Origin: a virus
Length of the DNA: 64,000 nt
Direction: 5' to 3' (one strand)
Virus record (IMG/VR): IMGVR_UViG_3300021478_000001
Coordinates: 1-64,000 of that record
Under the pieces are notes generated by a model that was not told the DNA's origin, did not search any database, and saw nothing but the letters and a program-made list of their open reading frames with translations. A program made the position numbers and the translations under genes. Below are positions 1 through 64,000 of this stretch, piece by piece (positions within the stretch are counted from its first letter, which is position 1; the number at the start of each line of letters is the position of its first letter).

Positions 1-1
1 A

Positions 2-184
2 TCATATGCGCTCCGGTGGTTCGATAGCCTCAAGTATTGCTTCTTCGCGTGTCATGCCGCGAACGTTTTCACATTCGTCCGTGGACAATTGCTCGAACGT
101 AATTCCTTGCTTGCCACATGCAGCACAGGTGCCAATAAATGGCAGCCCCTTCGGCGAAGTCCGATTAACGAGAAGATGTTTCAT
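2..184 (-). CDS. Small CxxC protein, function unknown (60 aa)
   Basis: Not recognised by function. I place the start at the ATG at 184 because the complement carries GGAG about 7 nt upstream; an ATG at 217 in the same frame has no such site. The protein has one C-x2-C pair (CAAC, residues 23-26) and an acidic C-terminal helix. Its TGA stop (2-4) overlaps an ATG (3-5) that would begin the next leftward gene, outside the window. That junction repeats the 13-bp sequence found at 181-193. Confidence 0.6.
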   Translation of the reverse strand: MKHLLVNRTSPKGLPFIGTCAACGKQGITFEQLSTDECENVRGMTREEAILEAIEPPERI

Positions 185-316
185 ATGCGCTCCAGGTAGT
201 CGAAGGGACGAGACCACATTGAATTCCAGTCGGGATGCTGGCGCACCGGCAGCGGCGGAATAGGCCGCAGCCTTGCCTCATCTGGAAGATAGCGAGAAAC
301 CGGTCTATCATGAGAT
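185..316 (-). other. Gap with a start-less open frame
   Basis: Between two leftward genes. One minus-strand frame is open across the gap and ends in a TGA overlapping the ATG at 182-184, the ATGA junction typical of this operon. It has protein-like composition, but I find no ATG/TTG start with a ribosome site; the only in-frame options are a late GTG and a late ATG. It may be the remnant of a small gene or a gene with an unusual start. Confidence 0.3.
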
Positions 317-550
317 TTATTTGATAACGGTGATGGTGACGGCTACCTTGGCACCTACTTTGAAATTAGATGGTGGATCATCCTTCCCTAAGAACAACCA
401 TTCAGTGCTGCCTTCCAACAGAATGGCCCATCCCATGTCTTCAGTCTTGGTTTCTATTTCACTGTTAGGGTTATTTGGATCCTTCTTCCAGCTCCGCAGC
501 AATTGTATCTTGCGTTCTAGCTTCTTGATGCTGGAATAGAATTTGATCAT
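317..550 (-). CDS. Hypothetical phage protein (77 aa)
   Basis: Function unknown. The N-terminal third is a basic, helix-prone segment; the C-terminal half looks beta-rich and ends in a Val/Thr/Ile-rich strand. It starts at the ATG at 550, overlapping the stop of the upstream gene by ATGA, with GAAGGAG about 11 nt upstream. It is part of the tightly coupled leftward operon downstream of the DNA polymerase. Confidence 0.6.
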   Translation of the reverse strand: MIKFYSSIKKLERKIQLLRSWKKDPNNPNSEIETKTEDMGWAILLEGSTEWLFLGKDDPPSNFKVGAKVAVTITVIK

Positions 551-768
551 AGCGGATAGAGCTCCTTCAACTTATTGATGCCCAATTTTTCCTCACCGTC
601 TTTGATTACTATGCGTTTGAGTATTCGTTCACCTCCAGCTGATGGGAACATGAGATTTCCTAGTTGATTTGTTTGCAACATGTCATTGACGCCTCCAGCA
701 AAAGGAGGCCCATGCCAGATTTGTGCTTCGGCGCCTTTAGTTGATCGTAGATATACCAGTTCACTCAT
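547..768 (-). CDS. Hypothetical phage protein (73 aa)
   Basis: Function unknown, with no recognisable motif. It is Gly-rich in the middle and basic/acidic at the C-terminus. The start at 768 is supported by AAGGAG 7-8 nt upstream, and the gene overlaps both neighbours (8 nt upstream, ATGA downstream), so it is probably translationally coupled. Confidence 0.62.
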   Translation of the reverse strand: MSELVYLRSTKGAEAQIWHGPPFAGGVNDMLQTNQLGNLMFPSAGGERILKRIVIKDGEEKLGINKLKELYPL

Positions 769-931
769 GATGATGCTCCTTTTCTAGCTCCAGATTGCGT
801 GCCATAGCACAGATGTGATCACAGCAATTCTGTACTGGTCTATGGATCATGGAGAAAGCTGGATGGTTCCTGGCTAGTTCCGAAATCTTTTCAGCTAAAT
901 CACGCAGGTCTTTGCTTTCTGGGGTGCTCAT
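761..931 (-). CDS. Hypothetical small helical protein (56 aa)
   Basis: Function unknown. It is predicted helical, with a C-x3-C pair (CCDHIC) and a His-rich C-terminal end (EHHHE), which could bind a metal. I choose the ATG at 931, which overlaps the polymerase stop by ATGA and has GGAG 8-9 nt upstream, over an ATG at 949 inside the polymerase gene. Confidence 0.6.
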   Translation of the reverse strand: MSTPESKDLRDLAEKISELARNHPAFSMIHRPVQNCCDHICAMARNLELEKEHHHE

Positions 932-2928
932 TCTTTTTTCTCCATCCAACTATCACCTATTTCTGCATCAACTTTCATAGGGAGAGCCAGCGGCACAGCA
1001 ATACGCATGATCTCGGCAATTTCTTGTGCTTGCTTTTCATTTGCGATGCTGAAGCATAACTCGTCATGTATTTGCAGCACCGGGCAATATCCGGCACGCC
1101 ACACGTCACGCATGGCTATCTTGGTCTGGCGCGCAGCGCCACCCTGTATCAAAGCATTCATCGCTTTGTTGGTACGACTGCGATGTAACTTCTGCTGATA
1201 CCATTTATTTTCTGGATCATGCACGCGGCGTTGCGCTTCATTCCAGCGGCAGTCTGCTTGATAGTCTGGATTATTATCCTTTTCGTATTTAGCCCGCAAC
1301 ACATTCCACCAGTCAAACCGTATTCGTGCACCATCCAACAGTACAATATAGCCGCGATCCTCTACTCTTTCCTTGCACTTGGTATAAAGCATCTTGACAA
1401 ATGGCAGACGCTCATCATACTGATTCATAATGCGTGCTGCGGCCTCTTTGCTTTGCCCTATCATCATGGCAAATTTATCAACACCAGCACCATAGGCTTT
1501 CGCGAAGTTGCAATCCTTTGCTGGCTTTCTTTCCAATCCTGTCATCTCGGCAACCATGGCATGAAAGTCAGTATTTGGATCTTCTTGATAGCGTTGCCTT
1601 GCCGCCGCCGCCCCGGATAGCTTTTGCAGATAAGCATAGTGCACCATGAGGCGGAATTCCTGCTGACTGTAATCAACACTCAGCCATCGTTCTCCATCTT
1701 CACCAATGAAGACACTGCGAATTTCTGCCATCTCTGGATCACGATGTGGTATCTGTTGCAATGGTGGATCAGCATAGCTGAATCTATAAGTGCGTGTGCC
1801 GCCACTACTGTCTTCATCATCGCCAGGACTTTCCCCGCGATACTGATTGATAGTTGGATGTATGCGTGAATCCTCTGTGCAGAAATCCATGAGATAACCT
1901 TTAACGAATTTCTCGGCGGCTTCTTCTCGGCTTTTGGCACGGGTAATTAATCGCGGCAACCAATGAGGATGTTTCTTCATCCACTTGGCTTCAAAGCTTC
2001 CACGAGGAGAACCATCGCGGTTAGGCTTATTGGTATATGGATAAGAAATTTGTTCAGCTTGGAAAACTCTTTCTAACCATTTGACACTGCGAATATCATC
2101 AATGCCAGTAGTCTTTCCTATTCTATCTGTCAGATCAACCAAAGCAACTTGACTTTGTTCCTTGAAGCGGTAATACAGTTGTTCACATTTGTCATAATCT
2201 ATGCAGATGCCACGCTGGCGCATGGCATGGACCATGGGAACCAATTCCATTTCTAGATCATATGCGGCTGATAGTTCCTCCTTTATTATGATCGGCCGCA
2301 AAGCATGCGCCAACGCGAGCGTGCCTAGCGCGTCAGCCTCACCATAGGTGCCAACATAACGCGCGGGCATCTGATAAATGTCTTTCTTAGGATCAAATCC
2401 CATTGCTTGCGCATAATCGCGCAGCACCTCCTCTTGTTTTCCCGGCACATCATAGGTCTTGCACAGAGTATCCAATCTGTAATTCAAACCTCCTTCATCA
2501 ATCATGTAGGCCATGCAAGAGGAGTCATCAATTTGTTGAGGCGGCGGCAAGCCTAGATCACTGCTTATCCAGCCTATATCATAGGCAGCATTGTGATAAA
2601 TGAAGCGAACTTTTTTCTGCAACAAGTGCCGCAGCCAACGCCGCACTTGGCCTCTATCAAAGTTGCTGCTCTCTGGATGTGTGATTGGAATATATATTGA
2701 ACGATAATCTTCTTCCTTCCAAGCAATAGCTATGCCACATATATGTCCCGCCTTGGTTGCCCATCCCGGTCCCTTGTTTTCTTTCAATCCTATATCCTGA
2801 GTTTCACAGTCCAGGGCAATTTCTGCAACACTTGTCAGTGCTGGTAGTTCCTTTGGTGCGATCCAAGTGCTGTTAGGCAGCACGAATGAGAATGGTTGCT
2901 GGATGCCACCTACGTTTTTCTTAAGCAT
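928..2928 (-). CDS. DNA polymerase I family A with 3'-5' exonuclease
   Basis: Replicative DNA polymerase, 666 aa. The N-terminal DnaQ-like proofreading domain keeps the acidic residues: D40/E42 (DCET), D117 (HNAAYD) and Y195-x3-D199. The polymerase domain has motif A at D419 (DYSQQEFRL), the O-helix motif with K471 and Y479-G480, and motif C at H621-D622-E623. There is no 5'-nuclease domain, as is usual for phage T7-like family A enzymes. The start at 2928 has AGGAGG 6 nt upstream. It sits next to the nucleotide-modification genes, so it would copy DNA containing an altered pyrimidine, if the pathway acts on dNTPs. Tyr at the O-helix position is expected to permit dideoxynucleotide use. Confidence 0.95.
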   Translation of the reverse strand: MLKKNVGGIQQPFSFVLPNSTWIAPKELPALTSVAEIALDCETQDIGLKENKGPGWATKAGHICGIAIAWKEEDYRSIYIPITHPESSNFDRGQVRRWLRHLLQKKVRFIYHNAAYDIGWISSDLGLPPPQQIDDSSCMAYMIDEGGLNYRLDTLCKTYDVPGKQEEVLRDYAQAMGFDPKKDIYQMPARYVGTYGEADALGTLALAHALRPIIIKEELSAAYDLEMELVPMVHAMRQRGICIDYDKCEQLYYRFKEQSQVALVDLTDRIGKTTGIDDIRSVKWLERVFQAEQISYPYTNKPNRDGSPRGSFEAKWMKKHPHWLPRLITRAKSREEAAEKFVKGYLMDFCTEDSRIHPTINQYRGESPGDDEDSSGGTRTYRFSYADPPLQQIPHRDPEMAEIRSVFIGEDGERWLSVDYSQQEFRLMVHYAYLQKLSGAAAARQRYQEDPNTDFHAMVAEMTGLERKPAKDCNFAKAYGAGVDKFAMMIGQSKEAAARIMNQYDERLPFVKMLYTKCKERVEDRGYIVLLDGARIRFDWWNVLRAKYEKDNNPDYQADCRWNEAQRRVHDPENKWYQQKLHRSRTNKAMNALIQGGAARQTKIAMRDVWRAGYCPVLQIHDELCFSIANEKQAQEIAEIMRIAVPLALPMKVDAEIGDSWMEKKE

Positions 2929-2937
2929 TCATGCCTC

Positions 2938-3423
2938 CTAATGTCGGCAGTCTGGGCAGTCATCTGCATCTGCATAACCATGCGGACATGGGACATTTGG
3001 GGCATTTTTAAGAATTTCATACGCGGGTTGTCCTATCAATTTTCCGCGCTCGATCCCATCTAATCCGGTATCATCGTCATCTTGTTGTGCGTGATGGCCA
3101 CCATCTTCTGCACTCTGTTTTTGACTTAAACGTGCACGATACTCTGCCTCTACCAGCAATAGATAACGACGTAGATCTTGAATTTCTGCAAGAGTTGTGC
3201 CATCTGCACCAGGAGTATCGTCTTCATTTATGGCTGTGAAAACATTGTAGCTGAACACTTCAACCATATTTTCTAAACGATCCCATTTTCTAGCGAGCAT
3301 CATGAAGGCACCGACTCCTCCACGCTTCTTCCAGCTTCCGCGATATGTTCCTTCTTTAATTTCTAGTATTGTCACATCATCAAGAGCTACTTGTTTCAGG
3401 TATTCCATATGCTTCATGTTCAT
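2938..3423 (-). CDS. DUF1599/Nmad1-like nucleotide-modification-associated protein
   Basis: 161 aa from the ATG at 3423, which overlaps the ThyA-like stop (ATGA) and has AAAGGAGAG upstream. The core residues around GSWKKRGGVGAFMMLARKWDR, followed by a helical segment with DLRRYLLL, resemble the DUF1599 / nucleotide-modification-associated domain 1 family seen in phages and related to MazG-like all-alpha pyrophosphatases. An acidic linker and a cysteine-rich tail (C-x8-9-C-x2-C) follow. It lies between the polymerase and the ThyA homologue, which fits a role in modified-nucleotide metabolism. The family call is from memory of the motif; the precise reaction is unknown. Confidence 0.6.
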   Translation of the reverse strand: MNMKHMEYLKQVALDDVTILEIKEGTYRGSWKKRGGVGAFMMLARKWDRLENMVEVFSYNVFTAINEDDTPGADGTTLAEIQDLRRYLLLVEAEYRARLSQKQSAEDGGHHAQQDDDDTGLDGIERGKLIGQPAYEILKNAPNVPCPHGYADADDCPDCRH

Positions 3424-4421
3424 TTCACTCTCCTTTGGATCCACTCTTTGCAAGCCATGCGCCAGTCTGGTGCTGCGATGTCGTCCGCACACAACAATGC
3501 TTCTTTATATTTCTTTTGCTTGAAAGAATGAAACGCCAGTAACGCAGGCGTGGCCACTGTTGAGAACCATAGGTTACGATAGCGACCAACTTTTTGCAGA
3601 TGAAATAATTCCCAATCAGACATGAAAGCATAAAGATCATCATCAATATCTTTAGGTTCAGTAAACATCTGCATGGCTTCGCTACTACCATCACTATAAC
3701 GATCATCTAGCAATAATTCAGGACCGGCTTGTCCCACCAATTTGTTGAACACATCCAAATAAGCGTGAGCATTGTTGCTTATCTGGTACATGACTCCGAC
3801 AGGTAGGTTACAACGTGATGCCAGATATTCTTGCAAGATGCTGAAGTGTACGGCGTTGGCACCATGCGCGCCCCATATCATGTCGTTAGACCGGCAACAT
3901 ACCGTCAGGTCTAATGCGCCATCATTGTTACGCACATAGGCGTGAGTGTTGCATGGTCGATCTTTCCAATCACCTAACAGATCATCACCATAGTCTCTTC
4001 GCACATCCCACATTTGCAACACACACTGCCGATCATGTGGATAATCTGTCAGTTTATCCACTATCACATTCAATTGATCAAAACCGAAAAAAGTACGCCA
4101 GCGACAACCATAAGCACCATGCAGCATGCCATCTTCTTCTGCGAATTGTTTGCTAAAATCCTTGATGAAATAATCCAATGGTCTTGCATCATAAAATCCA
4201 GACAGCATCCACAACGCTTCGAACATATGAAAAAATGGATTGGCATCACGAACAGGACTGAACAGCACCCGTTCCCATGGCCGCTTGGTGACGGTGCACA
4301 CCGGAACTGGACTTACTAATACTCTTCCGTTACGACTATCCTCAAACTCTGCAAAATCATTTAGATATTTGATTGTGACACTGAGTGCTTGGCATACGTT
4401 ACGAACCTCCTGGACGTGCAT
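3420..4421 (-). CDS. Thymidylate synthase family protein (candidate dUMP hydroxymethylase)
   Basis: 333 aa, ThyA fold. The catalytic Cys is C157 in RPCNTH. The substrate-binding segment is R177-S-N-D followed by GAHGAN, where classical ThyA has LGLPFN. The conserved His/Tyr pair that contacts the deoxyribose is in NNAHAY (H219, Y221). The altered Asn-loop and the neighbouring kinase and aGPT-Pplase-like gene favour a 5-hydroxymethylase making hm-dUMP over ordinary dTMP synthesis, but sequence alone cannot separate the two. The start at 4421 has AGGGAGG upstream. It overlaps the kinase gene by 23 nt. Confidence 0.85.
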   Translation of the reverse strand: MHVQEVRNVCQALSVTIKYLNDFAEFEDSRNGRVLVSPVPVCTVTKRPWERVLFSPVRDANPFFHMFEALWMLSGFYDARPLDYFIKDFSKQFAEEDGMLHGAYGCRWRTFFGFDQLNVIVDKLTDYPHDRQCVLQMWDVRRDYGDDLLGDWKDRPCNTHAYVRNNDGALDLTVCCRSNDMIWGAHGANAVHFSILQEYLASRCNLPVGVMYQISNNAHAYLDVFNKLVGQAGPELLLDDRYSDGSSEAMQMFTEPKDIDDDLYAFMSDWELFHLQKVGRYRNLWFSTVATPALLAFHSFKQKKYKEALLCADDIAAPDWRMACKEWIQRRVK

Positions 4422-5061
4422 CGTTTCCTCCCTGTTGCAACCAGTCGCGTATTGTTTGGAAGCTTCCCTGACGGCTGAGCAAGCGGCATTTTACACCTAT
4501 CGTCCGAAGTTTGACAAATTCTTTTTTACTCTTGTCATCCAGTGCGATGATGGTGTCTTGCTTTATGTTGTGGCCGCGGTCGTGTACGGCTTGTATGCAC
4601 TTGGTTATTGGATGGTCTATGAACACAACACGAACATCCAATCTAGCTTGATGCATGATCTTGATACGTTCTAGGCTGTCGTTGAAATTCTTGCCCTCAT
4701 ACAATACATCGGCGCCTAGCTCATGATGCTTGAGAACCAACTCATAAGCATAATTCAAGCTTGGCAATGTGTCAATACCGCCATTCTGGATTTCGTAGTG
4801 GCCGGGAACAAACAAGCGACGTGTGGTATCTCCTTTGGATCTAGGACATTCTGTTTCTTCGCTAGGTTTATAACCTTTTGGGAAGCTGACTGTACAGCTA
4901 CAGTCAGGATAAGAACAACTCCATGAGCATATGTAGCCCATGGGTTTTCGCTTGTTCACTTCCGGATAAGCTATCGCGATGCGCGTTGGATATAGATCCA
5001 TAACCTTGCGCACGATCGTGCTCTTGCCAGAACCATTTGTACCTCTGATATTCACAATCAT
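4399..5061 (-). CDS. P-loop kinase, candidate 5-hmdU DNA kinase
   Basis: 220 aa. The Walker A motif is at the very N-terminus (residues 7-15, GTNGSGKST). Two Cys-rich stretches follow at about residues 44-56 and 73. A hydrophobic strand ending in YEGKNF and a VVFIDHP strand follow in P-loop kinase order. Phage thymidine hypermodification pathways use a small P-loop kinase to phosphorylate 5-hydroxymethyluridine in DNA, and this gene sits directly beside a ThyA homologue. The substrate is inferred from that context; a generic nucleotide kinase is possible. Confidence 0.7.
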   Translation of the reverse strand: MIVNIRGTNGSGKSTIVRKVMDLYPTRIAIAYPEVNKRKPMGYICSWSCSYPDCSCTVSFPKGYKPSEETECPRSKGDTTRRLFVPGHYEIQNGGIDTLPSLNYAYELVLKHHELGADVLYEGKNFNDSLERIKIMHQARLDVRVVFIDHPITKCIQAVHDRGHNIKQDTIIALDDKSKKEFVKLRTIGVKCRLLSRQGSFQTIRDWLQQGGNDARPGGS

Positions 5062-5246
5062 TTTCTACCCTTCTTATAACAATCTGGACACTGATGTTTC
5101 CCAGCTATCATATGCCATATCAAATTCTTGAATGTTTTTATTGCTTGATCATAATCCGCTGTTCCAACAGTAAATTTCTTTGGACAAAAATCACAGTTAA
5201 AGACTGTGCGCCCACGAACCGCACCTTTTGTTTTAGTCACTGTCAT
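5058..5246 (-). CDS. Small zinc-ribbon protein (62 aa)
   Basis: Two C-x2-C knuckles (CDFC and CPDC) flank a helical segment containing TADYDQAI. The protein at 14490-14699 shares the same layout (F-x-CD-x-C, then TADF-x-EAI, then W, then C-x2-C), so the two are probably paralogues. I prefer the ATG at 5246 (GGAGG about 12 nt upstream) over an upstream TTG at 5288. The stop overlaps the kinase start (ATGA). Role unknown; nucleic-acid or protein binding is likely. Confidence 0.62.
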   Translation of the reverse strand: MTVTKTKGAVRGRTVFNCDFCPKKFTVGTADYDQAIKTFKNLIWHMIAGKHQCPDCYKKGRK

Positions 5247-5343
5247 TGTCACTCGGTTTCCTCCATGCGAAGTTTTCTCTTTTCCCAAGCTAATCGCGTT
5301 GAATATTACGATATCGTGAATGATTGATCCTTAAATGGCATTT

Positions 5344-6375
5344 TTATTTCTCCTTCCAAGGTATACGAAGAATCTTTTCTCTAGGGCCAGTTTTCATTGC
5401 TGCCACTATATCAGCTTTAGTTTGTTCATCAGGCTTGTGCAATTTACCTTTACCTAATAAATCTGGGAGCAAGCCTACTCTATAAGATCTATGATTACAT
5501 CCATCACATACCGGGATTGCTTTCCTTTCACCACGAATAAGCATTTCACGGGCAGCCCCTAAAGCATTTCCTTGCCAAATTTCCTCCATAGATTTTTCAT
5601 TTATGTTACCACAATTATATGTTGAATCCCAAGTGTTGCAACAAATCGGAACATTACCGTCCCAGTGTACAACGAATTGCCTGAATGGATGATGACACCG
5701 TTTCCCATCCATACTATGATCTGGTGCAAAAGCTAATCCAGCATAGTTGAAAACTTTACTATGATTACCAATCTTGCTTTCCTTGTCCTGTGCAGCAATA
5801 TCTCGTATTTGTACTAATGTTCTAGTTCCACGTGGCCGACGCATATGGGGATTACCTGCTTTGTCTTGTGGATATTTGTAAAATGTGAAACCTAATGGAT
5901 GTTTTTGTCCTGAAACCAACTCTCCTTTTTCTACAAGAGCGACTATTGTCTTCGGTACAAATTTCACAGTTTCATAATCATCTAGCCCAAGCACACTCAA
6001 TCCAGCTTGAAATAATCCTGTTATGTTCGCTATAGGTCCTGGTTTGCGTAATAGACCGCTTGCATTGGTAAGCATGGTGATGTGTGCTTTAGGAAGATGT
6101 TTGCGAACGATGCCGACCATACCGATGTAGTCTGGATGCATTGTAGGTTCGCCGCGCATGGCAAAACCAACACGGCAATTCCATTTCATTTCAGCTATCT
6201 GTTGCATCACTGTAGTGATGGTTTCTTTAGACATGAACTTATATCCATGTCCTGGTTTATCTTGGATAGCTGGCATAGCACAGAACGGACAATGGATGGA
6301 GCATCCAAGAGTCAGCTCAAGCGTGACGTTGAATGGATCTTCTTGTTTTCGATATGGTCGGCGCTTCATGTCCAT
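5344..6375 (-). CDS. Radical SAM enzyme with SPASM-like C-terminus
   Basis: 343 aa. The 4Fe-4S/SAM motif C25-x3-C29-x2-C32 is intact, followed by a GEP motif (R74-GEP) that binds SAM. The C-terminal part carries further cysteines (C227, C245, C246, C255, C290, C293) arranged like a SPASM/twitch auxiliary-cluster domain. Radical SAM isomerases take part in thymidine hypermodification in some phages, and this gene lies in the modification cluster, so base tailoring is plausible; a peptide substrate is the alternative. Either of two ATGs (6375 or 6369) could be used; AAAGGA is better spaced for 6369. Confidence 0.85.
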   Translation of the reverse strand: MDMKRRPYRKQEDPFNVTLELTLGCSIHCPFCAMPAIQDKPGHGYKFMSKETITTVMQQIAEMKWNCRVGFAMRGEPTMHPDYIGMVGIVRKHLPKAHITMLTNASGLLRKPGPIANITGLFQAGLSVLGLDDYETVKFVPKTIVALVEKGELVSGQKHPLGFTFYKYPQDKAGNPHMRRPRGTRTLVQIRDIAAQDKESKIGNHSKVFNYAGLAFAPDHSMDGKRCHHPFRQFVVHWDGNVPICCNTWDSTYNCGNINEKSMEEIWQGNALGAAREMLIRGERKAIPVCDGCNHRSYRVGLLPDLLGKGKLHKPDEQTKADIVAAMKTGPREKILRIPWKEK

Positions 6376-6383
6376 GGTTCCTT

Positions 6384-6944
6384 TCAGTAAGGTATGTCTT
6401 CAGTGGTTCTGTCCATAATAAACTTTTGTTTTGTTAAGTCAATAGTGAGTCGCATCACTTTGGCTTGATACATGGCGTTGAGAAGAGTTTGCATCTTAGA
6501 ATTTTGGAGATTGGCGTCCAAGTATTCACCAAGTAGAGTGTCTGGAGCATCATTGCGTACAATGTCTACTTCATATATGCTAGCATTAGAATTAATTGGT
6601 TCTTCATCTGATGTGGATCCATATTCAATAAAATTTCCTTCAATAGCATCCCAAGAAACTAAAACATAGTCAGCATCATCATGTGGTCGAATACCATGAT
6701 CTACTAATTCGGAGGCTTTATCTATAGGAATTAGTTTGTATTTGTTTTGTATTTGAAACATCACATGAGTTAGCTTTTCTTTAATCGCTTGTGCAAAAGA
6801 CTCAATGTTGACTGCTACGTTCATACTATAGATTTTAGAGATACAGTGTAATGCTGTTCCTTCTATTGTTTTATCTGGTTTGAAACAGATAATTTTACCA
6901 TGTCTACCAATCTTGCCGTTTGGTCTATAGAATCCCATTGACAT
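6384..6944 (-). CDS. Hypothetical protein (186 aa)
   Basis: Function unknown; no motif recognised. Mixed alpha/beta composition with an N-terminal Gly/Lys-rich segment. The start at 6944 has AGGGAGA about 7 nt upstream. It is transcribed with the radical SAM gene, 8 nt downstream, and follows the glycosyltransferase gene, so it may be an accessory of the modification cluster. Confidence 0.65.
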   Translation of the reverse strand: MSMGFYRPNGKIGRHGKIICFKPDKTIEGTALHCISKIYSMNVAVNIESFAQAIKEKLTHVMFQIQNKYKLIPIDKASELVDHGIRPHDDADYVLVSWDAIEGNFIEYGSTSDEEPINSNASIYEVDIVRNDAPDTLLGEYLDANLQNSKMQTLLNAMYQAKVMRLTIDLTKQKFIMDRTTEDIPY

Positions 6945-6993
6945 TTTAGTTCTCCCTAATTCAGGTTTGAGCGCAGATGTCGTTCAGAACCTA

Positions 6994-7938
6994 TTACATA
7001 GCACCCTCCAACTGTTTGTATGCTGCCTTGATCTTGCCGTGCAACCCATCACGCTCGGCCAAGGCGGTATTATACCACAACATCTGTTGCTCTTTCTTAA
7101 TCTTGCTGCGTTCCTCCAACATACGCGCCGCATGCACTGCATTGGACACCAGAAACTTTTCTGGATTGTATCCGGCGCGGCGCAACGTCATGCCTGCTTC
7201 TTCTTCAAACACCATGGGCAGGCCCGCACTCAGCATTTCGTAGAACCTGTTTGGTGGTGAATGGTATTCGTTGTGTGATTTGCGATCCTCCAAATAAAGA
7301 CCGAGGCCACGTTCACTTAGCCATTTGAGCAAGTCATCAGCAATACCTATGGCTTTGATTTTTTCATTGGCATAAGATTCAAATTTCTTGCTCGGGCTTG
7401 ATATCGTGATATTGCATCTTGGATCTTTGAAGAATTTGTCAAATGCCTTGATACGACCAACGCGATAACTGCCATAGTAGGCTATATCGTTCTCATGCAT
7501 GTTGCTAGGCAACGGCTTGGCCAGCATGCTCAGGCAGTTCCAGTTGATATAGGTGCTGAGTGGTGTTGCTTTGCTTTCCTTTTCACATGTCGTCCAGAAT
7601 TCTAAGTGCGACTTGCCCATCTTGCGCCGCGCCACGAACGCTTGACGGAACGGTGATTTTGCATCTCCATTGTTGATAGGAGGAACAATGGTGTAGTCTT
7701 GCTGGATCCAGACGATACGATTGGCTCCCAGGATTGCTAGACTTAGTTCTTTCAAATGTTTGCAAAAACCATAGGCACCATTGACTATGAACAAGAGGTC
7801 CAAGTTGGTGCAGTCAGCAATTTGGTCATCCCAGATCAACGGTTTCTGCAACTCATTAGACAAGAACCTTGCGACTTTCGTGCTAGCCACCATTGAGCGC
7901 TCAGTGGCCGGGATGAAGCTGAAGATCACTGTTTTCAT
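6994..7938 (-). CDS. GT-B-like glycosyltransferase, candidate DNA-base glycosyltransferase
   Basis: 314 aa. The C-terminal half has the nucleotide-sugar-binding pattern of GT-B enzymes: a Pro/Asn-rich turn, then RFYEMLSAGLPMVFEEE, where the Glu contacts the donor ribose in the family. The N-terminal half is a Rossmann-like domain beginning VIFSFIP. No signal peptide. Its position inside the modification cluster, far from the virion genes, favours a nucleic-acid acceptor over a cell-wall or virion acceptor, but that is inference. It overlaps the preceding gene by ATGA at 7935-7938. Confidence 0.72.
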   Translation of the reverse strand: MKTVIFSFIPATERSMVASTKVARFLSNELQKPLIWDDQIADCTNLDLLFIVNGAYGFCKHLKELSLAILGANRIVWIQQDYTIVPPINNGDAKSPFRQAFVARRKMGKSHLEFWTTCEKESKATPLSTYINWNCLSMLAKPLPSNMHENDIAYYGSYRVGRIKAFDKFFKDPRCNITISSPSKKFESYANEKIKAIGIADDLLKWLSERGLGLYLEDRKSHNEYHSPPNRFYEMLSAGLPMVFEEEAGMTLRRAGYNPEKFLVSNAVHAARMLEERSKIKKEQQMLWYNTALAERDGLHGKIKAAYKQLEGAM

Positions 7939-8270
7939 GCTGATTGGCCTTTCTTCATTTCTGCAATTGTAGCTGGATCATCTTTACGATGAAGGCCGCG
8001 GTCTGGATCACCAGCACCATGCCGAACACGGTAGGTGTCGAACTCATCGGCTAGTGCCATGAGTCGTATACAGAACATGGCATTGTATCCTAAGCCTATA
8101 CCAGCTTGCGCATAGGCCCGGAGTGCAGCTGGTGCCGCAGGATCACGTGCGCCTAGCACAAAGCTTGGCCACTCGACGACAGTGCCATCGCGACGCTTGA
8201 CTAGATACTTGCCTTCCGGCGTTGCTGGATTATCTCTGATTAGAGCAGTCAATGTTGGTTTCTCTTTCAT
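7935..8270 (-). CDS. Hypothetical phage protein (111 aa)
   Basis: Function unknown. Contains a segment of the type KYLVKRRDGTVVEWPSFVLG and then Ala-rich helices. I place the start at the ATG at 8270 because AAAGGAGGAAG lies just upstream, the best ribosome site in the area; an ATG at 8288 is not supported. The ribosome site lies inside the end of the preceding reading frame, so the genes overlap by about 40 nt. Confidence 0.68.
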   Translation of the reverse strand: MKEKPTLTALIRDNPATPEGKYLVKRRDGTVVEWPSFVLGARDPAAPAALRAYAQAGIGLGYNAMFCIRLMALADEFDTYRVRHGAGDPDRGLHRKDDPATIAEMKKGQSA

Positions 8271-8442
8271 TTCTTCCTCCTTTAGCACGTCGCCTACGTC
8301 TAGCTAAATTTTCACGCTCCCTCACACTCACCCGGTAGCGTATGTCTGCCTCGATAGCGCGAATTTCCGCGCATTCAAAGCAATACTTTCGAAACCTGAT
8401 GCGCTCTATTGGTGCGGCACACCGTTCACATTCACCTTTCAT
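8230..8442 (-). CDS. Small zinc-finger protein (70 aa)
   Basis: An N-terminal zinc knuckle of four cysteines (CERC and CFEC, 16 residues apart) is followed by a very basic helix rich in Arg. That is consistent with nucleic-acid binding. The start at 8442 overlaps the aGPT-Pplase-like stop by ATGA. The 3' end overlaps the next gene by 41 nt. Function unknown. Confidence 0.6.
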   Translation of the reverse strand: MKGECERCAAPIERIRFRKYCFECAEIRAIEADIRYRVSVRERENLARRRRRAKGGRNERETNIDCSNQR

Positions 8443-9359
8443 GTTGCATCTTCCCATCGGTACTTCTGTTTTGGCATCTTATCTTCGAAGTTGGCTTGAT
8501 GCCATTTCGAGTATTCGCACAAGCAATTTTGAATATCTTGGGCATGTGGTTGTGGCATCTGCTCGGCCTTGAACATCGGCAATAGTTTTTCTCGCAGCCT
8601 CCCTAGTTCTAGGCGGAATTCATCCTCTTTCCAAACATCCTTGCGATTGCGGCCGCAAACATAATTTAATCCTCTTTTTGAACCGGGTCCACTGGCAGCA
8701 AACGTATGCCAGTCTGATGCTTGACGAAGAGGCTCGTGGTATTTTATATCAGCAATCACTTGTGCGGTCATGAAGCTGCCAAATCCTTGCATGCTGCCAA
8801 GCAATATGTGAAATGAGTTGAGTGTGTCACCTGCCTTTGGTCGCAGTCTTTCTCGTGCTTTCCACAATGGTTCAATCACTTCATGTGCTAGATAAGCAAC
8901 TTTTGGAATATGAAAAGAGTCTTTTGTTAAATAATCCATGTTATCAACACTCGTTCCGGCAGTTGATACCATGTAGGCACCATTAAAGATCTTGCCGCCA
9001 GTCTTATAATAGCGACCAAGCAATCGTAGAAAAGTTGTTTTGTTGAACGGCACTGGATAGCCAACTATTTCTAAACTTTCAGGTAGATTGAGTATACGGG
9101 CAACGCACATGGCGAACCATAGTTCCGGATCATTGCTGTGCGGATTGCGCCAATTTTCTCTGATCCAAACAGTAACCTTGTCATCTTCGCGGTAGATGTT
9201 GCAGAAGCGATAACCACTAAGAATAGGATCATTCGTCCATGGTGGTCTATCACCGGCTTGGCGGCGCATGTAAATCATGTATCGTTCATGAGCGAACGCG
9301 AATATACGTTCTACTGGATCCTTGATGTTTTTGATCATACGCTCTTTAGGATCTTTCAT
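8439..9359 (-). CDS. aGPT-Pplase-like DNA-base modification enzyme
   Basis: 306 aa from the ATG at 9359 (GGAGG about 10 nt upstream; an ATG at 9407 lacks one). The N-terminal region matches my memory of alpha-glutamyl/putrescinyl-thymine pyrophosphorylases and the 5-hmdU DNA kinase helical domain: a helix ending in ERY-x4-RR, the block PPWTNDPIL (residues 39-47), then YRFCNIYREDDKVT (50-63). In phages such as phiW-14, SP10, ViI and M6 these enzymes replace the (pyro)phosphate on 5-hydroxymethyluracil in DNA with an amine or amino acid. The ThyA homologue and P-loop kinase needed upstream are encoded 3.5-5 kb downstream in the same operon. The nucleophile cannot be read from sequence. Confidence 0.78.
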   Translation of the reverse strand: MKDPKERMIKNIKDPVERIFAFAHERYMIYMRRQAGDRPPWTNDPILSGYRFCNIYREDDKVTVWIRENWRNPHSNDPELWFAMCVARILNLPESLEIVGYPVPFNKTTFLRLLGRYYKTGGKIFNGAYMVSTAGTSVDNMDYLTKDSFHIPKVAYLAHEVIEPLWKARERLRPKAGDTLNSFHILLGSMQGFGSFMTAQVIADIKYHEPLRQASDWHTFAASGPGSKRGLNYVCGRNRKDVWKEDEFRLELGRLREKLLPMFKAEQMPQPHAQDIQNCLCEYSKWHQANFEDKMPKQKYRWEDAT

Positions 9360-9588
9360 GTTTGTGTTCCTCCTCGACGATTTCTCCAGTTTCTCTATCA
9401 AACTCATAAGCTACACCTTGCACTATATCACCCGCTACTAACGGCTTGCCTTTGCGCTTTAGTTCTATGACTCGTACATCATTGATCGTGACAGGACCGG
9501 TGTTGGTTTCTTTCGCAACGAAACCAATCCAATTTGTACGCATCCCTTCGATGATAGTATCTAGATCATTTTTGTCTTTCGACATCAT
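9346..9588 (-). CDS. Hypothetical protein (80 aa)
   Basis: Function unknown; beta-rich with an acidic C-terminal tail (EIVEEEH). I choose the ATG at 9588, which overlaps the HD-domain stop (ATGA), over 9600. It overlaps the start of the aGPT-Pplase-like gene by 14 nt, so the two are probably translationally coupled. Confidence 0.58.
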   Translation of the reverse strand: MMSKDKNDLDTIIEGMRTNWIGFVAKETNTGPVTINDVRVIELKRKGKPLVAGDIVQGVAYEFDRETGEIVEEEHKHERS

Positions 9589-10094
9589 GGTGCGCCCCAT
9601 CGTGATAGATATTTGAACACAGCCATGCCATCCTCCGATGACAGACCTAACTTTTCCAGCGCGGCAAACGTGTCTGCTATGATAGGATGAGCGAACTGGT
9701 TTCCCATCAATAGTTCCACGCGGCCGAATTCATGCATGTCTATCAGGTCGCATGCCTTGGCGCGCAGCTTTTCTTGGCCAGAAATATCAGGAAACACTCC
9801 TCCCATATTCTTGACAGCTTCTGTTTCTAGTGTGTTTATCGTATGCTTCAGGATGTCATTGTTAGCTTTGACTGGGAATGGGAGATCACCAGTCACCAAT
9901 TCACCGGCGTCGTGCCAGATAAAGTAAGTAGTAATGTAGGCGTTCGGTGGTCCCCAGATTTCATCCCAGATACGCAAGCATTGCCAAGTGTGTTCACCTA
10001 CAGTTTGACGTTGATGCGTCATCCAAGTGTGGTAACGCATAACGCTTCCGGCATAGCGAGGATTGTGCAGCACATCGTTGCGTTTCAAGTTCAT
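9585..10094 (-). CDS. HD-domain phosphohydrolase, YfbR-like 5'-nucleotidase
   Basis: 169 aa. HD metal-binding residues are visible: H35 (GEHTW), H61-D62 with E65 (WHDAGE), followed by TGD-x-P-x-P-x-K, the arrangement of YfbR-type 5'-deoxynucleotidases. Such enzymes dephosphorylate dNMPs and tune nucleotide pools, which fits a phage altering its pyrimidines. I place the start at the ATG at 10094 (GAGG upstream) and not 10133. A distal acidic residue (D in LIDMHEFG) completes the site. Confidence 0.82.
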   Translation of the reverse strand: MNLKRNDVLHNPRYAGSVMRYHTWMTHQRQTVGEHTWQCLRIWDEIWGPPNAYITTYFIWHDAGELVTGDLPFPVKANNDILKHTINTLETEAVKNMGGVFPDISGQEKLRAKACDLIDMHEFGRVELLMGNQFAHPIIADTFAALEKLGLSSEDGMAVFKYLSRWGAP

Positions 10095-10104
10095 ATGGGC
10101 GCCT

Positions 10105-10248
10105 CTACATTTTATGAGATGCAACAGCAACAATGCAACCAGCTAGTCCCAGCGAAACGAAAACAGCCCAAGCGTCTTGCCACCAGAACCAAAGAAATAG
10201 CAAGCAGATGCCAAGTCCAAAATGGAATAAGCCAAGAAATAATTTCAC
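10105..10248 (-). CDS. Small membrane protein, GTG start (47 aa)
   Basis: Found by reading the minus strand between its neighbours. A GTG at 10246-10248 is preceded by GAGGT 6-7 nt upstream, giving a 47-residue protein with two hydrophobic stretches (about residues 3-23 and 27-43) separated by a polar turn, ending in HKM. Likely an inner-membrane protein. No function can be assigned. Confidence 0.55.
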   Translation of the reverse strand: MKLFLGLFHFGLGICLLFLWFWWQDAWAVFVSLGLAGCIVAVASHKM

Positions 10249-10261
10249 AGTCGTACCTCTT

Positions 10262-10600
10262 TTAACAAATTACTGTGATTGGATCAAGCTTTATGTAGTG
10301 TGGATCTAGCTCGTGAAAAGCGATATTAAAGTTGATCGTTATTTTCTCATCCTTCTTGAATGCTTGTTGTATTATAAAATCCATGGCTTGCTGCAATGTT
10401 CGCCATGGTTTGTCATAGGTGCCAAGTTGTGGAAGATCAACTGGATAAGATTGATCAATATAAAAATCATAACCACCTATATACAAAGTGGTTAGGTTCC
10501 GTCCTGATAAGATCAATAATGCTCGCACCGGCATCAAGGATGCATACGGCACTATCGCAGGTGCAGCCAGAGCAAACAGTGTAGAGCGGCGCGTCAACAT
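10262..10600 (-). CDS. Exported protein with Tat-like signal peptide (112 aa)
   Basis: Starting at the ATG at 10600 (AAGGAAG upstream), the protein opens with MLTRRSTLFALAAPAIV, a twin-arginine (R4-R5) plus hydrophobic stretch resembling a Tat signal peptide. The mature part has a Tyr/Asp/Pro-rich segment resembling the first turn of beta-helix proteins (DKPWRTLQQAMDFI). It may be exported by the host or may be a virion component. It overlaps the preceding gene by 7 nt. Confidence 0.55.
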   Translation of the reverse strand: MLTRRSTLFALAAPAIVPYASLMPVRALLILSGRNLTTLYIGGYDFYIDQSYPVDLPQLGTYDKPWRTLQQAMDFIIQQAFKKDEKITINFNIAFHELDPHYIKLDPITVIC

Positions 10601-10782
10601 TTCACATTCTTCCTTCGTTGGTGTTCTTCTATCACGGCATTTTCTACATGACAATACAGTTCATGTTCAAAGATTGGATCATAACAACCATGTTGTTCTA
10701 TGTATTCCACCATCGCCAGCACTGTTTCATACGGTACATTTAATTTCTGTGCGATAGCAAAGTACGGATATGACTGTGACAT
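10594..10782 (-). CDS. Hypothetical protein (62 aa)
   Basis: Function unknown. Helical, with an early segment (AIAQKLNVPYETVLAMVEYIEQ) of helix-turn-helix-like appearance that could be a small DNA-binding protein; this is weak. GGAG lies about 10 nt upstream of the ATG at 10782. Confidence 0.58.
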   Translation of the reverse strand: MSQSYPYFAIAQKLNVPYETVLAMVEYIEQHGCYDPIFEHELYCHVENAVIEEHQRRKNVKC

Positions 10783-10785
10783 CTT

Positions 10786-10923
10786 TTAAGGACTCCACAT
10801 CATCACGGCGTAAACAATGGCAGCTACTAGCACAGCCAAGAAAAGTTGGAACACGCCTAGACGACCTGCCGCCGCCAAGGCTCCAATCGTCAATATGATT
10901 AGAGCCATTAGCAACGGTTCCAT
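10786..10923 (-). CDS. Small membrane protein (45 aa)
   Basis: The ATG at 10921-10923 overlaps the stop of the upstream 301-aa gene as TAATG, a coupling signal. The product is almost entirely hydrophobic with two predicted membrane spans (about residues 3-19 and 22-41) separated by an Arg, and ends WSP. No function assigned. Confidence 0.55.
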   Translation of the reverse strand: MEPLLMALIILTIGALAAAGRLGVFQLFLAVLVAAIVYAVMMWSP

Positions 10924-11828
10924 TAGTATGGGATTTTGTCTGGATCCCCGGCAGCATCAGCACGGTCGGCTTCATCTATGCCCGCATCTTCAGGCGCTTC
11001 CATCTTTCGGCCACTTCGGAAAGCTTCAGCCAGTGCTTGGCCCATCATGTAGGCTCTGTTAGGATCATTGCCTACAATCTTTAATCCTTCCCGATGAGGT
11101 TTTTCGGGAAAGCCACTCAGATAGAACATTGGTTCACCCACATCTATGGTATACCATTGTCCTTGATTGTTGCTCTGCATGATTGTAGTGAGATGATACA
11201 GATGGCTCCATGCTGGCCATATATTGCTGTTGTTGGTGTTGCTTCCTCCTCGCACGCGGCGTTGCAGACTGGTACGCTTGGTCATCCAGGATCTGCTGAC
11301 TTTGTGCCCGGTGCTTTTAAAAGGAATGACATAAGGATATGGATTCCCATCGTGCCACACAAAGCCCGCTTCGTATCGTGTGTCCACACAATCATTTCCA
11401 GTATCTGGAAAATAATAGCGTGGTCTGTTCTTTACCTTGTCGTCACGCGTCGCACCCTCTGGCAGCTTGCCACCATTGTAGTCGTAGCTGGCAATGAAGC
11501 CGCCACCTTGCGCTCGTGGGATCCATTCGGTCCACTTCTGGTACATCACACACGGTTGAAAATCGATGCCGACTTTTCCCTGTATGATAGGAACATGGAA
11601 ATTCTTGAGCCAGAAATCCCCGCTCCTCGCGTTTTCCATATGTGCTGGCCCGTCCAGAACCTGTGGACTCAATGGTTGCAGTACATAGATAAGAGGTACT
11701 AGATTATCAGCAGCATCAGTGCTGACGCCTTTCCCCATGTCTTCGTCAAGAGCGCGCAGAACTTCTTCGCTGACTGGAATTTCTTTTTCCAGTTCTGTGC
11801 CAGCAGTAGTCGCGGGGGCTTTAGCCAT
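10923..11828 (-). CDS. Replication-region protein with primase-shared peptide (301 aa)
   Basis: Not firmly recognised. The body (LIYVLQPLSPQV, then FWL, then FQPC and WTEWIPR, then Gly-rich and aromatic segments) is a pattern I associate with widespread phage proteins of the replication/recombination block. A ssDNA-binding role would fit, but I see no canonical OB-fold signature. Residues 20-35 match 15 of 16 residues of a peptide in the phage primase-helicase, suggesting a common partner. The C-terminal end is acidic (EDAGIDEADRADAAGD), as in many SSB-like proteins. Confidence 0.62.
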   Translation of the reverse strand: MAKAPATTAGTELEKEIPVSEEVLRALDEDMGKGVSTDAADNLVPLIYVLQPLSPQVLDGPAHMENARSGDFWLKNFHVPIIQGKVGIDFQPCVMYQKWTEWIPRAQGGGFIASYDYNGGKLPEGATRDDKVKNRPRYYFPDTGNDCVDTRYEAGFVWHDGNPYPYVIPFKSTGHKVSRSWMTKRTSLQRRVRGGSNTNNSNIWPAWSHLYHLTTIMQSNNQGQWYTIDVGEPMFYLSGFPEKPHREGLKIVGNDPNRAYMMGQALAEAFRSGRKMEAPEDAGIDEADRADAAGDPDKIPY

Positions 11829-12449
11829 TTATTTCTCCTTCACTGGATTGAGCTTGACCATCTTGCTTACTGTAGCACCCAAGATGGTCAGATCTTTGTC
11901 GCTGAGCGGCTTGCCATCTTGAAAGCGTTCCTTCACCACGGCTGTCAAAGTTTTCCATGGCACCGTTTCTTCTATTGTTGGAACGACCCCAAGTTTAGTT
12001 AATGCTGCCAATACTTTTTTCAGCAGTTTGTCTTGTCCTAGTCCTAGTTCTATAGTCAAGGTGGTTTTGATGATGTCTCCCAGCTTGTGCTTGCGCACCC
12101 ATTGCAGCGCCGCTTTGCGCTGACTGGATGGCCAATCACTTTTGATCACTGCATGATAATGGTCATTCAGCTTGGCCTCATATGCTGGCAAGTTTCCTTG
12201 TGCAGCAATTTCCAAACGATTGAGACCTACCTGCATGAACATGGTGGGCAAAGCGTCAAAGATCAAGTTGCGCTTCGTCTGGTTTAGTTCGCTGATATGG
12301 TTTTCCAAATCAGCTATCTTGAATTCTATGTCGCGAACCTCCCTGATTTTATCACGTATGAATTCCAGCTTGTCGGCTGGCGGTTTGGTCGCCATGTCCT
12401 TTTCTATCTGCTCCAACAAAGCAGCGTTTGATGTTTTCTGTTCCATCAT
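11829..12449 (-). CDS. Hypothetical coiled-coil protein (206 aa)
   Basis: Residues about 1-65 are charged and heptad-like, consistent with a coiled coil. The middle contains an aromatic/basic segment (KSDWPSSQRKAALQWVRKH), and the rest is helical. It is co-transcribed with and one base upstream of the 301-aa protein, so it probably shares its replication or recombination role. No family identified. Confidence 0.65.
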   Translation of the reverse strand: MMEQKTSNAALLEQIEKDMATKPPADKLEFIRDKIREVRDIEFKIADLENHISELNQTKRNLIFDALPTMFMQVGLNRLEIAAQGNLPAYEAKLNDHYHAVIKSDWPSSQRKAALQWVRKHKLGDIIKTTLTIELGLGQDKLLKKVLAALTKLGVVPTIEETVPWKTLTAVVKERFQDGKPLSDKDLTILGATVSKMVKLNPVKEK

Positions 12450-12622
12450 GCTGCACTCTGTGGATCTTCAAACCAGGAACAGAATTCTTCCAAGGCTATT
12501 TCCCAGCGGCTGTCTTGCTTGGCCACCTCCGTTATCGTTTTTCTTTTAGCTTTCCAGTTGCCTTCTTCATCAATAACTTCTCTGATGAGTGTGAACAGCT
12601 GTTCGATCTTTTGGTTAGTCAC
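12446..12622 (-). CDS. Hypothetical small protein, GTG start (58 aa)
   Basis: I place the start at a GTG at 12620-12622, preceded by AGAGGAG and overlapping the upstream stop (GTGA). An upstream ATG at 12691 would bury half of the neighbouring gene. The product is helical and charged (KIEQLFTLIREVIDEEG) with a Trp/Phe-rich C-terminus. Function unknown. Confidence 0.58.
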   Translation of the reverse strand: MTNQKIEQLFTLIREVIDEEGNWKAKRKTITEVAKQDSRWEIALEEFCSWFEDPQSAA

Positions 12623-12816
12623 TTTTGCTTCTCCTCTTGTATTAAATAAGAATGGTTGAGTAGAATCAGCTCTCCATGTTCTTCTGGCCAATCCACTGTC
12701 AACCGATTTCTTTGCTGGTATACATAGCGATTGCCGAAGACTGCGCCATCAAAGCTAGAGCTGAGCAACACGTAGCCTTGTCGTTGAAGCCACCACATTG
12801 CTAATCGGGTAATCAT
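12619..12816 (-). CDS. Hypothetical small protein (65 aa)
   Basis: ATG at 12816 with GAGG about 8 nt upstream is preferred to the ATG at 12840. An N-terminal amphipathic Trp/Leu-rich helix is followed by a beta-rich segment. Function unknown; coupled to the next gene by GTGA. Confidence 0.55.
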   Translation of the reverse strand: MITRLAMWWLQRQGYVLLSSSFDGAVFGNRYVYQQRNRLTVDWPEEHGELILLNHSYLIQEEKQK

Positions 12817-12862
12817 CTGGCTACCTCTAGCATAGCACATCCGTTACTGTTAGCAACTTCTT

Positions 12863-14488
12863 TTAGTTGGATTTGGGCTTGAATGTTTTTAGTTCCTCAG
12901 TCCTGAGTGGTTTCCCATCTATGATCGATCGCATATAACGCCCTATTTCACCTTCCCCGACTATATCATCCTTATCCATTTTCTTGGCCCAGAACTCATC
13001 GGAAACTCCAACGTCCATTTCCTCCATCATGGCGTGGTCTTTTCCAGGCACAGTTATTTTCACTTGATATCCAGCCCATGTAAATTCTCGCACACCACGA
13101 AAATGCAGCTTGGTCACGGTGCCATCACTGCGCACATGCGGCCGCACCATATGGAACACTTTCTTGCGCACCCCATGTTCTGTTAGTTGATAATCCCGAT
13201 CTTGAAAGAAATAGCTCATGCGTCGTGGGTCAAGAGAGAACAAGGCATGCTGCCCTTTTTTGTTTATCACCGAGACACGGACCATGGAAAAGGCGGCATA
13301 CTCCAAGTGTTCTACCAAGCCACAGAACAAATTGTTCAACAGCTTCCTGCTGCTGGTATGGTGCAACTTGGCCCAATCGTCGGCATGGTGCGGCAGTTTC
13401 CAGGCGCGTTGTGGTATATGGTTCAATCCATATTTCTTGCTGTAGATGGGAAACATCTCTGTTGATATCGTGCGAAGTATTTCCACCTTGCCGTCAGCGC
13501 TTATGAAGATAGGATATTCTTCAGGCACTCCGTATTTCATTTTCTTTTCTTCAGGCTTATCCCACCACACGGTCATTTTGTAAACATCACCGCCATTCTT
13601 AGGCTGTACTTCCGGGGGTGCTTCGTGGTCCTGATATTTGACGAAGTACATGAACTTGGGAATCCATGTTCTATACTTATCCTTCTGTGGATCTTTGCGA
13701 TATTCACCACGTTCTATCTTTTCTATTTCTGGACTGGTGCCATAGGCCACGCATCCAAATGCTGGACGATGACGCAGGAACCACGATGATGGCTCGGCAA
13801 ATTTTCTGTATTCATTTTTAGGATGTTCTTTTTCTGGATCCCAGGTATCGGGAACGGCGAGATACGGCAGCAACATGGCACCAACATGAGTATAGAATTC
13901 GTAAGCGCCTTTGTCGTGCCTGCGCATCCGTTCTAGATAAACGTAGTAGCGTTCCAATTGGTCAAGCACAGTATCACGGAAATTAAACTCTCCAAATAAT
14001 TCATGTGGATCATACAGCACTTCTGTCTTGCGATCGCTGTGATGTTTATCAACTAGATATTTGTCAGCTATACTGAAATGATTACCATCATCAGTGTATT
14101 GAAGTTCTGGTTGTTTGACTTTCGGCTTGGGATTTCCTATGCGCTCTATCGGAGTTGGTGGCGTGCCCTGTGGCACCACGAACCTATCAAACTTGCGTCG
14201 TCGTCGTTCATAAATACGCGCCTCCTTGCTCATACCTCTCCGAGTGGCGCGATTGGGTTTGAACTCTGGTTGTTCTGGTTGTTCATCCTTCTGGCGATCC
14301 TGCGTCCAGCACTGGCCACATATATGCCCTTCATTCTCTGTGCCAAGAAGCACTGGATCTATCTGGTTGATTCCACAACGTGGGCACAGTTTTTTCTCGG
14401 CATCTTCTTTGGGTTCAGATGCTTGTGCTTTCTTCCATTTGAGTTTGGATACCAGTGAGCGAAACTTTTGCAGCAGATTGCGCCACAT
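12863..14488 (-). CDS. Large phage protein of unknown function with zinc knuckle (541 aa)
   Basis: Not recognised. From the ATG at 14488 (GGGGAGGA upstream) the protein has a basic N-terminus, a four-Cys zinc knuckle (CPRC and CGQC, about residues 35-60), a long Arg/Lys-rich and Pro-rich linker, and an approximately 350-residue globular part rich in Tyr/Trp/His with many charged residues. There are no nucleotide-binding motifs. Its place between zinc-ribbon genes and the replication proteins suggests an early or middle function on nucleic acid. Confidence 0.7.
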   Translation of the reverse strand: MWRNLLQKFRSLVSKLKWKKAQASEPKEDAEKKLCPRCGINQIDPVLLGTENEGHICGQCWTQDRQKDEQPEQPEFKPNRATRRGMSKEARIYERRRRKFDRFVVPQGTPPTPIERIGNPKPKVKQPELQYTDDGNHFSIADKYLVDKHHSDRKTEVLYDPHELFGEFNFRDTVLDQLERYYVYLERMRRHDKGAYEFYTHVGAMLLPYLAVPDTWDPEKEHPKNEYRKFAEPSSWFLRHRPAFGCVAYGTSPEIEKIERGEYRKDPQKDKYRTWIPKFMYFVKYQDHEAPPEVQPKNGGDVYKMTVWWDKPEEKKMKYGVPEEYPIFISADGKVEILRTISTEMFPIYSKKYGLNHIPQRAWKLPHHADDWAKLHHTSSRKLLNNLFCGLVEHLEYAAFSMVRVSVINKKGQHALFSLDPRRMSYFFQDRDYQLTEHGVRKKVFHMVRPHVRSDGTVTKLHFRGVREFTWAGYQVKITVPGKDHAMMEEMDVGVSDEFWAKKMDKDDIVGEGEIGRYMRSIIDGKPLRTEELKTFKPKSN

Positions 14489-14489
14489 C

Positions 14490-14699
14490 TTAGTCCTCCC
14501 CATAGCTCCTAGGAAATCTGCAATTATTGCAGCGATGTCTCCAATCTCCATGCGCTTTATCAAGGGGTGGTAGAGCAGTCCATCCCTCGCTACGCAGTTT
14601 CTCTATGGCTTCATGAAAGTCAGCAGTTTCAGAAGCTAGAATTTCTTGGCAGGTATCACACTCAAACTCTATTTTGCCTTTGATCCTATGGAGGGTCAC
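14490..14699 (-). CDS. Small zinc-ribbon protein, GTG start (69 aa)
   Basis: Knuckles CDTC and CNNC flank a helical spacer with TADFHEAI and a Trp. The spacing pattern matches the 62-aa protein at 5058-5246, so they look like diverged paralogues. The start is a GTG at 14697-14699 with AGGAGG 7-8 nt upstream. The stop is one base from the start of the large zinc-knuckle protein downstream. Confidence 0.62.
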   Translation of the reverse strand: MTLHRIKGKIEFECDTCQEILASETADFHEAIEKLRSEGWTALPPLDKAHGDWRHRCNNCRFPRSYGED

Positions 14700-14841
14700 A
14701 TCAGTCCTCCTATATATTGTCCCCTAGCTCTGCGTTGGCGACACCAGCCAGAGCTGAACGGTATGTGGAATACCGCAGAGGTCGGGGCAGCCTCTGTATC
14801 GGCGGCACCAGAGTGTCGTTCCAGACGCCGCGATCCGAATT

Positions 14842-15015
14842 CTATAGTCGCCCCATCAACAGCAGCACTACAACTACAATTAGGATGATGCCTAGGACAC
14901 CGATGCCTCCGTGTCCAAAACCATATCCATATCCTCCTACATAGTTCCCGCCGAAACCACCGCCTAGCAGGAGCACGATAAGGATGATGACTAAAACTAT
15001 GCCGAGTGTGGACAT
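14842..15015 (-). CDS. DUF3309-like small membrane protein (57 aa)
   Basis: Two short hydrophobic Val/Leu/Ile helices (residues about 3-18 and 40-54) are joined by a Gly/Tyr-rich loop, and the protein ends GRL. That layout is typical of DUF3309 proteins, small membrane proteins common in Alphaproteobacteria and their phages. AGGAGAA lies 6 nt upstream of the ATG at 15015. The stop is followed by 142 nt without a supported gene (14700-14841), although the frame stays open past the TAG. Confidence 0.68.
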   Translation of the reverse strand: MSTLGIVLVIILIVLLLGGGFGGNYVGGYGYGFGHGGIGVLGIILIVVVVLLLMGRL

Positions 15016-15031
15016 TAGAGTTCTCCTGTTG

Positions 15032-16645
15032 TTAGATCAACCAGTCCTCATAGTTTGCGCCAGTGATTATCCTGGCTAGATCAAGCTTCTTGCGCAACGC
15101 CTTCACAATCTTTTCTTCTACCGTGCCACGTGTGATCAGATCAATATATGTCACGGTCTTAGTCTGTCCCACACGATGGTTCCTATCCTCTGCCTGATAT
15201 CGGTGTTCCAGGTCATAGCTGTTGGCAGCGAATATAACCAGATCGGCAACGTTCCAGGTGTTCCCTTTACCTCCAGTTTGAGGTGTGCTGAGCATGAACC
15301 GGCAATTAGGATCTCCAAGAAATCTTTTTTCATCCTCTGCCCGTGTCTTAACATTTCCACCCCAAAAACAAGCCACGGCTTGCGGCCCATACATTAAACT
15401 ACTGTCGCCGTTTTTCGCTGCGCGTATGGCGTGCGCCGTCTTGCGCAATTCACGATCGTATGTCACCCAGATAATCGCCTTGCCATCGTGTTCTTCCAAT
15501 ATATCTAGTATCGCATCAATGCGTCGGCTGGGAATGTCCTCGATTTCCCCGTCTTCGGTTTTCACATGGCCACACACTATCTGGTGCAAGCGCACCATCT
15601 GCGACAGCACATTGATTGCCGATACATACTTGCCACTCTTGAGTTCGGCCATCGCCTGATGACGTATGTCTTTATAGATTTTCGTCTGCTCAGGAGTCAA
15701 TGTCAAATCGCGTGGCTCATATACCTTGGGCTTCAGGTCCAAACAATCCTTCTTCATAACACGATAGCAGTATGGTTCGTACATCGTGCGCAGTTCATTC
15801 AGGTTCTGGTAATGATCTATCAACGGCACGCCTTCTATGTAGCCTCCGTTATTAATTATGAAATCAGCACGCTGCTGGATTGTCCAATCTTTGGTGTCCG
15901 GCATCCGTATTCTTTTCCTGGTGCACATCTGGCGCAGCCGCATATCCACTATCGGCTCGGGTGGTGCATTCATCAATCGCATCTTCGCATAGCGCGCCCG
16001 GAATGCCACGAAGCTATTGAAGTTGAGTATTCGCGGGTCCAGGAAATACATTTGATAAAATAGATCAAGCGGACTTCGTGGAACTATTAGTCCTGTTAAG
16101 ATTCGCCGACTACGCGCGAACTTGGCCAGCCGCATGATTGCTTTGGTGCGACTACTGCGACCATGACGGATGGTCGTGCTTTCGTCTATCACCATCATTC
16201 CTTTACCAGCACTGAGAAACTGTCGGCACAATAATTCAGTTTCAGTATCCTTGCCTCTGCTCAACGCTTCGATATTCACAAACAGAGCTCGCGGCACCTT
16301 GCCGTTGCTTTCTATCAAGGCAGCACGTCGGTTTCTATCAGCTGCGGTTTTTCTATTATTCGCTATCAGCAATTTCTTCAGCAACATAGGGTCTAGATGG
16401 GTTTCCAATTCGCTTTGTTGATCGTCGCTCTTGCTTTCATACCAATTGCGTATGCAGCCGTTCGGTGCGATTACCAATAAATCTGTCAACTCATTCTTGT
16501 TGACTCTTTGCTGCCACTCGTACAACACCATGGCAGATTTTCCAGTTCCAGTTTCAGCCATATGGGCAAACGCCATAGGCTTGCGCAATGCCCGCTTCAC
16601 AGCTTCTAGCTGATGCGTCATCGGAGTAGAACGGCTGACAAACAT
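15032..16645 (-). CDS. SNF2-family DEAD/DEAH-like helicase
   Basis: 537 aa, superfamily 2 ATPase of the SNF2 group. Motif I is ETGTGKS (residues 31-37), motif II is DEST (154-157) and motif VI is QAEDRNHRVGQ (484-494). The C-terminal RecA-like lobe contains a WVTYDRELRKTAHAI strand and a TPQTGGKGNTW segment. Such phage helicases act in DNA replication, recombination or strand exchange. It is the first gene downstream of an intrinsic terminator, so it may have its own promoter in 16650-16740. The start ATG has only a weak ribosome site; an internal ATG at 16621 is an alternative. Confidence 0.9.
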   Translation of the reverse strand: MFVSRSTPMTHQLEAVKRALRKPMAFAHMAETGTGKSAMVLYEWQQRVNKNELTDLLVIAPNGCIRNWYESKSDDQQSELETHLDPMLLKKLLIANNRKTAADRNRRAALIESNGKVPRALFVNIEALSRGKDTETELLCRQFLSAGKGMMVIDESTTIRHGRSSRTKAIMRLAKFARSRRILTGLIVPRSPLDLFYQMYFLDPRILNFNSFVAFRARYAKMRLMNAPPEPIVDMRLRQMCTRKRIRMPDTKDWTIQQRADFIINNGGYIEGVPLIDHYQNLNELRTMYEPYCYRVMKKDCLDLKPKVYEPRDLTLTPEQTKIYKDIRHQAMAELKSGKYVSAINVLSQMVRLHQIVCGHVKTEDGEIEDIPSRRIDAILDILEEHDGKAIIWVTYDRELRKTAHAIRAAKNGDSSLMYGPQAVACFWGGNVKTRAEDEKRFLGDPNCRFMLSTPQTGGKGNTWNVADLVIFAANSYDLEHRYQAEDRNHRVGQTKTVTYIDLITRGTVEEKIVKALRKKLDLARIITGANYEDWLI

Positions 16646-16742
16646 TCTAGGATATCTATTTTGCTAGTGATCGGGACGCATGCTAGCAAATAATAATGAG
16701 AAAGGCAAGCCCCCTTGTTAGGGCTAACAGATCATAGATAAT

Positions 16743-16773
16743 AAAAAAGCCAGCGCAAGTCGGCGCGGGGCTG
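16743..16773 (-). terminator. Intrinsic terminator, leftward
   Basis: On the minus strand an imperfect GC-rich hairpin (AGCC and GCGC pairing with GCGC and GGCT) is followed by TTTTTATT. It lies after the leftward genes 18191-16824 and before the helicase gene. The rest of 16646-16823 has no supported gene. Confidence 0.55.
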
Positions 16774-16823
16774 AAGTAGGAAATTTATTTTTTACTTCTT
16801 TTCGTGATTAACTGCTTGTTTAA

Positions 16824-16934
16824 TTAAGGCCATCCATGATCATGAACTTCACTGATAAACATAGTTAAGTCAAAATCATTTAGTGTTCGGATGAACGCTA
16901 ATTCTTCCTTGGAGATTTTTTGATTATTAGACAT
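16824..16934 (-). CDS. Hypothetical mini-protein (36 aa)
   Basis: Read directly from the minus strand: the ATG at 16932-16934 lies 2 nt after the stop of the upstream gene. The product is acidic and helical, ends in HGWP, and stops in TAA before the terminator. The ribosome site is weak, so translation may depend on coupling. Function unknown. Confidence 0.45.
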   Translation of the reverse strand: MSNNQKISKEELAFIRTLNDFDLTMFISEVHDHGWP

Positions 16935-16936
16935 GA

Positions 16937-17614
16937 TCAACTCGCTTCTCGTTTGCCAGCCAATTGTGATAGTTCGACGACATGGCCACTATTTTGTATT
17001 TTTGTAAGACGTTCGCTGCCAAATCGTTTTTCTACTTCAACAAAACTATTGGCTGCGATCAATATCTTGTCATGATCCCAAACCAATGCAAACGGATCCT
17101 TCTGTTCCTGGCTCCTTGGAATAATCCGTAAGCCAAATGCTCCACGATGACCAGCTTTCCAACTTCTGAATAAACGTGTAAGTGCTTCATTTTCAGTTTC
17201 TTTGCTAGGTACTCTACGCAGTTGATTTTCTTCCTCAATGATGTTTAGAGCATCCAATACAAATTCCTTGACTGGCTTATTGTGCGGACCACTAGTACAT
17301 AGTGGATATCTTTCGTAGAATGCTTCGCTTTGTGGGATAGCACGGAAACCATGTTTCCGATTTTCAAACAGCTTTCTGATTTTCCTGCCCATGACAAACT
17401 GAGTATCACAACAGATCTGATCGATGGTTGCATCTGCCATGGGAATATTCGCAGATTTCATGCGCTCTAATTGTACATCCACTATGAGATGATAGTAGAT
17501 GTTGACGTAGCCAGCATCTGCCAACTTTTCAACGATTCTACAGATACCTTCTAGATACTCTTTACGGTAGGAGGACCTGATTGGATCTTTTCGCCACGAT
17601 ACTCGCTTTTTCAT
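16937..17614 (-). CDS. Hypothetical protein (225 aa)
   Basis: Function unknown. Basic N-terminus, then mixed helices, with no catalytic motif recognised. AGGAGAAG lies 6 nt upstream of the ATG at 17614, inside the preceding gene (53-nt overlap). Co-transcribed with the HTH-like gene at the head of the leftward operon, so an early regulatory or host-interaction role is plausible. Confidence 0.65.
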   Translation of the reverse strand: MKKRVSWRKDPIRSSYRKEYLEGICRIVEKLADAGYVNIYYHLIVDVQLERMKSANIPMADATIDQICCDTQFVMGRKIRKLFENRKHGFRAIPQSEAFYERYPLCTSGPHNKPVKEFVLDALNIIEEENQLRRVPSKETENEALTRLFRSWKAGHRGAFGLRIIPRSQEQKDPFALVWDHDKILIAANSFVEVEKRFGSERLTKIQNSGHVVELSQLAGKREAS

Positions 17615-18191
17615 CTTTCTTCTCCTCTAGTCTGTGTTGCAGAGTTTGCAGTAGGTTAATCTTAGCACGTAATTCGTTAATTAATGCACGTCGTGGAGCA
17701 GCATCGATCTCGGCTTGATATTTGATAATCGCTTTAGATAGATCCACATATCGCTGTTGCTTGAATGTGATTTGCAGCCAATGGCATAATTGATTGGCTA
17801 CATTGTTCATGTTCAGCGCCGGTAGCTGTTTGGTAGCGCGTTTATGCTTACGCATCACTTCTCGCGCTTTTCGTTGAGTCATTTTGGGATAAAGTTTAAT
17901 AACTTTTGATTTATGTGGATGCTTATTGAGTTCTTTTCCAACAGAAAACCGTGGGCGCCCACGCTTTTCCTTTTTCCATGCTAAAAAAGTTTGGCGATAC
18001 ATCTGAATTGTTCTTACATCCAACTCAACAGCCTCACCAAATTTCTCCAGTGTTTGTTCTCCATATTTAGGTTCAAGATCAGCCGCGATTTCACCTAAGC
18101 GCCATTGATCTTTTTCATTTTCAGTTTCACGTCGTCTAATGGCAATAACAATCTGTCGACCTTCTTTCACACCATCAGTAAACCTTATCAT
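17562..18191 (-). CDS. HTH-like putative regulator (209 aa)
   Basis: Residues about 40-75 (YGEQTLEKFGEAVELDVRTI and on) look like a helix-turn-helix of the kind that precedes a recognition helix in phage regulators. The remainder is strongly basic and helical (RKAREVMRKHKRATKQ), with a C-terminal coiled-coil-like helix. As the first gene of the leftward operon, next to the palindromic divergent region, it is a good candidate autoregulator, but this is inference. AAAGGG lies upstream of the ATG at 18191. Confidence 0.6.
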   Translation of the reverse strand: MIRFTDGVKEGRQIVIAIRRRETENEKDQWRLGEIAADLEPKYGEQTLEKFGEAVELDVRTIQMYRQTFLAWKKEKRGRPRFSVGKELNKHPHKSKVIKLYPKMTQRKAREVMRKHKRATKQLPALNMNNVANQLCHWLQITFKQQRYVDLSKAIIKYQAEIDAAPRRALINELRAKINLLQTLQHRLEEKKDEKASIVAKRSNQVLLP

Positions 18192-18367
18192 TTTGTTCGC
18201 CCTTTCTAATACCCTTAGCTGCCTAGTTGCCTAAGCGTAACATAAGTACACACTGTTCTGCAACAGATCGCCCTTGCTATATATAGCAAGTCGAGTCGCC
18301 ATAAAAAAGCTTGTACTCCAAATAAATCCGGCGCAGCATTGCCACCCTAATCCCTCGCGAGCATCCC
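18192..18367. promoter_or_regulatory. Divergent control region
   Basis: Non-coding stretch between leftward and rightward operons. It holds a perfect 18-bp palindrome (18273-18290) and a smaller inverted repeat, CTGTT-ctgc-AACAG (18253-18266). No gene seen. Promoters must lie here, but I cannot assign -35/-10 boxes confidently. Confidence 0.5.
18273..18290. promoter_or_regulatory. Perfect 18-bp palindrome, candidate operator
   Basis: CTTGCTATATATAGCAAG is its own reverse complement. It sits midway in the divergent region and includes a TATATA core, so a dimeric regulator bound here could control both operons. Confidence 0.55.
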
Positions 18368-18538
18368 ATGCTAAACAGAATCTATGCAGCATTGGCAGCT
18401 TTGTTCATAGCTGGTGTCTTTGTTGCTGTCGGTGTGTTGATTGGTCTTGCGTTAGCTTCCAAATATCCACCCTGTGCACATAAGGAAAACGCCCATGACC
18501 GAGCTAAGGCAGTCGGCACATACCTATATCGAGCATAA
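18368..18538 (+). CDS. Possible small membrane protein (56 aa)
   Basis: An ATG at 18368 opens a frame with one strong hydrophobic segment (about residues 6-31, Ala/Val/Leu-rich), then KYPPC and a polar tail. It resembles a signal anchor or lipoprotein-like product. No clear ribosome site precedes it, and it overlaps the primase-helicase start by 44 nt, so I give modest confidence. Confidence 0.42.
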   Translation: MLNRIYAALAALFIAGVFVAVGVLIGLALASKYPPCAHKENAHDRAKAVGTYLYRA

Positions 18539-20699
18539 CTGGCCCGTCTTCCCCTGCAATCCCCTCAACAAGCGTCCACTCACTGCACACGGACATTTGG
18601 ATGCATCACTGGACCCCAAGCAAATAGACACATGGTGGGCTATTACTCCCATGGCCATGCTTGGAGTACCCATGGGTCTGCCGAGTGGAGTCTTCTGCGT
18701 TGATCTAGACATAAAGGATAAAATCAGTGGCGTCGAAATGTGGAACATGATGATTGCCAGTGAAAATGCTGGCGTCGATGCTGATACTCGCATTCATAAT
18801 ACTCCGAGCGGCGGCAAGCATTACATCTTTATTTGGAAGGAAGGCATTCGTAATATTCCATTGGGCAAATTGATGCCCGGTGTAGAGATCAAGGCAGATG
18901 GCGGTTATATCGTCGTACCACCGAGCCGGATGGCAGACGGACGGGAATACACCAGCAATGGAAAAGCCATAGCAGATGCACCTGAATGGTTGATGCAACG
19001 TATCAATGAATATTTTGGTCTACGATCAGAAGAGCCACTCGACCCCGATGAAATAAAAACCAGTGAAGAAGTATTGCGCATGTTGGATGAAGACATGGGC
19101 AAAGGAGTCAACCTCGAAGATTCTTATGATTTTGGTCAAGGACCTGACATTGATGCTATCAACGCGGCACTGGACAGTATTCCGTCAGATGGATATGAAG
19201 ATTGGTATCGTCTCGGTGCTGCCATCTTCCGAGCATTAGGAGATAACGGATATACGACATTCCGGGATTGGAGTGCGAAGAGCAACAAGTTCAAAGAAAA
19301 AGAATGCCAGCGCAAATGGAAGCAAGTGAAGGACATCAAGGATATCAACATCGGCTCAGTGTTTTATTTTGCCGACATCAACGATTCCAGCTGGCGCGAC
19401 CGATATGAACAACGAAAAGAACATCAGCGTCTGCAACAAGAGAAACAGAGACAGCAGACACAGGATGATGTGAAACCAAAAAAGTTTTCCAAATTCCGTA
19501 CGTATGCTTTGTTTCCCATCGACGAGTCGCGCGTGCCACTACGACCATGGCTCGTCCCTGGATTATTCATGCGAGGACATTTAACGGCGACAGCCGCGCC
19601 TGGAGGAACCGGCAAATCTATTTTCACATTATGTATCGCCATCATGCTTGCGACAGGAAGATCGTGGAGCAATTGGACACCACGTCAACAATATCGCACA
19701 CTAATTATTAATCTAGAAGAAGACAGTGATGAAATGCGCAGGAGAGCATTTGCCGCTGCACAGCATAGCATGGGAATGAACGACAATAGAATATTGAAAG
19801 ATTGGATAATCGCTGCAGAATATGATACTCGTCTAGTGATAGCCAAACAGAACAAGGTAACTCGTAGCCTTATACGAGAACCTGTTGTTGATGATCTCAA
19901 GGAATTTATCCGCGATGAAAAATTCGACGTTATAATTATTGATCCGTTTGCAGAAACATATGAAGGTGAAGAAACTAATAGAGAGTTGAAATATGTTGGT
20001 AGTCTATGGAGAGAAGTAGCACGCGACACGCAAAGTGCTGTCTGGCTCATTCATCATGTTAAGAAATACGCGCAGGATCTGCAAGGAGATGTGGATGCAT
20101 TACGTGGCGGTGGCGCGTTAGGCAATCTAATTCGTGCAGCTACCACGATGTTTAATATGACAAAGGATGAAGCACAATTATATGAGGTACTAGAAGAAGA
20201 TCGCAAATTGTATGTTCGGTTCGATGATGCAAAAGGAAATTATAATCTACCGAACGCCAAAACTGTTTGGTTCAAAAAAGAAACTATGCAACTTCAAAAT
20301 GGATATGGGTCACTACCTAATGACAATGTCGGGGCGTTGATGCCTTGGAATGCGCCAGATAAGCTCGGGAATTTGACACAGGAAAACATTGAGAACTTGG
20401 TAAGTAAAATTGATCAAGGGATCATGGTTGAAAAAGGTATTGAATATTACACATTGAGCTCTACCAAGACATCAGGAAGTAGTCGTTGGGTTGGTTTCTT
20501 GATAGTTAAAGAATTAGGATGTTCAGACAAAACTGCTAGAGACATTATCAAAGCATTTGAACAACGTGAAATACTAGTATCGTTCCCATATGAATCTCCA
20601 GGTAAGCGTGAAACACGGCAAGGATGCGGGAGTAAAAGCAAACGTGCAACCATGCTACAGACGGTGAAAAAATCGACCAAGCCAGATACCCTATTTTGA
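18495..20699 (+). CDS. Bifunctional primase-polymerase/helicase
   Basis: 734 aa from the ATG at 18495 (AAGGAAAA upstream). An N-terminal Prim-Pol domain has catalytic D70-x-D72 (CVDLD), a TPSGGKHY motif and a KADGGYIVVPPS motif. Next comes a linker holding the SEEVLRMLDEDMGKGV peptide (190-205). A PriCT-like helical domain follows (about 220-295). A RecA/RepA-like ATPase domain has Walker A APGGTGKS (about 367-376) and Walker B VIIIDPF (about 477-483). The C-terminus may be a winged-helix region. It would synthesise primers and unwind DNA in replication. An iteron array lies directly downstream. Confidence 0.9.
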   Translation: MTELRQSAHTYIEHNWPVFPCNPLNKRPLTAHGHLDASLDPKQIDTWWAITPMAMLGVPMGLPSGVFCVDLDIKDKISGVEMWNMMIASENAGVDADTRIHNTPSGGKHYIFIWKEGIRNIPLGKLMPGVEIKADGGYIVVPPSRMADGREYTSNGKAIADAPEWLMQRINEYFGLRSEEPLDPDEIKTSEEVLRMLDEDMGKGVNLEDSYDFGQGPDIDAINAALDSIPSDGYEDWYRLGAAIFRALGDNGYTTFRDWSAKSNKFKEKECQRKWKQVKDIKDINIGSVFYFADINDSSWRDRYEQRKEHQRLQQEKQRQQTQDDVKPKKFSKFRTYALFPIDESRVPLRPWLVPGLFMRGHLTATAAPGGTGKSIFTLCIAIMLATGRSWSNWTPRQQYRTLIINLEEDSDEMRRRAFAAAQHSMGMNDNRILKDWIIAAEYDTRLVIAKQNKVTRSLIREPVVDDLKEFIRDEKFDVIIIDPFAETYEGEETNRELKYVGSLWREVARDTQSAVWLIHHVKKYAQDLQGDVDALRGGGALGNLIRAATTMFNMTKDEAQLYEVLEEDRKLYVRFDDAKGNYNLPNAKTVWFKKETMQLQNGYGSLPNDNVGALMPWNAPDKLGNLTQENIENLVSKIDQGIMVEKGIEYYTLSSTKTSGSSRWVGFLIVKELGCSDKTARDIIKAFEQREILVSFPYESPGKRETRQGCGSKSKRATMLQTVKKSTKPDTLF

Positions 20700-20713
20700 T
20701 AAGGTTTTAAGCG

Positions 20714-20909
20714 TGCCCCAGTCACCCCCATGGACTGGGGCAAAGACTGGGGCAGACTGGGGCAAACTGTTCTAGCAAGCCCCCTTGCTTTTTGTCCCAG
20801 TCGGACGCTTGCCCCAGTCGTGCAAAGGAAGAACCTTTGCAAAAAGACTGGGGCAGCGCTTACCGTCGGCCGCTGGCCGCTAACGCTTGCGGCCTAGGCG
20901 ACTGGGGCA
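20714..20909. repeat. Iteron-like array, candidate replication origin
   Basis: The decamer GACTGGGGCA occurs seven times exactly and once as GACTGGGACA. Forward copies are at 20733, 20745, 20755, 20846 and 20900; reverse copies are at 20714-20723, 20793-20802 (variant) and 20810-20819. Copies 1 and 2 form a 10-bp inverted repeat, as do copies 6 and 7, which enclose a second hairpin, GCAAAGG-aagaa-CCTTTGC. The array is non-coding and starts 15 bp after the primase-helicase gene. The density and inverted pairs suit initiator-protein binding. Confidence 0.6.
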
Positions 20910-21036
20910 AAAAGGCAAAGAGCGGGAGGCTTGCGCAGTTTTGGTGCAGATATAAATGTTCAGGAAAAATCTGGATCGCTTGCATCGCGCCGCGTTTTGC
21001 GTTACAAGGCCGACCCAATGCCGCAAGGCCGCGCCA

Positions 21037-21513
21037 ATGCCATGGATGGTCGTACGTACGGAGCCGCAACGTGAACTGGTAGCGCAACGCTATGTCCAGC
21101 TGTTCGGGAAAGAAACCTTCCTACCACGATTTCGCGATTGGCGAAGCGGAAGAATCAAGTCACTCTATCCCAATTATCTGTTTGTTGAGTATGATGGGAA
21201 TTGGTCCTATCTTCGTCGAACCTATGGTGCGAAAGATCCAATTTTCGTAGATGGAGCTCCTGGTGTTGTTCCTGATGAACATGTTGAAGAACTACAAGGA
21301 AGGCAAGACTCGGAAGGTTTGATATTGATAGACCTAGATGTTGGTCATGTCGTTACGGTAGTTCGAGGAAACGATATGCGAGGTTGGACTGGGATTTTTA
21401 ATGGGATGACCGACAAGGATAGATGCGAAGTCTTGTTCAACATCATCGGTCCGCCCGTTTCCAAGATTGTAGATACTAAGAATATTCGGGCCGAGAGCCT
21501 ACATCTTATTTGA
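21037..21513 (+). CDS. NusG/RfaH-like transcription factor (158 aa)
   Basis: The N-terminal NGN-like domain starts PWMVVRTEPQRELVAQRYV, followed by FLPR and the LYPNYLFVEYDG strand. The C-terminal part has the KOW-like strand pattern around VTVVRGNDMRGWTGIFNGM. These proteins bind RNA polymerase and act as elongation or antitermination factors. A phage copy next to the late region could drive long-range transcription. I prefer the ATG at 21037; an upstream ATG at 20956 would add 27 unrelated residues. Confidence 0.8.
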   Translation: MPWMVVRTEPQRELVAQRYVQLFGKETFLPRFRDWRSGRIKSLYPNYLFVEYDGNWSYLRRTYGAKDPIFVDGAPGVVPDEHVEELQGRQDSEGLILIDLDVGHVVTVVRGNDMRGWTGIFNGMTDKDRCEVLFNIIGPPVSKIVDTKNIRAESLHLI

Positions 21514-21575
21514 GCGTTGTTTAGTTTTCTGGTCACGACAACCGATAATCGTTTTGTCGGTATCGCCGGAGGTTC

Positions 21576-21668
21576 ATGTTGTCGCAGTTCAGTCAAGTGG
21601 GTTTGTGGCTGATTGTTATGGCTGCAATAATGTTTGGTGTTGTCGCTGTCTTTTTGTTCATTCGGTAA
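21576..21668 (+). CDS. Mini membrane protein (30 aa)
   Basis: An ATG at 21576, just after GGAGG (tight spacing), encodes 30 residues with one membrane span (about residues 9-28) and a C-terminal Arg. It lies between the NusG-like and HNH genes. A holin-like, stress or regulatory role cannot be decided. Confidence 0.45.
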   Translation: MLSQFSQVGLWLIVMAAIMFGVVAVFLFIR

Positions 21669-21734
21669 GCTGCGCTGTGCCGTTATTATATATATTTAAA
21701 AGTAGCCCTAACGACTGGCATTGAGGTAAAGATT

Positions 21735-22106
21735 ATGTCGCGTTCACAATTCAGTTTCATGTATCATCGCAAGCGATGGTTCATGCGCCGTCGTGCTCAG
21801 TTAAGGAAGGAACCGTTGTGTGTGATATGCTTGCAACGTGGCATAGCAACGCCAGCAACTATTGCTGATCATATCATTCCACACAAGGGTGATTGGAATT
21901 TTTTTTGGACAGGTGATCTGCAATCGTTGTGCTTTACACATCATAACGGGAGCAAAAGGGAAATAGAAGAAAAAGGTTTTTGCAGCGATGTCGGTGTGGA
22001 TGGTTGGCCGTTAGATCCTAATCATTATGCTAACAACAAAGCAGCATTGCGCACGCGCAACAAGAAGCCGATAGCTAAGAAGCACAATCTGGATTTGTTA
22101 GGATAA
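21735..22106 (+). CDS. HNH endonuclease (123 aa)
   Basis: Zinc ligands are C-x2-C (CVIC) early and C-x2-H later (LCFTHH); the catalytic motif is ADHIIPHKGD, followed by WTGDLQSLC, the pattern of phage HNH nucleases. In many phages such nucleases act with the terminase in genome packaging; here the gene lies 4.6 kb before the terminase, so a free-standing nuclease is also possible. GAGG lies about 8 nt upstream of the ATG at 21735. Confidence 0.88.
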   Translation: MSRSQFSFMYHRKRWFMRRRAQLRKEPLCVICLQRGIATPATIADHIIPHKGDWNFFWTGDLQSLCFTHHNGSKREIEEKGFCSDVGVDGWPLDPNHYANNKAALRTRNKKPIAKKHNLDLLG

Positions 22107-22108
22107 TT

Positions 22109-22201
22109 ATGTTGTCGCCATGGGGTGCCAGGATCTGGCTGTTGCTCTGTGCTGGAATTCTATTTGCTATTTGGATGCGTTGGATTCCAGGTTGGCACTA
22201 G
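22109..22201 (+). CDS. Mini membrane protein (30 aa)
   Basis: ATG at 22109, 2 nt after the HNH stop, with AGGA upstream. It has a single hydrophobic Leu/Ile/Trp-rich span between a short N-terminus and WIPGWH. It is similar in size to the protein at 21576-21668 but not clearly homologous. Function unknown. Confidence 0.45.
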   Translation: MLSPWGARIWLLLCAGILFAIWMRWIPGWH

Positions 22202-22724
22202 ATAGACTGTGCCTGCCATAGTAGCCCTTCCTTTAAGCAATGGGCGCGTGCCGTGCCTCTTAGTTATTTGTTCACAAGTATGCTTTGTTCTATCCTCTGT
22301 GTCGTTATCGGTGATGTTCTTATTTGGACATCGCTTGTTTGGATATTCGTATACTGTTTGGAACAAAAGCAAATAGTCCTATTAGGAAATGGACTAATAG
22401 GTGTCATGGGATGTGGACTAGATAGTAATGTCAAGTCTGTTGTTTGTTTGGATATGAAGGATGGATTTAGAATCTATGGATCTATTTGTTTGGAATTCGG
22501 GTTCGTATTTGTTTGGATGTCGCGTTGTTTGTTTGGATATCTCAATGGGGTGTCTGTCACAGTTTCCGGAGGGTGGGGGGGACTGTTTGAATAGCAGCCC
22601 GAGCTCGGGCGAGACGTCGCGGAGCGATTCCGGCTCGGAACAGATTTATCTGTCCCGATCCAGAACGAGAGATGAGATGAGAGGAGATCCAAACAAACAA
22701 CGAGATCGTTTGATTGGATCGTGA
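22202..22724. other. Convergent non-coding region rich in repeats and palindromes
   Basis: No credible gene. It contains TTGTTTGGAT-type repeats, a perfect 12-bp palindrome CCCGAGCTCGGG (22598-22609), hairpin ACAGAT-tt-ATCTGT (22640-22653) and hairpin CCTATTAG-gaaatgga-CTAATAGG (22378-22401). The open frames here have composition unlike the neighbours and no ribosome sites. Rightward and leftward transcription converge here. Confidence 0.5.
22335..22540 (+). repeat. TTGTTTGGAT direct repeats
   Basis: TTGTTTGGATAT occurs exactly at 22335-22346, 22444-22455 and 22529-22540, with variants TTGTTTGGAAT (22486-22496) and TTGTTTGGATGT (22509-22520). Two copies extend to an identical 17 bp, GTTGTTTGTTTGGATAT, at 22439 and 22524. 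An inverted copy lies at 22687-22700. Confidence 0.6.
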
Positions 22725-22946
22725 TTAGAATCTGATTGGACGACGCTCGACCGTGTCCGCCGTGCACGCCCAGACTATCGCAGCGACCCAACCGAGAAAT
22801 GTCCAACCGAGCAGCAAATTTAGGATGCCGATGGCTGTTCGTTGACGATGTGAGCGAATTACTGCGACGAGGTAGGGTAGAAAGTAGCTGCAGAATAGGA
22901 GACCTATGAAACACACAGTTAAGTAGGTCGTTATTTCTTTTTCCAT
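22725..22946 (-). CDS. Superinfection immunity (Imm-like) membrane protein
   Basis: 73 aa from the ATG at 22946 (AAGGAG about 8 nt upstream). Two membrane spans enclose the signature YFLPYLVAVIR followed by AIGILNLLLGWTFLGWVAAIVWA, matching the superinfection immunity family typified by T4 Imm. Such proteins sit in the inner membrane and block DNA injection by related phages. A large inverted repeat ends just before its ribosome site and may control its expression. Confidence 0.8.
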   Translation of the reverse strand: MEKEITTYLTVCFIGLLFCSYFLPYLVAVIRSHRQRTAIGILNLLLGWTFLGWVAAIVWACTADTVERRPIRF

Positions 22947-22962
22947 TTTCGTTACTCCTTGA

Positions 22963-23059
22963 CGCGCGTTGCGGTGAGGAGCGCTCTGTCCGTTCGCCTC
23001 TTTCACAAGTTTTCGTGGGCAAAAAGGACGGACTCAGGTGCTCCTCGCCGCAACGCGCG
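22963..23059 (-). promoter_or_regulatory. Long hairpin upstream of the Imm-like gene
   Basis: Arms 22963-22982 and 23040-23059 are complementary over 20 bp with a single T/G mismatch, which would be a G-U pair in RNA. An inner pair, GTCCGT/ACGGAC (22988-22993 and 23027-23032), extends the stem. On the transcript the structure ends a few bases before AAGGAG of the Imm-like gene. There is no U-tract, so translational or RNA-stability control is more likely than termination. Confidence 0.55.
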
Positions 23060-23076
23060 GCGTGTTGGTGGGGGGT

Positions 23077-23382
23077 TTATTTCTGTGGAATTGCCCAATC
23101 ACCGTGGTCAGCGACCATGATCATGAACAATTCATCCACTACTTCGTGGGCTGCCTCTGCGTCTGGGCCTCCAGCTTGCACCATGGGGCCAACTTCCTCT
23201 TCGCGGTCGCCGATGCAAAACGCTTCCAGTTGTTCTGCATTTAACGTTGCGAGGTAGCGTCGTGCACGATCGATAGGCAGGTCAGTCAGATCGACACAAC
23301 AATTTTCCGGGATGTCCATGCCCTGATCGTTGAATAAGCAACCAACGACTTGGGCAAATACCGGATCTTTCATCAGGTTCAT
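23077..23382 (-). CDS. Hypothetical acidic protein (101 aa)
   Basis: Function unknown. Strongly acidic and helical, with LPIDRARRYLATLNAEQLEAF and a Glu-rich middle. AGGAGAA lies about 6 nt upstream of the ATG at 23382. The size and charge are compatible with a host-takeover or DNA-mimic protein, but nothing specific supports that. Confidence 0.6.
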   Translation of the reverse strand: MNLMKDPVFAQVVGCLFNDQGMDIPENCCVDLTDLPIDRARRYLATLNAEQLEAFCIGDREEEVGPMVQAGGPDAEAAHEVVDELFMIMVADHGDWAIPQK

Positions 23383-23440
23383 TGCTTTCTCCTGTGGTGT
23401 TGGTGGCAGGGCGCAACGTGCGCCCCGCCGTTTTTGTGCG

Positions 23441-23878
23441 TTACTGCGCGGCGATGACCATGACCGCGAACACGACCGGAAGAACCTTGATCAGGTTCTC
23501 CTTGACCGCGCGGGCGATGGTGGCGCGCCACTCCGGATACTTCTTGAGGAAGTCGCCGACCGTCTTGGACTTGCGCAGCGCCTCGAAGCGCTCGTAGGGC
23601 GGCAGACCTTCGCGGCGCGGATTGGTATCGACGAGCACCTGGATCTTCTGTGACACGTCGTACTTCGGCGCGAACGCCTTGGTCTTGGTCACCTCCTTGG
23701 GGGTCACCGACTTGACCGCGCGGGCGACTGCCGCCTTGGTCACCTTGCCCTTCTTGGTGGTCTTCACCGGTGCAACAAGCACCTTGGCACCTTTCGGGGC
23801 GGCATCCTTGGCGGAGGCCTTGAGATCCGCAACCAGAGTGGAGGTGGCGGGAACGGTCTTCTGGGCTTTCTTAGCCAT
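23441..23878 (-). CDS. Lys/Ala-rich basic protein, histone-like N-terminus (145 aa)
   Basis: The first 65 residues are rich in Lys, Ala, Thr and Val, like histone H1-type tails. The C-terminal part is a compact helical domain (YDVSQKIQVLVDTNPRREGL, then ERFEALRKSKTVGDFLKKYPEW). DNA binding is plausible. The gene is markedly richer in G/C-ending codons than its neighbours, suggesting recent acquisition. A modest AGAGAG precedes the ATG at 23878. Confidence 0.6.
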   Translation of the reverse strand: MAKKAQKTVPATSTLVADLKASAKDAAPKGAKVLVAPVKTTKKGKVTKAAVARAVKSVTPKEVTKTKAFAPKYDVSQKIQVLVDTNPRREGLPPYERFEALRKSKTVGDFLKKYPEWRATIARAVKENLIKVLPVVFAVMVIAAQ

Positions 23879-24235
23879 TTGAGTTTACTCTCTTTCAAGT
23901 GCGCCCTGTGGGCGCGGTAATGTTTGGCAGCTGGTAAGGCATACCAAACAGTTGAAGACCCGCCGCGCGGCGCGCGGCAGGGGCAGTGTGCGCTTTGCAG
24001 CGCCATGGGCTTACCGCACTGGCACCCCTTGCACTGGCCAACGCGCCACCAAAAGCGGTGGAGGGCTGCGCAAGGGGGCTGTACGCGCGGGGCGCACGGT
24101 TGGCCCAAGCCGCTACTTAGCGGGAGGGGGCGCAGTAGGGTTGCTCTGGCTTTTTGGGCCGCACCACACGCTTGGAATCGCGTGGCCCTACCGGTGAACC
24201 GCGCTGCATGGGCAGCGCCAACACACACAACATAA

Positions 24236-24253
24236 CATGCTACCCGTAGCATG
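24236..24253. promoter_or_regulatory. Inverted repeat, candidate operator
   Basis: CATGCTAC-CC-GTAGCATG is a perfect 8-bp inverted repeat with a 2-bp spacer. It lies upstream of the leftward gene at 23441-23878, 30 bp from a second hairpin at 24282-24298. Confidence 0.45.
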
Positions 24254-24281
24254 CAAGAAAAATAGTGTGAAAACGACTAGG

Positions 24282-24298
24282 TGCGGCACCCTGCCGCA
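24282..24298. promoter_or_regulatory. Inverted repeat
   Basis: TGCGGCA-CCC-TGCCGCA, a perfect 7-bp stem with a 3-nt loop and no adjacent T-tract. Candidate operator or RNA hairpin in the leader region of the leftward operon. Confidence 0.4.
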
Positions 24299-24604
24299 GG
24301 TAGGGCTAATTCTAGTTAGAGTTCAAGCACTTAGCTGTTACCGGTAGCAAGCCCCTTTGGCGGCACCTTGCCTCTGCCTCTGCCTCTGCCCCTTGCCTTA
24401 ATTGCGAGTTGGTGGGGCAATGAACTCACAATGCCCTAGGGCGACTCCGTGGCAGGGCATGCGCGGCGCGGCCATAAGGGTAGCGGGCACCTTGGAATAA
24501 CGCACAGGTGAGCTCCCTAGGGGCTGGTTTTGAGATGGTTGTAGTGCGAAAAATTGCTACCTGGGAAAAATGACCATTTTGGTCATTTGTTTGGAGTTCG
24601 CAGA

Positions 24605-24634
24605 TAAAAAGAAACCGGAGCGTTGCTGCTCCGG
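24605..24634 (-). terminator. Intrinsic terminator, leftward
   Basis: CCGGAGC-gttgct-GCTCCGG (24615-24634) is followed on the minus strand by TTTCTTTTT. It lies 14 bp after the stop of the leftward gene at 24649, the expected position. Confidence 0.75.
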
Positions 24635-24648
24635 CCTTGAATGGCAGT

Positions 24649-24918
24649 TCATGGAATTTCTGCCCAAGCCTCTGGTTCAAATTCCTCGCAGTTACAAAAT
24701 TCGTCATGGTCCCAGTTCCACCCAACGCAAATCCATTGACCTGGATCACTATCGCTTTCTGGATACCAGTGTCCCATGGTGATAAAGCTTTCTTCAGGTT
24801 TTACATCATACAGAGCAAGGCTTTCTGCGTTCTTCACCTTTAGGAATATCAGCCGATTGGGATAATCCGTGTTGTTTTTCACGAACTCGGCCATTGGCTT
24901 CCAATCAATCGTAGTCAC
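24649..24918 (-). CDS. Hypothetical protein, GTG start (89 aa)
   Basis: Function unknown; rich in Trp, Asp and Glu, with a FCNCEEFEPEAW tail. The start is a GTG at 24916-24918 with AAGGAGA about 8 nt upstream. Last gene of a small leftward unit closed by an intrinsic terminator. Confidence 0.65.
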   Translation of the reverse strand: MTTIDWKPMAEFVKNNTDYPNRLIFLKVKNAESLALYDVKPEESFITMGHWYPESDSDPGQWICVGWNWDHDEFCNCEEFEPEAWAEIP

Positions 24919-24933
24919 ATCACTTCTCCTTTA

Positions 24934-25149
24934 CTACTTCGTTGGGTGCCAGTGGAAGCCATCCGGGAGACTGCACCAGAAAAATAATTCCCCGGAGACA
25001 ATTATGTAGAAGGCGGTTTGTGATTCATCGATATCTTCTTGCTCGATCAATCGGTAAACCTGACTTCCAGCTATGTCTGTATCTGGTGCCGTGAAAATGG
25101 CAACGGGGATGAGGTCGTTGGCATTAACGCGGTAGACAGTGAGTTCCAT
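24934..25149 (-). CDS. Hypothetical protein (71 aa)
   Basis: Function unknown; beta-rich with a hydrophobic C-terminal half (AFYIIVSGELFFWCSLPDG). GGAGAG precedes the ATG at 25149. It lies between two hairpins that share the same stem sequence. Confidence 0.6.
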   Translation of the reverse strand: MELTVYRVNANDLIPVAIFTAPDTDIAGSQVYRLIEQEDIDESQTAFYIIVSGELFFWCSLPDGFHWHPTK

Positions 25150-25170
25150 TTTGTTTTTCTCTCCATTGAA

Positions 25171-25210
25171 AGAAACCGGAGCAGCTGGTGCCGCTCCGGG
25201 TCTTTTGTTA
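25171..25210. terminator. Bidirectional intrinsic terminator-like hairpin
   Basis: CCGGAGC (25176-25182) pairs with GCTCCGG (25193-25199). It is followed by TCTTTTGTT on the plus strand and by TTTCTTTC on the minus strand. It separates two leftward gene groups. The stem is identical to the terminator at 24615-24634. Confidence 0.6.
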
Positions 25211-25303
25211 GGCTGAGAATATATCTTCGTCTACGGCGACGCCGAGTACTTTTGCGGCGTTTCGCTGATTAGCGTTTAGCTTTCCTTTGACTTTGACTAG
25301 CAT
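25208..25303 (-). CDS. Hypothetical mini-protein (31 aa)
   Basis: Read from the minus strand: an ATG at 25301-25303 inside the end of the upstream gene opens a 31-codon frame with protein-like content (LNANQRNAAKVLGVAVDEDI). It ends just before the terminator hairpin. The ribosome site is weak; coupling to the upstream gene would be needed. Function unknown. Confidence 0.4.
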   Translation of the reverse strand: MLVKVKGKLNANQRNAAKVLGVAVDEDIFSA

Positions 25304-25556
25304 AGAGTAACTCATGTATTTCCTGCTCAGTCAACGCCACTAGGATTTTATCCTTCAGCTCCTCATCATTATCTATCAGACGTTTTGCTTCAGGACTGTT
25401 TAGTTGAAGAATTTTGTATTGTATCTTGAAATCACGACTAGATATAAGTTCTCTAGCTTGTTTTTCTAGGGCTTCAGTACTGTCACTTGCTTCGGAAAGG
25501 TAGAAGCCCTTATGGTGATTCAAGAACAATCCATATTTCTTCTCACGTTCAGCCAT
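25269..25556 (-). CDS. Hypothetical helical protein (95 aa)
   Basis: Function unknown; highly charged and helical with a basic C-terminus (SQRKAKR). AGGAGAG lies just upstream of the ATG at 25556. First gene of the leftward accessory unit, divergent from the late operon. Confidence 0.65.
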   Translation of the reverse strand: MAEREKKYGLFLNHHKGFYLSEASDSTEALEKQARELISSRDFKIQYKILQLNSPEAKRLIDNDEELKDKILVALTEQEIHELLYASQSQRKAKR

Positions 25557-25590
25557 TTACTCTCTCCTATTCACTTTTCAAACAGCATTT

Positions 25591-25611
25591 GTTGGTGCGG
25601 TATACACCAAC
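25591..25611. promoter_or_regulatory. Inverted repeat in the late-operon divergent region
   Basis: GTTGGTG-cggtata-CACCAAC, a perfect 7-bp inverted repeat 47 bp before the first late gene. It may be an operator governing the switch to late transcription. I cannot assign promoter boxes with confidence. Confidence 0.45.
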
Positions 25612-25658
25612 CAAACAATTATAGCACAGTTACAGGTAGCAAGCAATAGGAACAAATA

Positions 25659-25940
25659 ATGGGTGTGACTGAGGAAGCTGGTAAGGTTGGGAGCGCCGCT
25701 GTTTCTGCGATGTCCTCGCAGCCGCTGGCGATTGCGCTCTTAATCATCAATATCGGTTTCCTTGGATTTGCTGGTTATATCTTGGGAGAAGTCGCTGCTA
25801 ATGCCAGTGAGCGTAACAAGTTACAGATGGAGTTGATTGCCAAGCTGGTTGGTGATATTCGTGACTGCCGACAAGGACCAGCAACTCGGTCAAAGTATCT
25901 ACCGCTTCCACCGTACTCGCCGATACCGATCAGAGATTAA
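25659..25940 (+). CDS. Single-span membrane protein, holin candidate (93 aa)
   Basis: A small polar N-terminus with Gly/Ala, then one hydrophobic span (about residues 22-46, LAIALLIINIGFLGFAGYI), then an amphipathic helix and a Pro-rich tail. Size and topology suit a phage holin or a tail-associated membrane protein, though holins often sit beside the endolysin, which here is 37 kb away. First gene of the late operon, with AGGA upstream of the ATG. Confidence 0.6.
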   Translation: MGVTEEAGKVGSAAVSAMSSQPLAIALLIINIGFLGFAGYILGEVAANASERNKLQMELIAKLVGDIRDCRQGPATRSKYLPLPPYSPIPIRD

Positions 25941-25955
25941 CAAAAGGAGCAGACA

Positions 25956-26366
25956 ATGTCACTCAAAGTCGTTACTGTGCATATCCCTCGTGGTGAGAGC
26001 CTTAGTGATGGTGCGGATTGCACTGAAGGCACTATCATTCGCGTGGCCGCGCCGCGTGATGGATGGGATGGTGCGAATATCAGCTTTGAAGTATCAACAG
26101 ATGACAGCCCCAACTATCATGCGTTGATCGATGTCAACGGTGAGGATGTGCAGGTTCCCGTCAAGATCGGCTGTTCTACTGTGGTACGGGAAGCTGATGG
26201 CTTGGCTCCTGGATGGTACAAGATCCGGTCCGGCACTTTGGACAATCCAGTGGAGCAATCCGGCGACCGTGATTTCTCATTTGTGCTGTTGACGAGTGAG
26301 GTATCGGCACCGGCGCGTTCTGCTGTTCCAGGCAAAGGACCTGGACAACATGAAAGAAGTCGCTGA
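25956..26366 (+). CDS. Hypothetical beta-rich protein (136 aa)
   Basis: Function unknown. Strand-rich with a WYKIRSGT segment, suggesting a small virion or decoration-type fold. Position just before the terminase genes and overlap with the small terminase start (TGATG) support a structural or packaging role. AAAGGAG precedes the ATG. Confidence 0.6.
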   Translation: MSLKVVTVHIPRGESLSDGADCTEGTIIRVAAPRDGWDGANISFEVSTDDSPNYHALIDVNGEDVQVPVKIGCSTVVREADGLAPGWYKIRSGTLDNPVEQSGDRDFSFVLLTSEVSAPARSAVPGKGPGQHERSR

Positions 26367-26818
26367 TGGATATCCGTCCTAAAGGAGGCCGCAGAAATCG
26401 TGCGGCTTTCGCACTCGTCGATGGTATGGCCGATCATCTGCGGCCAGATCCACCAGATTTCTTGTCTGATGAAGAAGCCGCTGAATGGATTCCCATTGTG
26501 GCACGCATGCCGCCGCAATGGTTCACTGCGGAACTCTGGCCTCTGCTCTCGGCTTACTGTCAGCACATCGTGCTGGCCAAGGAAATCATGGAGCAGATTC
26601 GGGCAATCAAGCTGGATGCTGATGCGGAAATAAAAGTAATCAAGGCTAACGCCATGTTGCGGGCGATGTTGGTGCGGGAGCATCGGGTTATGATCACTCT
26701 TGCTACCAAGATGCGCTTGACTCCGACGAGTAAATATGAAACAGTCGCGCAAGAAAACCAGAAAGACCGTCAGCCAAAGTTCCGTCAGCCATTCCAAGTG
26801 GATAACTCTGCCGCCTGA
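26366..26818 (+). CDS. Terminase small subunit, P27 family
   Basis: 150 aa. The helical order and residues LSDEEAAEWIPIVARMPP, then LWPLLSAYCQHIVLAKEI, then MRLTPTSKYET match P27-type small terminases, which recognise the packaging site and regulate the large subunit. It overlaps the large-subunit gene by 83 nt, an unusually long overlap. Confidence 0.82.
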   Translation: MDIRPKGGRRNRAAFALVDGMADHLRPDPPDFLSDEEAAEWIPIVARMPPQWFTAELWPLLSAYCQHIVLAKEIMEQIRAIKLDADAEIKVIKANAMLRAMLVREHRVMITLATKMRLTPTSKYETVAQENQKDRQPKFRQPFQVDNSAA

Positions 26819-28328
26819 AAAGGTTTCGGCCAAGCAAGTTATCCATTGGATTGAGAACACGCTCTATGTTCCTGAGGGTCGTTTCATTGGTCAGCCTATG
26901 CGGTTGGCTCCTTGGCAGAAAGACGAACTCAGGAACATTTACGATAATCCAGCTGGCACGCGCCGTGCTATCCTCAGTTTTGCGCGCAAGAATGGCAAGA
27001 CGGCGTTAAGTGCTTGTCTATTGCTGGTGCATCTGTGTGGACCGAAGGCGATTCCTAATTCTAGCTTGTATTCTGCGGCGCAAAGCCGTGATCAGGCTTC
27101 GTTAATTTTTAATCTGGCTGCAAAGATTATTCGCATGGCTCCAGTGTTGCATGATCAAATCGTTATCAAGGAAGCTACCAAGGTTTTGGAATTTCCCACT
27201 TATGGCTCCAAATATCGGGCGCTTAGTGCAGAGGTGACGACGGCATATGGCTTGTCGCCGGTGTTTGTTGTTCATGATGAGCTCGGGCAAGTGCGCGGTC
27301 CGCGAAGCAGTTTGTATGAAGCACTCGAGACTGCGACTGGTGCCCAGGAAAATCCGCTCAGCGTAATTATCTCTACACAAGCACCGACGGACGGGGATCT
27401 GTTAAGCATATTAATCGATGATGCTTTGACAGAAGCAGATCCTCGCGTGGTTTGCAAAGTGTATTCTGCGCCTATGGATATTGATCCATTCTGTGAAGCG
27501 GCATTGCGATTGGCTAATCCAGCTTATGGTGACTTCCTTAATCCACAGGAAGTCTTGGGTATGGCTAATGATGCCAAGCGCATGCCCGCGCGTGAGGCGG
27601 AATATCGTAATCTGGTGCTTAATCAACGTGTGGAGGCGTTGGCACCATTTGTGAGTAAGGACGTTTGGGATCGCTGCGGCTTTGCGACTGAAGATATCAT
27701 GGATACGCCGGTTTATGGTGGGTTGGATTTGAGCGAAGTTAAAGACCTCACTGCATTGGTTCTCATAGGTATGGTGCATGGTAGATGGCAAGTGCATCCT
27801 ACATTTTGGTTGCCGAGCGAGGGGATTGCCGAGAAGGCGCGCAATGATCGGGTGCCTTACGATTTGTGGGTGAAGAATAAATCTTTGGAGACCACGCCTG
27901 GACGGAGTGTCAGCTATGAGTATGTGGCTAATTATCTTCGTGGTGTATTTGATACCTATGATATTAGGAAGCTGGCATTTGATACTTGGAACATGAAGCA
28001 TCTGAAGCCGTGGCTGGAGCAGGCCGGTTTTAGCGAACAGGAAATCAAGGATAAGTTCGTGGAGTTCGGGCAAGGCACTAAATCTATGTCGCCGGCGCTA
28101 CGCGAGCTTGAAGAAATCTTGTTGGAAGAGAAAATGGCGCACGGCATGCATCCGGTATTGTCCATGTGCGCTGGAAATAGCGTGGTGGAAGGCAAGGATA
28201 GTGCCAATCGCAGACTATCCAAGAATAAATCTTCAGGTCGCATAGATGGAATGGTGGCGTTGGCCATGGCTGTAGGGGCCGCGCCATTGAAAGCACCGCA
28301 AGTAGACATAGAAGCTTTGATAGGGTGA
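26736..28328 (+). CDS. Terminase large subunit (P27/Terminase_1 type)
   Basis: 530 aa packaging ATPase/nuclease. The Walker A-like motif is SFARKNGKT, the Walker B is FVVHDELGQ, and the C-terminal RuvC-like nuclease begins YGGLDLSEVKDLTALV with further acidic residues in RKLAFDTWN and SGRIDGMVALAMA. It translocates DNA into the prohead and cuts the concatemer. The ATG used has a weak ribosome site and is probably coupled to the small subunit. Confidence 0.95.
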   Translation: MKQSRKKTRKTVSQSSVSHSKWITLPPEKVSAKQVIHWIENTLYVPEGRFIGQPMRLAPWQKDELRNIYDNPAGTRRAILSFARKNGKTALSACLLLVHLCGPKAIPNSSLYSAAQSRDQASLIFNLAAKIIRMAPVLHDQIVIKEATKVLEFPTYGSKYRALSAEVTTAYGLSPVFVVHDELGQVRGPRSSLYEALETATGAQENPLSVIISTQAPTDGDLLSILIDDALTEADPRVVCKVYSAPMDIDPFCEAALRLANPAYGDFLNPQEVLGMANDAKRMPAREAEYRNLVLNQRVEALAPFVSKDVWDRCGFATEDIMDTPVYGGLDLSEVKDLTALVLIGMVHGRWQVHPTFWLPSEGIAEKARNDRVPYDLWVKNKSLETTPGRSVSYEYVANYLRGVFDTYDIRKLAFDTWNMKHLKPWLEQAGFSEQEIKDKFVEFGQGTKSMSPALRELEEILLEEKMAHGMHPVLSMCAGNSVVEGKDSANRRLSKNKSSGRIDGMVALAMAVGAAPLKAPQVDIEALIG

Positions 28329-28332
28329 TATC

Positions 28333-28527
28333 ATGGACGAACCTTTGTTGCAATTTTTCACGTGGGAACACTTGAAGCCGGAACTGCAAGAAGTGAGCAA
28401 ACACTTTGCCACGCTTGCAGATACGATTGTTTCATCTCTTCCACGTAATCCAGAACGTACAGTAGCATTGCGGAAGTTGTTGGAAGCGAAAGACTGCGCA
28501 GTACGCGCGAAACTCTTCAAAGGTTAA
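28333..28527 (+). CDS. Acb2/Tad1-like cyclic-nucleotide sponge (candidate anti-CBASS)
   Basis: 64 aa. It begins with FFTWEHL, then a helix with FATLADTIV, then LPRNPERTVALRKLLEAKDCAVRA. This is the pattern of the Acb2/Tad1 helical-hairpin family (T4 Vs.4-like), whose oligomers bind cyclic di/trinucleotides and block CBASS or Thoeris signalling. The call rests on motif recognition only. It lies 4 bp after the large terminase gene in the late operon, an odd place for an early anti-defence function. Confidence 0.65.
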   Translation: MDEPLLQFFTWEHLKPELQEVSKHFATLADTIVSSLPRNPERTVALRKLLEAKDCAVRAKLFKG

Positions 28528-28533
28528 GTCGCT

Positions 28534-28645
28534 CTTGTATCAGTTTACGGCCTGATACAAGATGGTGAGTGGAAAAGCCTCATAAGCTCAAGTCCACTCC
28601 TTGCGGACCGTGGGGTTTTTCCGGTCTTTGGCGCCTCACGGTCCG
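28534..28645 (+). promoter_or_regulatory. Structured intergenic RNA leader (three stems)
   Basis: Within the gap 28528-28674 there are three consecutive perfect stems. They are CTTGTATCAG/CTGATACAAG (28534-28543 with 28552-28561, loop of 8), GAGTGGA/TCCACTC (28566-28572 with 28593-28599) and CGGACCGTG/CACGGTCCG (28604-28612 with 28637-28645). No T-tract follows. It could be an RNA processing site or a regulatory leader for the virion gene at 28675. Confidence 0.5.
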
Positions 28646-28674
28646 TACCAATTTGAAATACGAAAGGAAACAAC

Positions 28675-29022
28675 ATGCAAGTAACAGTGACGATCAAGAC
28701 AGTTGAAGAAAAATTTCCCGGCGGCACCATCGGTGGCGACTTTCGTATAGAATTGGCACTAGCCAATGATCCAGGAGTAATAGCAGACAACTATGAAGGT
28801 CCAAACTCCTCTGCAAACTTTGATTTGCCGGATAGTGATCCTCCGGATACTTATGTCGTTCGCGGTTGCCGTCTTGATGCTGGCGGTGCTGTCATTGGTG
28901 GTATCGTTACAACGCAATACACTGTTGGAGAAGATTTGGTGCCTATGGATGTAGCCGATAGTATTTCGGTTGTCTCTGTATTGACATCCAGGGAGGCTCC
29001 GGCTCCGAAAGGCAAGCGTTGA
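28675..29022 (+). CDS. Hypothetical beta-rich virion-region protein (115 aa)
   Basis: Function unknown. Strand-rich from the start (MQVTVTIKTVEEKF) with Asp/Pro-rich loops. It may be a small virion component. GAAAGGAAA lies upstream of the ATG at 28675, after the structured leader. Confidence 0.65.
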   Translation: MQVTVTIKTVEEKFPGGTIGGDFRIELALANDPGVIADNYEGPNSSANFDLPDSDPPDTYVVRGCRLDAGGAVIGGIVTTQYTVGEDLVPMDVADSISVVSVLTSREAPAPKGKR

Positions 29023-29147
29023 TGCCTCAGAAGACAGTAGCACAGACAGTATATGAACTTCTGCGTCTTGTTGCTACTTGGCTGCAACAGCCCACAATCA
29101 TTAAGGTCGCACAGGATATTTCTGTGCGACCAACTAAACAGAGCTGA
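29022..29147 (+). CDS. Hypothetical small protein (41 aa)
   Basis: The ATG at 29022 overlaps the preceding stop (TGATG), with AAAGG upstream. Helical with YELLRLVATWLQQP. The 3' part contains a perfect 10-bp inverted repeat. Function unknown. Confidence 0.5.
   Translation: MPQKTVAQTVYELLRLVATWLQQPTIIKVAQDISVRPTKQS
29105..29131 (+). promoter_or_regulatory. Perfect hairpin before the collagen-like gene
   Basis: GGTCGCACAG-gatattt-CTGTGCGACC, a 10-bp stem with a 7-nt loop, 24 bp before the ATG at 29155. It lies inside the end of the 41-aa gene. It may tune translation or stability of the collagen-like mRNA. Confidence 0.45.
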
Positions 29148-29154
29148 TGAATAA

Positions 29155-31143
29155 ATGCCGATTATACCATGGGAGTGTGCACATGGTGATACACCATCTG
29201 TCTCGCTGCCATGTGCATCTACTGTTGCGATTGCGCCGCTTGATGATTCGGTAGATACGAACAATGTTATAATCACTGGTTCGGGGACTATTACTTCATT
29301 TGGACTCGGGCCATTAGTCACCAAACAAGTTACGTTTGAACCAAGTGGATCCATCGTATTAACTCATAGTGCTTCGTTATCGTTGCTTGGTCATGCAACA
29401 AGGACAATCACTAATATATCTGTAGGAAAATATTCCTGTGACGGTGCAGGTAATTGGATAGAATTAAGTTTTACTGATACTGTTGTAGGAGGTGGATCTG
29501 GTGGTGGTCCGGGAGCAACTGGTCCAACAGGTCCTACAGGACCGACTGGTCCAGCTGGTTCTTCTGGCGGTGCCACTGGTCCGCGTGGTGCAACTGGTCC
29601 TACAGGACCAACTGGATCCACTGGTCCTACAGGACCACAAGGAATTGTTGGTCCGACTGGCGCGACTGGTATTACAGGATCGGCTGGAGTTGTTGGACCA
29701 ATTGGACCAACGGGTCCGCAAGGTAATGTTGGTTCTACAGGAACGACTGGAGCAACAGGTCCACAAGGAACTGCTGGATCACCTGGAGGTGCCACTGGAC
29801 CAACTGGTCCTGCTGGCATAAATGGTGCGACTGGAGCGACGGGTGCATCAGGTTCTCCTGGTTCTCCTGGAGGAGCAACAGGAGTTACCGGCCCGACTGG
29901 TCCACAAGGAATAGTTGGTCCAACTGGCCCAATAGGAGTTACAGGACCGACAGGTTTACAAGGACTAGCTGGTCCAACTGGACCAACTGGTTTAACAGGA
30001 ATTACTGGACCAACTGGTTTGCAGGGAATAGCTGGTCCTACTGGTCCACAAGGAGTAGTTGGACCAACTGGTCCTATAGGGTTGACAGGTACGACTGGTC
30101 CGACAGGAGTTGGTACGACCGGCGCTACTGGTGTAACAGGTCCTATTGGAGTTACTGGACCTATTGGGCCAACAGGAGGAGCTGGACTAGCAGGACCAAC
30201 TGGTCCAACTGGACCGTCAGGATCTGCTGGAGGGGTTGGACCAGCAGGAACTACCGGAGCAACTGGACCTACAGGATCTGCTGGTGGTGCAGGTCCACAG
30301 GGAGTAACAGGTCCTACTGGACCATCAGGATCTGCTGGTGGTGTAGGAACTACCGGAGCAACTGGACCGACTGGTCCAATAGGATCGGCTACGGTTTTGT
30401 GTGGTTGGATTGCTGGGTTAACACTTTCGAATGACGGTACGACGCCAACGACCAAGCTTGATATTGCCGCCGGTCAAGCCGCCGACAGTGGCAACGCCGC
30501 GCTGATCAGTATCGGCGCGTTCATCAAGGCGATCAGCGGCGCGTGGGTTTTTGGTTCCGGCAACAACGGCATGGGCAACGGACTCACTGTTGCCGCGAAC
30601 ACTTGGTATCACGTTATCCTGGCGAACAATAACGGCACGCCGGATATCTACTTCGATACCTCGGTAACTGGAGCAAACAGGCCAAGCGGTATTTCTGATA
30701 CCAAAGTTCGTCGTATCGGCTCGTTCAAGACCAACGCCTCGTCGCAGATTATCGCGTTCATTCAGAACGGTGAAGAGTTTTTGTGGGCTATTCCGGTCAC
30801 TGATTATAGCGCTCAGGGTCAAGGAGCGACGGCTAATCTTTATGTCTTGTCGGTGCCGACAGGAGTTCAAGTTTGGGCGATATTCTCAATCCAAATTAAC
30901 GGCACGACAATAGTAACAAACTTGCTGGTCTATTCTCCAGACATGGGCTCCGGTCTTACGGCAACCATGGGATCAGGCGGCATTACAACGCGCATGGGAG
31001 CGGCAAACTCGGTCAGCGCCACTATCCCTGCTCCAGTGCGAACCAATACTAGCGGTCAGGTCTATGTTGTTCAGAACGCCGCTGGTAACAGCTTCTCACT
31101 CACGACTTTGGGTTGGATAGATCGGCGCGGTATGGACGCGTGA
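29155..31143 (+). CDS. Collagen-like virion fibre protein (662 aa)
   Basis: A short beta-rich N-terminal domain (1-112) is followed by about 300 residues of Gly-x-y repeats rich in GPTG and GATG (about 116-413), expected to form a trimeric collagen-like rod. A C-terminal globular domain of about 245 residues, rich in Gly, Ser and Thr, follows. Location between terminase and capsid genes suggests a head fibre or decoration protein rather than a tail fibre. The 3' part is more GC-rich than the collagen section. Thr-rich collagen repeats of this type may be glycosylated, which is relevant to the glycosyltransferase at 61077. Confidence 0.85.
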
Positions 31144-31152
31144 GGAACAAAG

Positions 31153-31533
31153 ATGGCAACTGGTACGGCACAATCACAAGCAATCTATGTTGCTAATTCA
31201 CTGCTCGGTGTCGCGCAGCAGATTATGAGTATTTATGAACAGATTGGTTTGCTTAGTCAGCAATGGAATGATCAACAAGTAGCAAATACGATGGCGACTT
31301 TTTCAACAGTTAATGAAACGCCAGATGGTGGTATTGGTGATCCTGATCCAACACCTATTAACGGTCACAATTTTGATCCAGCGATTTATCCTGGTTTGAG
31401 TCGCTCGGTATCAGCGATGGAGGTGACGCAGATTAAGACGGCACTTGATGATATTAAGGCTTACATTGATGGCCAAGATCTTCCGCCTAATCCTGGTGCC
31501 CGTGCCATTCTTAATGTGGCGACTGGTGGATGA
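31153..31533 (+). CDS. Hypothetical virion-region protein (126 aa)
   Basis: Function unknown. A helical N-terminus (SLLGVAQQIMSIYEQIGLL) is followed by a Gly/Asp/Pro-rich middle and a helical tail. It lies just before the protease-capsid gene, so a small head protein or scaffold accessory is plausible. Confidence 0.62.
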   Translation: MATGTAQSQAIYVANSLLGVAQQIMSIYEQIGLLSQQWNDQQVANTMATFSTVNETPDGGIGDPDPTPINGHNFDPAIYPGLSRSVSAMEVTQIKTALDDIKAYIDGQDLPPNPGARAILNVATGG

Positions 31534-31545
31534 AGGATCAAACAA

Positions 31546-34152
31546 ATGCCCATGAAACCGCATAAAGGTGAAAGCCAGAGTGATTTTATGAGTCGCTGTG
31601 TGCCAGAAATGATGGGCGATGGCAAGCGTGAACAGGATCAAGCTGTGGCAGCGTGCGCACAGATTTGGCGAGATAAGGACAAGATGATGAAAAATCCAGC
31701 TAAGGAGTATGCAGATCCAGGTTATCAAGCGGATGGTAAGAAGCGATTTGCCATCGATACCAAGGATCAAGTGCGTGTAGCATGGTCTATGGTTCATAAT
31801 GCTAAACTTGAAAAGAATTACACGGTAGCACAACTTAGTCGGATTGAAATCCGTATTACGAACGCTTGGAAAATTTTAGTTGATCCTAGTGGTCCACCAG
31901 CTATTGATGATATTGGTGCTATGCAGGCATTGCGAAAGACAGTAGTTAAAATTGGTGATGCACCTGATGTTGAAGAAGGTGAAAGTCACGATGATTACAT
32001 GGATCGCTGTATGGAGGAACTAGGCGCTGAAGTTGGTGGCGACAGTCCTGATGATGATGAAGCAGAAATTGCTTGTGAAGAGATGTTTGAACTTTCTGAA
32101 GAAGAAAAAGCTGTGTTTGGATCTGCTCTCATTATGCACAAGACACATGCGGAAGCAGCAGAAGGGATGGAGTTTATTTTATCTGACGCCACGGCAGATC
32201 GCTTTGGTGATATCGTGGAAGTTAATGGGTGGGATTTTGAAAATTTTAAGAAAAATCCTATTGCTTTGTTCGGTCATAATTCGTCCTTCCCGATAGGGAA
32301 GTGGAAGAACATCAGGATTAACGAAGACAAGGATCTTCGCGCTGAATTGCAGTTGGCTCCGAAAGGCACCAGTGATCGTATTGATGAAATTCGCAAACTG
32401 ATTGAAGCGGATATTCTTCGGGCAACATCTGTGGGCTTTCGACCGTTGGATCATGCACCAATTAACAGCAAAGATCCTTGGGGTGGAACGAGATATACCA
32501 AACAAGAATTGGTGGAATGCAGTCTGGTATCAGTACCAGCAAATCCCAATGCTTTGGCTGTAGCCAAGAGCTTGAATATTTCTCCATCTACCGTTCGCAT
32601 GGTGTTTGGCGAGGATGCCAGCAAAGGCATTGTGCAGCGGAGTTTAGACGTCGCGAACCGTGGCGAGCATGCCGACAATAAGCGGGGCGCAAAAGAGGGT
32701 ACTAAAACTGGCGAGCATGCCGAACGTAACGGTGAAAGAGCGAAAGGACAAAAAATGTTGCTTTCACAGCGCATCCAGGAGGCGGAGAAAAATCTCCTAG
32801 CTCTCCAGGATAATCTCGACAAGCATCTCGAGGGTATCGACGATGGGAACCCCTCTGAAGATCAGATGGTTCTCACCGAAGATTTCACTGCCAAGATTGA
32901 GGTTGCCACGCGGCATCTCAAAAATCTCAAGGCTATCGAGACCAGGAATGCTGGTGGCGCGCAGGATGTAGGTGATCTTGAAAAGCGTGGGAATGGTAAG
33001 GCGCCTGCGAATGTCAGCATCATTCTGCCCAAGAAGAAAGTGGAACCGCTTGACTTTTTGGTACGCGCGGCGTTGGTGCGTTGCAAGTCCAAGATCGACG
33101 GCGCCACTATCGATGATACCCGCCGGAAGATTTACGGCGATGATGAAGCTACGCGCGTCATGTGCGACTTGATGCTGAAAGCAGCGAGCGCGCCGGCGAT
33201 GACTACTGTGACAGGATGGGCTGCAGAACTTGTGCAGACTATCTGGGCAGCGTTCATGGAAGTCTTGTTGCCTGTGAGCGTTTATCCGCGACTTTCGGCG
33301 GCTGGTCTGTCGCTGACGTTTGGTGCTGCCGGTAAGATTATCATTCCTACTCGTAATCTTACTCCATCGATCAGCGGCAGCTTTGTTGGAGAAGGTCAAC
33401 CTATTCCAGTGAGACAAGGTGCCTTCTCGTCGCAACAACTTACGCCGAAGAAGATGGCTGTCATCACGACCTGGACTCGTGAGATGGACGAGCATTCAAT
33501 CCCAGCAATTGAGGGTCTGCTGCGGCAAGCCATCCTGGATGATACCGCAATCAGCCTGGACACTGTTTTGTTGGACGTCAATCCGGCCACGGCAATACGT
33601 CCGCCTGGTTTGCGTTCTTACCAGGCAGGACTCACGCCATCAGCTGTTGCAACTAATCCGTTTGCGAATTTTGTTGCTGACTTCAAGTCGCTCTATGGGG
33701 CGCTCTTGACGTTGACTAGCGGCAATGTTCGTAATCCGGTTATTATGTTGAATCCAACACAGGTCTTGGGTATCTCGTTGATCCAACCTCCGAATGCTGC
33801 TACCACTTTGTTCCCATTTATGACCATGATCGATGGGGGCAAAATTCTCAAGGTGGGTTTGATTGAGTCGGCGACGGTACCGGTGGGCATGGCCATCATG
33901 GTGGATGCTGCTGATTTCACAACTGCTGGCGCTGAAGGTCCGCGCTTGGAAATCAGTGATCAAGCAACACTGCATATGGAAGACACCACACCGCAGGATA
34001 TCGTTGGAGGTGGTGCATCTGGCCCGACTGTTGCTAATCCTGTGAAGAGTATGTGGCAGACGGATAGCTTGGCGCTGCGCTTGATCATGCATATGAACTG
34101 GATCATGCGGCGTCCGGTAGTTTCCTGGATGACTGGAGTCCAGTGGGGTTAA
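31546..34152 (+). CDS. Head maturation protease fused to HK97-type major capsid protein
   Basis: 868 aa. The N-terminal 190 residues contain two Cys-bearing repeats (GES-x2-DFM-x-RC at about 8-17 and GES-x2-DYM-x-RC at about 145-154). An S78 prohead protease follows (about 205-345), with catalytic candidates H244 (FGHNSS) and S295 (TSVGF). A charged coiled-coil delta/scaffold-like segment (about 404-470) precedes the HK97-fold capsid (about 510-868, SFVGEGQPIPVRQ at about 612-624). An in-frame ATG at 32755 (residue 404) has AAAGGA 6 nt upstream and would release a separate 465-aa capsid. Major virion shell protein. Confidence 0.9.
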   Translation: MPMKPHKGESQSDFMSRCVPEMMGDGKREQDQAVAACAQIWRDKDKMMKNPAKEYADPGYQADGKKRFAIDTKDQVRVAWSMVHNAKLEKNYTVAQLSRIEIRITNAWKILVDPSGPPAIDDIGAMQALRKTVVKIGDAPDVEEGESHDDYMDRCMEELGAEVGGDSPDDDEAEIACEEMFELSEEEKAVFGSALIMHKTHAEAAEGMEFILSDATADRFGDIVEVNGWDFENFKKNPIALFGHNSSFPIGKWKNIRINEDKDLRAELQLAPKGTSDRIDEIRKLIEADILRATSVGFRPLDHAPINSKDPWGGTRYTKQELVECSLVSVPANPNALAVAKSLNISPSTVRMVFGEDASKGIVQRSLDVANRGEHADNKRGAKEGTKTGEHAERNGERAKGQKMLLSQRIQEAEKNLLALQDNLDKHLEGIDDGNPSEDQMVLTEDFTAKIEVATRHLKNLKAIETRNAGGAQDVGDLEKRGNGKAPANVSIILPKKKVEPLDFLVRAALVRCKSKIDGATIDDTRRKIYGDDEATRVMCDLMLKAASAPAMTTVTGWAAELVQTIWAAFMEVLLPVSVYPRLSAAGLSLTFGAAGKIIIPTRNLTPSISGSFVGEGQPIPVRQGAFSSQQLTPKKMAVITTWTREMDEHSIPAIEGLLRQAILDDTAISLDTVLLDVNPATAIRPPGLRSYQAGLTPSAVATNPFANFVADFKSLYGALLTLTSGNVRNPVIMLNPTQVLGISLIQPPNAATTLFPFMTMIDGGKILKVGLIESATVPVGMAIMVDAADFTTAGAEGPRLEISDQATLHMEDTTPQDIVGGGASGPTVANPVKSMWQTDSLALRLIMHMNWIMRRPVVSWMTGVQWG

Positions 34153-34262
34153 TAGTTCGGGGCACTAACCAGCACTAGATGCCCTGAAGGGGACTGGCAT
34201 GCTGATCTGTTTGCTGGCAGGGAATGTCGGTCCCCGCTCATTCTTAACCAAAGGAGCCTGAA

Positions 34263-34592
34263 ATGGCAGAAGAAAAGCACGTATCGGAAGAAGCAAAAAA
34301 GCGCATGGCGGAAGATAAGAAAAAACTTGAAACTGAGCGTGAAGCACGCGCCAAGGCGCAAGCAGAACACCAAAAGAAGATGACAGGTCGACCGACTCCT
34401 ACTCAGGAAGAAGCCGACTTAATCAAGCTTGGTCATCATCCGGAACTTGAACCTGATGGTTCTACAGATCCGTATGCTGTTCCTACCACTACCGAGACCA
34501 AGCATATGGAGCATGCTGAAGGTAAGCCGTATCAGACGCGCCAGCAAATGCCGGCGAGTGGACGCGGCAGCACTGAAAGCAAGTCTTCCTAA
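34263..34592 (+). CDS. Charged coiled-coil head-region protein (109 aa)
   Basis: The first 40 residues are almost all Glu, Lys, Ala and Arg, predicted coiled coil. The rest is Pro/Thr/Gly-rich and likely disordered. AAAGGAG precedes the ATG at 34263. It may be a head accessory or scaffold-like protein. The stop is coupled to the portal start (TAATG). Confidence 0.6.
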   Translation: MAEEKHVSEEAKKRMAEDKKKLETEREARAKAQAEHQKKMTGRPTPTQEEADLIKLGHHPELEPDGSTDPYAVPTTTETKHMEHAEGKPYQTRQQMPASGRGSTESKSS

Positions 34593-36043
34593 TGGGCTTT
34601 GCAAAGCGCCTATCTACTTGGGCCGGAGCCGCCATCAAGGCGGTCTCCGGTTTTCCTGCCGAGGGCCAGTATCGTCCTGGTCCTTGGTATCTTCCTGTAA
34701 CACATGGATGGTTGCCCGCGGATGTTGGTAACTCTTTGAATTGGTGGCAGAACGGATATACTCCGATATTGCAAAGTGCACAGTTATCAATTATAGAAGC
34801 TTGTGTTGGTGCATATTCACAGACGATGGCGATGTGTCCTGGAGATCATTGGCGTTCTAAATCTAATGGTGGTCGAGAGCGTGTTACGAATTCTTCGCTG
34901 TGTCGTATCTTGCGATATCCTAATGATTATCAGTCAATGTCTGATTTTTTGTTGAATGCTGTGCGTCAATTGTATTTGCAGGGTAACGCCTATGCGCTTT
35001 GTATACGAAATTCACGTTTTGAAATTACTGAATTGCATCTTATGGATAACCGCTATTGTCGAGCGCTGATAGACGGTAGCGGTGAAGTGCATTATAGCTT
35101 GGGAGGCAATTGGGTTATTGAAAATCGTATAGGGCCATTAGCAACAGTGCCTCAGCGTGACGTGCTGCATATCAAATTGCATTGTGACCAGCTTCGTAAT
35201 CCATTGATTGGTCAGACGCCATTGGCGGCGGCTTATTTGGATACTGCAATGGGACAAAGTATTAAGGAACAACAATTCATATTTTATCAACGCCAAGCAA
35301 AGCCTGGATTTGTGCTGAGCACTGATCTAACTTTGGAAAAAGATCAAGTCAGTGCTCTGCGTGATCGTTGGACAGAACAAACGACTGGAGCCAATACTGG
35401 CGGTACTCCAATTCTTACTGGAGGTTTGAAGCCGCAACAGATTCCAGTAACAAGTTGGCGTGATGCTCAACTCGCTGAGTTGCTCAAGCTGACAGATCAA
35501 GATATCGCCATGGCTTTTCGAGTGCCGCCGCAGATAATAGGTATACCGGCGCACAGTACTCATGGCACGACAGAAGCAATGATGCGTTCTTGGATTGCTA
35601 CTGGATTTGGATTCTGCATCAATCATGTTGAAGAAGCTTTTGGATTGACCTTTGGTCTCAAGGGTCAGCCTGATGATTATGTAGAATTCAGCACAGACAT
35701 TCTTTTACGATCTGACTTTAAGGATCGTATTGATGGGCTTACTAAAGCCGTGGTCGGTGGTATCTTTTCACCGAATGAAGCACGGAATCAAGAAGATCTT
35801 CCTAATGTGCCGTTTGGAGATGAGCCGCGCGTGCAACAACAAGTAGTCCCGCTCAGTGCAGCGGGTAAAATACCAGCATCGCCTGCCGCTCCGCCAGCAC
35901 CTCCGGCACCAAAAGCACCGGAGGAGCCGCAGAGGAGCTTGAACGCTGATGCAAGAAGAAACAGCTTTGCCAGAATCCTCCTTAACAGATCAAGACAACT
36001 TGAACGGGAACAACAGCGAAGAATTTCCGGACGCGTTGCTTGA
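34592..36043 (+). CDS. Portal protein, HK97 family
   Basis: 483 aa. The pattern of the HK97 portal is clear: an N-terminal helix, [19 protein letters not shown], the [10 protein letters not shown] segment, the KPGFVLSTD strand, then [20 protein letters not shown], typical of the family. It forms the dodecameric ring for DNA entry and tail attachment. The C-terminus is Pro/Ala-rich and overlaps the following collagen-like gene by 95 nt. Confidence 0.92.
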
Positions 36044-37514
36044 TGCAGGTGCGGCGGTTCTAGCTCAACTCCGTGAGGAGTGGAAGAGAGAATGGTCGCG
36101 AGATTATGAAGTTATGCAATCGAAACACCGCGAATTTGAAGCGGTGATGCGTGCTGAGTTACTTATGATCAGACTTGAAGTTTCTAACTTGTTAGCACAA
36201 GTCAAGCACGGTGATCCTGGAGAGCCTGGAGAGCCTGGACGTAATGGCGCCGATGGAGATAAAGGCGACAAGGGCGATAAAGGTGATAAAGGTGATCGCG
36301 GTGAAAAAGGTGATAAGGGAGATCTTGGAGAACCGGGACGTAATGGAGATCCTGGATTGCAAGGCATTAAAGGTGAACAAGGTCTTCCTGGTTTGCCAGG
36401 AGTAACTGGACCTCAAGGTTTGAAAGGTGATTCTGGAGAACCTGGACGTAATGGTGAACCTGGAATGCGCGGTGAGCGTGGTGAAATTGGACAACAAGGT
36501 TTGATTGGACCTATTGGAGAGCGTGGTGAAAAAGGTGATTCTGGAGAGCCGGGACGTAATGGTGTTGATGGTTTGATTGGACCACGTGGTGAAAAAGGTG
36601 AATGTGGAGAACCTGGATCAATTGGAGAGCGTGGTGAAAAAGGTGATCCTGGAGAGCCAGGACGTAATGGCGCTGAAGGTTTGATTGGACCGCGTGGTGA
36701 GAAAGGCGAACCTGGATCAGTTGGATTGCGTGGTGAGAAAGGTGATATTGGAGAACCTGGACGCAATGGCGCTGATGGTTTGATTGGGCCATGCGGTGAA
36801 AAAGGTGATCAAGGGGACCGCGGTGAAAAAGGTGAGCCGGGAATACCTGGATTAAGCATTAAAGGTGATCAGGGAGAGCGCGGTGATAAAGGGGAACGTG
36901 GTGAAAGCGGCTCACGTGGTGAGAGGGGTGAAGTGGGCGATCCGGGGCGTAACGGCGCAATGGGAGAGCGTGGTCCCCAAGGTGAAAAAGGCGACCGTGG
37001 TGAAGCCGGTCCGCGCGGTACGATAGAAAGAATTGTTCCGTGGACAGATCGCATCTTTTATGAAGGTGATCTGGCAACTCATAGAGGTTCCAGCTGGCAA
37101 GCAGTTCGCGATACCGCAAAAGAACCTGATAGTACTGATGATTGGAGACTAATAGCGGCGGCTGGTCAGCCTGGAGTAACATTCAATATTCGTGGTACGT
37201 ATTCTGAGAAAGAAATTTATCGAGCTCTTGATGTAGTCACTTTGGATTATGGATGGTTTGTAGCCAAGAAAGATAATCCAGGTGTGATTCCTGGTCCTGG
37301 TTGGCAGTCTGGTCCTGTGGGCAAGCGTGGTGAAAAAGGTTTGCCTGGAGATAAAGGACCGCAAGGACCAGTAGGTAAGGCCGCGCCGCATTGGATAGGT
37401 GTTAAGATTGATGGTTATGACTTGATAACTGTTTTGAGCGATGGCACAATGGGTCCTAAAATTTCCTTAACTAAAATGTTTGATCAATTCATAGCGGAAC
37501 AGTTGAGGAAGTGA
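35949..37514 (+). CDS. Charged collagen-like virion fibre (521 aa)
   Basis: A helical N-terminal domain (1-87) with a coiled-coil segment is followed by about 270 residues of Gly-x-y repeats rich in Lys, Glu, Arg and Asp ([16 protein letters not shown], about 88-358). Blocks recur every 33-36 residues, each containing GEPGRNG and GLIGP. A domain with Trp- and Tyr-rich strands ([21 protein letters not shown]) resembles small carbohydrate-binding modules, and a further short collagen stretch precedes the C-terminal domain. Position next to the portal suggests a head or neck fibre. It overlaps the portal gene. Confidence 0.85.
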
Positions 37515-37517
37515 GCT

Positions 37518-38168
37518 ATGCAACAGATCCTCAATGTAATCACCAAGTCTGACACGTATGATTTAGTGACGCTTGCTGAAATGAAAATGAAAATGTTTAT
37601 TCCGACTACGGATACAAGCAAGGATGCTTTGTTGCAGGAATTGATTACCAACATTTCTGAAACGATTGCTAAGATGTGTAATCGTGTATTTGCTTATGAA
37701 AAGGTTGATGAAAGCTATTATCAGCTTAGTGATGATTGTTATACTCAACGTCTGTATTTGTCGCGTTGGCCTGTGGTTAAGACAGACATTGAAACTTTTA
37801 TGCAGAATCAGATTGATATTTCTAGTTGGTTAGCAGATGGTACTTGTGTGCTTGAAGAAGAAACAGGCACCATTTATCTATCATCAAGTAATGGACCATG
37901 GACTGGTCAAGTTGATGTAGTTTACAGCGGCGGCTATCAATTGCCGGATGGCGCACCAGGAACATTGAAGTTTGCTGTTGAAGCTGTTATTCGTGAAAGT
38001 TACATGTCGTGGATTAGAAATCCAGCATTGTTTGGAGTTCGTTTGTTAACTCATAAGCAAGCGCGCATAGGCTACTATGGTCCGAATATGTTTCCAGTAA
38101 TGGGACTTCCACAGACTTGGAAGACTGTTGAAAGCTTGATCTACAAATACATACGTCATTGGGTCTGA
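37518..38168 (+). CDS. Head-tail connector protein (HK97 gp6-like)
   Basis: 216 aa. The N-terminal helical part (VTLAEMKMKMFIP, TTDTSKDALLQELITNISETI) matches gp6-type connectors, which form the ring under the portal. The C-terminal part adds a beta-rich extension ending WKTVESLIYKYIRHWV. It follows the portal and precedes tail-completion genes, as expected. Confidence 0.78.
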   Translation: MQQILNVITKSDTYDLVTLAEMKMKMFIPTTDTSKDALLQELITNISETIAKMCNRVFAYEKVDESYYQLSDDCYTQRLYLSRWPVVKTDIETFMQNQIDISSWLADGTCVLEEETGTIYLSSSNGPWTGQVDVVYSGGYQLPDGAPGTLKFAVEAVIRESYMSWIRNPALFGVRLLTHKQARIGYYGPNMFPVMGLPQTWKTVESLIYKYIRHWV

Positions 38169-38178
38169 AAGGTGGACA

Positions 38179-39243
38179 ATGAAACAGGATCGTGATCTAG
38201 TCAAGCAATTGACTCAGCAACCTTCCAATCAGGTTTGGCGTGCCGCTACCGCAGTTGTTAAGGGGCATGTGCTAGGTTGCACCGCGGAACAAGCGGCAAG
38301 AGGCTTGTATCCTGATGATCCAGTCACACCATTGATCTTGCGCGCGGGCAGTACGCAAGCGACAACGACGGATCCAGCATGGGCTGGACCGCTGGCGCAA
38401 TATGCGGTGTCGCAAGCAATTGAAGATATTGTAGCGATGACTGTCGCTTATCGTTTGGAAATGGGCGGCGCATTGCGTATAGATTTAGGACGATTGGCAT
38501 CAGTGACAGTTCCTGGCCGTGCTGTATCACCGGCTGATGCTGGAACATGGGTTGGAGAAGGACAACCAATTCCAGTTCGGCAAATGAATATTTTTCCAGG
38601 AGCAAAATTAACGCCGACAAAGTTGGCAGTTATCGTGACTTTGACGCGAGAAATTACTGAAGCATCTAATATTGAAGATGTTTTGAAAAAGCTTTTGACA
38701 GAAGCTGCCGGAATAGCATTGGATACTGCGTTGTTTAGTACAGCGGCAGTGTCGGCAGTGAAACCGGCAGGACTACTATATGGTGTGACTCCACTAACTC
38801 CAATATCGAGCACTCTTGGTTTTGATGCTTGCGGCCAAGATATGGGTCTTCTTGTGCAAGACATTGCTACTCGTGGGGGAGGCCGCAATGCTTTCTTTAT
38901 CGCAGCTCCTAAACAAGCAACTTCAATACGGTTTTTTGCTGGTGGTCAATTTGGTGATGCACCAGGAAAAGATATTCTGCCTGTCGCTGCATCTGTTGGT
39001 CTGCCTGTTGGGACCGTGGTATGTTTGGAGCCAGAAAGTTTGGTGTTCACCATTGCTGATCCACAGTTTTCGATCTCTAGTGTGGCAGCCGTGCAACAAG
39101 AAGATACGACGCCGACGTCAGATCTTACAAATGCTACCAAGTCGATGTATCAGATTGATGCTTATGCTTTGAAGATGATTGTGTGGGCGAGTTGGGGTTT
39201 GCGTGCTCCACATGTTTCTTTTATGAGCACTGTAAACTGGTAA
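38179..39243 (+). CDS. Second HK97-type capsid paralogue (354 aa)
   Basis: No protease domain. It aligns with the capsid part of the 868-aa fusion: VGEGQPIPVRQ (residues 125-135) is identical in both, followed by LTPTKLAVIVTLTRE versus LTPKKMAVITTWTRE. Both end with an EDTTP segment, then VK/TKSM-x-Q-D and W-x-VNW/VQW. The copy lacks the delta/coiled-coil segment and is highly diverged, so it is not a recent duplicate. It may be a minor capsid, vertex or portal-proximal protein. The two genes are separated by the portal, a collagen fibre and a connector. Confidence 0.82.
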   Translation: MKQDRDLVKQLTQQPSNQVWRAATAVVKGHVLGCTAEQAARGLYPDDPVTPLILRAGSTQATTTDPAWAGPLAQYAVSQAIEDIVAMTVAYRLEMGGALRIDLGRLASVTVPGRAVSPADAGTWVGEGQPIPVRQMNIFPGAKLTPTKLAVIVTLTREITEASNIEDVLKKLLTEAAGIALDTALFSTAAVSAVKPAGLLYGVTPLTPISSTLGFDACGQDMGLLVQDIATRGGGRNAFFIAAPKQATSIRFFAGGQFGDAPGKDILPVAASVGLPVGTVVCLEPESLVFTIADPQFSISSVAAVQQEDTTPTSDLTNATKSMYQIDAYALKMIVWASWGLRAPHVSFMSTVNW

Positions 39244-39244
39244 A

Positions 39245-39616
39245 ATGTTTTTCATCCAAATAGATGCTAGTTCAGTCATCGAGCGGGTTGATGATATGAT
39301 TGGCAAATTGAAAGGATTTCCAAATTTTATGGCCGATGAGTTAACTCATTGGCAAGCTGAAGACATGCATCGGACTGTTGGATTGAATACTGCATTAAAA
39401 GAAAATGTGGCTGAAACAATTATTACTCAGCATACCCAACCAGGAGAAGCACATCTCGTGCGTACTTCACGGCGTAGGATACGCAGAGTGTCTTCTAGAC
39501 AGCTTTCAGCGCGACGTGGTTCAGCTAGTGAAAAACCGATTCTTCGGCAATCGCTTTTGGATTTGCTAGATCAGCGAATGCAAATGTTGTTGCAGGGTAA
39601 AATCACGTGGCGATAA
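39245..39616 (+). CDS. Putative neck or tail-completion protein (123 aa)
   Basis: Not firmly recognised. Helical with FMADELTHWQAEDMHRTVG, then an Arg-rich segment. It lies between the capsid paralogue and a probable head-tail joining protein, where HK97 gp10-like or tail-completion proteins are expected. Starts 2 nt after the upstream stop. Confidence 0.5.
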   Translation: MFFIQIDASSVIERVDDMIGKLKGFPNFMADELTHWQAEDMHRTVGLNTALKENVAETIITQHTQPGEAHLVRTSRRRIRRVSSRQLSARRGSASEKPILRQSLLDLLDQRMQMLLQGKITWR

Positions 39617-39957
39617 ATTTTTCTACAGATTTGTATGGACCGTGCCAGGATACATTTGGTCGTCCTGTTACGTTTACGTCTACAAAAGGAAATTCCTTTA
39701 GCGGACCAGCGCGTGGCATTTATCGGAGTGATGAAATCAATATTGTTTTGGAAAATGGGTCTATAATTACTGATCAACAAACTATTTTGGATATTAAGAC
39801 TGATGAATTTTCTGTCTTGCCGGTGCAAGACGATACTATCAATATTCCTTTTGAACCTATATCAGGAGTGCCTGCGCTTGGTGATTTTCAAATCATTAAT
39901 CTATGGCACAATGGGGGTGGTGAGACTACTCTAGTGATACGGAAAATTGAACCGTGA
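39607..39957 (+). CDS. Putative head-tail joining protein, GTG start (116 aa)
   Basis: Beta-rich small protein with DTFGRPVTFTSTKGN and IYRSDEINIVLENG, resembling gpFII-like head-tail joining proteins that seal the connector. The start is a GTG at 39607, overlapping the upstream gene by 10 nt. The function is mainly positional. Confidence 0.55.
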   Translation: MAINFSTDLYGPCQDTFGRPVTFTSTKGNSFSGPARGIYRSDEINIVLENGSIITDQQTILDIKTDEFSVLPVQDDTINIPFEPISGVPALGDFQIINLWHNGGGETTLVIRKIEP

Positions 39958-40583
39958 TCACTGAACAGCAAAGCTTCGCTTATGATATTAGGGATGCATT
40001 CTTTAATGTAATTTCTGCAGATACGTTCTTTAATGGGTTCACGGCAAAAAAGAATAAGATGCTGCCGGTGCAACTGACACAGTTGCCCTATCTTGGTGTT
40101 TATCTGGTAGATGAAACTATGACGCCGGATGGTGATGACAATGCGGGCTGTGTCAGGTTTACTCATCTGGCGCGCATAGGATTTTCTGTGATTGTTGTAA
40201 ACAATGACCAGATTGCTGGTGAAAAATTAAGTGATCAAGCTTATTTGAAGATAGGTACGTTGTTGTTTACGAATTCTAAGATTTTCAACATGATACAGAG
40301 TAATAATCCTGAAGGTGTGCTTATAGAAGGTGTGGCGCGTGGCACGCGGCGGCACTTGTATGGCAATGCCGGTTTGAATAACGAAACACCGTTTATTGAA
40401 ATGCAATATGAAATCTATTGTAAGTTCCGCACAGAATGGTATCCGGATATCGTAGATACGCTTGATGAGATAGATGTTACTACTGGTATCAAGCAATCAG
40501 AAACCCAAGCTGACCGTGATCAACGTCAGCAAGTGAAAGTAGTTTACTCTGGACTCCAAACGAAAGGAAATGGTCATGGTTGA
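39954..40583 (+). CDS. Putative tail terminator/completion protein, GTG start (209 aa)
   Basis: It begins at a GTG overlapping the preceding TGA (GTGA). Alternating strands and helices with LPYLGVYLVDETM and HLARIGFSVIVVNND. Located directly before the DUF2635-sheath pair, where Mu-like phages encode the tail terminator that caps the tube. Family not certain. Confidence 0.55.
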   Translation: MITEQQSFAYDIRDAFFNVISADTFFNGFTAKKNKMLPVQLTQLPYLGVYLVDETMTPDGDDNAGCVRFTHLARIGFSVIVVNNDQIAGEKLSDQAYLKIGTLLFTNSKIFNMIQSNNPEGVLIEGVARGTRRHLYGNAGLNNETPFIEMQYEIYCKFRTEWYPDIVDTLDEIDVTTGIKQSETQADRDQRQQVKVVYSGLQTKGNGHG

Positions 40584-40926
40584 TGTTGCTATGAAACTGC
40601 AAACGCAAGGCGAAAGACTAAAGGAAAGGGTTGGTCGTATTCGGGTGCCAGCAAAACGTCCAGGCATTCGTGTTGAACCAGCTAATGAAGATCTTAGGAG
40701 GGTGCTGCGGCATATTCCTTCTGGTGTGCGTTTTAGATCAGAAGGCAGCATTGAATGGCCGGATGATACGTTCACCAGACGTCGCTTGAAAGATGGTTCA
40801 GTCAAGCTTGTGGAAAAACAAGATGAATCATGTCAACAGCTTGAACAAGCAACAGAACAGCAATCTGAACAAGCTGTAGAACAACAGCCTGAACCAAGAA
40901 CTCAAACTCGGCCACGTTCCCGATAA
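40576..40926 (+). CDS. DUF2635-like tail protein (116 aa)
   Basis: The segment RVPAKRPGIRVEP, then IPSGVRF, then TFTRRRLKDGSVKLVE matches DUF2635, the small protein that precedes the sheath gene in Mu-like phages. A low-complexity Gln/Glu/Pro-rich tail is extra. AAAGGA is 7 nt before the ATG at 40576, better than the ATG at 40570. Confidence 0.7.
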   Translation: MVDVAMKLQTQGERLKERVGRIRVPAKRPGIRVEPANEDLRRVLRHIPSGVRFRSEGSIEWPDDTFTRRRLKDGSVKLVEKQDESCQQLEQATEQQSEQAVEQQPEPRTQTRPRSR

Positions 40927-40956
40927 GTCTTCAATATCCAAATAAAGGAGGGCACC

Positions 40957-42549
40957 ATGCCCATTAGCTATGCAAATATTCCGGCGAATATCAAGGTGCC
41001 ACTCTACTATGTGGAGGTGGATCCTTCGATGGCTGGTCTGCCGAGCATTAATCTGCGTGCTTTGCTAATTGGCATTATGATTGCCGATGGTGTGGCCACT
41101 AAAGATATTCCGATTCCTATTGGTTCTCAGGCGCAAGCGGATCGAGCGTTTGGGCCTGGTAGTGAATTGAGCAGAATGTTTCAAGCTTACTACGCGAATA
41201 ATTTTGCGAATGAAGTCTGGGGTCTCCCGGTGGCTGAACCGGCAGCTTCAGCGGCAGCGACTGGTACTATCGTGGTGACGACAGCACCAACACAAGCGGG
41301 CACCATCCATTTGTATATCGCCGGTACTCATGTGCCTGTCAATGTTATGTCGACAGACACAGTGACTGACATTGCAGCTGCGATTGCCGATGCAATCAAT
41401 ACTCAATACACAAATCTTGGTACTCCGGCTCTACCTGTGACTGCGGTTGCTGCTACTGGTACAGTGACATTGACAGCATCATTCAAAGGCGTGAATGGCA
41501 ATGATATCACGGTCACTACCAACTATTATGGTACTCGTGGTTCTGAGATCACGCCTGTTGGTTTGGCCATGACTTTGCCGACGACAGGTTTGTTGACTGG
41601 TGGTACTGGCGTGCCGATATTTGACAATGCTATCAACAATATTCAAAAGACGCAATTCGAGTACGTCGCCATGCCGTATACTGACTCCAACAGTCTGTTT
41701 GCTTGGGATCAAGAATTCGGGTTTACAGATTCTGGGCGTTGGGGTTGGAACAGACAGATGTTTGGTCATGTGTTCAGTGCTAAGCGTGGCTTGTATGCCG
41801 ATCTGTTGCTGTATGGTGAAACGCTTAATAGTGCTGTGGAATCTATTATGGCGTTTGAAAATACAGCGTTATCCCCAATGTTTGAAGTGTCAGCGGCATA
41901 CGCTGCTAAAGCGCAGCGCGCATTGATCAATGATCCGGCACGGCCGTTGCAGTCGTTGGCGCTTAACAAGATTAAGGGATGCCCGCATCAGGATGATTTT
42001 AATTGGGCAGAACTGAATGCGATTGCATCCAGTGGCTTGGCTATCCAGGAGCGTGGCTCTGATAATCAACCTATGATCGCCAGAGAACAAACATCCTATC
42101 AAGTGAATCTCTATGGCCAGCCAGATGATGCTTATGAATTGGTGACTACGTTGGCCACACTCGCCAAACTGTTGCGTAATCAGAAAGCTGCGATCACATC
42201 CAAGTTCCCGCGCGCGAAACTCGCTGATGATGGTACCAGATTTGGACCCGGACAGGCAATAGTAACTCCTGGGATTATCAAGGCAGAGCTTGTCAATGAG
42301 TATCAGCTCGATTCCTGGAATGGGCTTGTGGAAAATCTGCGGGCGTTCAAAGCCAACTTGCTTGTTGAACGTGATCCAAACGATCCTAACAGGGTTAATG
42401 TTCTGTATCCGCCAGATCTTATCAACCAGCTTCGTGTCTTTGCAGTGCTGGCACAATTCAGACTGCAATACGACAGAGGCATTGATCTGGCCATTATAGG
42501 GCAGGCACCATCTCCGTTCCAAGCGTCATCTGGTGCACCAGCACAGTAA
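40957..42549 (+). CDS. Tail sheath protein (Mu gpL-like)
   Basis: 530 aa contractile sheath. Features are INLRALLIG near the N-terminus, then GSQAQADRAFGPGSELSRM, a variable Ala/Thr-rich insert, and the conserved C-terminal domain with GLVENLRAFKANLLVERDPNDPNRVNVLYPPDLINQLRVF (read in parts). The C-terminus carries the hand-shake strand typical of sheaths. This establishes a contractile-tailed phage. AAAGGAGG precedes the ATG. Confidence 0.93.
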   Translation: MPISYANIPANIKVPLYYVEVDPSMAGLPSINLRALLIGIMIADGVATKDIPIPIGSQAQADRAFGPGSELSRMFQAYYANNFANEVWGLPVAEPAASAAATGTIVVTTAPTQAGTIHLYIAGTHVPVNVMSTDTVTDIAAAIADAINTQYTNLGTPALPVTAVAATGTVTLTASFKGVNGNDITVTTNYYGTRGSEITPVGLAMTLPTTGLLTGGTGVPIFDNAINNIQKTQFEYVAMPYTDSNSLFAWDQEFGFTDSGRWGWNRQMFGHVFSAKRGLYADLLLYGETLNSAVESIMAFENTALSPMFEVSAAYAAKAQRALINDPARPLQSLALNKIKGCPHQDDFNWAELNAIASSGLAIQERGSDNQPMIAREQTSYQVNLYGQPDDAYELVTTLATLAKLLRNQKAAITSKFPRAKLADDGTRFGPGQAIVTPGIIKAELVNEYQLDSWNGLVENLRAFKANLLVERDPNDPNRVNVLYPPDLINQLRVFAVLAQFRLQYDRGIDLAIIGQAPSPFQASSGAPAQ

Positions 42550-42591
42550 AACAAATTCTACATCAAGCAATAGGTGCTGCGCTTGGTGTAG

Positions 42592-42626
42592 GGGAGCGAG
42601 GCCGAGCATCGAAGGTACTCGCTCCC
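42592..42626 (+). terminator. Terminator-like hairpin between sheath and tube
   Basis: GGGAGCGAG (42592-42600) pairs with CTCGCTCCC (42618-42626), a 9-bp GC-rich stem followed by ATTTATTTT. It may be a partial terminator or an mRNA-stabilising element that sets sheath versus tube expression. Confidence 0.55.
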
Positions 42627-42661
42627 ATTTATTTTCAACCTAGCAAAGAAGGAGAAATGTA

Positions 42662-43027
42662 ATGGCGCAACGGATCGCTGGCATTGCTTTCCTAAAAGTG
42701 GATGGCGTGCCGTTTGCATTGCGTGGGAATTTTACTGTGAGCCCGAGCAGTGTAGAGCGTACCATGATCGCCGGTCAAGATGGCGTGCATGGTTATCAAG
42801 AGCTACCAAGAGTTCCCTATATTGAAGGGGATCTTTCTACTGTTCCTGGTCTTTTGCTTGAAGATCTTGAAGCGGAGACAGATGTCACAGTAGTCGCGCA
42901 ACTTGCCAATGGCATGCAATACACTCTCACGGGTGGAACATGCAAAGGTGGGTTTGAAAACAACACTAGAGATGGCCAAGTCCGTGTTAGATGGGAAGGC
43001 TTGGCGTGTCAGGAGATTACGCTTTGA
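42662..43027 (+). CDS. Tail tube protein (Mu gpM-like)
   Basis: 121 aa, follows the sheath as in Mu. Beta-rich with GIAFLKVDGVPFALRGNFTVS, then RTMIAGQDGVHGYQELPRVPY and a Gly-rich C-terminal strand pair; the pattern matches the phage tail tube family. Forms the inner tube through which DNA passes. GAAGGAGAAA precedes the ATG. Confidence 0.85.
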   Translation: MAQRIAGIAFLKVDGVPFALRGNFTVSPSSVERTMIAGQDGVHGYQELPRVPYIEGDLSTVPGLLLEDLEAETDVTVVAQLANGMQYTLTGGTCKGGFENNTRDGQVRVRWEGLACQEITL

Positions 43028-43464
43028 ACCAGCCAGCAGAAAATATCAAACCTATTCGCGAAGGCTTCGTCGATCCAGACAAGGATAGGGTCGCGGCGCG
43101 TGCAGCGCCGCCTCCACATATGGAAGATCCGCCTCCTCAAGATGGTGGCTTAGATTCTTCAAAGGAAGTGTGGCCAGTAGTTGTTAAGCTTATTCATAAA
43201 AGCATAACAACTCCTGAAGGTGAGATTATGGATCGGTTGAGTTTTCGGCAACCTCGTGGTGGTGACATTAATCGTTATGGTAATCCTTGTCGGGTGAACC
43301 AAGAAGGTGATGTTATCATTGATGAACGCAAGATGCATTACATTATGTCAGCACTGTGTGGAGTGCTGCCACCTGTATTGGAGTCAATGGATCCACGAGA
43401 TTGGAATTCTTGTGCTTATCGGTTACGAGATTTTTTTCTCCCCGATCTGCGGGCTTGGCTGTAG
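43024..43464 (+). CDS. Tail assembly chaperone (Mu gp41-like), TTG start
   Basis: 146 aa short form. I place the start at a TTG at 43024, overlapping the tube stop (TTGA) with AGGAG 8 nt upstream; the ATG at 42991 lies inside the tube gene. A Pro-rich N-terminus is followed by WPVVVKLIHKSITTPEGEIMD, then LSFRQPRGGDINRYGNP, typical of tail assembly chaperones of the E/gp41 type. It binds the tape measure during tube assembly. A run of seven T at 43431-43437 near the 3' end allows a -1 frameshift. Confidence 0.8.
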   Translation: MNQPAENIKPIREGFVDPDKDRVAARAAPPPHMEDPPPQDGGLDSSKEVWPVVVKLIHKSITTPEGEIMDRLSFRQPRGGDINRYGNPCRVNQEGDVIIDERKMHYIMSALCGVLPPVLESMDPRDWNSCAYRLRDFFLPDLRAWL

Positions 43465-43622
43465 CAGCAGACGCAGAGGAATTAATTCTGGACTGCTACA
43501 GGTTAGCTCAATATTATCATCAGCATCCTAATATCTTTCTGGAAATGACATTAGAGGAGGTCAAGCTACATGGTTATCGTACGGCGCAATTGATAGAGCG
43601 GCGAAGGGCGCAGGAAGAATAA
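43024..43622 (+). CDS. Tail assembly chaperone, -1 frameshift product
   Basis: At 43431-43437 the heptamer T-TTT-TTT lies in frame as GAT-TTT-TTT. A -1 slip continues in the other frame through SPRSAGLAVAADAEELILDCY and a helical domain ending QLIERRRAQEE, stopping at 43622. This is the layout used by many tailed phages to make a long chaperone (gpG/gpGT type). The extension has no start codon with a ribosome site, so fusion is the best explanation. The TAA overlaps the tape-measure ATG. Confidence 0.72.
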
Positions 43623-46600
43623 TGGCTGACCAATATGAAGAACTAAGACTGCAAGTAAACTTGCAGGACAATGCGTCTACCGGACTAGTTGCGCTTAAGA
43701 AACAATTGGACGAATTAAGCAGGTCTGGGATAGCTGAAAGATTTAGAGATCAAGCTTCTATTTTTGAACGAAGCATGAAAGCTTTAGGAGTAGAAGCAAC
43801 AGGTGCAGCCAAGTCTCTAAAAGAATTAGCTGGCCAATACAGCGGCTTGCTAGGTGGAGCGGTAGCTGTTGGATTTGCCAGCTACAAGATACAAGAAAAT
43901 TTCCGTAACCTGACAGGGGAAATAAATGAAACGCGGATAGCGGCTGAAGAACTTGGAATTGCTTATTCTGAATTGCATCATATTAATGAGGAATTGAGTA
44001 AGTCCGGTTATTCTGTTGCTGAGTCTACAAAGCTTGCAGCGCAAGTTGAAAATGCTATGTATGAAGCACGTAAACATCGTGTTTCACAGATGTTTCAGGA
44101 CCTGATTACTATGACTGCGCGTCCTGATATTATGTTGACTTTTCGCAAGGAGTTGGCGGAGAGTAAAGACACCGCAGATGGTATTGCAGCTTTTCTAAGA
44201 ATGAATAAGGCAGCTTCTGATTCAATTGCTAAGAATAATGTGGATGCTGATAAGCACCGTATCGCAACTGATAGTGCCCGTGCTAGGGAACGTCTAAACC
44301 AAGCGGCAGGCGTTACCATTGATCTTAATCGTGTAAGAGATATTGGAAAAGAAACTGAGGAAGAAAAAGCACGAAATGAAGCGTTAGCCGCTAGTGTTAA
44401 GACATTGAATGAACAATGGGCCGCTACTGAAGTTAATTTGACTCGGATAAGAGATGTGATTCTTTTGCCCATTATTAGTGAAGGTAGTGTATTCTCTAAT
44501 TTTGTTAAAGGAGGCGCTAAGACTACTGATGAAATAGCTACTAAGATGGAAGCTTGGCAAGCAGGATTGAAAGGCAGCTTCTGGGATTTTTTCAAAATAC
44601 CTCCTGGAATTCAAGCTCTTGTTGATAGATTATTAGGAATATCAAATAAAGGAATGGGTGGTGGACCTCAAGGTGGTGCTCCATTTGGAAAAGGTGGTCC
44701 ACCATTTGGAAAGGAGGGGTTTAAATCTCCTCCTACTAGTCCAGTACAAACTCATGATATGCTTGGACCAGTTACTAAAGGACCGGAACTTGTAGCGCCT
44801 CCACTAAAATCAGATTTAGGAAATGATATAGGCATCAATGCTCCCATTTTAAATCAAAAGAATCAAAATAGAAAATGGGGACCAATGGATTTGATGCCTG
44901 GTTCCGATATGTTGCGTTTTAGCGGAGGTGGCGGTGATCAGCTTGGTTATCCTTGGAATCAGATGCGTAAGTCAACAAATATTGAAGATCGCCGCGCTGA
45001 AGGCGAAGAATTTATGAAGCGCCGTGAGGAAAATACCAAACTGCTTATTCAAGTAAATGACAGACTGTTTGCTTTGTTGCAGCCACAAGGGGATACACAA
45101 TCTCCAGCATTTCGCGGGCTTGGTGGCTTGCCAGGACTTGGTGGACGCGCCGGACCCGGTTATGGTAGAGGGCCAAGTGCTGCGCCAAGTGCTGCGCCAA
45201 GTGCTGCGCCAAGTGCTGCGCCAAGTGTAGGTCCAAGCGGAACGCGTGATAGGGGGACTGGACCTAACGTTACTGCTCCGTTAGGTCCGCCTCCGGCAGG
45301 AGGACCATTAACTCCGGAGGGAATGGCTCTTCTTGATACCATTGCAACACGGGAGGCTGAACCAGCCTTCAAGGACAACAAACGAGCTGGATGGGATGTG
45401 GGTGTTGGTGGTAAGTCATTAGATGTCAGTAATCCTCCTGTTAATAAACCAGGAGCAACATATTCATATCACGGAGAAACTATAGATATTGGTGGCGTTG
45501 AGATGCATCCTCACCACCAGTATCCAGGTTGGGGTGGTTTTCGAGGAGGGGCTGGTACATCTTTTGCATTTGGCCGTTATCAAGAAACGGTCCTAACTTA
45601 TTATGAGAATGTCAGGAGAAGTCAGAAGCTGCATCCTGGAATGAAGGTCGATGGTTGGTCACCAGAGGCACAGAACATTCGTAACTGGGATAAAGCTCAA
45701 GAGGTTTATCGCCGTAATTATTCGAAGACAGGAGTCCAAGATCTCACTGGTGACTTGCAAAAAGATCTAGAAGCCAATAAGGGTAATCCAGAAGCTATTG
45801 GACGAATGTCTGGTGCATTGAGTGGTGAGTGGACTTCTGCTCCTGGTGGTCGTGAAGGATCAAAGGTTACTGGTGGCAAAGTTCAGTATTATGGCGCTAC
45901 ATTTCAGAAGATGTTGGAAGCACAGACTAAAGTTCCTGCAACAGCAAAAGGAGCTCCTGGTGGTGGTCTTGGCCAGCTTGGAAGAGCTGCGGCCTCGCCC
46001 TCGCCAGTTGGTGATGCAACTCTTCAAGAAAATGTTAAGTTTCTTGAAGAAAGAGGTGGTCATAGTGAGATTAATAGGAAGAGTGGACCAATTGGTGCAA
46101 CCGGACAAATAAATCCTGAATTTATTGCTCGTATGGTTGCTGCCGGTAAAGATTATGAGAAGGAAACTGGCAAGAAAGCAGTGTTTGGTGAGTTTGATCG
46201 TGACTATGCCACTCAGCAGTATTATAGGTCTGAATATTTAAGAACTCATCAAGGACTAGCTGCTCCTGCTGGAACATCTAGGCATGAACATGCTGAGAGG
46301 GGAGCTGGAGATTTACCTACAAGTGATTTTCGTACTTGGATGGAGGCCAATCGAGAAAAATATGGGATTGAAGGTTTGCCTGGACATGCTGGAGTTGTGG
46401 ATCGCCCACATCAGCAGATGTCCAGGATCTATAAAGGACCATCATTTTATCATCCAACAGCAGCGACTGCGAAATCTCCTGCTGATCAAGCACCAACTAC
46501 AGCGCCGTCCACCAATCGTGGGGTGGCTATTTTACCGCAAGGCATTGAAGCGCGTTATGGTGGTCATGATCCCAAGGAAGTGGCACAGAGTCTTCGTGAT

Positions 46601-47161
46601 ATTGCTTTGGGGGAAGGCTTTTCAGACACCATTGTTATTTCTGGTGCCGGAACTCCTGAAGAAGAAACTGCCGCAGTTGTAGCTGCTCTTAATCGAGGTG
46701 ATGTTACTGGAGCGATTGGCTTTTCTAGAGGTGCTAATGTCCTAGAAAAGGTATTGAAAGATCCTAAGGTAGATCCTAAACTTAAAGAAAGGATTAAGGA
46801 AGTAGTTCTTATTGGTCGTACTCGTAAATATACAACAGGTAAAATTCCCGGCATTAAGACAATTGATATTCCAGAAATAGCTGGGAAGACCCACATGGAA
46901 TTGCCTGGAGAAGTTGCCAGGAAAGTTAAGGAAGAAGTGGAAAGAAGAAAGGCGAGGGATACTATAGATAGTGATGCTAAGAAAAGCAACGGTGTGGGCA
47001 AATCAAAAGTTTCTGGTAAGTTGACTGTGGACGTAGAAGCACCGGCAGGCACTAGAGTGCATGCGGTTGGCACTGGTCCATTTGAAAAGCCTACGATCCA
47101 GCGACGGCATCGGCCGCTGATTTCTCCTGAACCAGTTGTCGCTCCTAGCAATCTAGGTTGA
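43622..47161 (+). CDS. Tape measure protein 1 with muralytic domains (1179 aa)
   Basis: Residues 1-330 are the helical tape-measure region (EELRLQVNLQDNASTGL at the start) with a hydrophobic stretch at about 70-90. A Gly/Pro-rich linker (340-430) and four AAPS repeats (about 520-535) follow. Residues about 565-763 resemble a GH104-like muramidase (LLDTIATREAEP, then FAFGRYQETV). About 800-936 resembles a D,D-peptidase fold of the M15/VanY type (GTSRHEHAERGAGDL). About 965-1110 resembles an alpha/beta hydrolase (IGFSRGANV, nucleophile elbow at about 1033). The C-terminus is basic. It sets tail length and may open the cell wall on injection. Confidence 0.82.
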   Translation: MADQYEELRLQVNLQDNASTGLVALKKQLDELSRSGIAERFRDQASIFERSMKALGVEATGAAKSLKELAGQYSGLLGGAVAVGFASYKIQENFRNLTGEINETRIAAEELGIAYSELHHINEELSKSGYSVAESTKLAAQVENAMYEARKHRVSQMFQDLITMTARPDIMLTFRKELAESKDTADGIAAFLRMNKAASDSIAKNNVDADKHRIATDSARARERLNQAAGVTIDLNRVRDIGKETEEEKARNEALAASVKTLNEQWAATEVNLTRIRDVILLPIISEGSVFSNFVKGGAKTTDEIATKMEAWQAGLKGSFWDFFKIPPGIQALVDRLLGISNKGMGGGPQGGAPFGKGGPPFGKEGFKSPPTSPVQTHDMLGPVTKGPELVAPPLKSDLGNDIGINAPILNQKNQNRKWGPMDLMPGSDMLRFSGGGGDQLGYPWNQMRKSTNIEDRRAEGEEFMKRREENTKLLIQVNDRLFALLQPQGDTQSPAFRGLGGLPGLGGRAGPGYGRGPSAAPSAAPSAAPSAAPSVGPSGTRDRGTGPNVTAPLGPPPAGGPLTPEGMALLDTIATREAEPAFKDNKRAGWDVGVGGKSLDVSNPPVNKPGATYSYHGETIDIGGVEMHPHHQYPGWGGFRGGAGTSFAFGRYQETVLTYYENVRRSQKLHPGMKVDGWSPEAQNIRNWDKAQEVYRRNYSKTGVQDLTGDLQKDLEANKGNPEAIGRMSGALSGEWTSAPGGREGSKVTGGKVQYYGATFQKMLEAQTKVPATAKGAPGGGLGQLGRAAASPSPVGDATLQENVKFLEERGGHSEINRKSGPIGATGQINPEFIARMVAAGKDYEKETGKKAVFGEFDRDYATQQYYRSEYLRTHQGLAAPAGTSRHEHAERGAGDLPTSDFRTWMEANREKYGIEGLPGHAGVVDRPHQQMSRIYKGPSFYHPTAATAKSPADQAPTTAPSTNRGVAILPQGIEARYGGHDPKEVAQSLRDIALGEGFSDTIVISGAGTPEEETAAVVAALNRGDVTGAIGFSRGANVLEKVLKDPKVDPKLKERIKEVVLIGRTRKYTTGKIPGIKTIDIPEIAGKTHMELPGEVARKVKEEVERRKARDTIDSDAKKSNGVGKSKVSGKLTVDVEAPAGTRVHAVGTGPFEKPTIQRRHRPLISPEPVVAPSNLG
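45179..45226 (+). repeat. Tandem 12-bp repeat in tape measure gene
   Basis: GCTGCGCCAAGT repeated four times without change, encoding the AAPS linker repeat of tape measure protein 1. The copies are identical, so the array may vary in number between related phages. Confidence 0.8.
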
Positions 47162-47163
47162 TC

Positions 47164-49584
47164 ATGGCTGAGTTTGAAGAATTACGAATTGTAGTTTCTT
47201 TAACGGATCAGGCGTCGACTGGATTCAACAGCTTTAAGAAATCTATATCTGAATTTACCAGTGGTCAGCCAGCACAGCATCTGGAAAATTTCAAAAGACA
47301 TAACACATTGCTCACTCAACTTCTTAAGGCAACTGGTCTTGAAGCGACTGGCACATCTAAAGCTTTTATAGATTTGACTTCCAAGTTTGCTTTGAGTGCT
47401 GGCGTTATAGGTGCGCTTGGATACGCTCTGTATAAGACCACGAGCATTGTAGCTGATGCAGCTAAAGGGATTGTTGATCAAGCTAATAAATTGAAAGCTT
47501 TAGGTATTCCATATTCTGAGGGCAGGAACATTATTGAGCAATATGCTTTAGTGAATATAGAAGCTAATAAAACTATTGAAGATATTCAGGCAGCAAATCA
47601 ATTACAATTTGAAGCGCGTAAGGCGCATCATAGTGAGATGTTTGATCAACTGCGGCAGCTGGTGTTTAATGATCCGTATGTTAAAGATTTTCAAATACAA
47701 TTGCAAAATGCGAAAACGCAAGTCGAACTACAGAATGTGATTGTAGAAGGCCAAGAAAAATTTTCTGAACTTTCCAATAAGTATTATCATTCAGATGATG
47801 AGGCTACACAGAAAAGAACTAATGCTCAAACTAGAGCTCGATTCCGTGCGATAGTTGGTTTGAATGAAGAGTTTGACCGCGCAGTTAGAATTAAGGAAAT
47901 TGATAAGGATCGTGCTGCGTCTTTGGAAAAATTGAATACTGAAGCTCAAAAATTTACAAGATTGTGGAATGAGACTGCGGTAAATCTTGAAAGAATTGGT
48001 GGGGTGCTGGAAGGTGCAGCTATCCAGCAATTACTTCCACTGTTGCAGAGCGCCAAAGATCTAACCGGGGCCATTTTCCAATTGGTGACTGAAGGTTTTT
48101 CTGCTCTGAAAGATAAGAATTTTTGGGAGTCAATGATCAGTGGTGCTGATGTTGCTCGGTATGGAGGCTATGTATTGGGAGGTCCAGGAGCTATTTTGGG
48201 AGGAGTGGCAACCGAGGCCATACGGAATAGATTTAAGCAGCCTTCATCACAGTCGCCATCTAATTTTGGTCTTGATCAAGCACAGCCATTTTTAGGAATT
48301 CCTGGAGGAACAGAGAACGATAAGATCAATGATAATACTCGTGAGTTGAAAAGACTTAATGATAATCTCTATATTCTGTTGCATCCTGAAGTAATGAAGA
48401 ATAGTGGAACGGTATCTCCTGCTTCACAGCAAGTTCCGATTCCCGGCTTGCAACATGGTGGCATTGTTACTAAGCCGACAATTGCTATGATAGGTGAGGC
48501 TGGACCGGAAGCTGTTGTGCCGTTGCCACGTGGAAGACCAATCGGTCTAGGAGGAGATCCTGCGGTAGCTTGGCAAGAACTTCATGATCGTCTTATTAAA
48601 AATCCGAATGAAGCAGGAGCTTTAAGTTATTCTGAACGACCAATTTTGCCGGGCGAAAAAGGTATGCATTCAGAAATGGATCTTATGACTGGACCAGGGA
48701 TGTTTCCTGGGGGCGGTTCTATCTATCAACATTTGAAAGATGTAGAAAAGGGTATGGAAATGCAATTTGCAAGACCTAATGCAGATGATTATGTTTCTAC
48801 AAATCCAAGATTTGCACCTCATGATTTGCGTTTGCAACATGGCGGTATAGTTGATAAACCAACTACTGCATTGATAGGTGAAGCTGGTCCAGAAGCAGTT
48901 ATACCTTTACGGGATGCTAGGGCTCGTTATGCTGCTGAGATGTTAAAAGATCCAGCATTACGGGATCGGTTTATTTCTTTTGCTGAAGCAGAAACTGGCG
49001 GCCAAGGTAGAGGTGCTGCACAAGCTTGGATGGAAAGCACTTTAAATCGAGCAGCTTCACGTGATCAAACACTTTCAAGAGCGTTGAGTTCAGGGTCTGG
49101 TTATTGGCCACCACGAACTTTAGGAATAGGTGCGCAAACACCAACTGATAAGCAGCGTGATTATTATGATCCTGGTCTTGAATATGCTTTGGGTGGATCT
49201 AACATTTCAAGATTAGCTACAGGAAACGCTAGTAGTTCTGTTGGATTCGCAGGAGGTCCTGAAACATCACGAGTAGTATCTTCAAAAGGAAAAACTCTAG
49301 AACGTTTTGGTACTGAAGGCCGTGATATTGGATGGGCCAATAGGGAACGGATTGCAATATCTTTGCAAGATGTTCGTTCTACTATAGACACTGCATCTAG
49401 ATCGCCAGATATAGAAGCAGCGGGACATATCAAGGTGCAAGTCGGAGAGAGTGGTGGAAGATCAACTCCATTAGAAACATTATTCAAGCCAGTTCCGGAA
49501 GAACAAAAAGTACAGATGACCCCAGCTTCTGTGGGGCCATCAGAGCGTACACGCTCTGCGCCACCTTCTTTAGCAAACAGGTAA
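47164..49584 (+). CDS. Tape measure protein 2, paralogue of the first (806 aa)
   Basis: It starts at the ATG at 47164 (an upstream TTG is less likely). The N-terminal 250 residues align with tape measure 1: FEELRIVVSLTDQASTGF versus YEELRLQVNLQDNASTGL, then LEATGTSK versus VEATGAAK, ALGIPYSE versus ELGIAYSE and FEARKAHHSEMFDQL versus YEARKHRVSQMFQDL. Two further copies of a tape-measure motif, QHGGIV-x-KPT then IGEAGPEAVVPL (about 435 and 560), are characteristic of this class. It has no muralytic domains. It ends in a disordered Ser/Pro-rich tail. Confidence 0.82.
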   Translation: MAEFEELRIVVSLTDQASTGFNSFKKSISEFTSGQPAQHLENFKRHNTLLTQLLKATGLEATGTSKAFIDLTSKFALSAGVIGALGYALYKTTSIVADAAKGIVDQANKLKALGIPYSEGRNIIEQYALVNIEANKTIEDIQAANQLQFEARKAHHSEMFDQLRQLVFNDPYVKDFQIQLQNAKTQVELQNVIVEGQEKFSELSNKYYHSDDEATQKRTNAQTRARFRAIVGLNEEFDRAVRIKEIDKDRAASLEKLNTEAQKFTRLWNETAVNLERIGGVLEGAAIQQLLPLLQSAKDLTGAIFQLVTEGFSALKDKNFWESMISGADVARYGGYVLGGPGAILGGVATEAIRNRFKQPSSQSPSNFGLDQAQPFLGIPGGTENDKINDNTRELKRLNDNLYILLHPEVMKNSGTVSPASQQVPIPGLQHGGIVTKPTIAMIGEAGPEAVVPLPRGRPIGLGGDPAVAWQELHDRLIKNPNEAGALSYSERPILPGEKGMHSEMDLMTGPGMFPGGGSIYQHLKDVEKGMEMQFARPNADDYVSTNPRFAPHDLRLQHGGIVDKPTTALIGEAGPEAVIPLRDARARYAAEMLKDPALRDRFISFAEAETGGQGRGAAQAWMESTLNRAASRDQTLSRALSSGSGYWPPRTLGIGAQTPTDKQRDYYDPGLEYALGGSNISRLATGNASSSVGFAGGPETSRVVSSKGKTLERFGTEGRDIGWANRERIAISLQDVRSTIDTASRSPDIEAAGHIKVQVGESGGRSTPLETLFKPVPEEQKVQMTPASVGPSERTRSAPPSLANR

Positions 49585-49588
49585 AAAG

Positions 49589-50170
49589 ATGGGTACGATC
49601 TTAGATTTATCAGATCGCGCTAAATTCAAGGGTCAGCCAGGAACAATATGGCGCGATGAATTGTTGCCAGCCTCATTTCGTGGTCAACAGTTTCATTGTG
49701 AGAGTTCCAGCAAAACTGGTGGAAGACATATTGTGGTTCATGAGTTTCCAAAGCGTGATATTCCTTATGCAGAAGACATGGGTCGTAAGCCTAAAGAATT
49801 TACTGTTCGCGGTTATTGCATAGTGTATCCTTTCACTTCTCCCAAATATAATCTGTATAATCGGGATTATCGGGTGCCGCGCGATTCATTGCTGGGAGTG
49901 CTGGACGATGGTCAGCCTGGAGTTTTGCAGCTGCCAACGTGGCCAGCACTCTATGTTCGTTGTTCCAATTATCGTTTGACGGAAGAGGAAAAGCTTGGTG
50001 GCTATTGTGTGTTCGATATGTCGTTTGTTGAATATGGTTATCAACCAGGAGTGTCAGGACCAGACACAAGTGCGTTGCTGGCAGCGGCCAGTCAGCTCTT
50101 GAAACAGCGAGTCAAGACTGTATTGTCGATAAATCCTCATGCGACTCCAGGTATTCATCCGGGGCTATAG
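49589..50170 (+). CDS. DNA circularisation protein, N-terminal part (Mu gpN-like)
   Basis: 193 aa. W-x-DELLPASFRGQQFHCES, then GGRHIVVHEFPKRDIPYAEDMGRK, is the DNA_circ_N signature of gpN, a tail/baseplate protein of Mu-like phages. It ends at a TAG immediately followed by an ATG in the same frame, so it lacks the usual C-terminal half, which is in the next gene. Confidence 0.8.
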   Translation: MGTILDLSDRAKFKGQPGTIWRDELLPASFRGQQFHCESSSKTGGRHIVVHEFPKRDIPYAEDMGRKPKEFTVRGYCIVYPFTSPKYNLYNRDYRVPRDSLLGVLDDGQPGVLQLPTWPALYVRCSNYRLTEEEKLGGYCVFDMSFVEYGYQPGVSGPDTSALLAAASQLLKQRVKTVLSINPHATPGIHPGL

Positions 50171-50842
50171 ATGCAATCAGAAGATTCAAAAGAAGCTAAC
50201 AAGATAATCCAAACATTGTTGGATGATCTATCTACATGTATTTCCCAGAAAGGCCAGAGTGGCATTGATGCACGAACCGCCATTGGTGATTTAAAGATTC
50301 AAGCTTTAGTTCTGCTGAGTCAGGATGCTATAGGGCCGCAGTTATTGAATTGTTTTGATCTTGTTGTTCAAGCTGGAGCATTGCGCACACAGATTGATTG
50401 GGTCAGGATGAGGTTGAGTACAATTCCTGTGCCAGTGACAGTGGGCGCAACCATGGTGCAGAATAGCTGTATCGCCCTTTGCTTGGCGACTGAAGCTGAT
50501 ATTATTGGAGCTATGACTTTTACTAGTTTTCAGGATGTTGAAACAGTGATTGATTCACTGCAAGAACCTTTTCAGGATGCCATTGAATCAGCTGCTGATG
50601 AAATGGATCAGGCAACTTATCAAGCATTGTTAAGTCTGGCTTCTACTTTGGTGAATTTCCTGGTGACAACTGCACGCCCATTGCCACGGATGATCAACTA
50701 TCAGTTTACTGACACATTGCCGAGTTTGGTTATTGCTCATCGTTTGTATGCAGATTCTAGCCGTGCTGATGAAATTCGTCAGGAGAACAAGATTGTGCAT
50801 CCGGCATTCTGTCCTAGGCAAGGTAGAGCGTTGTCGAGTTGA
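50171..50842 (+). CDS. DNA circularisation protein, C-terminal part (Mu gpN-like)
   Basis: 223 aa in the same frame as the preceding gene, separated only by a TAG. The C-terminal end has LPSLVIAHRLYADSSRADEIRQEN, then IVHPAF, the gpN C-terminal signature. Together the two parts give about 417 residues, near the length of an intact gpN. There is no separate ribosome site apart from coupling, so amber read-through or reinitiation would be needed. Confidence 0.75.
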   Translation: MQSEDSKEANKIIQTLLDDLSTCISQKGQSGIDARTAIGDLKIQALVLLSQDAIGPQLLNCFDLVVQAGALRTQIDWVRMRLSTIPVPVTVGATMVQNSCIALCLATEADIIGAMTFTSFQDVETVIDSLQEPFQDAIESAADEMDQATYQALLSLASTLVNFLVTTARPLPRMINYQFTDTLPSLVIAHRLYADSSRADEIRQENKIVHPAFCPRQGRALSS

Positions 50843-50845
50843 GCA

Positions 50846-52018
50846 ATGCCTGCACCTGTTATTGTTCCACGCCCTACGTTGCTGCCTATCGATGCGCCGA
50901 ATGCGGAACTAGCAGTTCTCAAAATTGGAGGCAATGAGTTTAAGGATTGGGAATCTGTCTGGGTTCAGACACGTTGGATGCATGCTTGGGACTATTGTCG
51001 GTTTGCTGCTACGGAACGCCGCGGTGATAGTGTTGTAGATTGGACGTTTAATCAAATCAGACCATGCGATCAGGTTATGGTGCAATTGGCTGGTCAATTA
51101 GTTATGAGTGGAACTGTTACTGAACGGCAAGTTGCTTATGATGTGAATAATCACGGGATACAGATACTGGCCAAAGGTTCCACGAAGTGGGGCTACATGT
51201 CCAGCGTCAATACGAAGACTGGTAGTTTTGATAACATGTCGTTTGAAGATATAGCTAAAATGGTTTTGACACCGTATCTATCTGGGAATACTATTGAGAT
51301 TGTCGGCAAGTTAAATCCGCTGCCTTTTCTGAAAGTGCAATGCCAGAAAGGTGAGTCATGCTGGGATTTCCTTGAGCGTTTAGCCCGTGTTCGCGGTATA
51401 GTTATAGGTTCCAATGAGAAAGGTGATTATGTTTTTGTTGGTGATCATTTTTCATCACCAGTAGCTACATTGAAAGAAGGGTTCAATATTAAGAATATGC
51501 AGTGCAGCATTAATGTCGATGATAATTATGTGATGTATGAAGCAGTCGGTCAGCAAGGATCAAGCGGCAATGGAACTGCCGGTGCAGATGCGCAAGATAT
51601 GGTGGCGCATTGGGGCGGAAGTGGTTGTAGGACAAGCTTGTTATCAACTCCAGCAGAAGAACCTGTAACATGGCCAGAATTACAAGACCGCGCTAAGAAT
51701 GATGCAAAGTGGAACGAGGCGGCGCGTGTTACTGCTACTGCTATTGTCTATGGCTGGATGTGGGCTCCTGGTCAACTGTGGCGCGTAGGGCAAAGCGTAT
51801 GGGTAGATAGTCCGATGTGTCCGTTGAATCAAAAAATGATGTTGCAACGTGTCACATATGAGCAGGATAGAAACAAGGGGACTATCACCACGTTGGATCT
51901 GGTGCTGCCTTGGATGTTGAATGATATAGATACCAATCTTGGACCATTCGCATTTCAGCCACCATCAGAACCAACCGCAGCACAGCTACAAGAGTTCAAC
52001 GAAGCATTTGGTTTATAA
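50846..52018 (+). CDS. Baseplate hub protein (Mu gpP-like)
   Basis: 390 aa. Features match gpP/gp44: an early strand with ELAVLKIGGNEFKDWESVWVQ, the CDQVMVQLAGQLVMSG region, the KVQCQKGESCWDFLERLARVRGI block and WMWAPGQLWRVGQSVWV near the C-terminus. It forms the hub on which the spike sits. Starts 3 nt after the upstream stop. Confidence 0.85.
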   Translation: MPAPVIVPRPTLLPIDAPNAELAVLKIGGNEFKDWESVWVQTRWMHAWDYCRFAATERRGDSVVDWTFNQIRPCDQVMVQLAGQLVMSGTVTERQVAYDVNNHGIQILAKGSTKWGYMSSVNTKTGSFDNMSFEDIAKMVLTPYLSGNTIEIVGKLNPLPFLKVQCQKGESCWDFLERLARVRGIVIGSNEKGDYVFVGDHFSSPVATLKEGFNIKNMQCSINVDDNYVMYEAVGQQGSSGNGTAGADAQDMVAHWGGSGCRTSLLSTPAEEPVTWPELQDRAKNDAKWNEAARVTATAIVYGWMWAPGQLWRVGQSVWVDSPMCPLNQKMMLQRVTYEQDRNKGTITTLDLVLPWMLNDIDTNLGPFAFQPPSEPTAAQLQEFNEAFGL

Positions 52019-52029
52019 GGAAAAGAACC

Positions 52030-52971
52030 ATGCACCGCGCTACACCTTCACAATCATCGTTTCGTGGTTATTCATCTGGTGGCAGCCGATCGGTTGTCGG
52101 TGAAGTCGACGATACCAAATTCATGCAAGAGATGGCCGGAAACTTCATGCATAATGAAGCACGCAAGGCTGTTGAAGCTGCGCAGAATTTTGGTTTCACT
52201 TCGGTTACGATGGATGCTATTAAGAGTGCACTTGGAAAGATTGTGGGCAGTGCGGAAACATTTATGAGTTTCATGGGAGGCAATCGAGGATTCCCGGCCG
52301 CTGGCAATATTGATGACCGTCGTCATCGCATGATGGGATTGGAAAAAGGTGAAGCTGGGATGTTTGGCACTCAGGGCATGATGCAACAAATTCATTCGGC
52401 CATTGATGGATTGTTTCATAGCGTGCCAAACGATAAGACTATGCGCATGGCGCTGCTTGATGATAGCAGTCAGAAAGATATGACTACTGCAACATTCCAA
52501 CAAGAAGCTCTTTTACCTGAAATGAATGTTGAGCATGTTGATCGTCGAGGTATCCGTTACAAATTTCGTAGAGTATTTCCACGTAGTATTACCAACTATT
52601 ATGACATTGTGCCTTTTGATTCTGGAGGTGCCTCTGGAGGTGCTGGCGCTGGAGGTGGTGCCACAGATGGCATGAAGATGGGCCAACAATCTCTTAAAGA
52701 TAAGAACAAGAAGGCGAGTATATTTTTTGATTTCTCCAAAGACAGTACAAGAGCAGCGGGCAAGATTGTTCAATTGATTGTAGCAGGGAGTGGAAGTAGT
52801 GGAAGCAGCAAAGATGGAGGTAGTGGAAGCAGTGGCAGTCAAGGAACTACTTTAGCTCAAGCTCATTCTGATGGAAAATTCTATTGTGGTGGAGATCCTT
52901 CGAAAGGAAAGTATGCTCTTATTGTGACACTGAAGGGACCTACTAAGAACGTTCCTGGAAAGATCGGCTAA
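52030..52971 (+). CDS. Baseplate spike protein (Mu gp45-like)
   Basis: 313 aa. The N-terminus has SFRGYSSGGSRSVV, then EVDDTKFMQEM and EAAQNFGFTSVT; the middle has FMGGNRGFPAAGNIDDRRHRM, all typical of gp45 central spikes. A Gly/Ser-rich C-terminal section (SGSSGSSKDGGSGSSGS) is extra. Punctures the outer membrane on contraction. It overlaps the next gene (TAATG). Confidence 0.82.
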   Translation: MHRATPSQSSFRGYSSGGSRSVVGEVDDTKFMQEMAGNFMHNEARKAVEAAQNFGFTSVTMDAIKSALGKIVGSAETFMSFMGGNRGFPAAGNIDDRRHRMMGLEKGEAGMFGTQGMMQQIHSAIDGLFHSVPNDKTMRMALLDDSSQKDMTTATFQQEALLPEMNVEHVDRRGIRYKFRRVFPRSITNYYDIVPFDSGGASGGAGAGGGATDGMKMGQQSLKDKNKKASIFFDFSKDSTRAAGKIVQLIVAGSGSSGSSKDGGSGSSGSQGTTLAQAHSDGKFYCGGDPSKGKYALIVTLKGPTKNVPGKIG

Positions 52972-53174
52972 TGGGCACTATATTAATGGCGCGAAACGGC
53001 AAGAAGTTGCTGTGTGATATATGTAAGACGCCGCATGAGATTTTGGTAAGCAATACCTTGCGTTATCCAACATGGCATGTCTGTGGTTGGTGTTTTGAAA
53101 AAGTAGATGCTTTGGCTGCTCGTGAAGGTCGCTGGCCAGAAGCTAAAGATTTCTTGAGGTTGGCCAATGGTTAG
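52971..53174 (+). CDS. Small zinc-finger protein in baseplate cluster (67 aa)
   Basis: Knuckles CDIC and CGWC (23 residues apart) suggest a zinc-binding fold; the rest is basic and helical. Embedded between gp45- and gp46-like genes and overlapping both. It may be an assembly factor or a PAAR-like accessory, but no PAAR motif is visible. Confidence 0.6.
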   Translation: MGTILMARNGKKLLCDICKTPHEILVSNTLRYPTWHVCGWCFEKVDALAAREGRWPEAKDFLRLANG

Positions 53175-53712
53175 TCCTGTCCCAGACATTCGGCTCAATC
53201 AGAGCTTTGTTCCACCTTACTATAATGTTTCTATAGATTGGGTCCTGCTGCAAGATGGAACGTTGGACGATACGCAAGCATTGGCCACTGCGATTGTTGT
53301 GGCACTTGGGACTGATGCACTTGCCGATTTAGATGATCAATTACCAGATCCAGATTCTACAGACCGCGCTGGATGGTGGGGTGACTTTGAGTCTGACATT
53401 ATTTGGAATGCATGGCCTATAGGCTGTAAGCTGTGGCTTATGCGCCGCGCTGCCATCGAGAGCGTCCAGGCAGGTCAAGGCGCAACTACTGTACGAATTA
53501 GAAACTACATATACGATGCTATTCAGCCATTCGTGGATAATAGAATTATTTCTTCTTTTGATGCTTATGTAGAGCGTGCAGATAGACAAACAATCGTTAG
53601 TCGTATTCGTATTTTCAAGGGGCCAACACCAGTGATTGATATGCGCTACACCATTGCTTGGGATGAACTACAAGCAAATCAACAAGCAAATCCATCTCCT
53701 ATGGGATTCTAA
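53167..53712 (+). CDS. Baseplate wedge protein (Mu gp46-like)
   Basis: 181 aa. WVLLQDGTLDDTQALATAIVVALG, then STDRAGWWGDFESD and KLWLMRRA, typical of gp46 (gp25/W-like wedge proteins). The order gp45-gp46-gp47-gp48 is preserved, apart from the small inserted zinc-finger gene. Confidence 0.83.
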   Translation: MVSPVPDIRLNQSFVPPYYNVSIDWVLLQDGTLDDTQALATAIVVALGTDALADLDDQLPDPDSTDRAGWWGDFESDIIWNAWPIGCKLWLMRRAAIESVQAGQGATTVRIRNYIYDAIQPFVDNRIISSFDAYVERADRQTIVSRIRIFKGPTPVIDMRYTIAWDELQANQQANPSPMGF

Positions 53713-53715
53713 ATC

Positions 53716-54825
53716 ATGCCTTGGGCAACTCCTACACTGCGAGATGTACGCACTCTAGTGCGTGACAGTATTCGGGCTTTCTTACCTGGAAGTGATGCGA
53801 CACCACAAAATTCAGTGCTCCGCGTGCTTAGTGACGCGCAAGGTGCGCTGACACATTTGACACTGCAATATATAGATTGGTTAGCGCTTCAACTATTGCC
53901 TGATACAGCTGAGGAAGAATGGTTGGATCGGCATGGTCAAATCTGGCTGGTTAATTCAGACGGTACGACCGGGCGCAAGCTTGCTACCTTGGCGTCTGGC
54001 ACTTGCGCATTCACAGCGCTCGCCACTGGCAATGGCGTTATTCCAATGTTTTCACAACTTACTGGAGCTAATAATATTCTTTATGAAACGATTGAAGAAA
54101 TCGCTGTCTTGGCCAATGAAACTTCTTCTGGATTAGTGAGGGCTGTTGATCCAGGAACTATAGGTAATCAAGTAGTCGGTGCAGCTTTGTCTTTTATCAC
54201 TCCTCCAGTAAACATTTTCGCAATTGCATTTGTTGAGACTATGCAAGGCGGTATAGATCAAGAAACTACTGAAGAACTTAGAAGCAGAGTTTTGGAGCGT
54301 ATTAGAAAACCACCGATGGGTGGTGATAAAGATGATTATGAAGAATGGGCGTTGGCTGTGCCTGGAGTTACCAGAGCATGGTGCAGCCCATTAGAAATGG
54401 GGATTGGTACAATTACTGTTAGATTTATGATGGATGATGTGAATGCTGACAATGGTGGATTTCCAACAGGTTTTGATATTCAAGCAGTCACGGCATATCT
54501 CAATACTGTCAGGCCGGTTACTGTTGAAGATTTTTGGGTCGTGGCACCAATTCCTCAACCTATTGATGTTTTCATTTCTCATCTTAATCCAGACACAGAC
54601 ACTATCAGGGCTTTGATACAGACCAGTTTAGAAGACATGATATTCCAAAAATCTGCACCAGGACAGACGATCTTTACGGCTTGGAAGTATTATGCCATCA
54701 TGAACACTCCTGGGGTTATATCATTTGATTTGGAAGATGTTGTAGATGATGTCATGACATCACCTGGTCATTTAGCAGTGCTTGGAGACATCAATTATGC
54801 CAGTGAACCAGTTTCAACTCCTTGA
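53716..54825 (+). CDS. Baseplate J-like protein (Mu gp47-like)
   Basis: 369 aa. TLRDVRTLVRDSIRAFLPG, then SVLRVLSDAQGALTHLTLQYIDWLA (read in parts), DTAEEEWLDRHGQIW, and the mid segment QETTEELRSRVLERIRKPPMGG, then DYEEWALAVPGVTRAW: the J-like baseplate family. It connects wedge to fibre. Starts 3 nt after gp46. Confidence 0.92.
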   Translation: MPWATPTLRDVRTLVRDSIRAFLPGSDATPQNSVLRVLSDAQGALTHLTLQYIDWLALQLLPDTAEEEWLDRHGQIWLVNSDGTTGRKLATLASGTCAFTALATGNGVIPMFSQLTGANNILYETIEEIAVLANETSSGLVRAVDPGTIGNQVVGAALSFITPPVNIFAIAFVETMQGGIDQETTEELRSRVLERIRKPPMGGDKDDYEEWALAVPGVTRAWCSPLEMGIGTITVRFMMDDVNADNGGFPTGFDIQAVTAYLNTVRPVTVEDFWVVAPIPQPIDVFISHLNPDTDTIRALIQTSLEDMIFQKSAPGQTIFTAWKYYAIMNTPGVISFDLEDVVDDVMTSPGHLAVLGDINYASEPVSTP

Positions 54826-55576
54826 TCAGTCAGATAAGCATGTTCGGCGTTCTGGTGATGATTATGCGCGCCAATTTCTAGCTCTATTACCCAAGGGGCA
54901 AGCGTGGCTTAGAAAATATGGTTCTGACTTTGTAGATGGATGCTATGGCCTCATGCAGTATTGGGGCTTTGTTGATGCTCGTGCTGCCGATCTGTTGGAA
55001 CAAGAGTCAGACCCGCGCAAGACTATAGAGCTACTTCGTGATTGGGAAATAGCGTGGGGCTTGCCTGATCCTTGCTTGCAAGAGCCGACATCTATAGATA
55101 CTCGGCGTACTATATTGTTGCAGCGCATGACTTTGCTAGGTGCGCAGTCGCGTGCATGGTTTGCAGAAGTAGCGGCTAGTCTTGGTTACACCATAGCAAT
55201 AGGAGAGTATTCTCCTTGGATATGCGGCATTTCAAGGTGTGGCAATACACCTGTCCATCCTTACGTTTTGTCAGATCCCACATTAAGTCTTGATCCAGAT
55301 GTATTATTTGACATACAAGAAGCAGGACAACTGAGCATGCCACGTTGGCAAATTGCTCCTGCTACGATCAGGTTTTATTGGAAGATCTATGTAGATCAAG
55401 CTAGATTGACTTGGTTTCGTTGTGGTGTTGGTCAATGTGGTGTTGATCCTATGCTGATAATTGGATTGGCAACTGACCTTGAATGTTTGATAGGTCGTTG
55501 GGCACCGGCACATACCAAAATTATCTATGACTACACTAATCTGTCAACTGGCGGCTCGATGGCGGGCACTCCATAG
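54797..55576 (+). CDS. Tail protein I/DUF2313-like (Mu gp48-like)
   Basis: 259 aa from the ATG at 54797 (GGAG 9-10 nt upstream) inside gp47. It has the motif YARQFLALLPKGQAWLRKYGSD, the helix with ARAADLLEQESDPRKTIELLRDWE, then TIDTRR-like TSIDTRRTILLQRM; these match DUF2313 (YmfQ). It docks tail fibres to the baseplate. Confidence 0.83.
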   Translation: MPVNQFQLLDQSDKHVRRSGDDYARQFLALLPKGQAWLRKYGSDFVDGCYGLMQYWGFVDARAADLLEQESDPRKTIELLRDWEIAWGLPDPCLQEPTSIDTRRTILLQRMTLLGAQSRAWFAEVAASLGYTIAIGEYSPWICGISRCGNTPVHPYVLSDPTLSLDPDVLFDIQEAGQLSMPRWQIAPATIRFYWKIYVDQARLTWFRCGVGQCGVDPMLIIGLATDLECLIGRWAPAHTKIIYDYTNLSTGGSMAGTP

Positions 55577-55587
55577 AGGAAAATCCA

Positions 55588-57204
55588 ATGCTTTACAATC
55601 CTCCATACGGCGTTTCTAATCCTGATGCACCATACGTTAATGGTGACCCGTCTATTGCACAGCAAGGTTCTATCTTACCAGCAGAAGCTGCGGAATTTCC
55701 GCAACGTGAAATAGTCAGTGTAATTGCAAACAGCAATTACATTCCTACCAATAATGATCTTCAACAACTTACCAGGGCGGTTCGTAGTCAGTTTTTAAAT
55801 TTCTGTGTTGACAATGGCGCTGCTAATGCTTTGTCAGTGGCGTTGACGCCGCCTCTTACTCAATATCGTCAAGGTTTTCCATTGCGGGTTTTGGTGGCGA
55901 ATGACAATACTGGACCTGCTACTATCAACGTTAATTCACTAGGTAATCGCCAGATCAAACGTGCAAGTGGTGGACAGCTACAGCCTGGAGATATGAAGGC
56001 TGGCATGATTGCTTCATTGGTTGATGATGGAACGGCATATCAACTACAAAATTATCTTGGGGCTACAGGCGGCGGTATCAACAACACCTATATAACCAAG
56101 ATTCCTTATGCTGAAGATACCAGCATTGTTCCAAATCAAGTCATTGCATCTTTTACTCCAGCGATTACGACAGTTAATCCTGGAGACGTAGTTATTGTCA
56201 AAGTTAAGAACTTGAATACAGGCGCTATGACTTTAGCTATTAACGCGCTGGCACCAGTGCCAATCAATCGTAATGATGGCCAGCCTCTTCAGGCCGGAGA
56301 CATTGGTGCTTTAGAAGGTGTTATGATGGAATTTAATACGACCTATTGGCAGATGCTGCGATTAGTCAAGAGCCAGACATTTTTCAAGCTAACAACCAAC
56401 TTGATTGTATATGTGAGACCAGATGGTAATGATGCTAATAGTGGCGTGAGCAATGATCCAGCACATGCACTTCAAACTATTGATGCAGCAGTAACCAACA
56501 TCCAAGCCAACTTCTTACTTGGTGGTCGCACAGCTACTATTCAATTAGGCATTCCTGGAACATATAACAGACCAGGAGCACCGAGTCCACCAACTACGGA
56601 TCGTGGAATAAAAATTATGAGTTTGGCTGGAGCGATAAGCATTGTTGGAGATAAGACCAATAAGGCAAACTATATTGTCAAGGGACCGAAAAAAGGTCCT
56701 GTGATAAGTGTCAGTGGTAGTGGCGTCGATGTTACCATGCAAGGATGGACGGCCAACATTGTTGACACAACCAACAACATGATTGTTGTGTCCAACAATG
56801 CTTCTATACATCTAATGGATATGTCTGGTACTGGACCGACCTGTTTCGGTTCATTTGTTGCAGCATTTGAAGGTGGTGATTGCACCATGGCCAACACTAT
56901 AGACCTCTTCAATTCTAGTGGAGGTCTGTTCGGTGCAGGTGGTGGCTCGAAGTTGACTATTGGTATTTGGAAAACGTTGATTACCGTCCATGGAATTACC
57001 GTCAATGCTTTTGTCAACGTTACAGGTAGTTCAAGTGCTTACATCGCTGCTGGTTATTGCTCGTTTTCTGGTGCTGCTTATGGTTATCGTTATCTTGCAT
57101 CAAGCGGTGGTCAGATTCAAGTCAATGGTGGTGGTCCTTACTATCTGCCGGGGAGTATAGATGGTAAAACTGATTATCCATTGTCTGGTAGTTCTTATCA
57201 ATAA
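55588..57204 (+). CDS. Tail fibre protein with beta-helix-like C-terminus (538 aa)
   Basis: The N-terminal part (1-270) has two Gly/Asn-rich domains of similar layout (RVLVANDNTGPATINVNSLG and TVNPGDVVIVKVKNLNTGAM-x-L-x-INAL) resembling adjacent tail-fibre modules. From about 275 (VYVRPDGNDANSG, then HALQTIDAAVTNI) the repeats look like a pectate-lyase type parallel beta-helix. Baseplate-distal fibre or spike candidate for host recognition. It follows gp48 as in Mu-like phages. Confidence 0.75.
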   Translation: MLYNPPYGVSNPDAPYVNGDPSIAQQGSILPAEAAEFPQREIVSVIANSNYIPTNNDLQQLTRAVRSQFLNFCVDNGAANALSVALTPPLTQYRQGFPLRVLVANDNTGPATINVNSLGNRQIKRASGGQLQPGDMKAGMIASLVDDGTAYQLQNYLGATGGGINNTYITKIPYAEDTSIVPNQVIASFTPAITTVNPGDVVIVKVKNLNTGAMTLAINALAPVPINRNDGQPLQAGDIGALEGVMMEFNTTYWQMLRLVKSQTFFKLTTNLIVYVRPDGNDANSGVSNDPAHALQTIDAAVTNIQANFLLGGRTATIQLGIPGTYNRPGAPSPPTTDRGIKIMSLAGAISIVGDKTNKANYIVKGPKKGPVISVSGSGVDVTMQGWTANIVDTTNNMIVVSNNASIHLMDMSGTGPTCFGSFVAAFEGGDCTMANTIDLFNSSGGLFGAGGGSKLTIGIWKTLITVHGITVNAFVNVTGSSSAYIAAGYCSFSGAAYGYRYLASSGGQIQVNGGGPYYLPGSIDGKTDYPLSGSSYQ

Positions 57205-57216
57205 AGAGAATTGAAT

Positions 57217-57606
57217 ATGAGCTCACTCCTAGCAATGCCGTTGGTGGCGCTGACTATTGAAGTTGGCAATAATGAAGACTGGATTGATAGCATAGTCTAT
57301 TGTGTGCCACCACCGACAGATCCTACAGCACCGCAACTAGATTTGCGTGGCATTGATTTTGAAATGGAACTGCGTAAGCATGCAGAGGACCATGAAGTTT
57401 CCTTGAGTGCTTCAACAAAAGCTGGAACAATTCAAATAGGATTGCCACCAAACTTTGGTTATCTAATATTCTATGTGCCATACAAAGACACCATGCAATA
57501 TATGGCTCCTGGAGATTACGTTGGTGACATTGTAGGAAACGATGGTCAGTATCAACGACGCGTTGCCAATATCTTTCTTACAATTGATGAAGGCATTACT
57601 CGGTGA
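57217..57606 (+). CDS. Hypothetical fibre-associated protein (129 aa)
   Basis: Function unknown; beta-rich. ATG at 57217 (AGAGAA upstream) is preferred to a TTG at 57211. Followed by GTGA overlap with the collagen-like fibre gene. Fibre accessory or adaptor by position. Confidence 0.6.
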
Positions 57607-59111
57607 CTATTAAAGACATAAGCATTGGCACCAACGCGCCGCTTGCTGCCGTCTTCGTCGCACCATATGCGCCGCCTGGACCTGTGATGGCCGGGACAAG
57701 TTCAAGCATGGTCCAAATTCAATATGGACCGGCAGCTTTTGTGATGGAAGAGTTTGGTCTTGGCTTTGTTGGTGGTGCGCGTGTCCGCGCGAGTGCTGGA
57801 TATCAAATCTATATTGAAGGTGTTGTCATAAGTTATGACGAACCTAATCTAGTTATAGATGTTGATTTTTTGATGGGCTTTGGTTTTCACAATCAGTGGA
57901 ATATAAATGTTGCTGGTCAGCCTGGAGCAACAGGTCCACAAGGATTAGTTGGTTCGACTGGCATTGCTGGCATAGCATTAGGCGTGACTGGCCCACGAGG
58001 AGCAACTGGTCCAACAGGCCCGATTGGCGTAACGGGTCCAACCGGTCCACGAGGACCAACAGGCCCATCGCTAATTGGTGCTACAGGTCCAACGGGTATT
58101 GTTGGTCCTTCTGGACCATCTGGTCCTCCAGGAGCTTCAGGTGGTGCAACAGGTCCGACTGGTCCTGTAGGTTATGGTGGTCCAACAGGACCCTCTGGTC
58201 CTTTGGGAACAACAGGCATTGTTGGACCATCAGGATCAATAGGATTGAAAGGTCCAACTGGTCCAATAGGCCCGACTGGTCCTAATGGTGCATCTGGCTT
58301 GATTGGTTCTACTGGCACGACTGGCGTTACAGGAAAAATAGGAGGTGCGACAGGACCAATAGGTCCTCGTGGTGCTACCGGACCGATTGGTCCTCAAGGT
58401 CCAATGGGGACACCTGGTGCAAGTGGCACGTCAGGAATAAATGGTCTTGGATTTACCGCGTGGTGGGGTGGCACGATTACGCCAACACAGACGGCAAACC
58501 CGAGTAGCCTTGATGCCACTGCTGATACGATTACTTGGGCTAGTCCACATGGAATTACGACCGGTCAATTTGGGTACATCAACGGTACGGCTCCTACAGG
58601 ACTCAACGGCGGCAGAGGTTATTATCTTCGAGCTCTATCGACGACCATGCTGGCATTGTATCCAACATTGAACGACGCCAAGAACGACACTAATCGTATC
58701 AACTTTACTGGCACCGGCAAGGCTTGGAACCTTCGAGTGTGGGTGTATTCCAATGTTATTAGTAGTGGATTTGATACTACTTGTCCGATAGGAGGTGATA
58801 CCTCAGACAACACTCTCCGACCGGAGCTGAACTTGAGTCAGCCGCTGGTGTCTCTTCATGCCATTGTTATTATTTCAAGAGTCAATATAGTTGGTGTTTC
58901 TAATTTCACCAGCGGTTTTAAAAGTTATTGGGTTCCTGGAAATGCTCCGACAATCGTTAGCACTACATTGATTCGTTTTGATAATGATGTGTGGGTTGCT
59001 AATCCAAGCAATGCTTGTGATGTCAATAATGGTGGTCCAAGTCAGATTGTTGGTAGTCATGCTCAACAAGGGACTAGCGATATGTACTTTGAATTTGCTG
59101 TGATCGGATGA
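57603..59111 (+). CDS. Collagen-like tail fibre A, GTG start (502 aa)
   Basis: A conserved N-terminal domain of about 110 residues ([21 protein letters not shown], then [15 protein letters not shown]), a collagen-like middle with GPTGP/GATGP repeats (about 107-280), and a beta-rich C-terminal domain ([17 protein letters not shown] onward). Its N- and C-terminal domains are paralogous to the next gene. Likely trimeric receptor-binding or accessory fibre. Confidence 0.8.
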
Positions 59112-59118
59112 GGCAGAT

Positions 59119-60627
59119 ATGACAGTTAAGGATATAAGTGTAATTACAACTGCACCTCTGGCGGTAGTTTACACTGCGCCTTTTGCGCCGCCTGGACCTG
59201 TGATCGCTGGGACCAGCAATAGCACTGTCTCCATTCAGATGGGGCCAGCTTCGTTTGTGATGAATGAATTTCATCTAGGCTTCCTTGATGGTGCTAGGTT
59301 AAGAGCGACTGCTGGAAGCAATTTGTTTGTTGAAGGTATTGTCACCAGCTATGACGAGCCTGATCTAGTTATCAATGTTGATTTTTTAATGGGAGTAGGA
59401 TCATTTCCAGCATGGAATATCAATGTTGTAGGTTATCCTGGACAGACAGGCTCGGCGGGACCACAAGGTCCGCAGGGTGTTCCTGGCACTCCTGGCGGTG
59501 CGACTGGACCTACAGGTCCAACTGGACCGGCCGGTCCACAAGGTCTTAATGGTGCAATCGGACCTATTGGTCCATCTGGCCCTACTGGTCTTGTTGGTGC
59601 GACTGGTCCACAAGGTGTAGATGGTTCTCCTGGTGGTCCTGGTCCTCCTGGCACTCCTGGCGGAGCTCAAGGAGTTGCTGGTCCAACTGGTCCTGCCGGT
59701 GCTATTGGCGCGACTGGTCCGCAAGGTTCACAAGGCCCAAGTGGTCCTACTGGACCGAGTGGTCCTATTGGTACAACAGGACCGTTCGGTCTTCAAGGAC
59801 CAACAGGAATGACTGGTCCACAAGGTATTCAAGGAGTGACTGGACCATCAGGTCCAGCTACAGGAGCAACTGGACCAACTGGACCTGTGGGAACAACAGG
59901 TCCGCAAGGACCGCAAGGCGCAGCGGGTACTCCTGGCACCAGTGGTATACCAGGAACGAACGGTCAGGGATTCAAGGCGTATTGGGCCGGAACGATCACG
60001 CCGACTGACGGTGTCAATCCAAGCAGCGTTGATAAAGTCAATTACGTTGCTACATGGGCAAGTCCGCATGGTTATGTCACTGGTCAGTTTGGTGTAATCA
60101 TTGGCACGCCTCCAAGTGGCTTATCTGTTAATACGGGATTATACGTTAGAGCACTGAGCCCGACTACGCTTGCATTCTACAACGTGCAGAGTGATGCCTA
60201 TGCTGATACTAATCGTGTGGCAATCACTGGTACGGCAGTAACTTGGCATATACGTCAGTGGGTTCTTACTCCAGCTCTCAGTGTTGGTTTCGACCCTGTT
60301 CAGGCAATTGGTGCTCAACAAGGTACCGGCAAGATTTATCCTGAACTGAATTTGACAAATCCGCTGACAACACTCAACGCTATCACTATCATAGGTCGTG
60401 TCAACGGTCTTGCTGCCAATGATGGCTCCAAGCAATCATATTGGATTCCTGGAAATGCTCCGACAATCGTCACGACCACCTTAATCCGTTTTGACAACAA
60501 CAATTGGGTCGTTAGTCCCAGCTTGTATGTGCCATCTCAAACTGGTGGCTATCCATCTCAAGGTATTGGTACTCATAATCTTCAAGGCAATACCCCAATT
60601 TGGATGGAGTTCACAGTCCTAGGTTAA
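59119..60627 (+). CDS. Collagen-like tail fibre B, paralogue of A (502 aa)
   Basis: Same architecture and same length as the preceding gene. N-terminal: [21 protein letters not shown] and [16 protein letters not shown]-terminal: [17 protein letters not shown], then ASPHG-x3-TGQFG, and PELNL-x3-L then [19 protein letters not shown]-x-WV, shared with fibre A. The collagen section is Gln-richer (GPQGPQG). Tandem duplication followed by divergence is the simplest explanation. GAGG precedes the ATG. Confidence 0.8.
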
Positions 60628-60640
60628 ACAGGAGAAAACA

Positions 60641-60874
60641 ATGAGCGCGAATCCTTCGGCAACACTTACAAAATCAGTGACACCGTTTGCCACTGCTGGA
60701 TCAATACCAGTGACAGATATCAATGCAGCCTATGCTGATTTCATAGCGATCGTACCAGAAGCTCAGACCATGCATGACAATGATGTCACTGATATGGTTG
60801 AGTCGTTGCAACTGCACCGGAACCATATCCAGACTTGGCAAACACAGATTCTAAACAATACGACAACGTCATGA
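60641..60874 (+). CDS. Hypothetical protein (77 aa)
   Basis: Function unknown. Thr/Ala-rich N-terminus, then helices with AAYADFIAIVPEAQ. AGGAGAA precedes the ATG. Follows the tail fibres, so it may be a chaperone or small fibre-associated protein. Confidence 0.58.
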   Translation: MSANPSATLTKSVTPFATAGSIPVTDINAAYADFIAIVPEAQTMHDNDVTDMVESLQLHRNHIQTWQTQILNNTTTS

Positions 60875-61080
60875 GCAACGGCACAGTAGGCGGCACTGAT
60901 TGGTTGAACAGTCAACGTGATGCTGTTTATGTGCCTAATCGAGAACTGACTGTGCAGCGGCGTCTGCAGATAACTTACCGAATCATGCCAGTATATCTAT
61001 CACTGACGCCGCCAGGAGCACCACCTTCACCATTCCAATCGCCATTCCAACCTCCATTTTTGATAGGAACTGATCAATGA
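60871..61080 (+). CDS. Hypothetical protein (69 aa)
   Basis: ATGA overlap with the upstream stop defines the start at 60871; no ribosome site of its own. A Pro/Phe-rich C-terminal tail (PPGAPPSPFQSPFQPPF) is notable, suggesting an extended binding segment. Function unknown. Confidence 0.52.
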   Translation: MSNGTVGGTDWLNSQRDAVYVPNRELTVQRRLQITYRIMPVYLSLTPPGAPPSPFQSPFQPPFLIGTDQ

Positions 61081-62267
61081 GGTTTCACGCGCTTGGCATT
61101 CCGCACACTGCAACTAACAAGTGGCACGCCAGTTGTGCTTACACGCAGAAGGTAAGGCGACTATGTGCTATGCTCAAATCACTTGGTCATACTGTCTATC
61201 ACTATGGCAACGAAGAAAGTGAAGTTGAATGTGATGAACATATATCTGTGACAACGCGTGAAGATCTGATCAAGCAGTATGGTGATGGAGTTGGCAGAAC
61301 ACAAGAATACAAGTTTGACATCAAGGATCCGGTCTACATTAAATTTTACATCAACACCATCAATGCTATTAATGAACGCAAGCAAGCAAATGATTTCTTG
61401 CTGTGCTTCTGGGGTGTTGGTCATAAAGCTATTGCCGAACTTATGACCGATATGATTGTCGTAGAACCGGGTATCGGCTATGGTGGCACATTTGCCCGCT
61501 GGAAAATCTTTGAATCCTATGCCATGTTGCACGCCTGGAGCGGGATAGAAGTGGTAAACGTAGCTGGCAAGGTTGACTGGTACAATGTAGTGATCCCAAA
61601 CTATTTTGATCCTGCGGATTTTACCTTTAGCAGTGATAAGAAAAATTATCTGTTGTTCCTTGGTCGTATGGGAGAAGCTAAAGGATTAGATATTGCTGCT
61701 GAAGCTGCCAAGGCAACCAACACTAGATTGATTGCAGCCGGAGCAGCATCTGGTGAATATAAAGATGTTGAGTTTGTAGGTTTCGCAGACTGGGAAACTC
61801 GTCGTGGATTATTGGCTGGTGCCAAGGCGCTGATAGCACCGAGTCGTTTCATAGAGCCATTCTGTGGTGTGCTGATAGAGGCTGCTCTTTCTGGGACACC
61901 AGTGATAACTATTGATTGGGGCGCGGCCACTGAAACAGTATTGCACGGGATAACCGGATATCGCTGCAGAACCTTTGACCATTTCACATGGGCGGTCAAT
62001 AACATTCATCACATCAAGCCACAAGCTTGCTTGGATTGGGCGCAAGCCAATTATTCCATGGACCGTGTGCGTTTTATGTATGAAGAATATTTCAACACGG
62101 TGATGGACGTGTATGTTGGCAAAGGATGGTATCAACGGCATCCCAACCGAACAGAACTAGATTGGTTAAGCAAAGAGTTCCCCAATGACAAACTGTCGTT
62201 TTTGCGGCCAAGTCAGAAAGACCATCGGCCGCGTCTATTCCAAAATCATAAAGCCGAGGCGATCTAA
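61077..62267 (+). CDS. GT4-like (GT-B) glycosyltransferase (396 aa)
   Basis: The C-terminal donor-binding half carries FLGRMGEAKGLDIAAEAA, then APSRFIEPFCGVLIEAALSGTPVI, then TGYRC, the pattern of GT4 retaining glycosyltransferases with the E-x7-E motif. The N-terminal Rossmann half is also present. Placed between fibre genes and lysis genes, it probably decorates virion proteins (for example the Thr-rich collagen repeats) or host surface glycans, rather than DNA. Confidence 0.85.
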   Translation: MRFHALGIPHTATNKWHASCAYTQKVRRLCAMLKSLGHTVYHYGNEESEVECDEHISVTTREDLIKQYGDGVGRTQEYKFDIKDPVYIKFYINTINAINERKQANDFLLCFWGVGHKAIAELMTDMIVVEPGIGYGGTFARWKIFESYAMLHAWSGIEVVNVAGKVDWYNVVIPNYFDPADFTFSSDKKNYLLFLGRMGEAKGLDIAAEAAKATNTRLIAAGAASGEYKDVEFVGFADWETRRGLLAGAKALIAPSRFIEPFCGVLIEAALSGTPVITIDWGAATETVLHGITGYRCRTFDHFTWAVNNIHHIKPQACLDWAQANYSMDRVRFMYEEYFNTVMDVYVGKGWYQRHPNRTELDWLSKEFPNDKLSFLRPSQKDHRPRLFQNHKAEAI

Positions 62268-62587
62268 TGAAAAATTCAGCAAACAGAATAGAGAAAAAAC
62301 TATTCGTGATATTCTGCGTGCTGCTAGGCGTCACGGTTAGTGCTAACGCTAAAGATTACAAGCTGAAAGATTTCAGCATTAAGGATGTGGAAACACGGTG
62401 CCAGAAAGTGCATGGTGAATTTATTGCGCATGATGACGGCTCATATGGCTGTACTTATTCCAAGGGCACTGTATCGTGCAACGCGGAACAGCATTGCATC
62501 GGGCATTTGAAGGAACATCATAAAGCCTACAAGATTCGGCCTAAGCCACACTACTATCCTCACTATAACCATTGGTATCAGTGGTAG
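62267..62587 (+). CDS. Secreted Cys-containing protein (106 aa)
   Basis: The N-terminus (basic, then FVIFCVLLGVTVSANA) is a signal peptide with likely cleavage after ANA. The mature part has four cysteines (two likely disulfides) and a His/Tyr-rich tail (HYYPHYNHWYQW). Periplasmic or outer-membrane role in lysis or host alteration is plausible. Overlaps the glycosyltransferase stop by TAATG. Confidence 0.65.
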   Translation: MKNSANRIEKKLFVIFCVLLGVTVSANAKDYKLKDFSIKDVETRCQKVHGEFIAHDDGSYGCTYSKGTVSCNAEQHCIGHLKEHHKAYKIRPKPHYYPHYNHWYQW

Positions 62588-62603
62588 AAACAGGAGCGCT
62601 CAA

Positions 62604-63296
62604 ATGACAACTTATGATCGCGTTGTTATATCTTCTGGTCACGGCAAATATGTGCGTGGTGCCGCTGGCGTGCTTGATGAAGTTGATGAAGCACGTCGTG
62701 TAGTTGAGGCAGTTGCTGAGGAACTGCGCAAACGAGGTGTGGATGTTGATACTTTCCATGATGACACTTCGCATTCACAGAATGAAAATCTTAATACCAT
62801 TGTCAATCATCACAATAATCAGACAAGAGATCTTGATGTATCAGTTCACTTCAATGCCTATGTGGAAACGACCAAGCCTATGGGTACCGAGGTGCTGTAC
62901 GTTACCCAGAATACACTTGCTGATCAAATGTCTAGGGCTATTGCTTCTGTCGGCTTTATCAACCGCGGTCCCAAGAAACGTACAGACTTGTTTTTTCTAA
63001 ACAACACGGAAGAGCCGGCGATCCTGCTGGAAGTCTGTTTCGTGGACAGTACCGTGGATGCCAACATCTATGACGGTGAGTTCGATGCCATCTGCAACGC
63101 CATTGCTAATGTGCTTGGTGGTGCGGAAGAGGCTCCGGCACCTGAACCACCTCCTGGGGAAAAGCCGCCAACTGTGCAGCCACCAACAGAAGTCAGCAAA
63201 GTCAACATTCAAATTGCTGTCACTGGCAATGTGGAAGTAACTGTGAACGGTGAACAGATTGAAATTGTTGGCCATGGAAGAGGTCCAACTACATGA
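62604..63296 (+). CDS. N-acetylmuramoyl-L-alanine amidase, endolysin
   Basis: 230 aa Amidase_3 fold. Zinc ligands and catalytic residues are visible: H13 (SSGHG), E26 or E29, H82 (SVHFNAY) and E143 (LLEVCFVD). A Pro-rich linker and a short C-terminal domain follow, perhaps for cell-wall binding. Cleaves the amide bond between MurNAc and the stem peptide during lysis. No signal peptide, so a holin is needed; none is clearly identified nearby. Confidence 0.9.
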   Translation: MTTYDRVVISSGHGKYVRGAAGVLDEVDEARRVVEAVAEELRKRGVDVDTFHDDTSHSQNENLNTIVNHHNNQTRDLDVSVHFNAYVETTKPMGTEVLYVTQNTLADQMSRAIASVGFINRGPKKRTDLFFLNNTEEPAILLEVCFVDSTVDANIYDGEFDAICNAIANVLGGAEEAPAPEPPPGEKPPTVQPPTEVSKVNIQIAVTGNVEVTVNGEQIEIVGHGRGPTT

Positions 63297-63496
63297 GCTG
63301 GACCAATCTAGATTCAGCTCATCGGCATTCCGCGCACGCTCTTGAAGATTTCAAAAAGCTGCGCGATATGGTACGTGATAGGCGTGCTGCTAGTTTGCTG
63401 CACAGCCTATCGCACCATCTGCGCCATGCTGTCTATCGTGTTGGTGAAGAGCTGCCGCCGCACCATTGGCGTGAAATCCCTGAGAGGGACCAATGA
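63293..63496 (+). CDS. Hypothetical protein (67 aa)
   Basis: Function unknown; His/Arg-rich and helical, with no membrane span. The ATG overlaps the endolysin stop (ATGA), suggesting co-expression in the lysis module. No spanin signature. Confidence 0.52.
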   Translation: MSWTNLDSAHRHSAHALEDFKKLRDMVRDRRAASLLHSLSHHLRHAVYRVGEELPPHHWREIPERDQ

Positions 63497-64000
63497 CAAA
63501 ATTAGCAATCTTAATCTGTTTGTTGTCAACAACAGCATATGCACAGAACACTCGCGTCTGGGGATTATATGGCTATGGTGATAACTGGCACGGAACGTCG
63601 AGAGGCATTGATGAAATTGCGGATGAAGCACGTACAATCCCAGGAGTCGAGTTCGTTCATGTGTTTAACTATTGGCAGACGCAGGACGTTGCGAATGAGA
63701 TTCTGGCTTCGCCTCCGGATATTAAGATCGCAATCTATGGCTATTCTTGCGGTGCTAACGCGATGACCACTATTGCCAAGGGATTGGATGGACAGCGCAA
63801 CATAGATACCCTCGCCGGTATCCAACAAAGCTTATGGTGCGGCGGCGATTATCTGGGCGGAAACGTGATCTATGGACAAATGACCTATGGAGGCTGTGGT
63901 CAAACTCTTGGTCTTGGTTGCAAAAAGTTGATGGCCAATCAAAGTTTCAATGGTACCATACTAAACATTCGTCGTCCTGATCTGCACAGCCAAGCAGATA
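63493..64000 (+). CDS. Secreted alpha/beta-hydrolase-like protein, partial
   Basis: Starts at the ATG at 63493 (ATGA with the upstream stop) and runs off the window after 169 codons. A signal peptide (LAILICLLSTTAYAQ) is followed by a domain with the nucleophile elbow IYGYSCGAN (G-x-S-x-G), resembling lipase/esterase-type hydrolases. A similar IGFSRGAN elbow is in tape measure protein 1. A periplasmic lysis or cell-envelope role is possible. The C-terminus is not visible. Confidence 0.6.
   Translation, partial: MTKLAILICLLSTTAYAQNTRVWGLYGYGDNWHGTSRGIDEIADEARTIPGVEFVHVFNYWQTQDVANEILASPPDIKIAIYGYSCGANAMTTIAKGLDGQRNIDTLAGIQQSLWCGGDYLGGNVIYGQMTYGGCGQTLGLGCKKLMANQSFNGTILNIRRPDLHSQAD

Follow-up and report, generated by a model that had tools for sequence, protein, structure and literature searches.

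In phages M6, PaMx11 and ViI, the thymidine hypermodification built on 5-hydroxymethyl-dU (5-hmdU) ends in an amino acid, installed by the amino acid:DNA transferase, a protein of the PF18724 family. T4 beta-glucosyltransferase (BGT) is reported to glucosylate 5-hydroxymethyluracil in DNA, and to do so in duplex DNA only if the base is mispaired (PMC4111573). The radical SAM enzyme BtrN carries out the two-electron oxidation of an aminocyclitol (PMC9012708). Here we describe a viral operon that encodes relatives of the M6 and PaMx11 proteins together with proteins resembling T4 BGT and BtrN. It lies in a window of 64,000 nucleotides, positions 1 to 64,000 of the 86.9 kb IMG/VR record IMGVR_UViG_3300021478_000001.

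Results

All the genes that an earlier note had named in the operon were found, on the minus strand and where it had placed them. The operon ends with a family A DNA polymerase (928–2928; PF00476, 1e-47). Beside it lies the gene of an Nmad1-like nucleotide-modification-associated protein (2938–3423), whose start at 3423 has an SD sequence and overlaps the ThyA stop. The DUF1599/Nmad1 label given to this protein stands on a single comparison, 47% identity over 113 amino acids to Pam3_54 (a "nucleotide modification" protein), while no Pfam or NCBIfam model matched it. The ThyA homologue (3420–4421) matches Thymidylat_synt (PF00303, 5.6e-19) and phrog_5131 (1e-91), is 42% identical to M6 gp58 and carries the motifs already noted, C157 (in RPCNT), R177-SND and G184AHGAN189. 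Its best solved relative by profile is the CMP hydroxymethylase 5b6d (1.9e-30), and from its sequence it is predicted to be a deoxyuridylate 5-hydroxymethyltransferase, that is, of the dUMP-hydroxymethylase type with 5-hmdUMP as product. The P-loop protein (4399–5061), which resembles 5-hmdU DNA kinases, has the Walker A sequence GTNGSGKST that had been read in it; it scores 16 bits against PF18748, under the cut-off of 27. Across 95% of its length it shares 28% identity with PaMx11 gp49, which likewise falls under that cut-off. A YfbR-like HD 5'-deoxynucleotidase (9585–10133; PF12917, 1e-8) has homologues in PaMx11, M6, Pam3 and the glycosyltransferase (GT) loci, and accompanies ThyA in relatives. 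Next to it, upstream of the PF18723 gene, the ORF list gives a small ORF (9346–9600) that is present in near-identical contigs only. Two more proteins have no assigned family: one between the GT and radical SAM genes (6384–6944), matched by no Pfam or NCBIfam model, and a small one (7935–8288) matched by no Pfam model, whose gene shares 4 bases at its 3' end with the start of the GT gene. The first of these was considered as an Nmad5 and rejected, as it showed no similarity to M6 gp56 in what is a weak test. Content and order of the operon are largely those of the PaMx11, M6 and Pam3 clusters, which excludes chance, and the kinship of its ThyA, kinase and PF18723 proteins with those of M6 and PaMx11 upholds its reading as a 5-hmdU-based thymidine-hypermodification locus.

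The protein previously called aGPT-Pplase-like (8439–9359) belongs to PF18723 (8.4e-40), formerly aGPT-Pplase1; it is not the amino acid:DNA transferase, which is PF18724. Its ORF spans 8439–9407, with a likely start at 9359 that has GAGGAGG ahead of it. Pfam names the family "5-hmdU DNA kinase, helical domain" (HMUDK_hel), and the protein shares 31–33% identity with M6/YuA-group proteins; a search of its profile against the PDB gave no match. PF18724 is a separate family, whose members are PaMx11 gp46, M6 gp51 and the Pam3 "aGPT-Pplase2", and a kinship between the two that was suggested by eye found no significant relation by hhalign. No PF18724 protein was detected across the whole 86.9 kb record, in a search where the positive controls M6, PaMx11 and ViI score. 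The proposed substitution of the base by an amine or amino acid through the PF18723 protein was thus not supported. PF18723 is present in every branch sampled, and may serve as a partner of the kinase or as a helper that makes hmdU in DNA accessible.

The GT (6994–7938) matches no Pfam model, and its sequence profile found nothing in the PDB; it was structure prediction that bore out its assignment as a GT-B enzyme. The AlphaFold model (pLDDT 92.5) has T4 BGT as its top PDB match (1c3j, 2.7e-10; 1j39, TMq 0.69) and also matches T4 AGT, among others in complexes with DNA that contains HMU. Residues R191, R195, R269 and E272 of T4 BGT, which contact UDP, align to R159, R162, R231 and E234, which are invariant in the GT, in an hhalign comparison of low probability with a single T4 sequence (E 0.0054). 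On the strength of the model the protein is predicted to be a DNA glycosyltransferase. Pattern-based and non-exhaustive scans of genome contigs for cellular homologues returned just one remote match of 85 residues. A second GT is encoded in the tail region of the same genome (61077–62267).

The protein at 5344–6375, rightly read as a radical SAM/SPASM protein, matches Radical_SAM (PF04055) and SPASM (PF13186). Compared by profile it matches BtrN over both domains (2.4e-19), and the three cysteines of its CX3CX2C motif and the four of the auxiliary cluster all align to those of BtrN. BtrN is also the best match in fold (4m7t, 1.9e-13, against 1e-6 for the next match other than BtrN), for a model with a pLDDT of only 70.6. 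At the position of BtrN R152, a residue of the substrate pocket, the protein has a tyrosine, which argues for a substrate different from that of BtrN. Tailoring by a radical SAM isomerase of the M6 type was rejected: beyond the cysteine motif there is no profile similarity to the "photolyase"-type radical SAM protein of M6 and Pam3, and tblastn gave no match in 50,697 phage records. Cellular homologues were not found by the same kind of non-exhaustive, pattern-based contig scans. The enzyme is predicted to oxidise the transferred sugar, or to perform other radical tailoring.

We surveyed viral PF18723 loci in a sample of 81 clusters, in which many contigs are fragments. PF18724 was present in 11 of the 81 and a GT in 53, the two never together (Fisher 1.8e-6), and 17 clusters had neither. 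Searches of whole records agreed: PF18724 was found in none of 46 other GT-bearing records (M6, PaMx11 and ViI score in this search), the BGT-like GT in none of 12 PF18724 records, and a TET-associated glycosyltransferase (TAGT, PF20691) above cut-off in no PF18724 record. This absence and lack of overlap argue that the GT occupies the place of the amino-acid transferase, and replaces the amino-acid step rather than being added to it. With phylogeny controlled, the direction was consistent and not significant both for PF18724 against GT (4 pairs) and for radical SAM against GT. The combination with a GT, unrecognised in the earlier note, is indeed without a description in the accessible literature, but with 53 clusters it is not unique.

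The BGT-like GT is replaced by a TAGT-type GT in 28 of the 81 clusters. A radical SAM gene occurs in 18 clusters, with a GT of one of three families nearby in every one, a figure that is partly circular because the TAGT and GT4-like families were found by inspecting radical SAM neighbours; 35 clusters have a GT and no radical SAM gene. For the GT4-like neighbours, searches of the PDB and PHROGs gave nothing useful, with database support for L062 only. A rule that the radical SAM gene accompanies only the BGT-like GT held in the first loci and broke in the wider sample, where the broader rule, that it occurs only with some GT, held across the 81 clusters. The kinase is found in all 11 PF18724 clusters, in 12 of the 20 with a BGT-like GT and in none of the 33 with a TAGT or GT4-like GT, which leaves 8 of 20 and 33 of 33, respectively, with no detectable kinase. 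Among independent supported pairs, kinase and GT changed in opposite directions in 7 of 10 and in the same direction in none (median p 0.016). Escherichia phage EP_H11 carries the same set of GT, PF18723, kinase and ThyA, plus a PIG-L deacetylase, whose gene predicts a hexosamine on the thymidine of this phage. The closest isolates are EP_H11 and IME392.

Discussion

We think it reasonably probable that the operon encodes a glycosyl branch of the thymidine hypermodification that starts from 5-hmdU: hmdU in DNA would receive a sugar, which would afterwards be oxidised. Judging from its family, the ThyA homologue would make 5-hydroxymethyl-dUMP, to be built into phage DNA. The T4-BGT-like GT, as its structure and co-occurrence suggest, would then transfer a sugar from a UDP-sugar to the hydroxymethyl group, where it would substitute for the amino acid added by PF18724 in M6, PaMx11 and ViI. 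With the kinase kept in the window lineage, the sugar may sit on 5-phosphomethyl-dU as a phosphodiester, though the GT loci that have no kinase point to direct glycosylation of hmdU as the usual chemistry. Finally, the BtrN-like Twitch radical SAM enzyme would oxidise an alcohol of the transferred sugar. We infer the donor sugar, the acceptor (the hydroxyl or the kinase-made phosphate) and the radical reaction. It is likely that the modification shields phage DNA from host nucleases. Counting against the glycosyl branch are, among other things, the retention in the window lineage of a kinase superfluous for plain glycosylation and the 17 PF18723 clusters that have no GT and no PF18724.

That the substrate of the radical SAM enzyme is the hmdU base or the free UDP-sugar, and not a DNA-linked sugar, is a serious possibility that we nevertheless find doubtful: the substrate of BtrN is a free small molecule and its R152 is not conserved here, but the enzyme never appears without a GT and should therefore depend on the product or the donor of the GT, which speaks against the bare base and does not separate donor from product. 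It is unlikely, though it deserves attention, that hmdU is first phosphorylated in DNA and the GT adds its sugar to the phosphate; thymine would then bear a sugar phosphodiester comparable to the phosphoglucuronate of phage SP-15. Despite the loss of PF18724, those 12 BGT-like clusters and EP_H11 have kept the kinase, and a glucuronolactone linked by a phosphodiester is reported for SP-15 DNA (PMC5977210). However, the acceptor of T4 BGT is a hydroxyl, and the clusters without a detectable kinase show that the phosphate is not generally needed.

The model of the earlier note, with an amino acid or amine on hmdU as in M6, PaMx11 and ViI, to be decorated further by GT and radical SAM enzyme, draws on the shared ThyA, kinase and PF18723 genes and on a record that is not declared a complete genome; it seems to us improbable, since PF18724 is missing from this record and from the 46 other GT records, GT and PF18724 exclude each other in the survey, and the radical SAM protein is no kin by profile to the "photolyase" type. 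Least probable of all is a target other than DNA, such as a virion protein or the host surface, with an incidental place in the operon: radical SAM/SPASM and GT-B enzymes are frequent in surface polysaccharide clusters and the genome has its tail-region GT, but the operon GT accompanies ThyA, PF18723 and kinase in unrelated phages including EP_H11, excludes PF18724 and has the fold of the T4 DNA glucosyltransferases.

Beyond this operon, we suggest more tentatively, at somewhat less than an even chance, that the glycosyl branch is widespread and undescribed, with GTs of three families standing in for the amino acid:DNA transferase, and with Twitch radical SAM chemistry (probably from alcohol to keto-sugar) on the DNA-linked sugar, which a phosphodiester may join to the DNA in the lineage that keeps the kinase. 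If so, thymidine hypermodification could end in either of two ways, with an amino acid or with a sugar, as set by gene exchange, and the sugar ending would be the commoner in the viral loci sampled. We know of no precedent for a radical SAM enzyme acting on a DNA-attached sugar, which would be a new substrate class. The glycosyl branch also predicts T4-BGT-like enzymes that act on hydroxymethyl-uracil DNA; it could provide new DNA-labelling tools and may account for the host-nuclease resistance of many uncultivated phages.

Among known systems, T4 BGT and the window GT are alike in fold, in UDP-contact residues, in their phage DNA-modification setting and in having a ThyA-family hydroxymethylase gene nearby (adjoining in T4); they differ in sequence (about 14% identity) and in acceptor, which is hydroxymethyl-dC in T4 and is predicted to be hydroxymethyl-dU, or its phosphate, in the window. 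The TAGTs of PF18723 loci are likewise located with ThyA and PF18723. BtrN, the Twitch radical SAM dehydrogenase that takes part in making butirosin, shares with the window enzyme both domains, the seven cluster cysteines and the fold; its substrate is 2-deoxy-scyllo-inosamine, whereas for the window enzyme we predict a sugar attached to DNA. Bacillus phage SP-15, compared by description, also bears a sugar on a hypermodified thymine and encodes an hmdU synthase and GTs, but its base is a glycosylated, phosphoglucuronated dihydroxypentyluracil, a different side chain, and the accessible part of its report does not mention PF18723 or a BtrN-like enzyme (PMC5977210). Yersinia phage YerA41, again by description, has an oligosaccharide-like modification of T of about 1 kDa and several GT genes (PMC9023294). 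With M6 and PaMx11 the window locus has in common the ThyA-type hydroxymethylase, together with an HD protein and a polymerase that keep the same order; with these two and ViI it shares PF18723 and, as a putative 5-hmdU DNA kinase, the P-loop protein. PF18724 and the "photolyase"-type radical SAM protein are missing from the window locus, which has instead a BGT-like GT and a BtrN-like enzyme.

Operon organization and family assignments

The window spans bases 1-64,000 of a virus record totalling 86,933 bases, and the operon is transcribed on its minus strand from about 10.1 kb to 0.9 kb. In the direction of transcription it encodes a YfbR-like HD protein, a small ORF, a PF18723 protein (8439-9359), an unknown 117-aa protein (7935-8288), a GT-B glycosyltransferase (GT, 6994-7938), an unknown 186-aa protein (6384-6944), a radical SAM protein (5344-6375), a P-loop kinase (4399-5061), a ThyA homologue (3420-4421), an Nmad1-like protein (2938-3423) and a family A DNA polymerase. 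The start of the GT gene and the stop of the gene before it share 4 bases, 8 bases separate the radical SAM gene from the neighbour before it, and the ThyA and Nmad1-like genes each overlap their own upstream neighbour. Gene calls and family matches bear out the gene-level description in the earlier note, as all the genes it named were found in the operon. Its reading of 8439-9407 as the enzyme adding an amine did not hold: the protein falls in PF18723 (Pfam '5-hmdU DNA kinase, helical domain') with M6 gp55, PaMx11 gp50 and Pam3 'aGPT-Pplase1', separate from PF18724 (Pfam 'Amino acid:DNA transferase'), which takes in PaMx11 gp46, M6 gp51 and Pam3 'aGPT-Pplase2'. An unfiltered profile search covering the window and the remainder of the record gave no PF18724 match, and neither did searching the complete record for the family.

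Distribution of GT and PF18724

We scanned IMG/VR with proteins and alignments of PF18723, GT and radical SAM. Together with reference phages this gave 115 PF18723 loci, which form 81 clusters at 90% identity. Of these clusters, 11 carry PF18724, 53 carry a GT and 17 carry neither, and no cluster has both (Fisher p 1.8e-6). Whole-record searches detected PF18724 in M6, PaMx11 and ViI, and in none of the 46 records that bear a GT, among them Escherichia phage EP_H11 (111 kb) and 14 contigs 45 kb or longer. In the reverse search, neither the BGT-like GT of the window's type nor, above its cut-off, the TAGT type was found in any of 12 PF18724 records. PF18724 and GT are mutually exclusive in this sample. 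The PF18723 tree holds four supported independent pairs differing in PF18724, too few for significance, in which GT mostly changes in the opposite way and never in the same way.

The 17 clusters with neither (for example loci L064, L071, L063 and L092), ten of which keep the kinase, may represent a third branch or carry undetected transferases. TAGT-type glycosyltransferases (PF20691), named from TET systems, adjoin PF18723 and ThyA genes in L053, L054, L059, L102 and others, 28 clusters in total.

Predicted fold and acceptor of the GT

No sequence match to the GT was found in Pfam or PDB. Its predicted structure (pLDDT 92.5, alignment of 16 relatives) has a BGT-like fold: the best solved-structure matches are T4 beta-glucosyltransferase (BGT; E 2.7e-10, TM up to 0.69), and T4 alpha-glucosyltransferase follows lower in the ranking, with structures bound to HMU-containing DNA among the matches. 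A low-probability profile alignment to the single T4 BGT sequence (E 0.0054) pairs R191, R195, R269 and E272, known UDP contacts, with R159, R162, R231 and E234, invariant in the GT family. The donor would be a UDP-sugar, and we infer that hmdU in the phage DNA is glycosylated, presumably for protection from nucleases. T4 BGT can itself glucosylate hmU in DNA, and in duplex only if mispaired (PMC4111573); this last restriction suggests the possibility that PF18723 might help to expose hmdU.

A second glycosyltransferase (61077-62267, +; Glycos_transf_1 1.3e-15) follows a collagen-repeat protein (59119-60627, +) in the tail region and is probably unrelated to DNA modification.

The radical SAM protein

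The radical SAM protein belongs to a BtrN-like family. BtrN is the best solved relative of the family profile (2.4e-19) in an alignment covering both domains, with its three radical-SAM cysteines and four auxiliary-cluster cysteines all aligned, and it is the best match of the predicted structure (pLDDT 70.6) by a wide margin. With its one auxiliary cluster, the protein counts as a Twitch enzyme and not as a full SPASM enzyme. It showed no profile relationship to the 'photolyase'-type protein of M6 and Pam3. BtrN oxidises an alcohol of an aminocyclitol by two electrons (PMC9012708). The position of its R152 is a tyrosine in the window's protein, so the substrate probably differs.

The protein occurs in 18 PF18723 clusters, all 18 with a GT nearby (nine BGT-like, five TAGT, three GT4-like and one both), while 35 clusters have a GT without it (Fisher 1.7e-4; 0.0099 for loci found via PF18723 alone), a count in which TAGT and GT4 had initially come to notice through their place beside the radical SAM gene and the GT4-like group has database support via L062 only (6e-5, below cut-off). 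When phylogeny is controlled for, the association remains consistent without reaching significance. The radical SAM protein is retained as its GT partner changes from one family to another, a distribution that suggests the sugar as the target, which the enzyme would oxidise.

The kinase and probable direct glycosylation

All 11 PF18724 clusters and 12 of the 20 BGT-like clusters have a P-loop kinase; in the TAGT/GT4 clusters the count is 0 of 33. No small Walker-A ORF was found near the kinase-negative GT clusters, and whole-contig searches agree. Kinase and GT are opposite in seven of ten supported independent pairs and never change the same way (median p 0.016). Together with the kinase-less clusters, these pairs indicate that GT in general does not need the kinase, and direct glycosylation of hmdU is favoured. 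The kinase is nevertheless retained in the window's lineage, where a sugar phosphodiester is possible, like the one that the modified thymine of phage SP-15 bears (PMC5977210). PF18723 is kept in clusters without the kinase, in a sample seeded with PF18723 and hence biased; since it outlasts the kinase, its Pfam name may cover only part of its role.

The PaMx11 (L007:6218-6787) and M6 (L008:5686-6249) kinases are annotated 'terminase small subunit', and a PHROG of the same name, phrog_800, matches the window kinase. M6 gp54 matches PF18748, 5-hmdU DNA kinase, and judged from these matches the label is likely a misannotation.

Further tailoring genes and related phages

In EP_H11, a PIG-L deacetylase adjoins the GT, PF18723, kinase and ThyA genes, which suggests a hexosamine. 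The cassette (PIG-L, GT-B, PF18723, kinase, ThyA, HD; L012 6301-12616) is largely unannotated, and EP_H11 is an isolate that would allow tests of the proposed glycosyl branch. L062 carries an NAD-dependent sugar epimerase (PF01370 7e-56; L062:10330-11331) near its GT4-like/radical SAM/PF18723 cassette. In L020, L026 and L045/L046 the gene directly upstream of GT codes for a class I methyltransferase, and the window's record encodes one with 47% identity to that of L020 (L010:17040-17714, about 81.0-81.7 kb), which may methylate the sugar or the base.

Elsewhere, the record encodes a NusG-like transcription factor (20956-21513, +; PF02357 1e-8) and an IS110-type transposase (L010:8168-9124; PF02371 8e-5). 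A weak cytochrome P450 match at 17562-18191 (-; E 0.0013, below cut-off) is probably spurious.

The gene set of the window is similar to the clusters found in Pseudomonas phages PaMx11 and M6 and in Pseudanabaena phage Pam3, with the GT standing in the place of the amino-acid enzyme PF18724.

Follow-up and report, generated by a model that had tools for sequence, protein, structure and literature searches.

What function could a soil phage derive from a second, shorter shell protein encoded beside its main capsid protein? The question is raised by a window of 64,000 nucleotides, which represents positions 1 to 64,000 of the 86.9-kb IMG/VR record IMGVR_UViG_3300021478_000001. The tail sheath gene identifies the phage as a myovirus, and the gene for the shorter protein (cap2) is embedded in the following set of head and tail genes:

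26366–26818, plus strand: probable terminase small subunit (TerS), so named from its position before TerL
26736–28328, plus strand: terminase large subunit (TerL), from profile matches
31546–34152, plus strand: 868-aa fusion protein comprising prohead protease, scaffold-like region, and major capsid domain (Peptidase_S78, 9.8e-9; phrog_617, 1.4e-79, residues 199–866)
33016–34149, plus strand: capsid domain of the fusion; modeled separately, it has the HK97 fold (Z 19)
34592–36043, plus strand: portal protein (Phage_portal, 5.5e-64)
37518–38168, plus strand: gp6-like head–tail connector, directly upstream of cap2 (phrog_442, 2.7e-13)
38168–38172, plus strand: AAAGG, the likely ribosome-binding site of cap2, read directly from the sequence 6 nt before the ATG
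38179–39243, plus strand: cap2, 354 aa with the HK97 fold, lacking protease and scaffold domains (reading frame, alignment, profile, and structure model)
39245–39616, plus strand: small gene directly downstream of cap2, without a named family but weakly conserved at the same place in relatives
39607–39957, plus strand: head closure protein Hc1/Phage_attach (Pfam and PHROG profile matches)
40957–42549, plus strand: tail sheath (phrog_165, 3.2e-145)

The head region also encodes two long collagen-like proteins with G-x-y repeats (29155–31143 and 35949–37514), the second of which sits between the portal and connector genes. Further downstream, two adjacent long proteins (43622–47161 and 47158–49584), which are possibly tape-measure-like, are related to each other over their N-terminal ~330 residues (24% identity, E 5e-24).

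The reading frame of cap2 is intact, with an ATG start 10 nt past the stop of the connector gene; the AAAGG lies just past the same stop. The encoded protein matches the Pfam family Phage_capsid (PF05065) at 2.9e-6, which is over the gathering score, and PHROG 617 (major head protein) at 7.9e-16. AlphaFold2 models it with the HK97 fold (pLDDT 76): 238 PDB chains were recovered by Foldseek at E ≤ 0.001, with a probability of 1.00, and the VIA-align comparison with the HK97 prohead covers 243 residues at 4.3 Å (Z 16.4). Both profile and fold place cap2 among the HK97-fold phage capsid proteins. Encapsulins have the same fold, which is uninformative alone; unlike an encapsulin, which is a self-sufficient cargo shell encoded outside phage head operons, cap2 is located in a head cluster beside a full major capsid protein (MCP).

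In a whole-length alignment with residues 500–867 of the fusion, cap2 has 120 identities over 370 positions (32%, E 6e-43), and these two are the only capsid-like places found in the record. The first-pass annotation had described cap2 as a clear but diverged paralog of the capsid portion of the fusion, which is borne out by both the alignment and the HK97 fold; the motifs that it quoted as common to the two proteins are indeed all present in both. The N-terminal start of cap2 corresponds to about residue 487–500 of the fusion, and the scaffold (delta) region is absent. Because cap2 begins right at the start of the capsid domain, it comprises neither protease nor scaffold.

The pair of capsid genes, which the same annotation had proposed to look for in related phages, recurs among relatives (loci with the same type of fused MCP, obtained from scans of IMG/VR and bacterial genomes) in three genomic places. 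Extra capsid genes are located between the connector gene and the next head–tail gene in the window and in L004–L006, L013, L019, and L162–L172, immediately before the sheath gene in L014, and in the interval from TerL to the MCP in L043, L045, L049, L060, L061, L069, L076, L082, L135, L118, and others. L043 encodes two tandem extra capsids (L043:2833–4953) plus the fused MCP and hence has three capsid genes. The phage version is present also in cultured Bradyrhizobium (B. stylosanthis BR 446 and B. erythrophlei GAS478), and other strains carry the satellites described below. In BR 446, the locus concerned is L135, which encodes TerL, the extra capsid, the fused MCP, and portal, connector, and sheath proteins. 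The records of JLK-2012, PAJU2, and RHph_X2_26, whose MCPs are of the same fused protease–capsid type (26–29% identity to the fusion of the window), gave one capsid hit each, and no extra capsid homolog was found in them.

The distribution of the extra gene is patchy. Among the 25 loci covered across both intervals, a sample biased by the way the loci were found, five have a copy upstream of the MCP, three have a copy downstream, and 17 have none, so that the MCP of the latter presumably makes its own pentamers. None of the 25 has copies on both sides, as expected if a single job is filled once. Genome length was dropped as a sign that cap2 makes bigger heads, because records of single-capsid relatives reach 72–82 kb and records may be fragments.

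Absence from many relatives, together with an evolutionary rate of the extra capsid 1.7–1.8 times that of the MCP, is what might be expected if cap2 were a decaying duplicate without function. Such decay is highly improbable, however, given that the reading frames are intact in the copies examined and that the invariant residues are conserved. Moreover, dN/dS between close pairs of extra capsids is 0.03–0.19, a range that leaves out the pairs of the window itself, where dS is saturated, and that indicates strong purifying selection. The distances among extra capsids also correlate with those among the MCPs, both in the connector-position set (Mantel r 0.87, p 0.001) and in the TerL-position set (r 0.77, p 0.0005). 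Purifying selection and correlated divergence suggest that the gene has probably been retained for a head-related function.

The two capsid proteins of the window differ in a loop of the A-domain, located by alignments:

33784–33843, plus strand: major capsid, long A-domain loop (residues 747–766 of the fusion), mostly missing in cap2
38938–38982, plus strand: cap2, shortened A-domain loop (approximately residues 254–268)

The corresponding stretch comprises 30–34 residues in the MCPs of the phage group of the window and 27–31 in other fused MCPs, but 15–25 in the extra capsids of phages and 12–18 in the capsids of satellites, with no overlap with the 27–34 of the MCPs. Since it follows the second A-domain helix in the structure model, the trimmed segment would be the A-loop.

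A-domains pack around the center of the capsomer. In T4, the vertices consist of gp24, a paralog of gp23 with about 20% identity, and the A-domain of gp23 is where some of the mutations that bypass gp24 are located (PMC9958956). Ccm of SaPIbov5, a capsid protein (CP) homolog with 24% identity to the CP of the helper, is located precisely at the pentamers and drives the formation of small heads, and the escape mutation T323P of phi12 lies in the A loop of the helper CP (PMC8569155); Ccm interference has been described also elsewhere (PMC5052747). From the shortened A-loop and these parallels, we infer that cap2 probably serves the phage head as a specialized subunit for pentamers (vertices), comparable to gp24 or Ccm. 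It would co-assemble with the scaffold-bearing MCP, which would make the hexamers, and would take up all or part of the 11 vertices other than that of the portal, since the trimmed A-domain is proposed to pack better around a five-fold than around a six-fold axis. The abundance or affinity of cap2 would then bias curvature and thus head size. Two observations speak against a dedicated vertex subunit: many relatives, including records of 72–82 kb, have a single capsid gene, and cap2 lacks the delta domain entirely, whereas Ccm retains part of it.

The location of cap2 between the connector and head-closure genes could also point to a place elsewhere in the head, such as the portal vertex, the neck, or a minor component of hexamers. 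We consider such a place improbable, since relatives carry the gene in two other places, including the interval between TerL and the MCP, and since cap2 has kept the whole HK97 subunit fold.

Relatives of cap2 are encoded also by elements other than phages. Integrated elements of ~10–11 kb with a lone capsid gene (L121, L142, L147, L149, L150, L154, L157, L158, and L178, also L136, L137, L139, L140, L144, and L148) are found mostly in Alphaproteobacteria and in one Rhodanobacter. They contain integrase, AlpA-like, and replication or primase genes and often TerS, albeit not every feature in every locus; among the matches listed (25 families per search), there is no portal, TerL, or tail-tube gene, and tail families are represented by one tail-fiber match. 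Direct repeats bound the elements L147 (52 bp, 11.3 kb), L142 (47 bp, 10.3 kb), L158 (59 bp, 9.9 kb), and L121 (23 bp, 10.5 kb), and the att-like repeats of L147, L142, and L121 lie inside annotated tRNA genes. By their gene content, the lone-capsid elements are PICI-like satellites, and gene content and att repeats together assign L121, L142, L147, L149, L150, L154, L158, L178, and others to this class.

The TerS of L178 (8766–9137), L150 (6086–6505), L154 (8985–9386), and L157 (11979–12530) share homology with TerS proteins from the phage group of the window (26366–26818 in the window), which points to such phages as helpers of the lone-capsid satellites but is at most suggestive. Two strains, Bradyrhizobium sp. 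SRL28 (L116 and L136) and Bradyrhizobium sp. Leo170 (L160 and L149), each combine a locus of the fused-MCP type with an element of the lone-capsid type, which makes these candidate helper–satellite pairs. A brief literature search found nothing on such satellites in Bradyrhizobium or Paracoccus and nothing relevant on a second capsid in Bradyrhizobium myoviruses, although published cases are possible.

Phylogenetic analysis (trees of 73–89 capsid proteins) connects the two settings. In the first tree, all MCPs lie across a branch (support 99/97) from the extra capsids at the two main positions; after addition of unfused capsids from bacterial genomes, the extra capsids of phages and the lone capsids form a clade opposite the fused MCPs (95/96), and in a later tree, the clade of unfused capsid homologs that includes cap2 (36 rows) is again apart from the fused MCPs (100/99). 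Since a supported branch divides the fused MCPs from the extra capsids, a recent tandem duplication was rejected as the origin of cap2; nor is there support for an independent origin at each of the three positions, the before-sheath copy of L014 being nested among the connector-position copies. The cap2 paralog is older than the split of the MCPs in the phage group of the window. Within the clade, the capsid of satellite L178 and the connector-position genes of phages are sisters (100/99), as are that of satellite L149 and the third capsid of L043 (100/96); the copy of prophage L118 groups with satellites L150, L154, and L157 (96/71; with L150 and L154 in an earlier tree, 100/96). The capsids of satellites L136, L139, L144, and L147 fall outside the main clade of extra capsids on long branches, which makes their placement unsure; their short A-loop may be convergent.

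Because cap2 forms one clade with satellite capsids, a role in capsid size or in phage–satellite conflict has to be considered. The main rival to the vertex proposal holds that cap2 is a size-redirector obtained from a satellite, or a counter-measure that was kept, and that it alters head size or hinders satellites or rival phages instead of being a routine vertex protein. The interleaving of satellite and phage copies in the groupings of L178, L149, and L118 is consistent with such an origin, as are the varying position and patchy presence of the extra capsid and the homology of the satellite TerS genes to those of the phage group. We nevertheless regard it as rather unlikely: cap2 lies among the head-completion genes and is preceded by a Shine-Dalgarno-like sequence of its own, close homologs occupy the same place in many relatives, the extra capsid co-evolves with the MCP, and by our own count, about four changes would be needed whichever way the transfer ran. 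That related phages and satellites both encode this type of protein suggests a location at the corners of the shell, possibly with a contribution to setting its size. If cap2 is a vertex subunit in the phage, the satellite version would act as a redirector in the manner of Ccm, building small heads from helper hexamers. A vertex or minor capsid role had been raised already by the first-pass annotation and agrees with the fold, the purifying selection, the loss of the scaffold, the short A-loop, and the analogy to the pentamers of Ccm, but that account overlooked the patchiness and the three positions, the old split, and the clade shared with satellites; the link to satellites is the new part.

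The resemblance to known systems is partial in each case. Like cap2, gp24 of T4 is a phage-encoded, diverged paralog of the major capsid protein in the genome of a myovirus and has the HK97 fold but no long scaffold domain, and the A-domain has been implicated in the choice of pentamers (PMC9958956); a T4 head chain is among the structure matches of cap2 (Z 13.4), which speaks to the fold only. Unlike gp24, cap2 belongs to a lineage with a fused protease–scaffold–capsid MCP, is patchily distributed among relatives, and shares a clade with satellite proteins. In the case of SaPIbov5 Ccm, which is compared here by features and not by sequence, the likeness extends to an HK97-fold CP homolog diverged from its partner CP (24% identity for Ccm, 32% for cap2), a reduced delta domain, relatives of cap2 encoded by satellites with integrase and TerS, and the pentameric location of Ccm (PMC8569155). 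By contrast, cap2 lacks any delta domain, whereas Ccm keeps a shortened one, and is encoded in the full head and tail cluster of a phage, although its clade-mates do lie in satellites. A capsid homolog and small particles are known also from PmCI172, a Gram-negative PICI (PMC6092414). Whereas PmCI172 and other Gram-negative PICIs with capsid homologs are associated with Pasteurella and enterobacteria, the lone-capsid elements occur mostly in Alphaproteobacteria and have a putative helper.

Both vertex paralogs and satellite capsid homologs are known kinds of proteins, and the dedicated vertex proteins of T4 and redirectors of the Ccm type are regarded as having been invented separately. Here, a single clade with good support occurs in both phages and satellites, with several crossings between them; no description of a single clade that serves both, with repeated crossings, was found in a brief search of the literature. 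It is plausible, if still short of probable, that a single family of pentamer proteins without a scaffold is exchanged between phages of the group represented by the window and satellites of Alphaproteobacteria, serving as vertex subunits in the phages and for the re-sizing of phage heads in the satellites. Since the clade spans both settings, the question of who took vertex proteins from whom becomes directly testable. If the proposed exchange is true, the corner of the capsid would be a traded weapon in the conflict between phages and their satellites.
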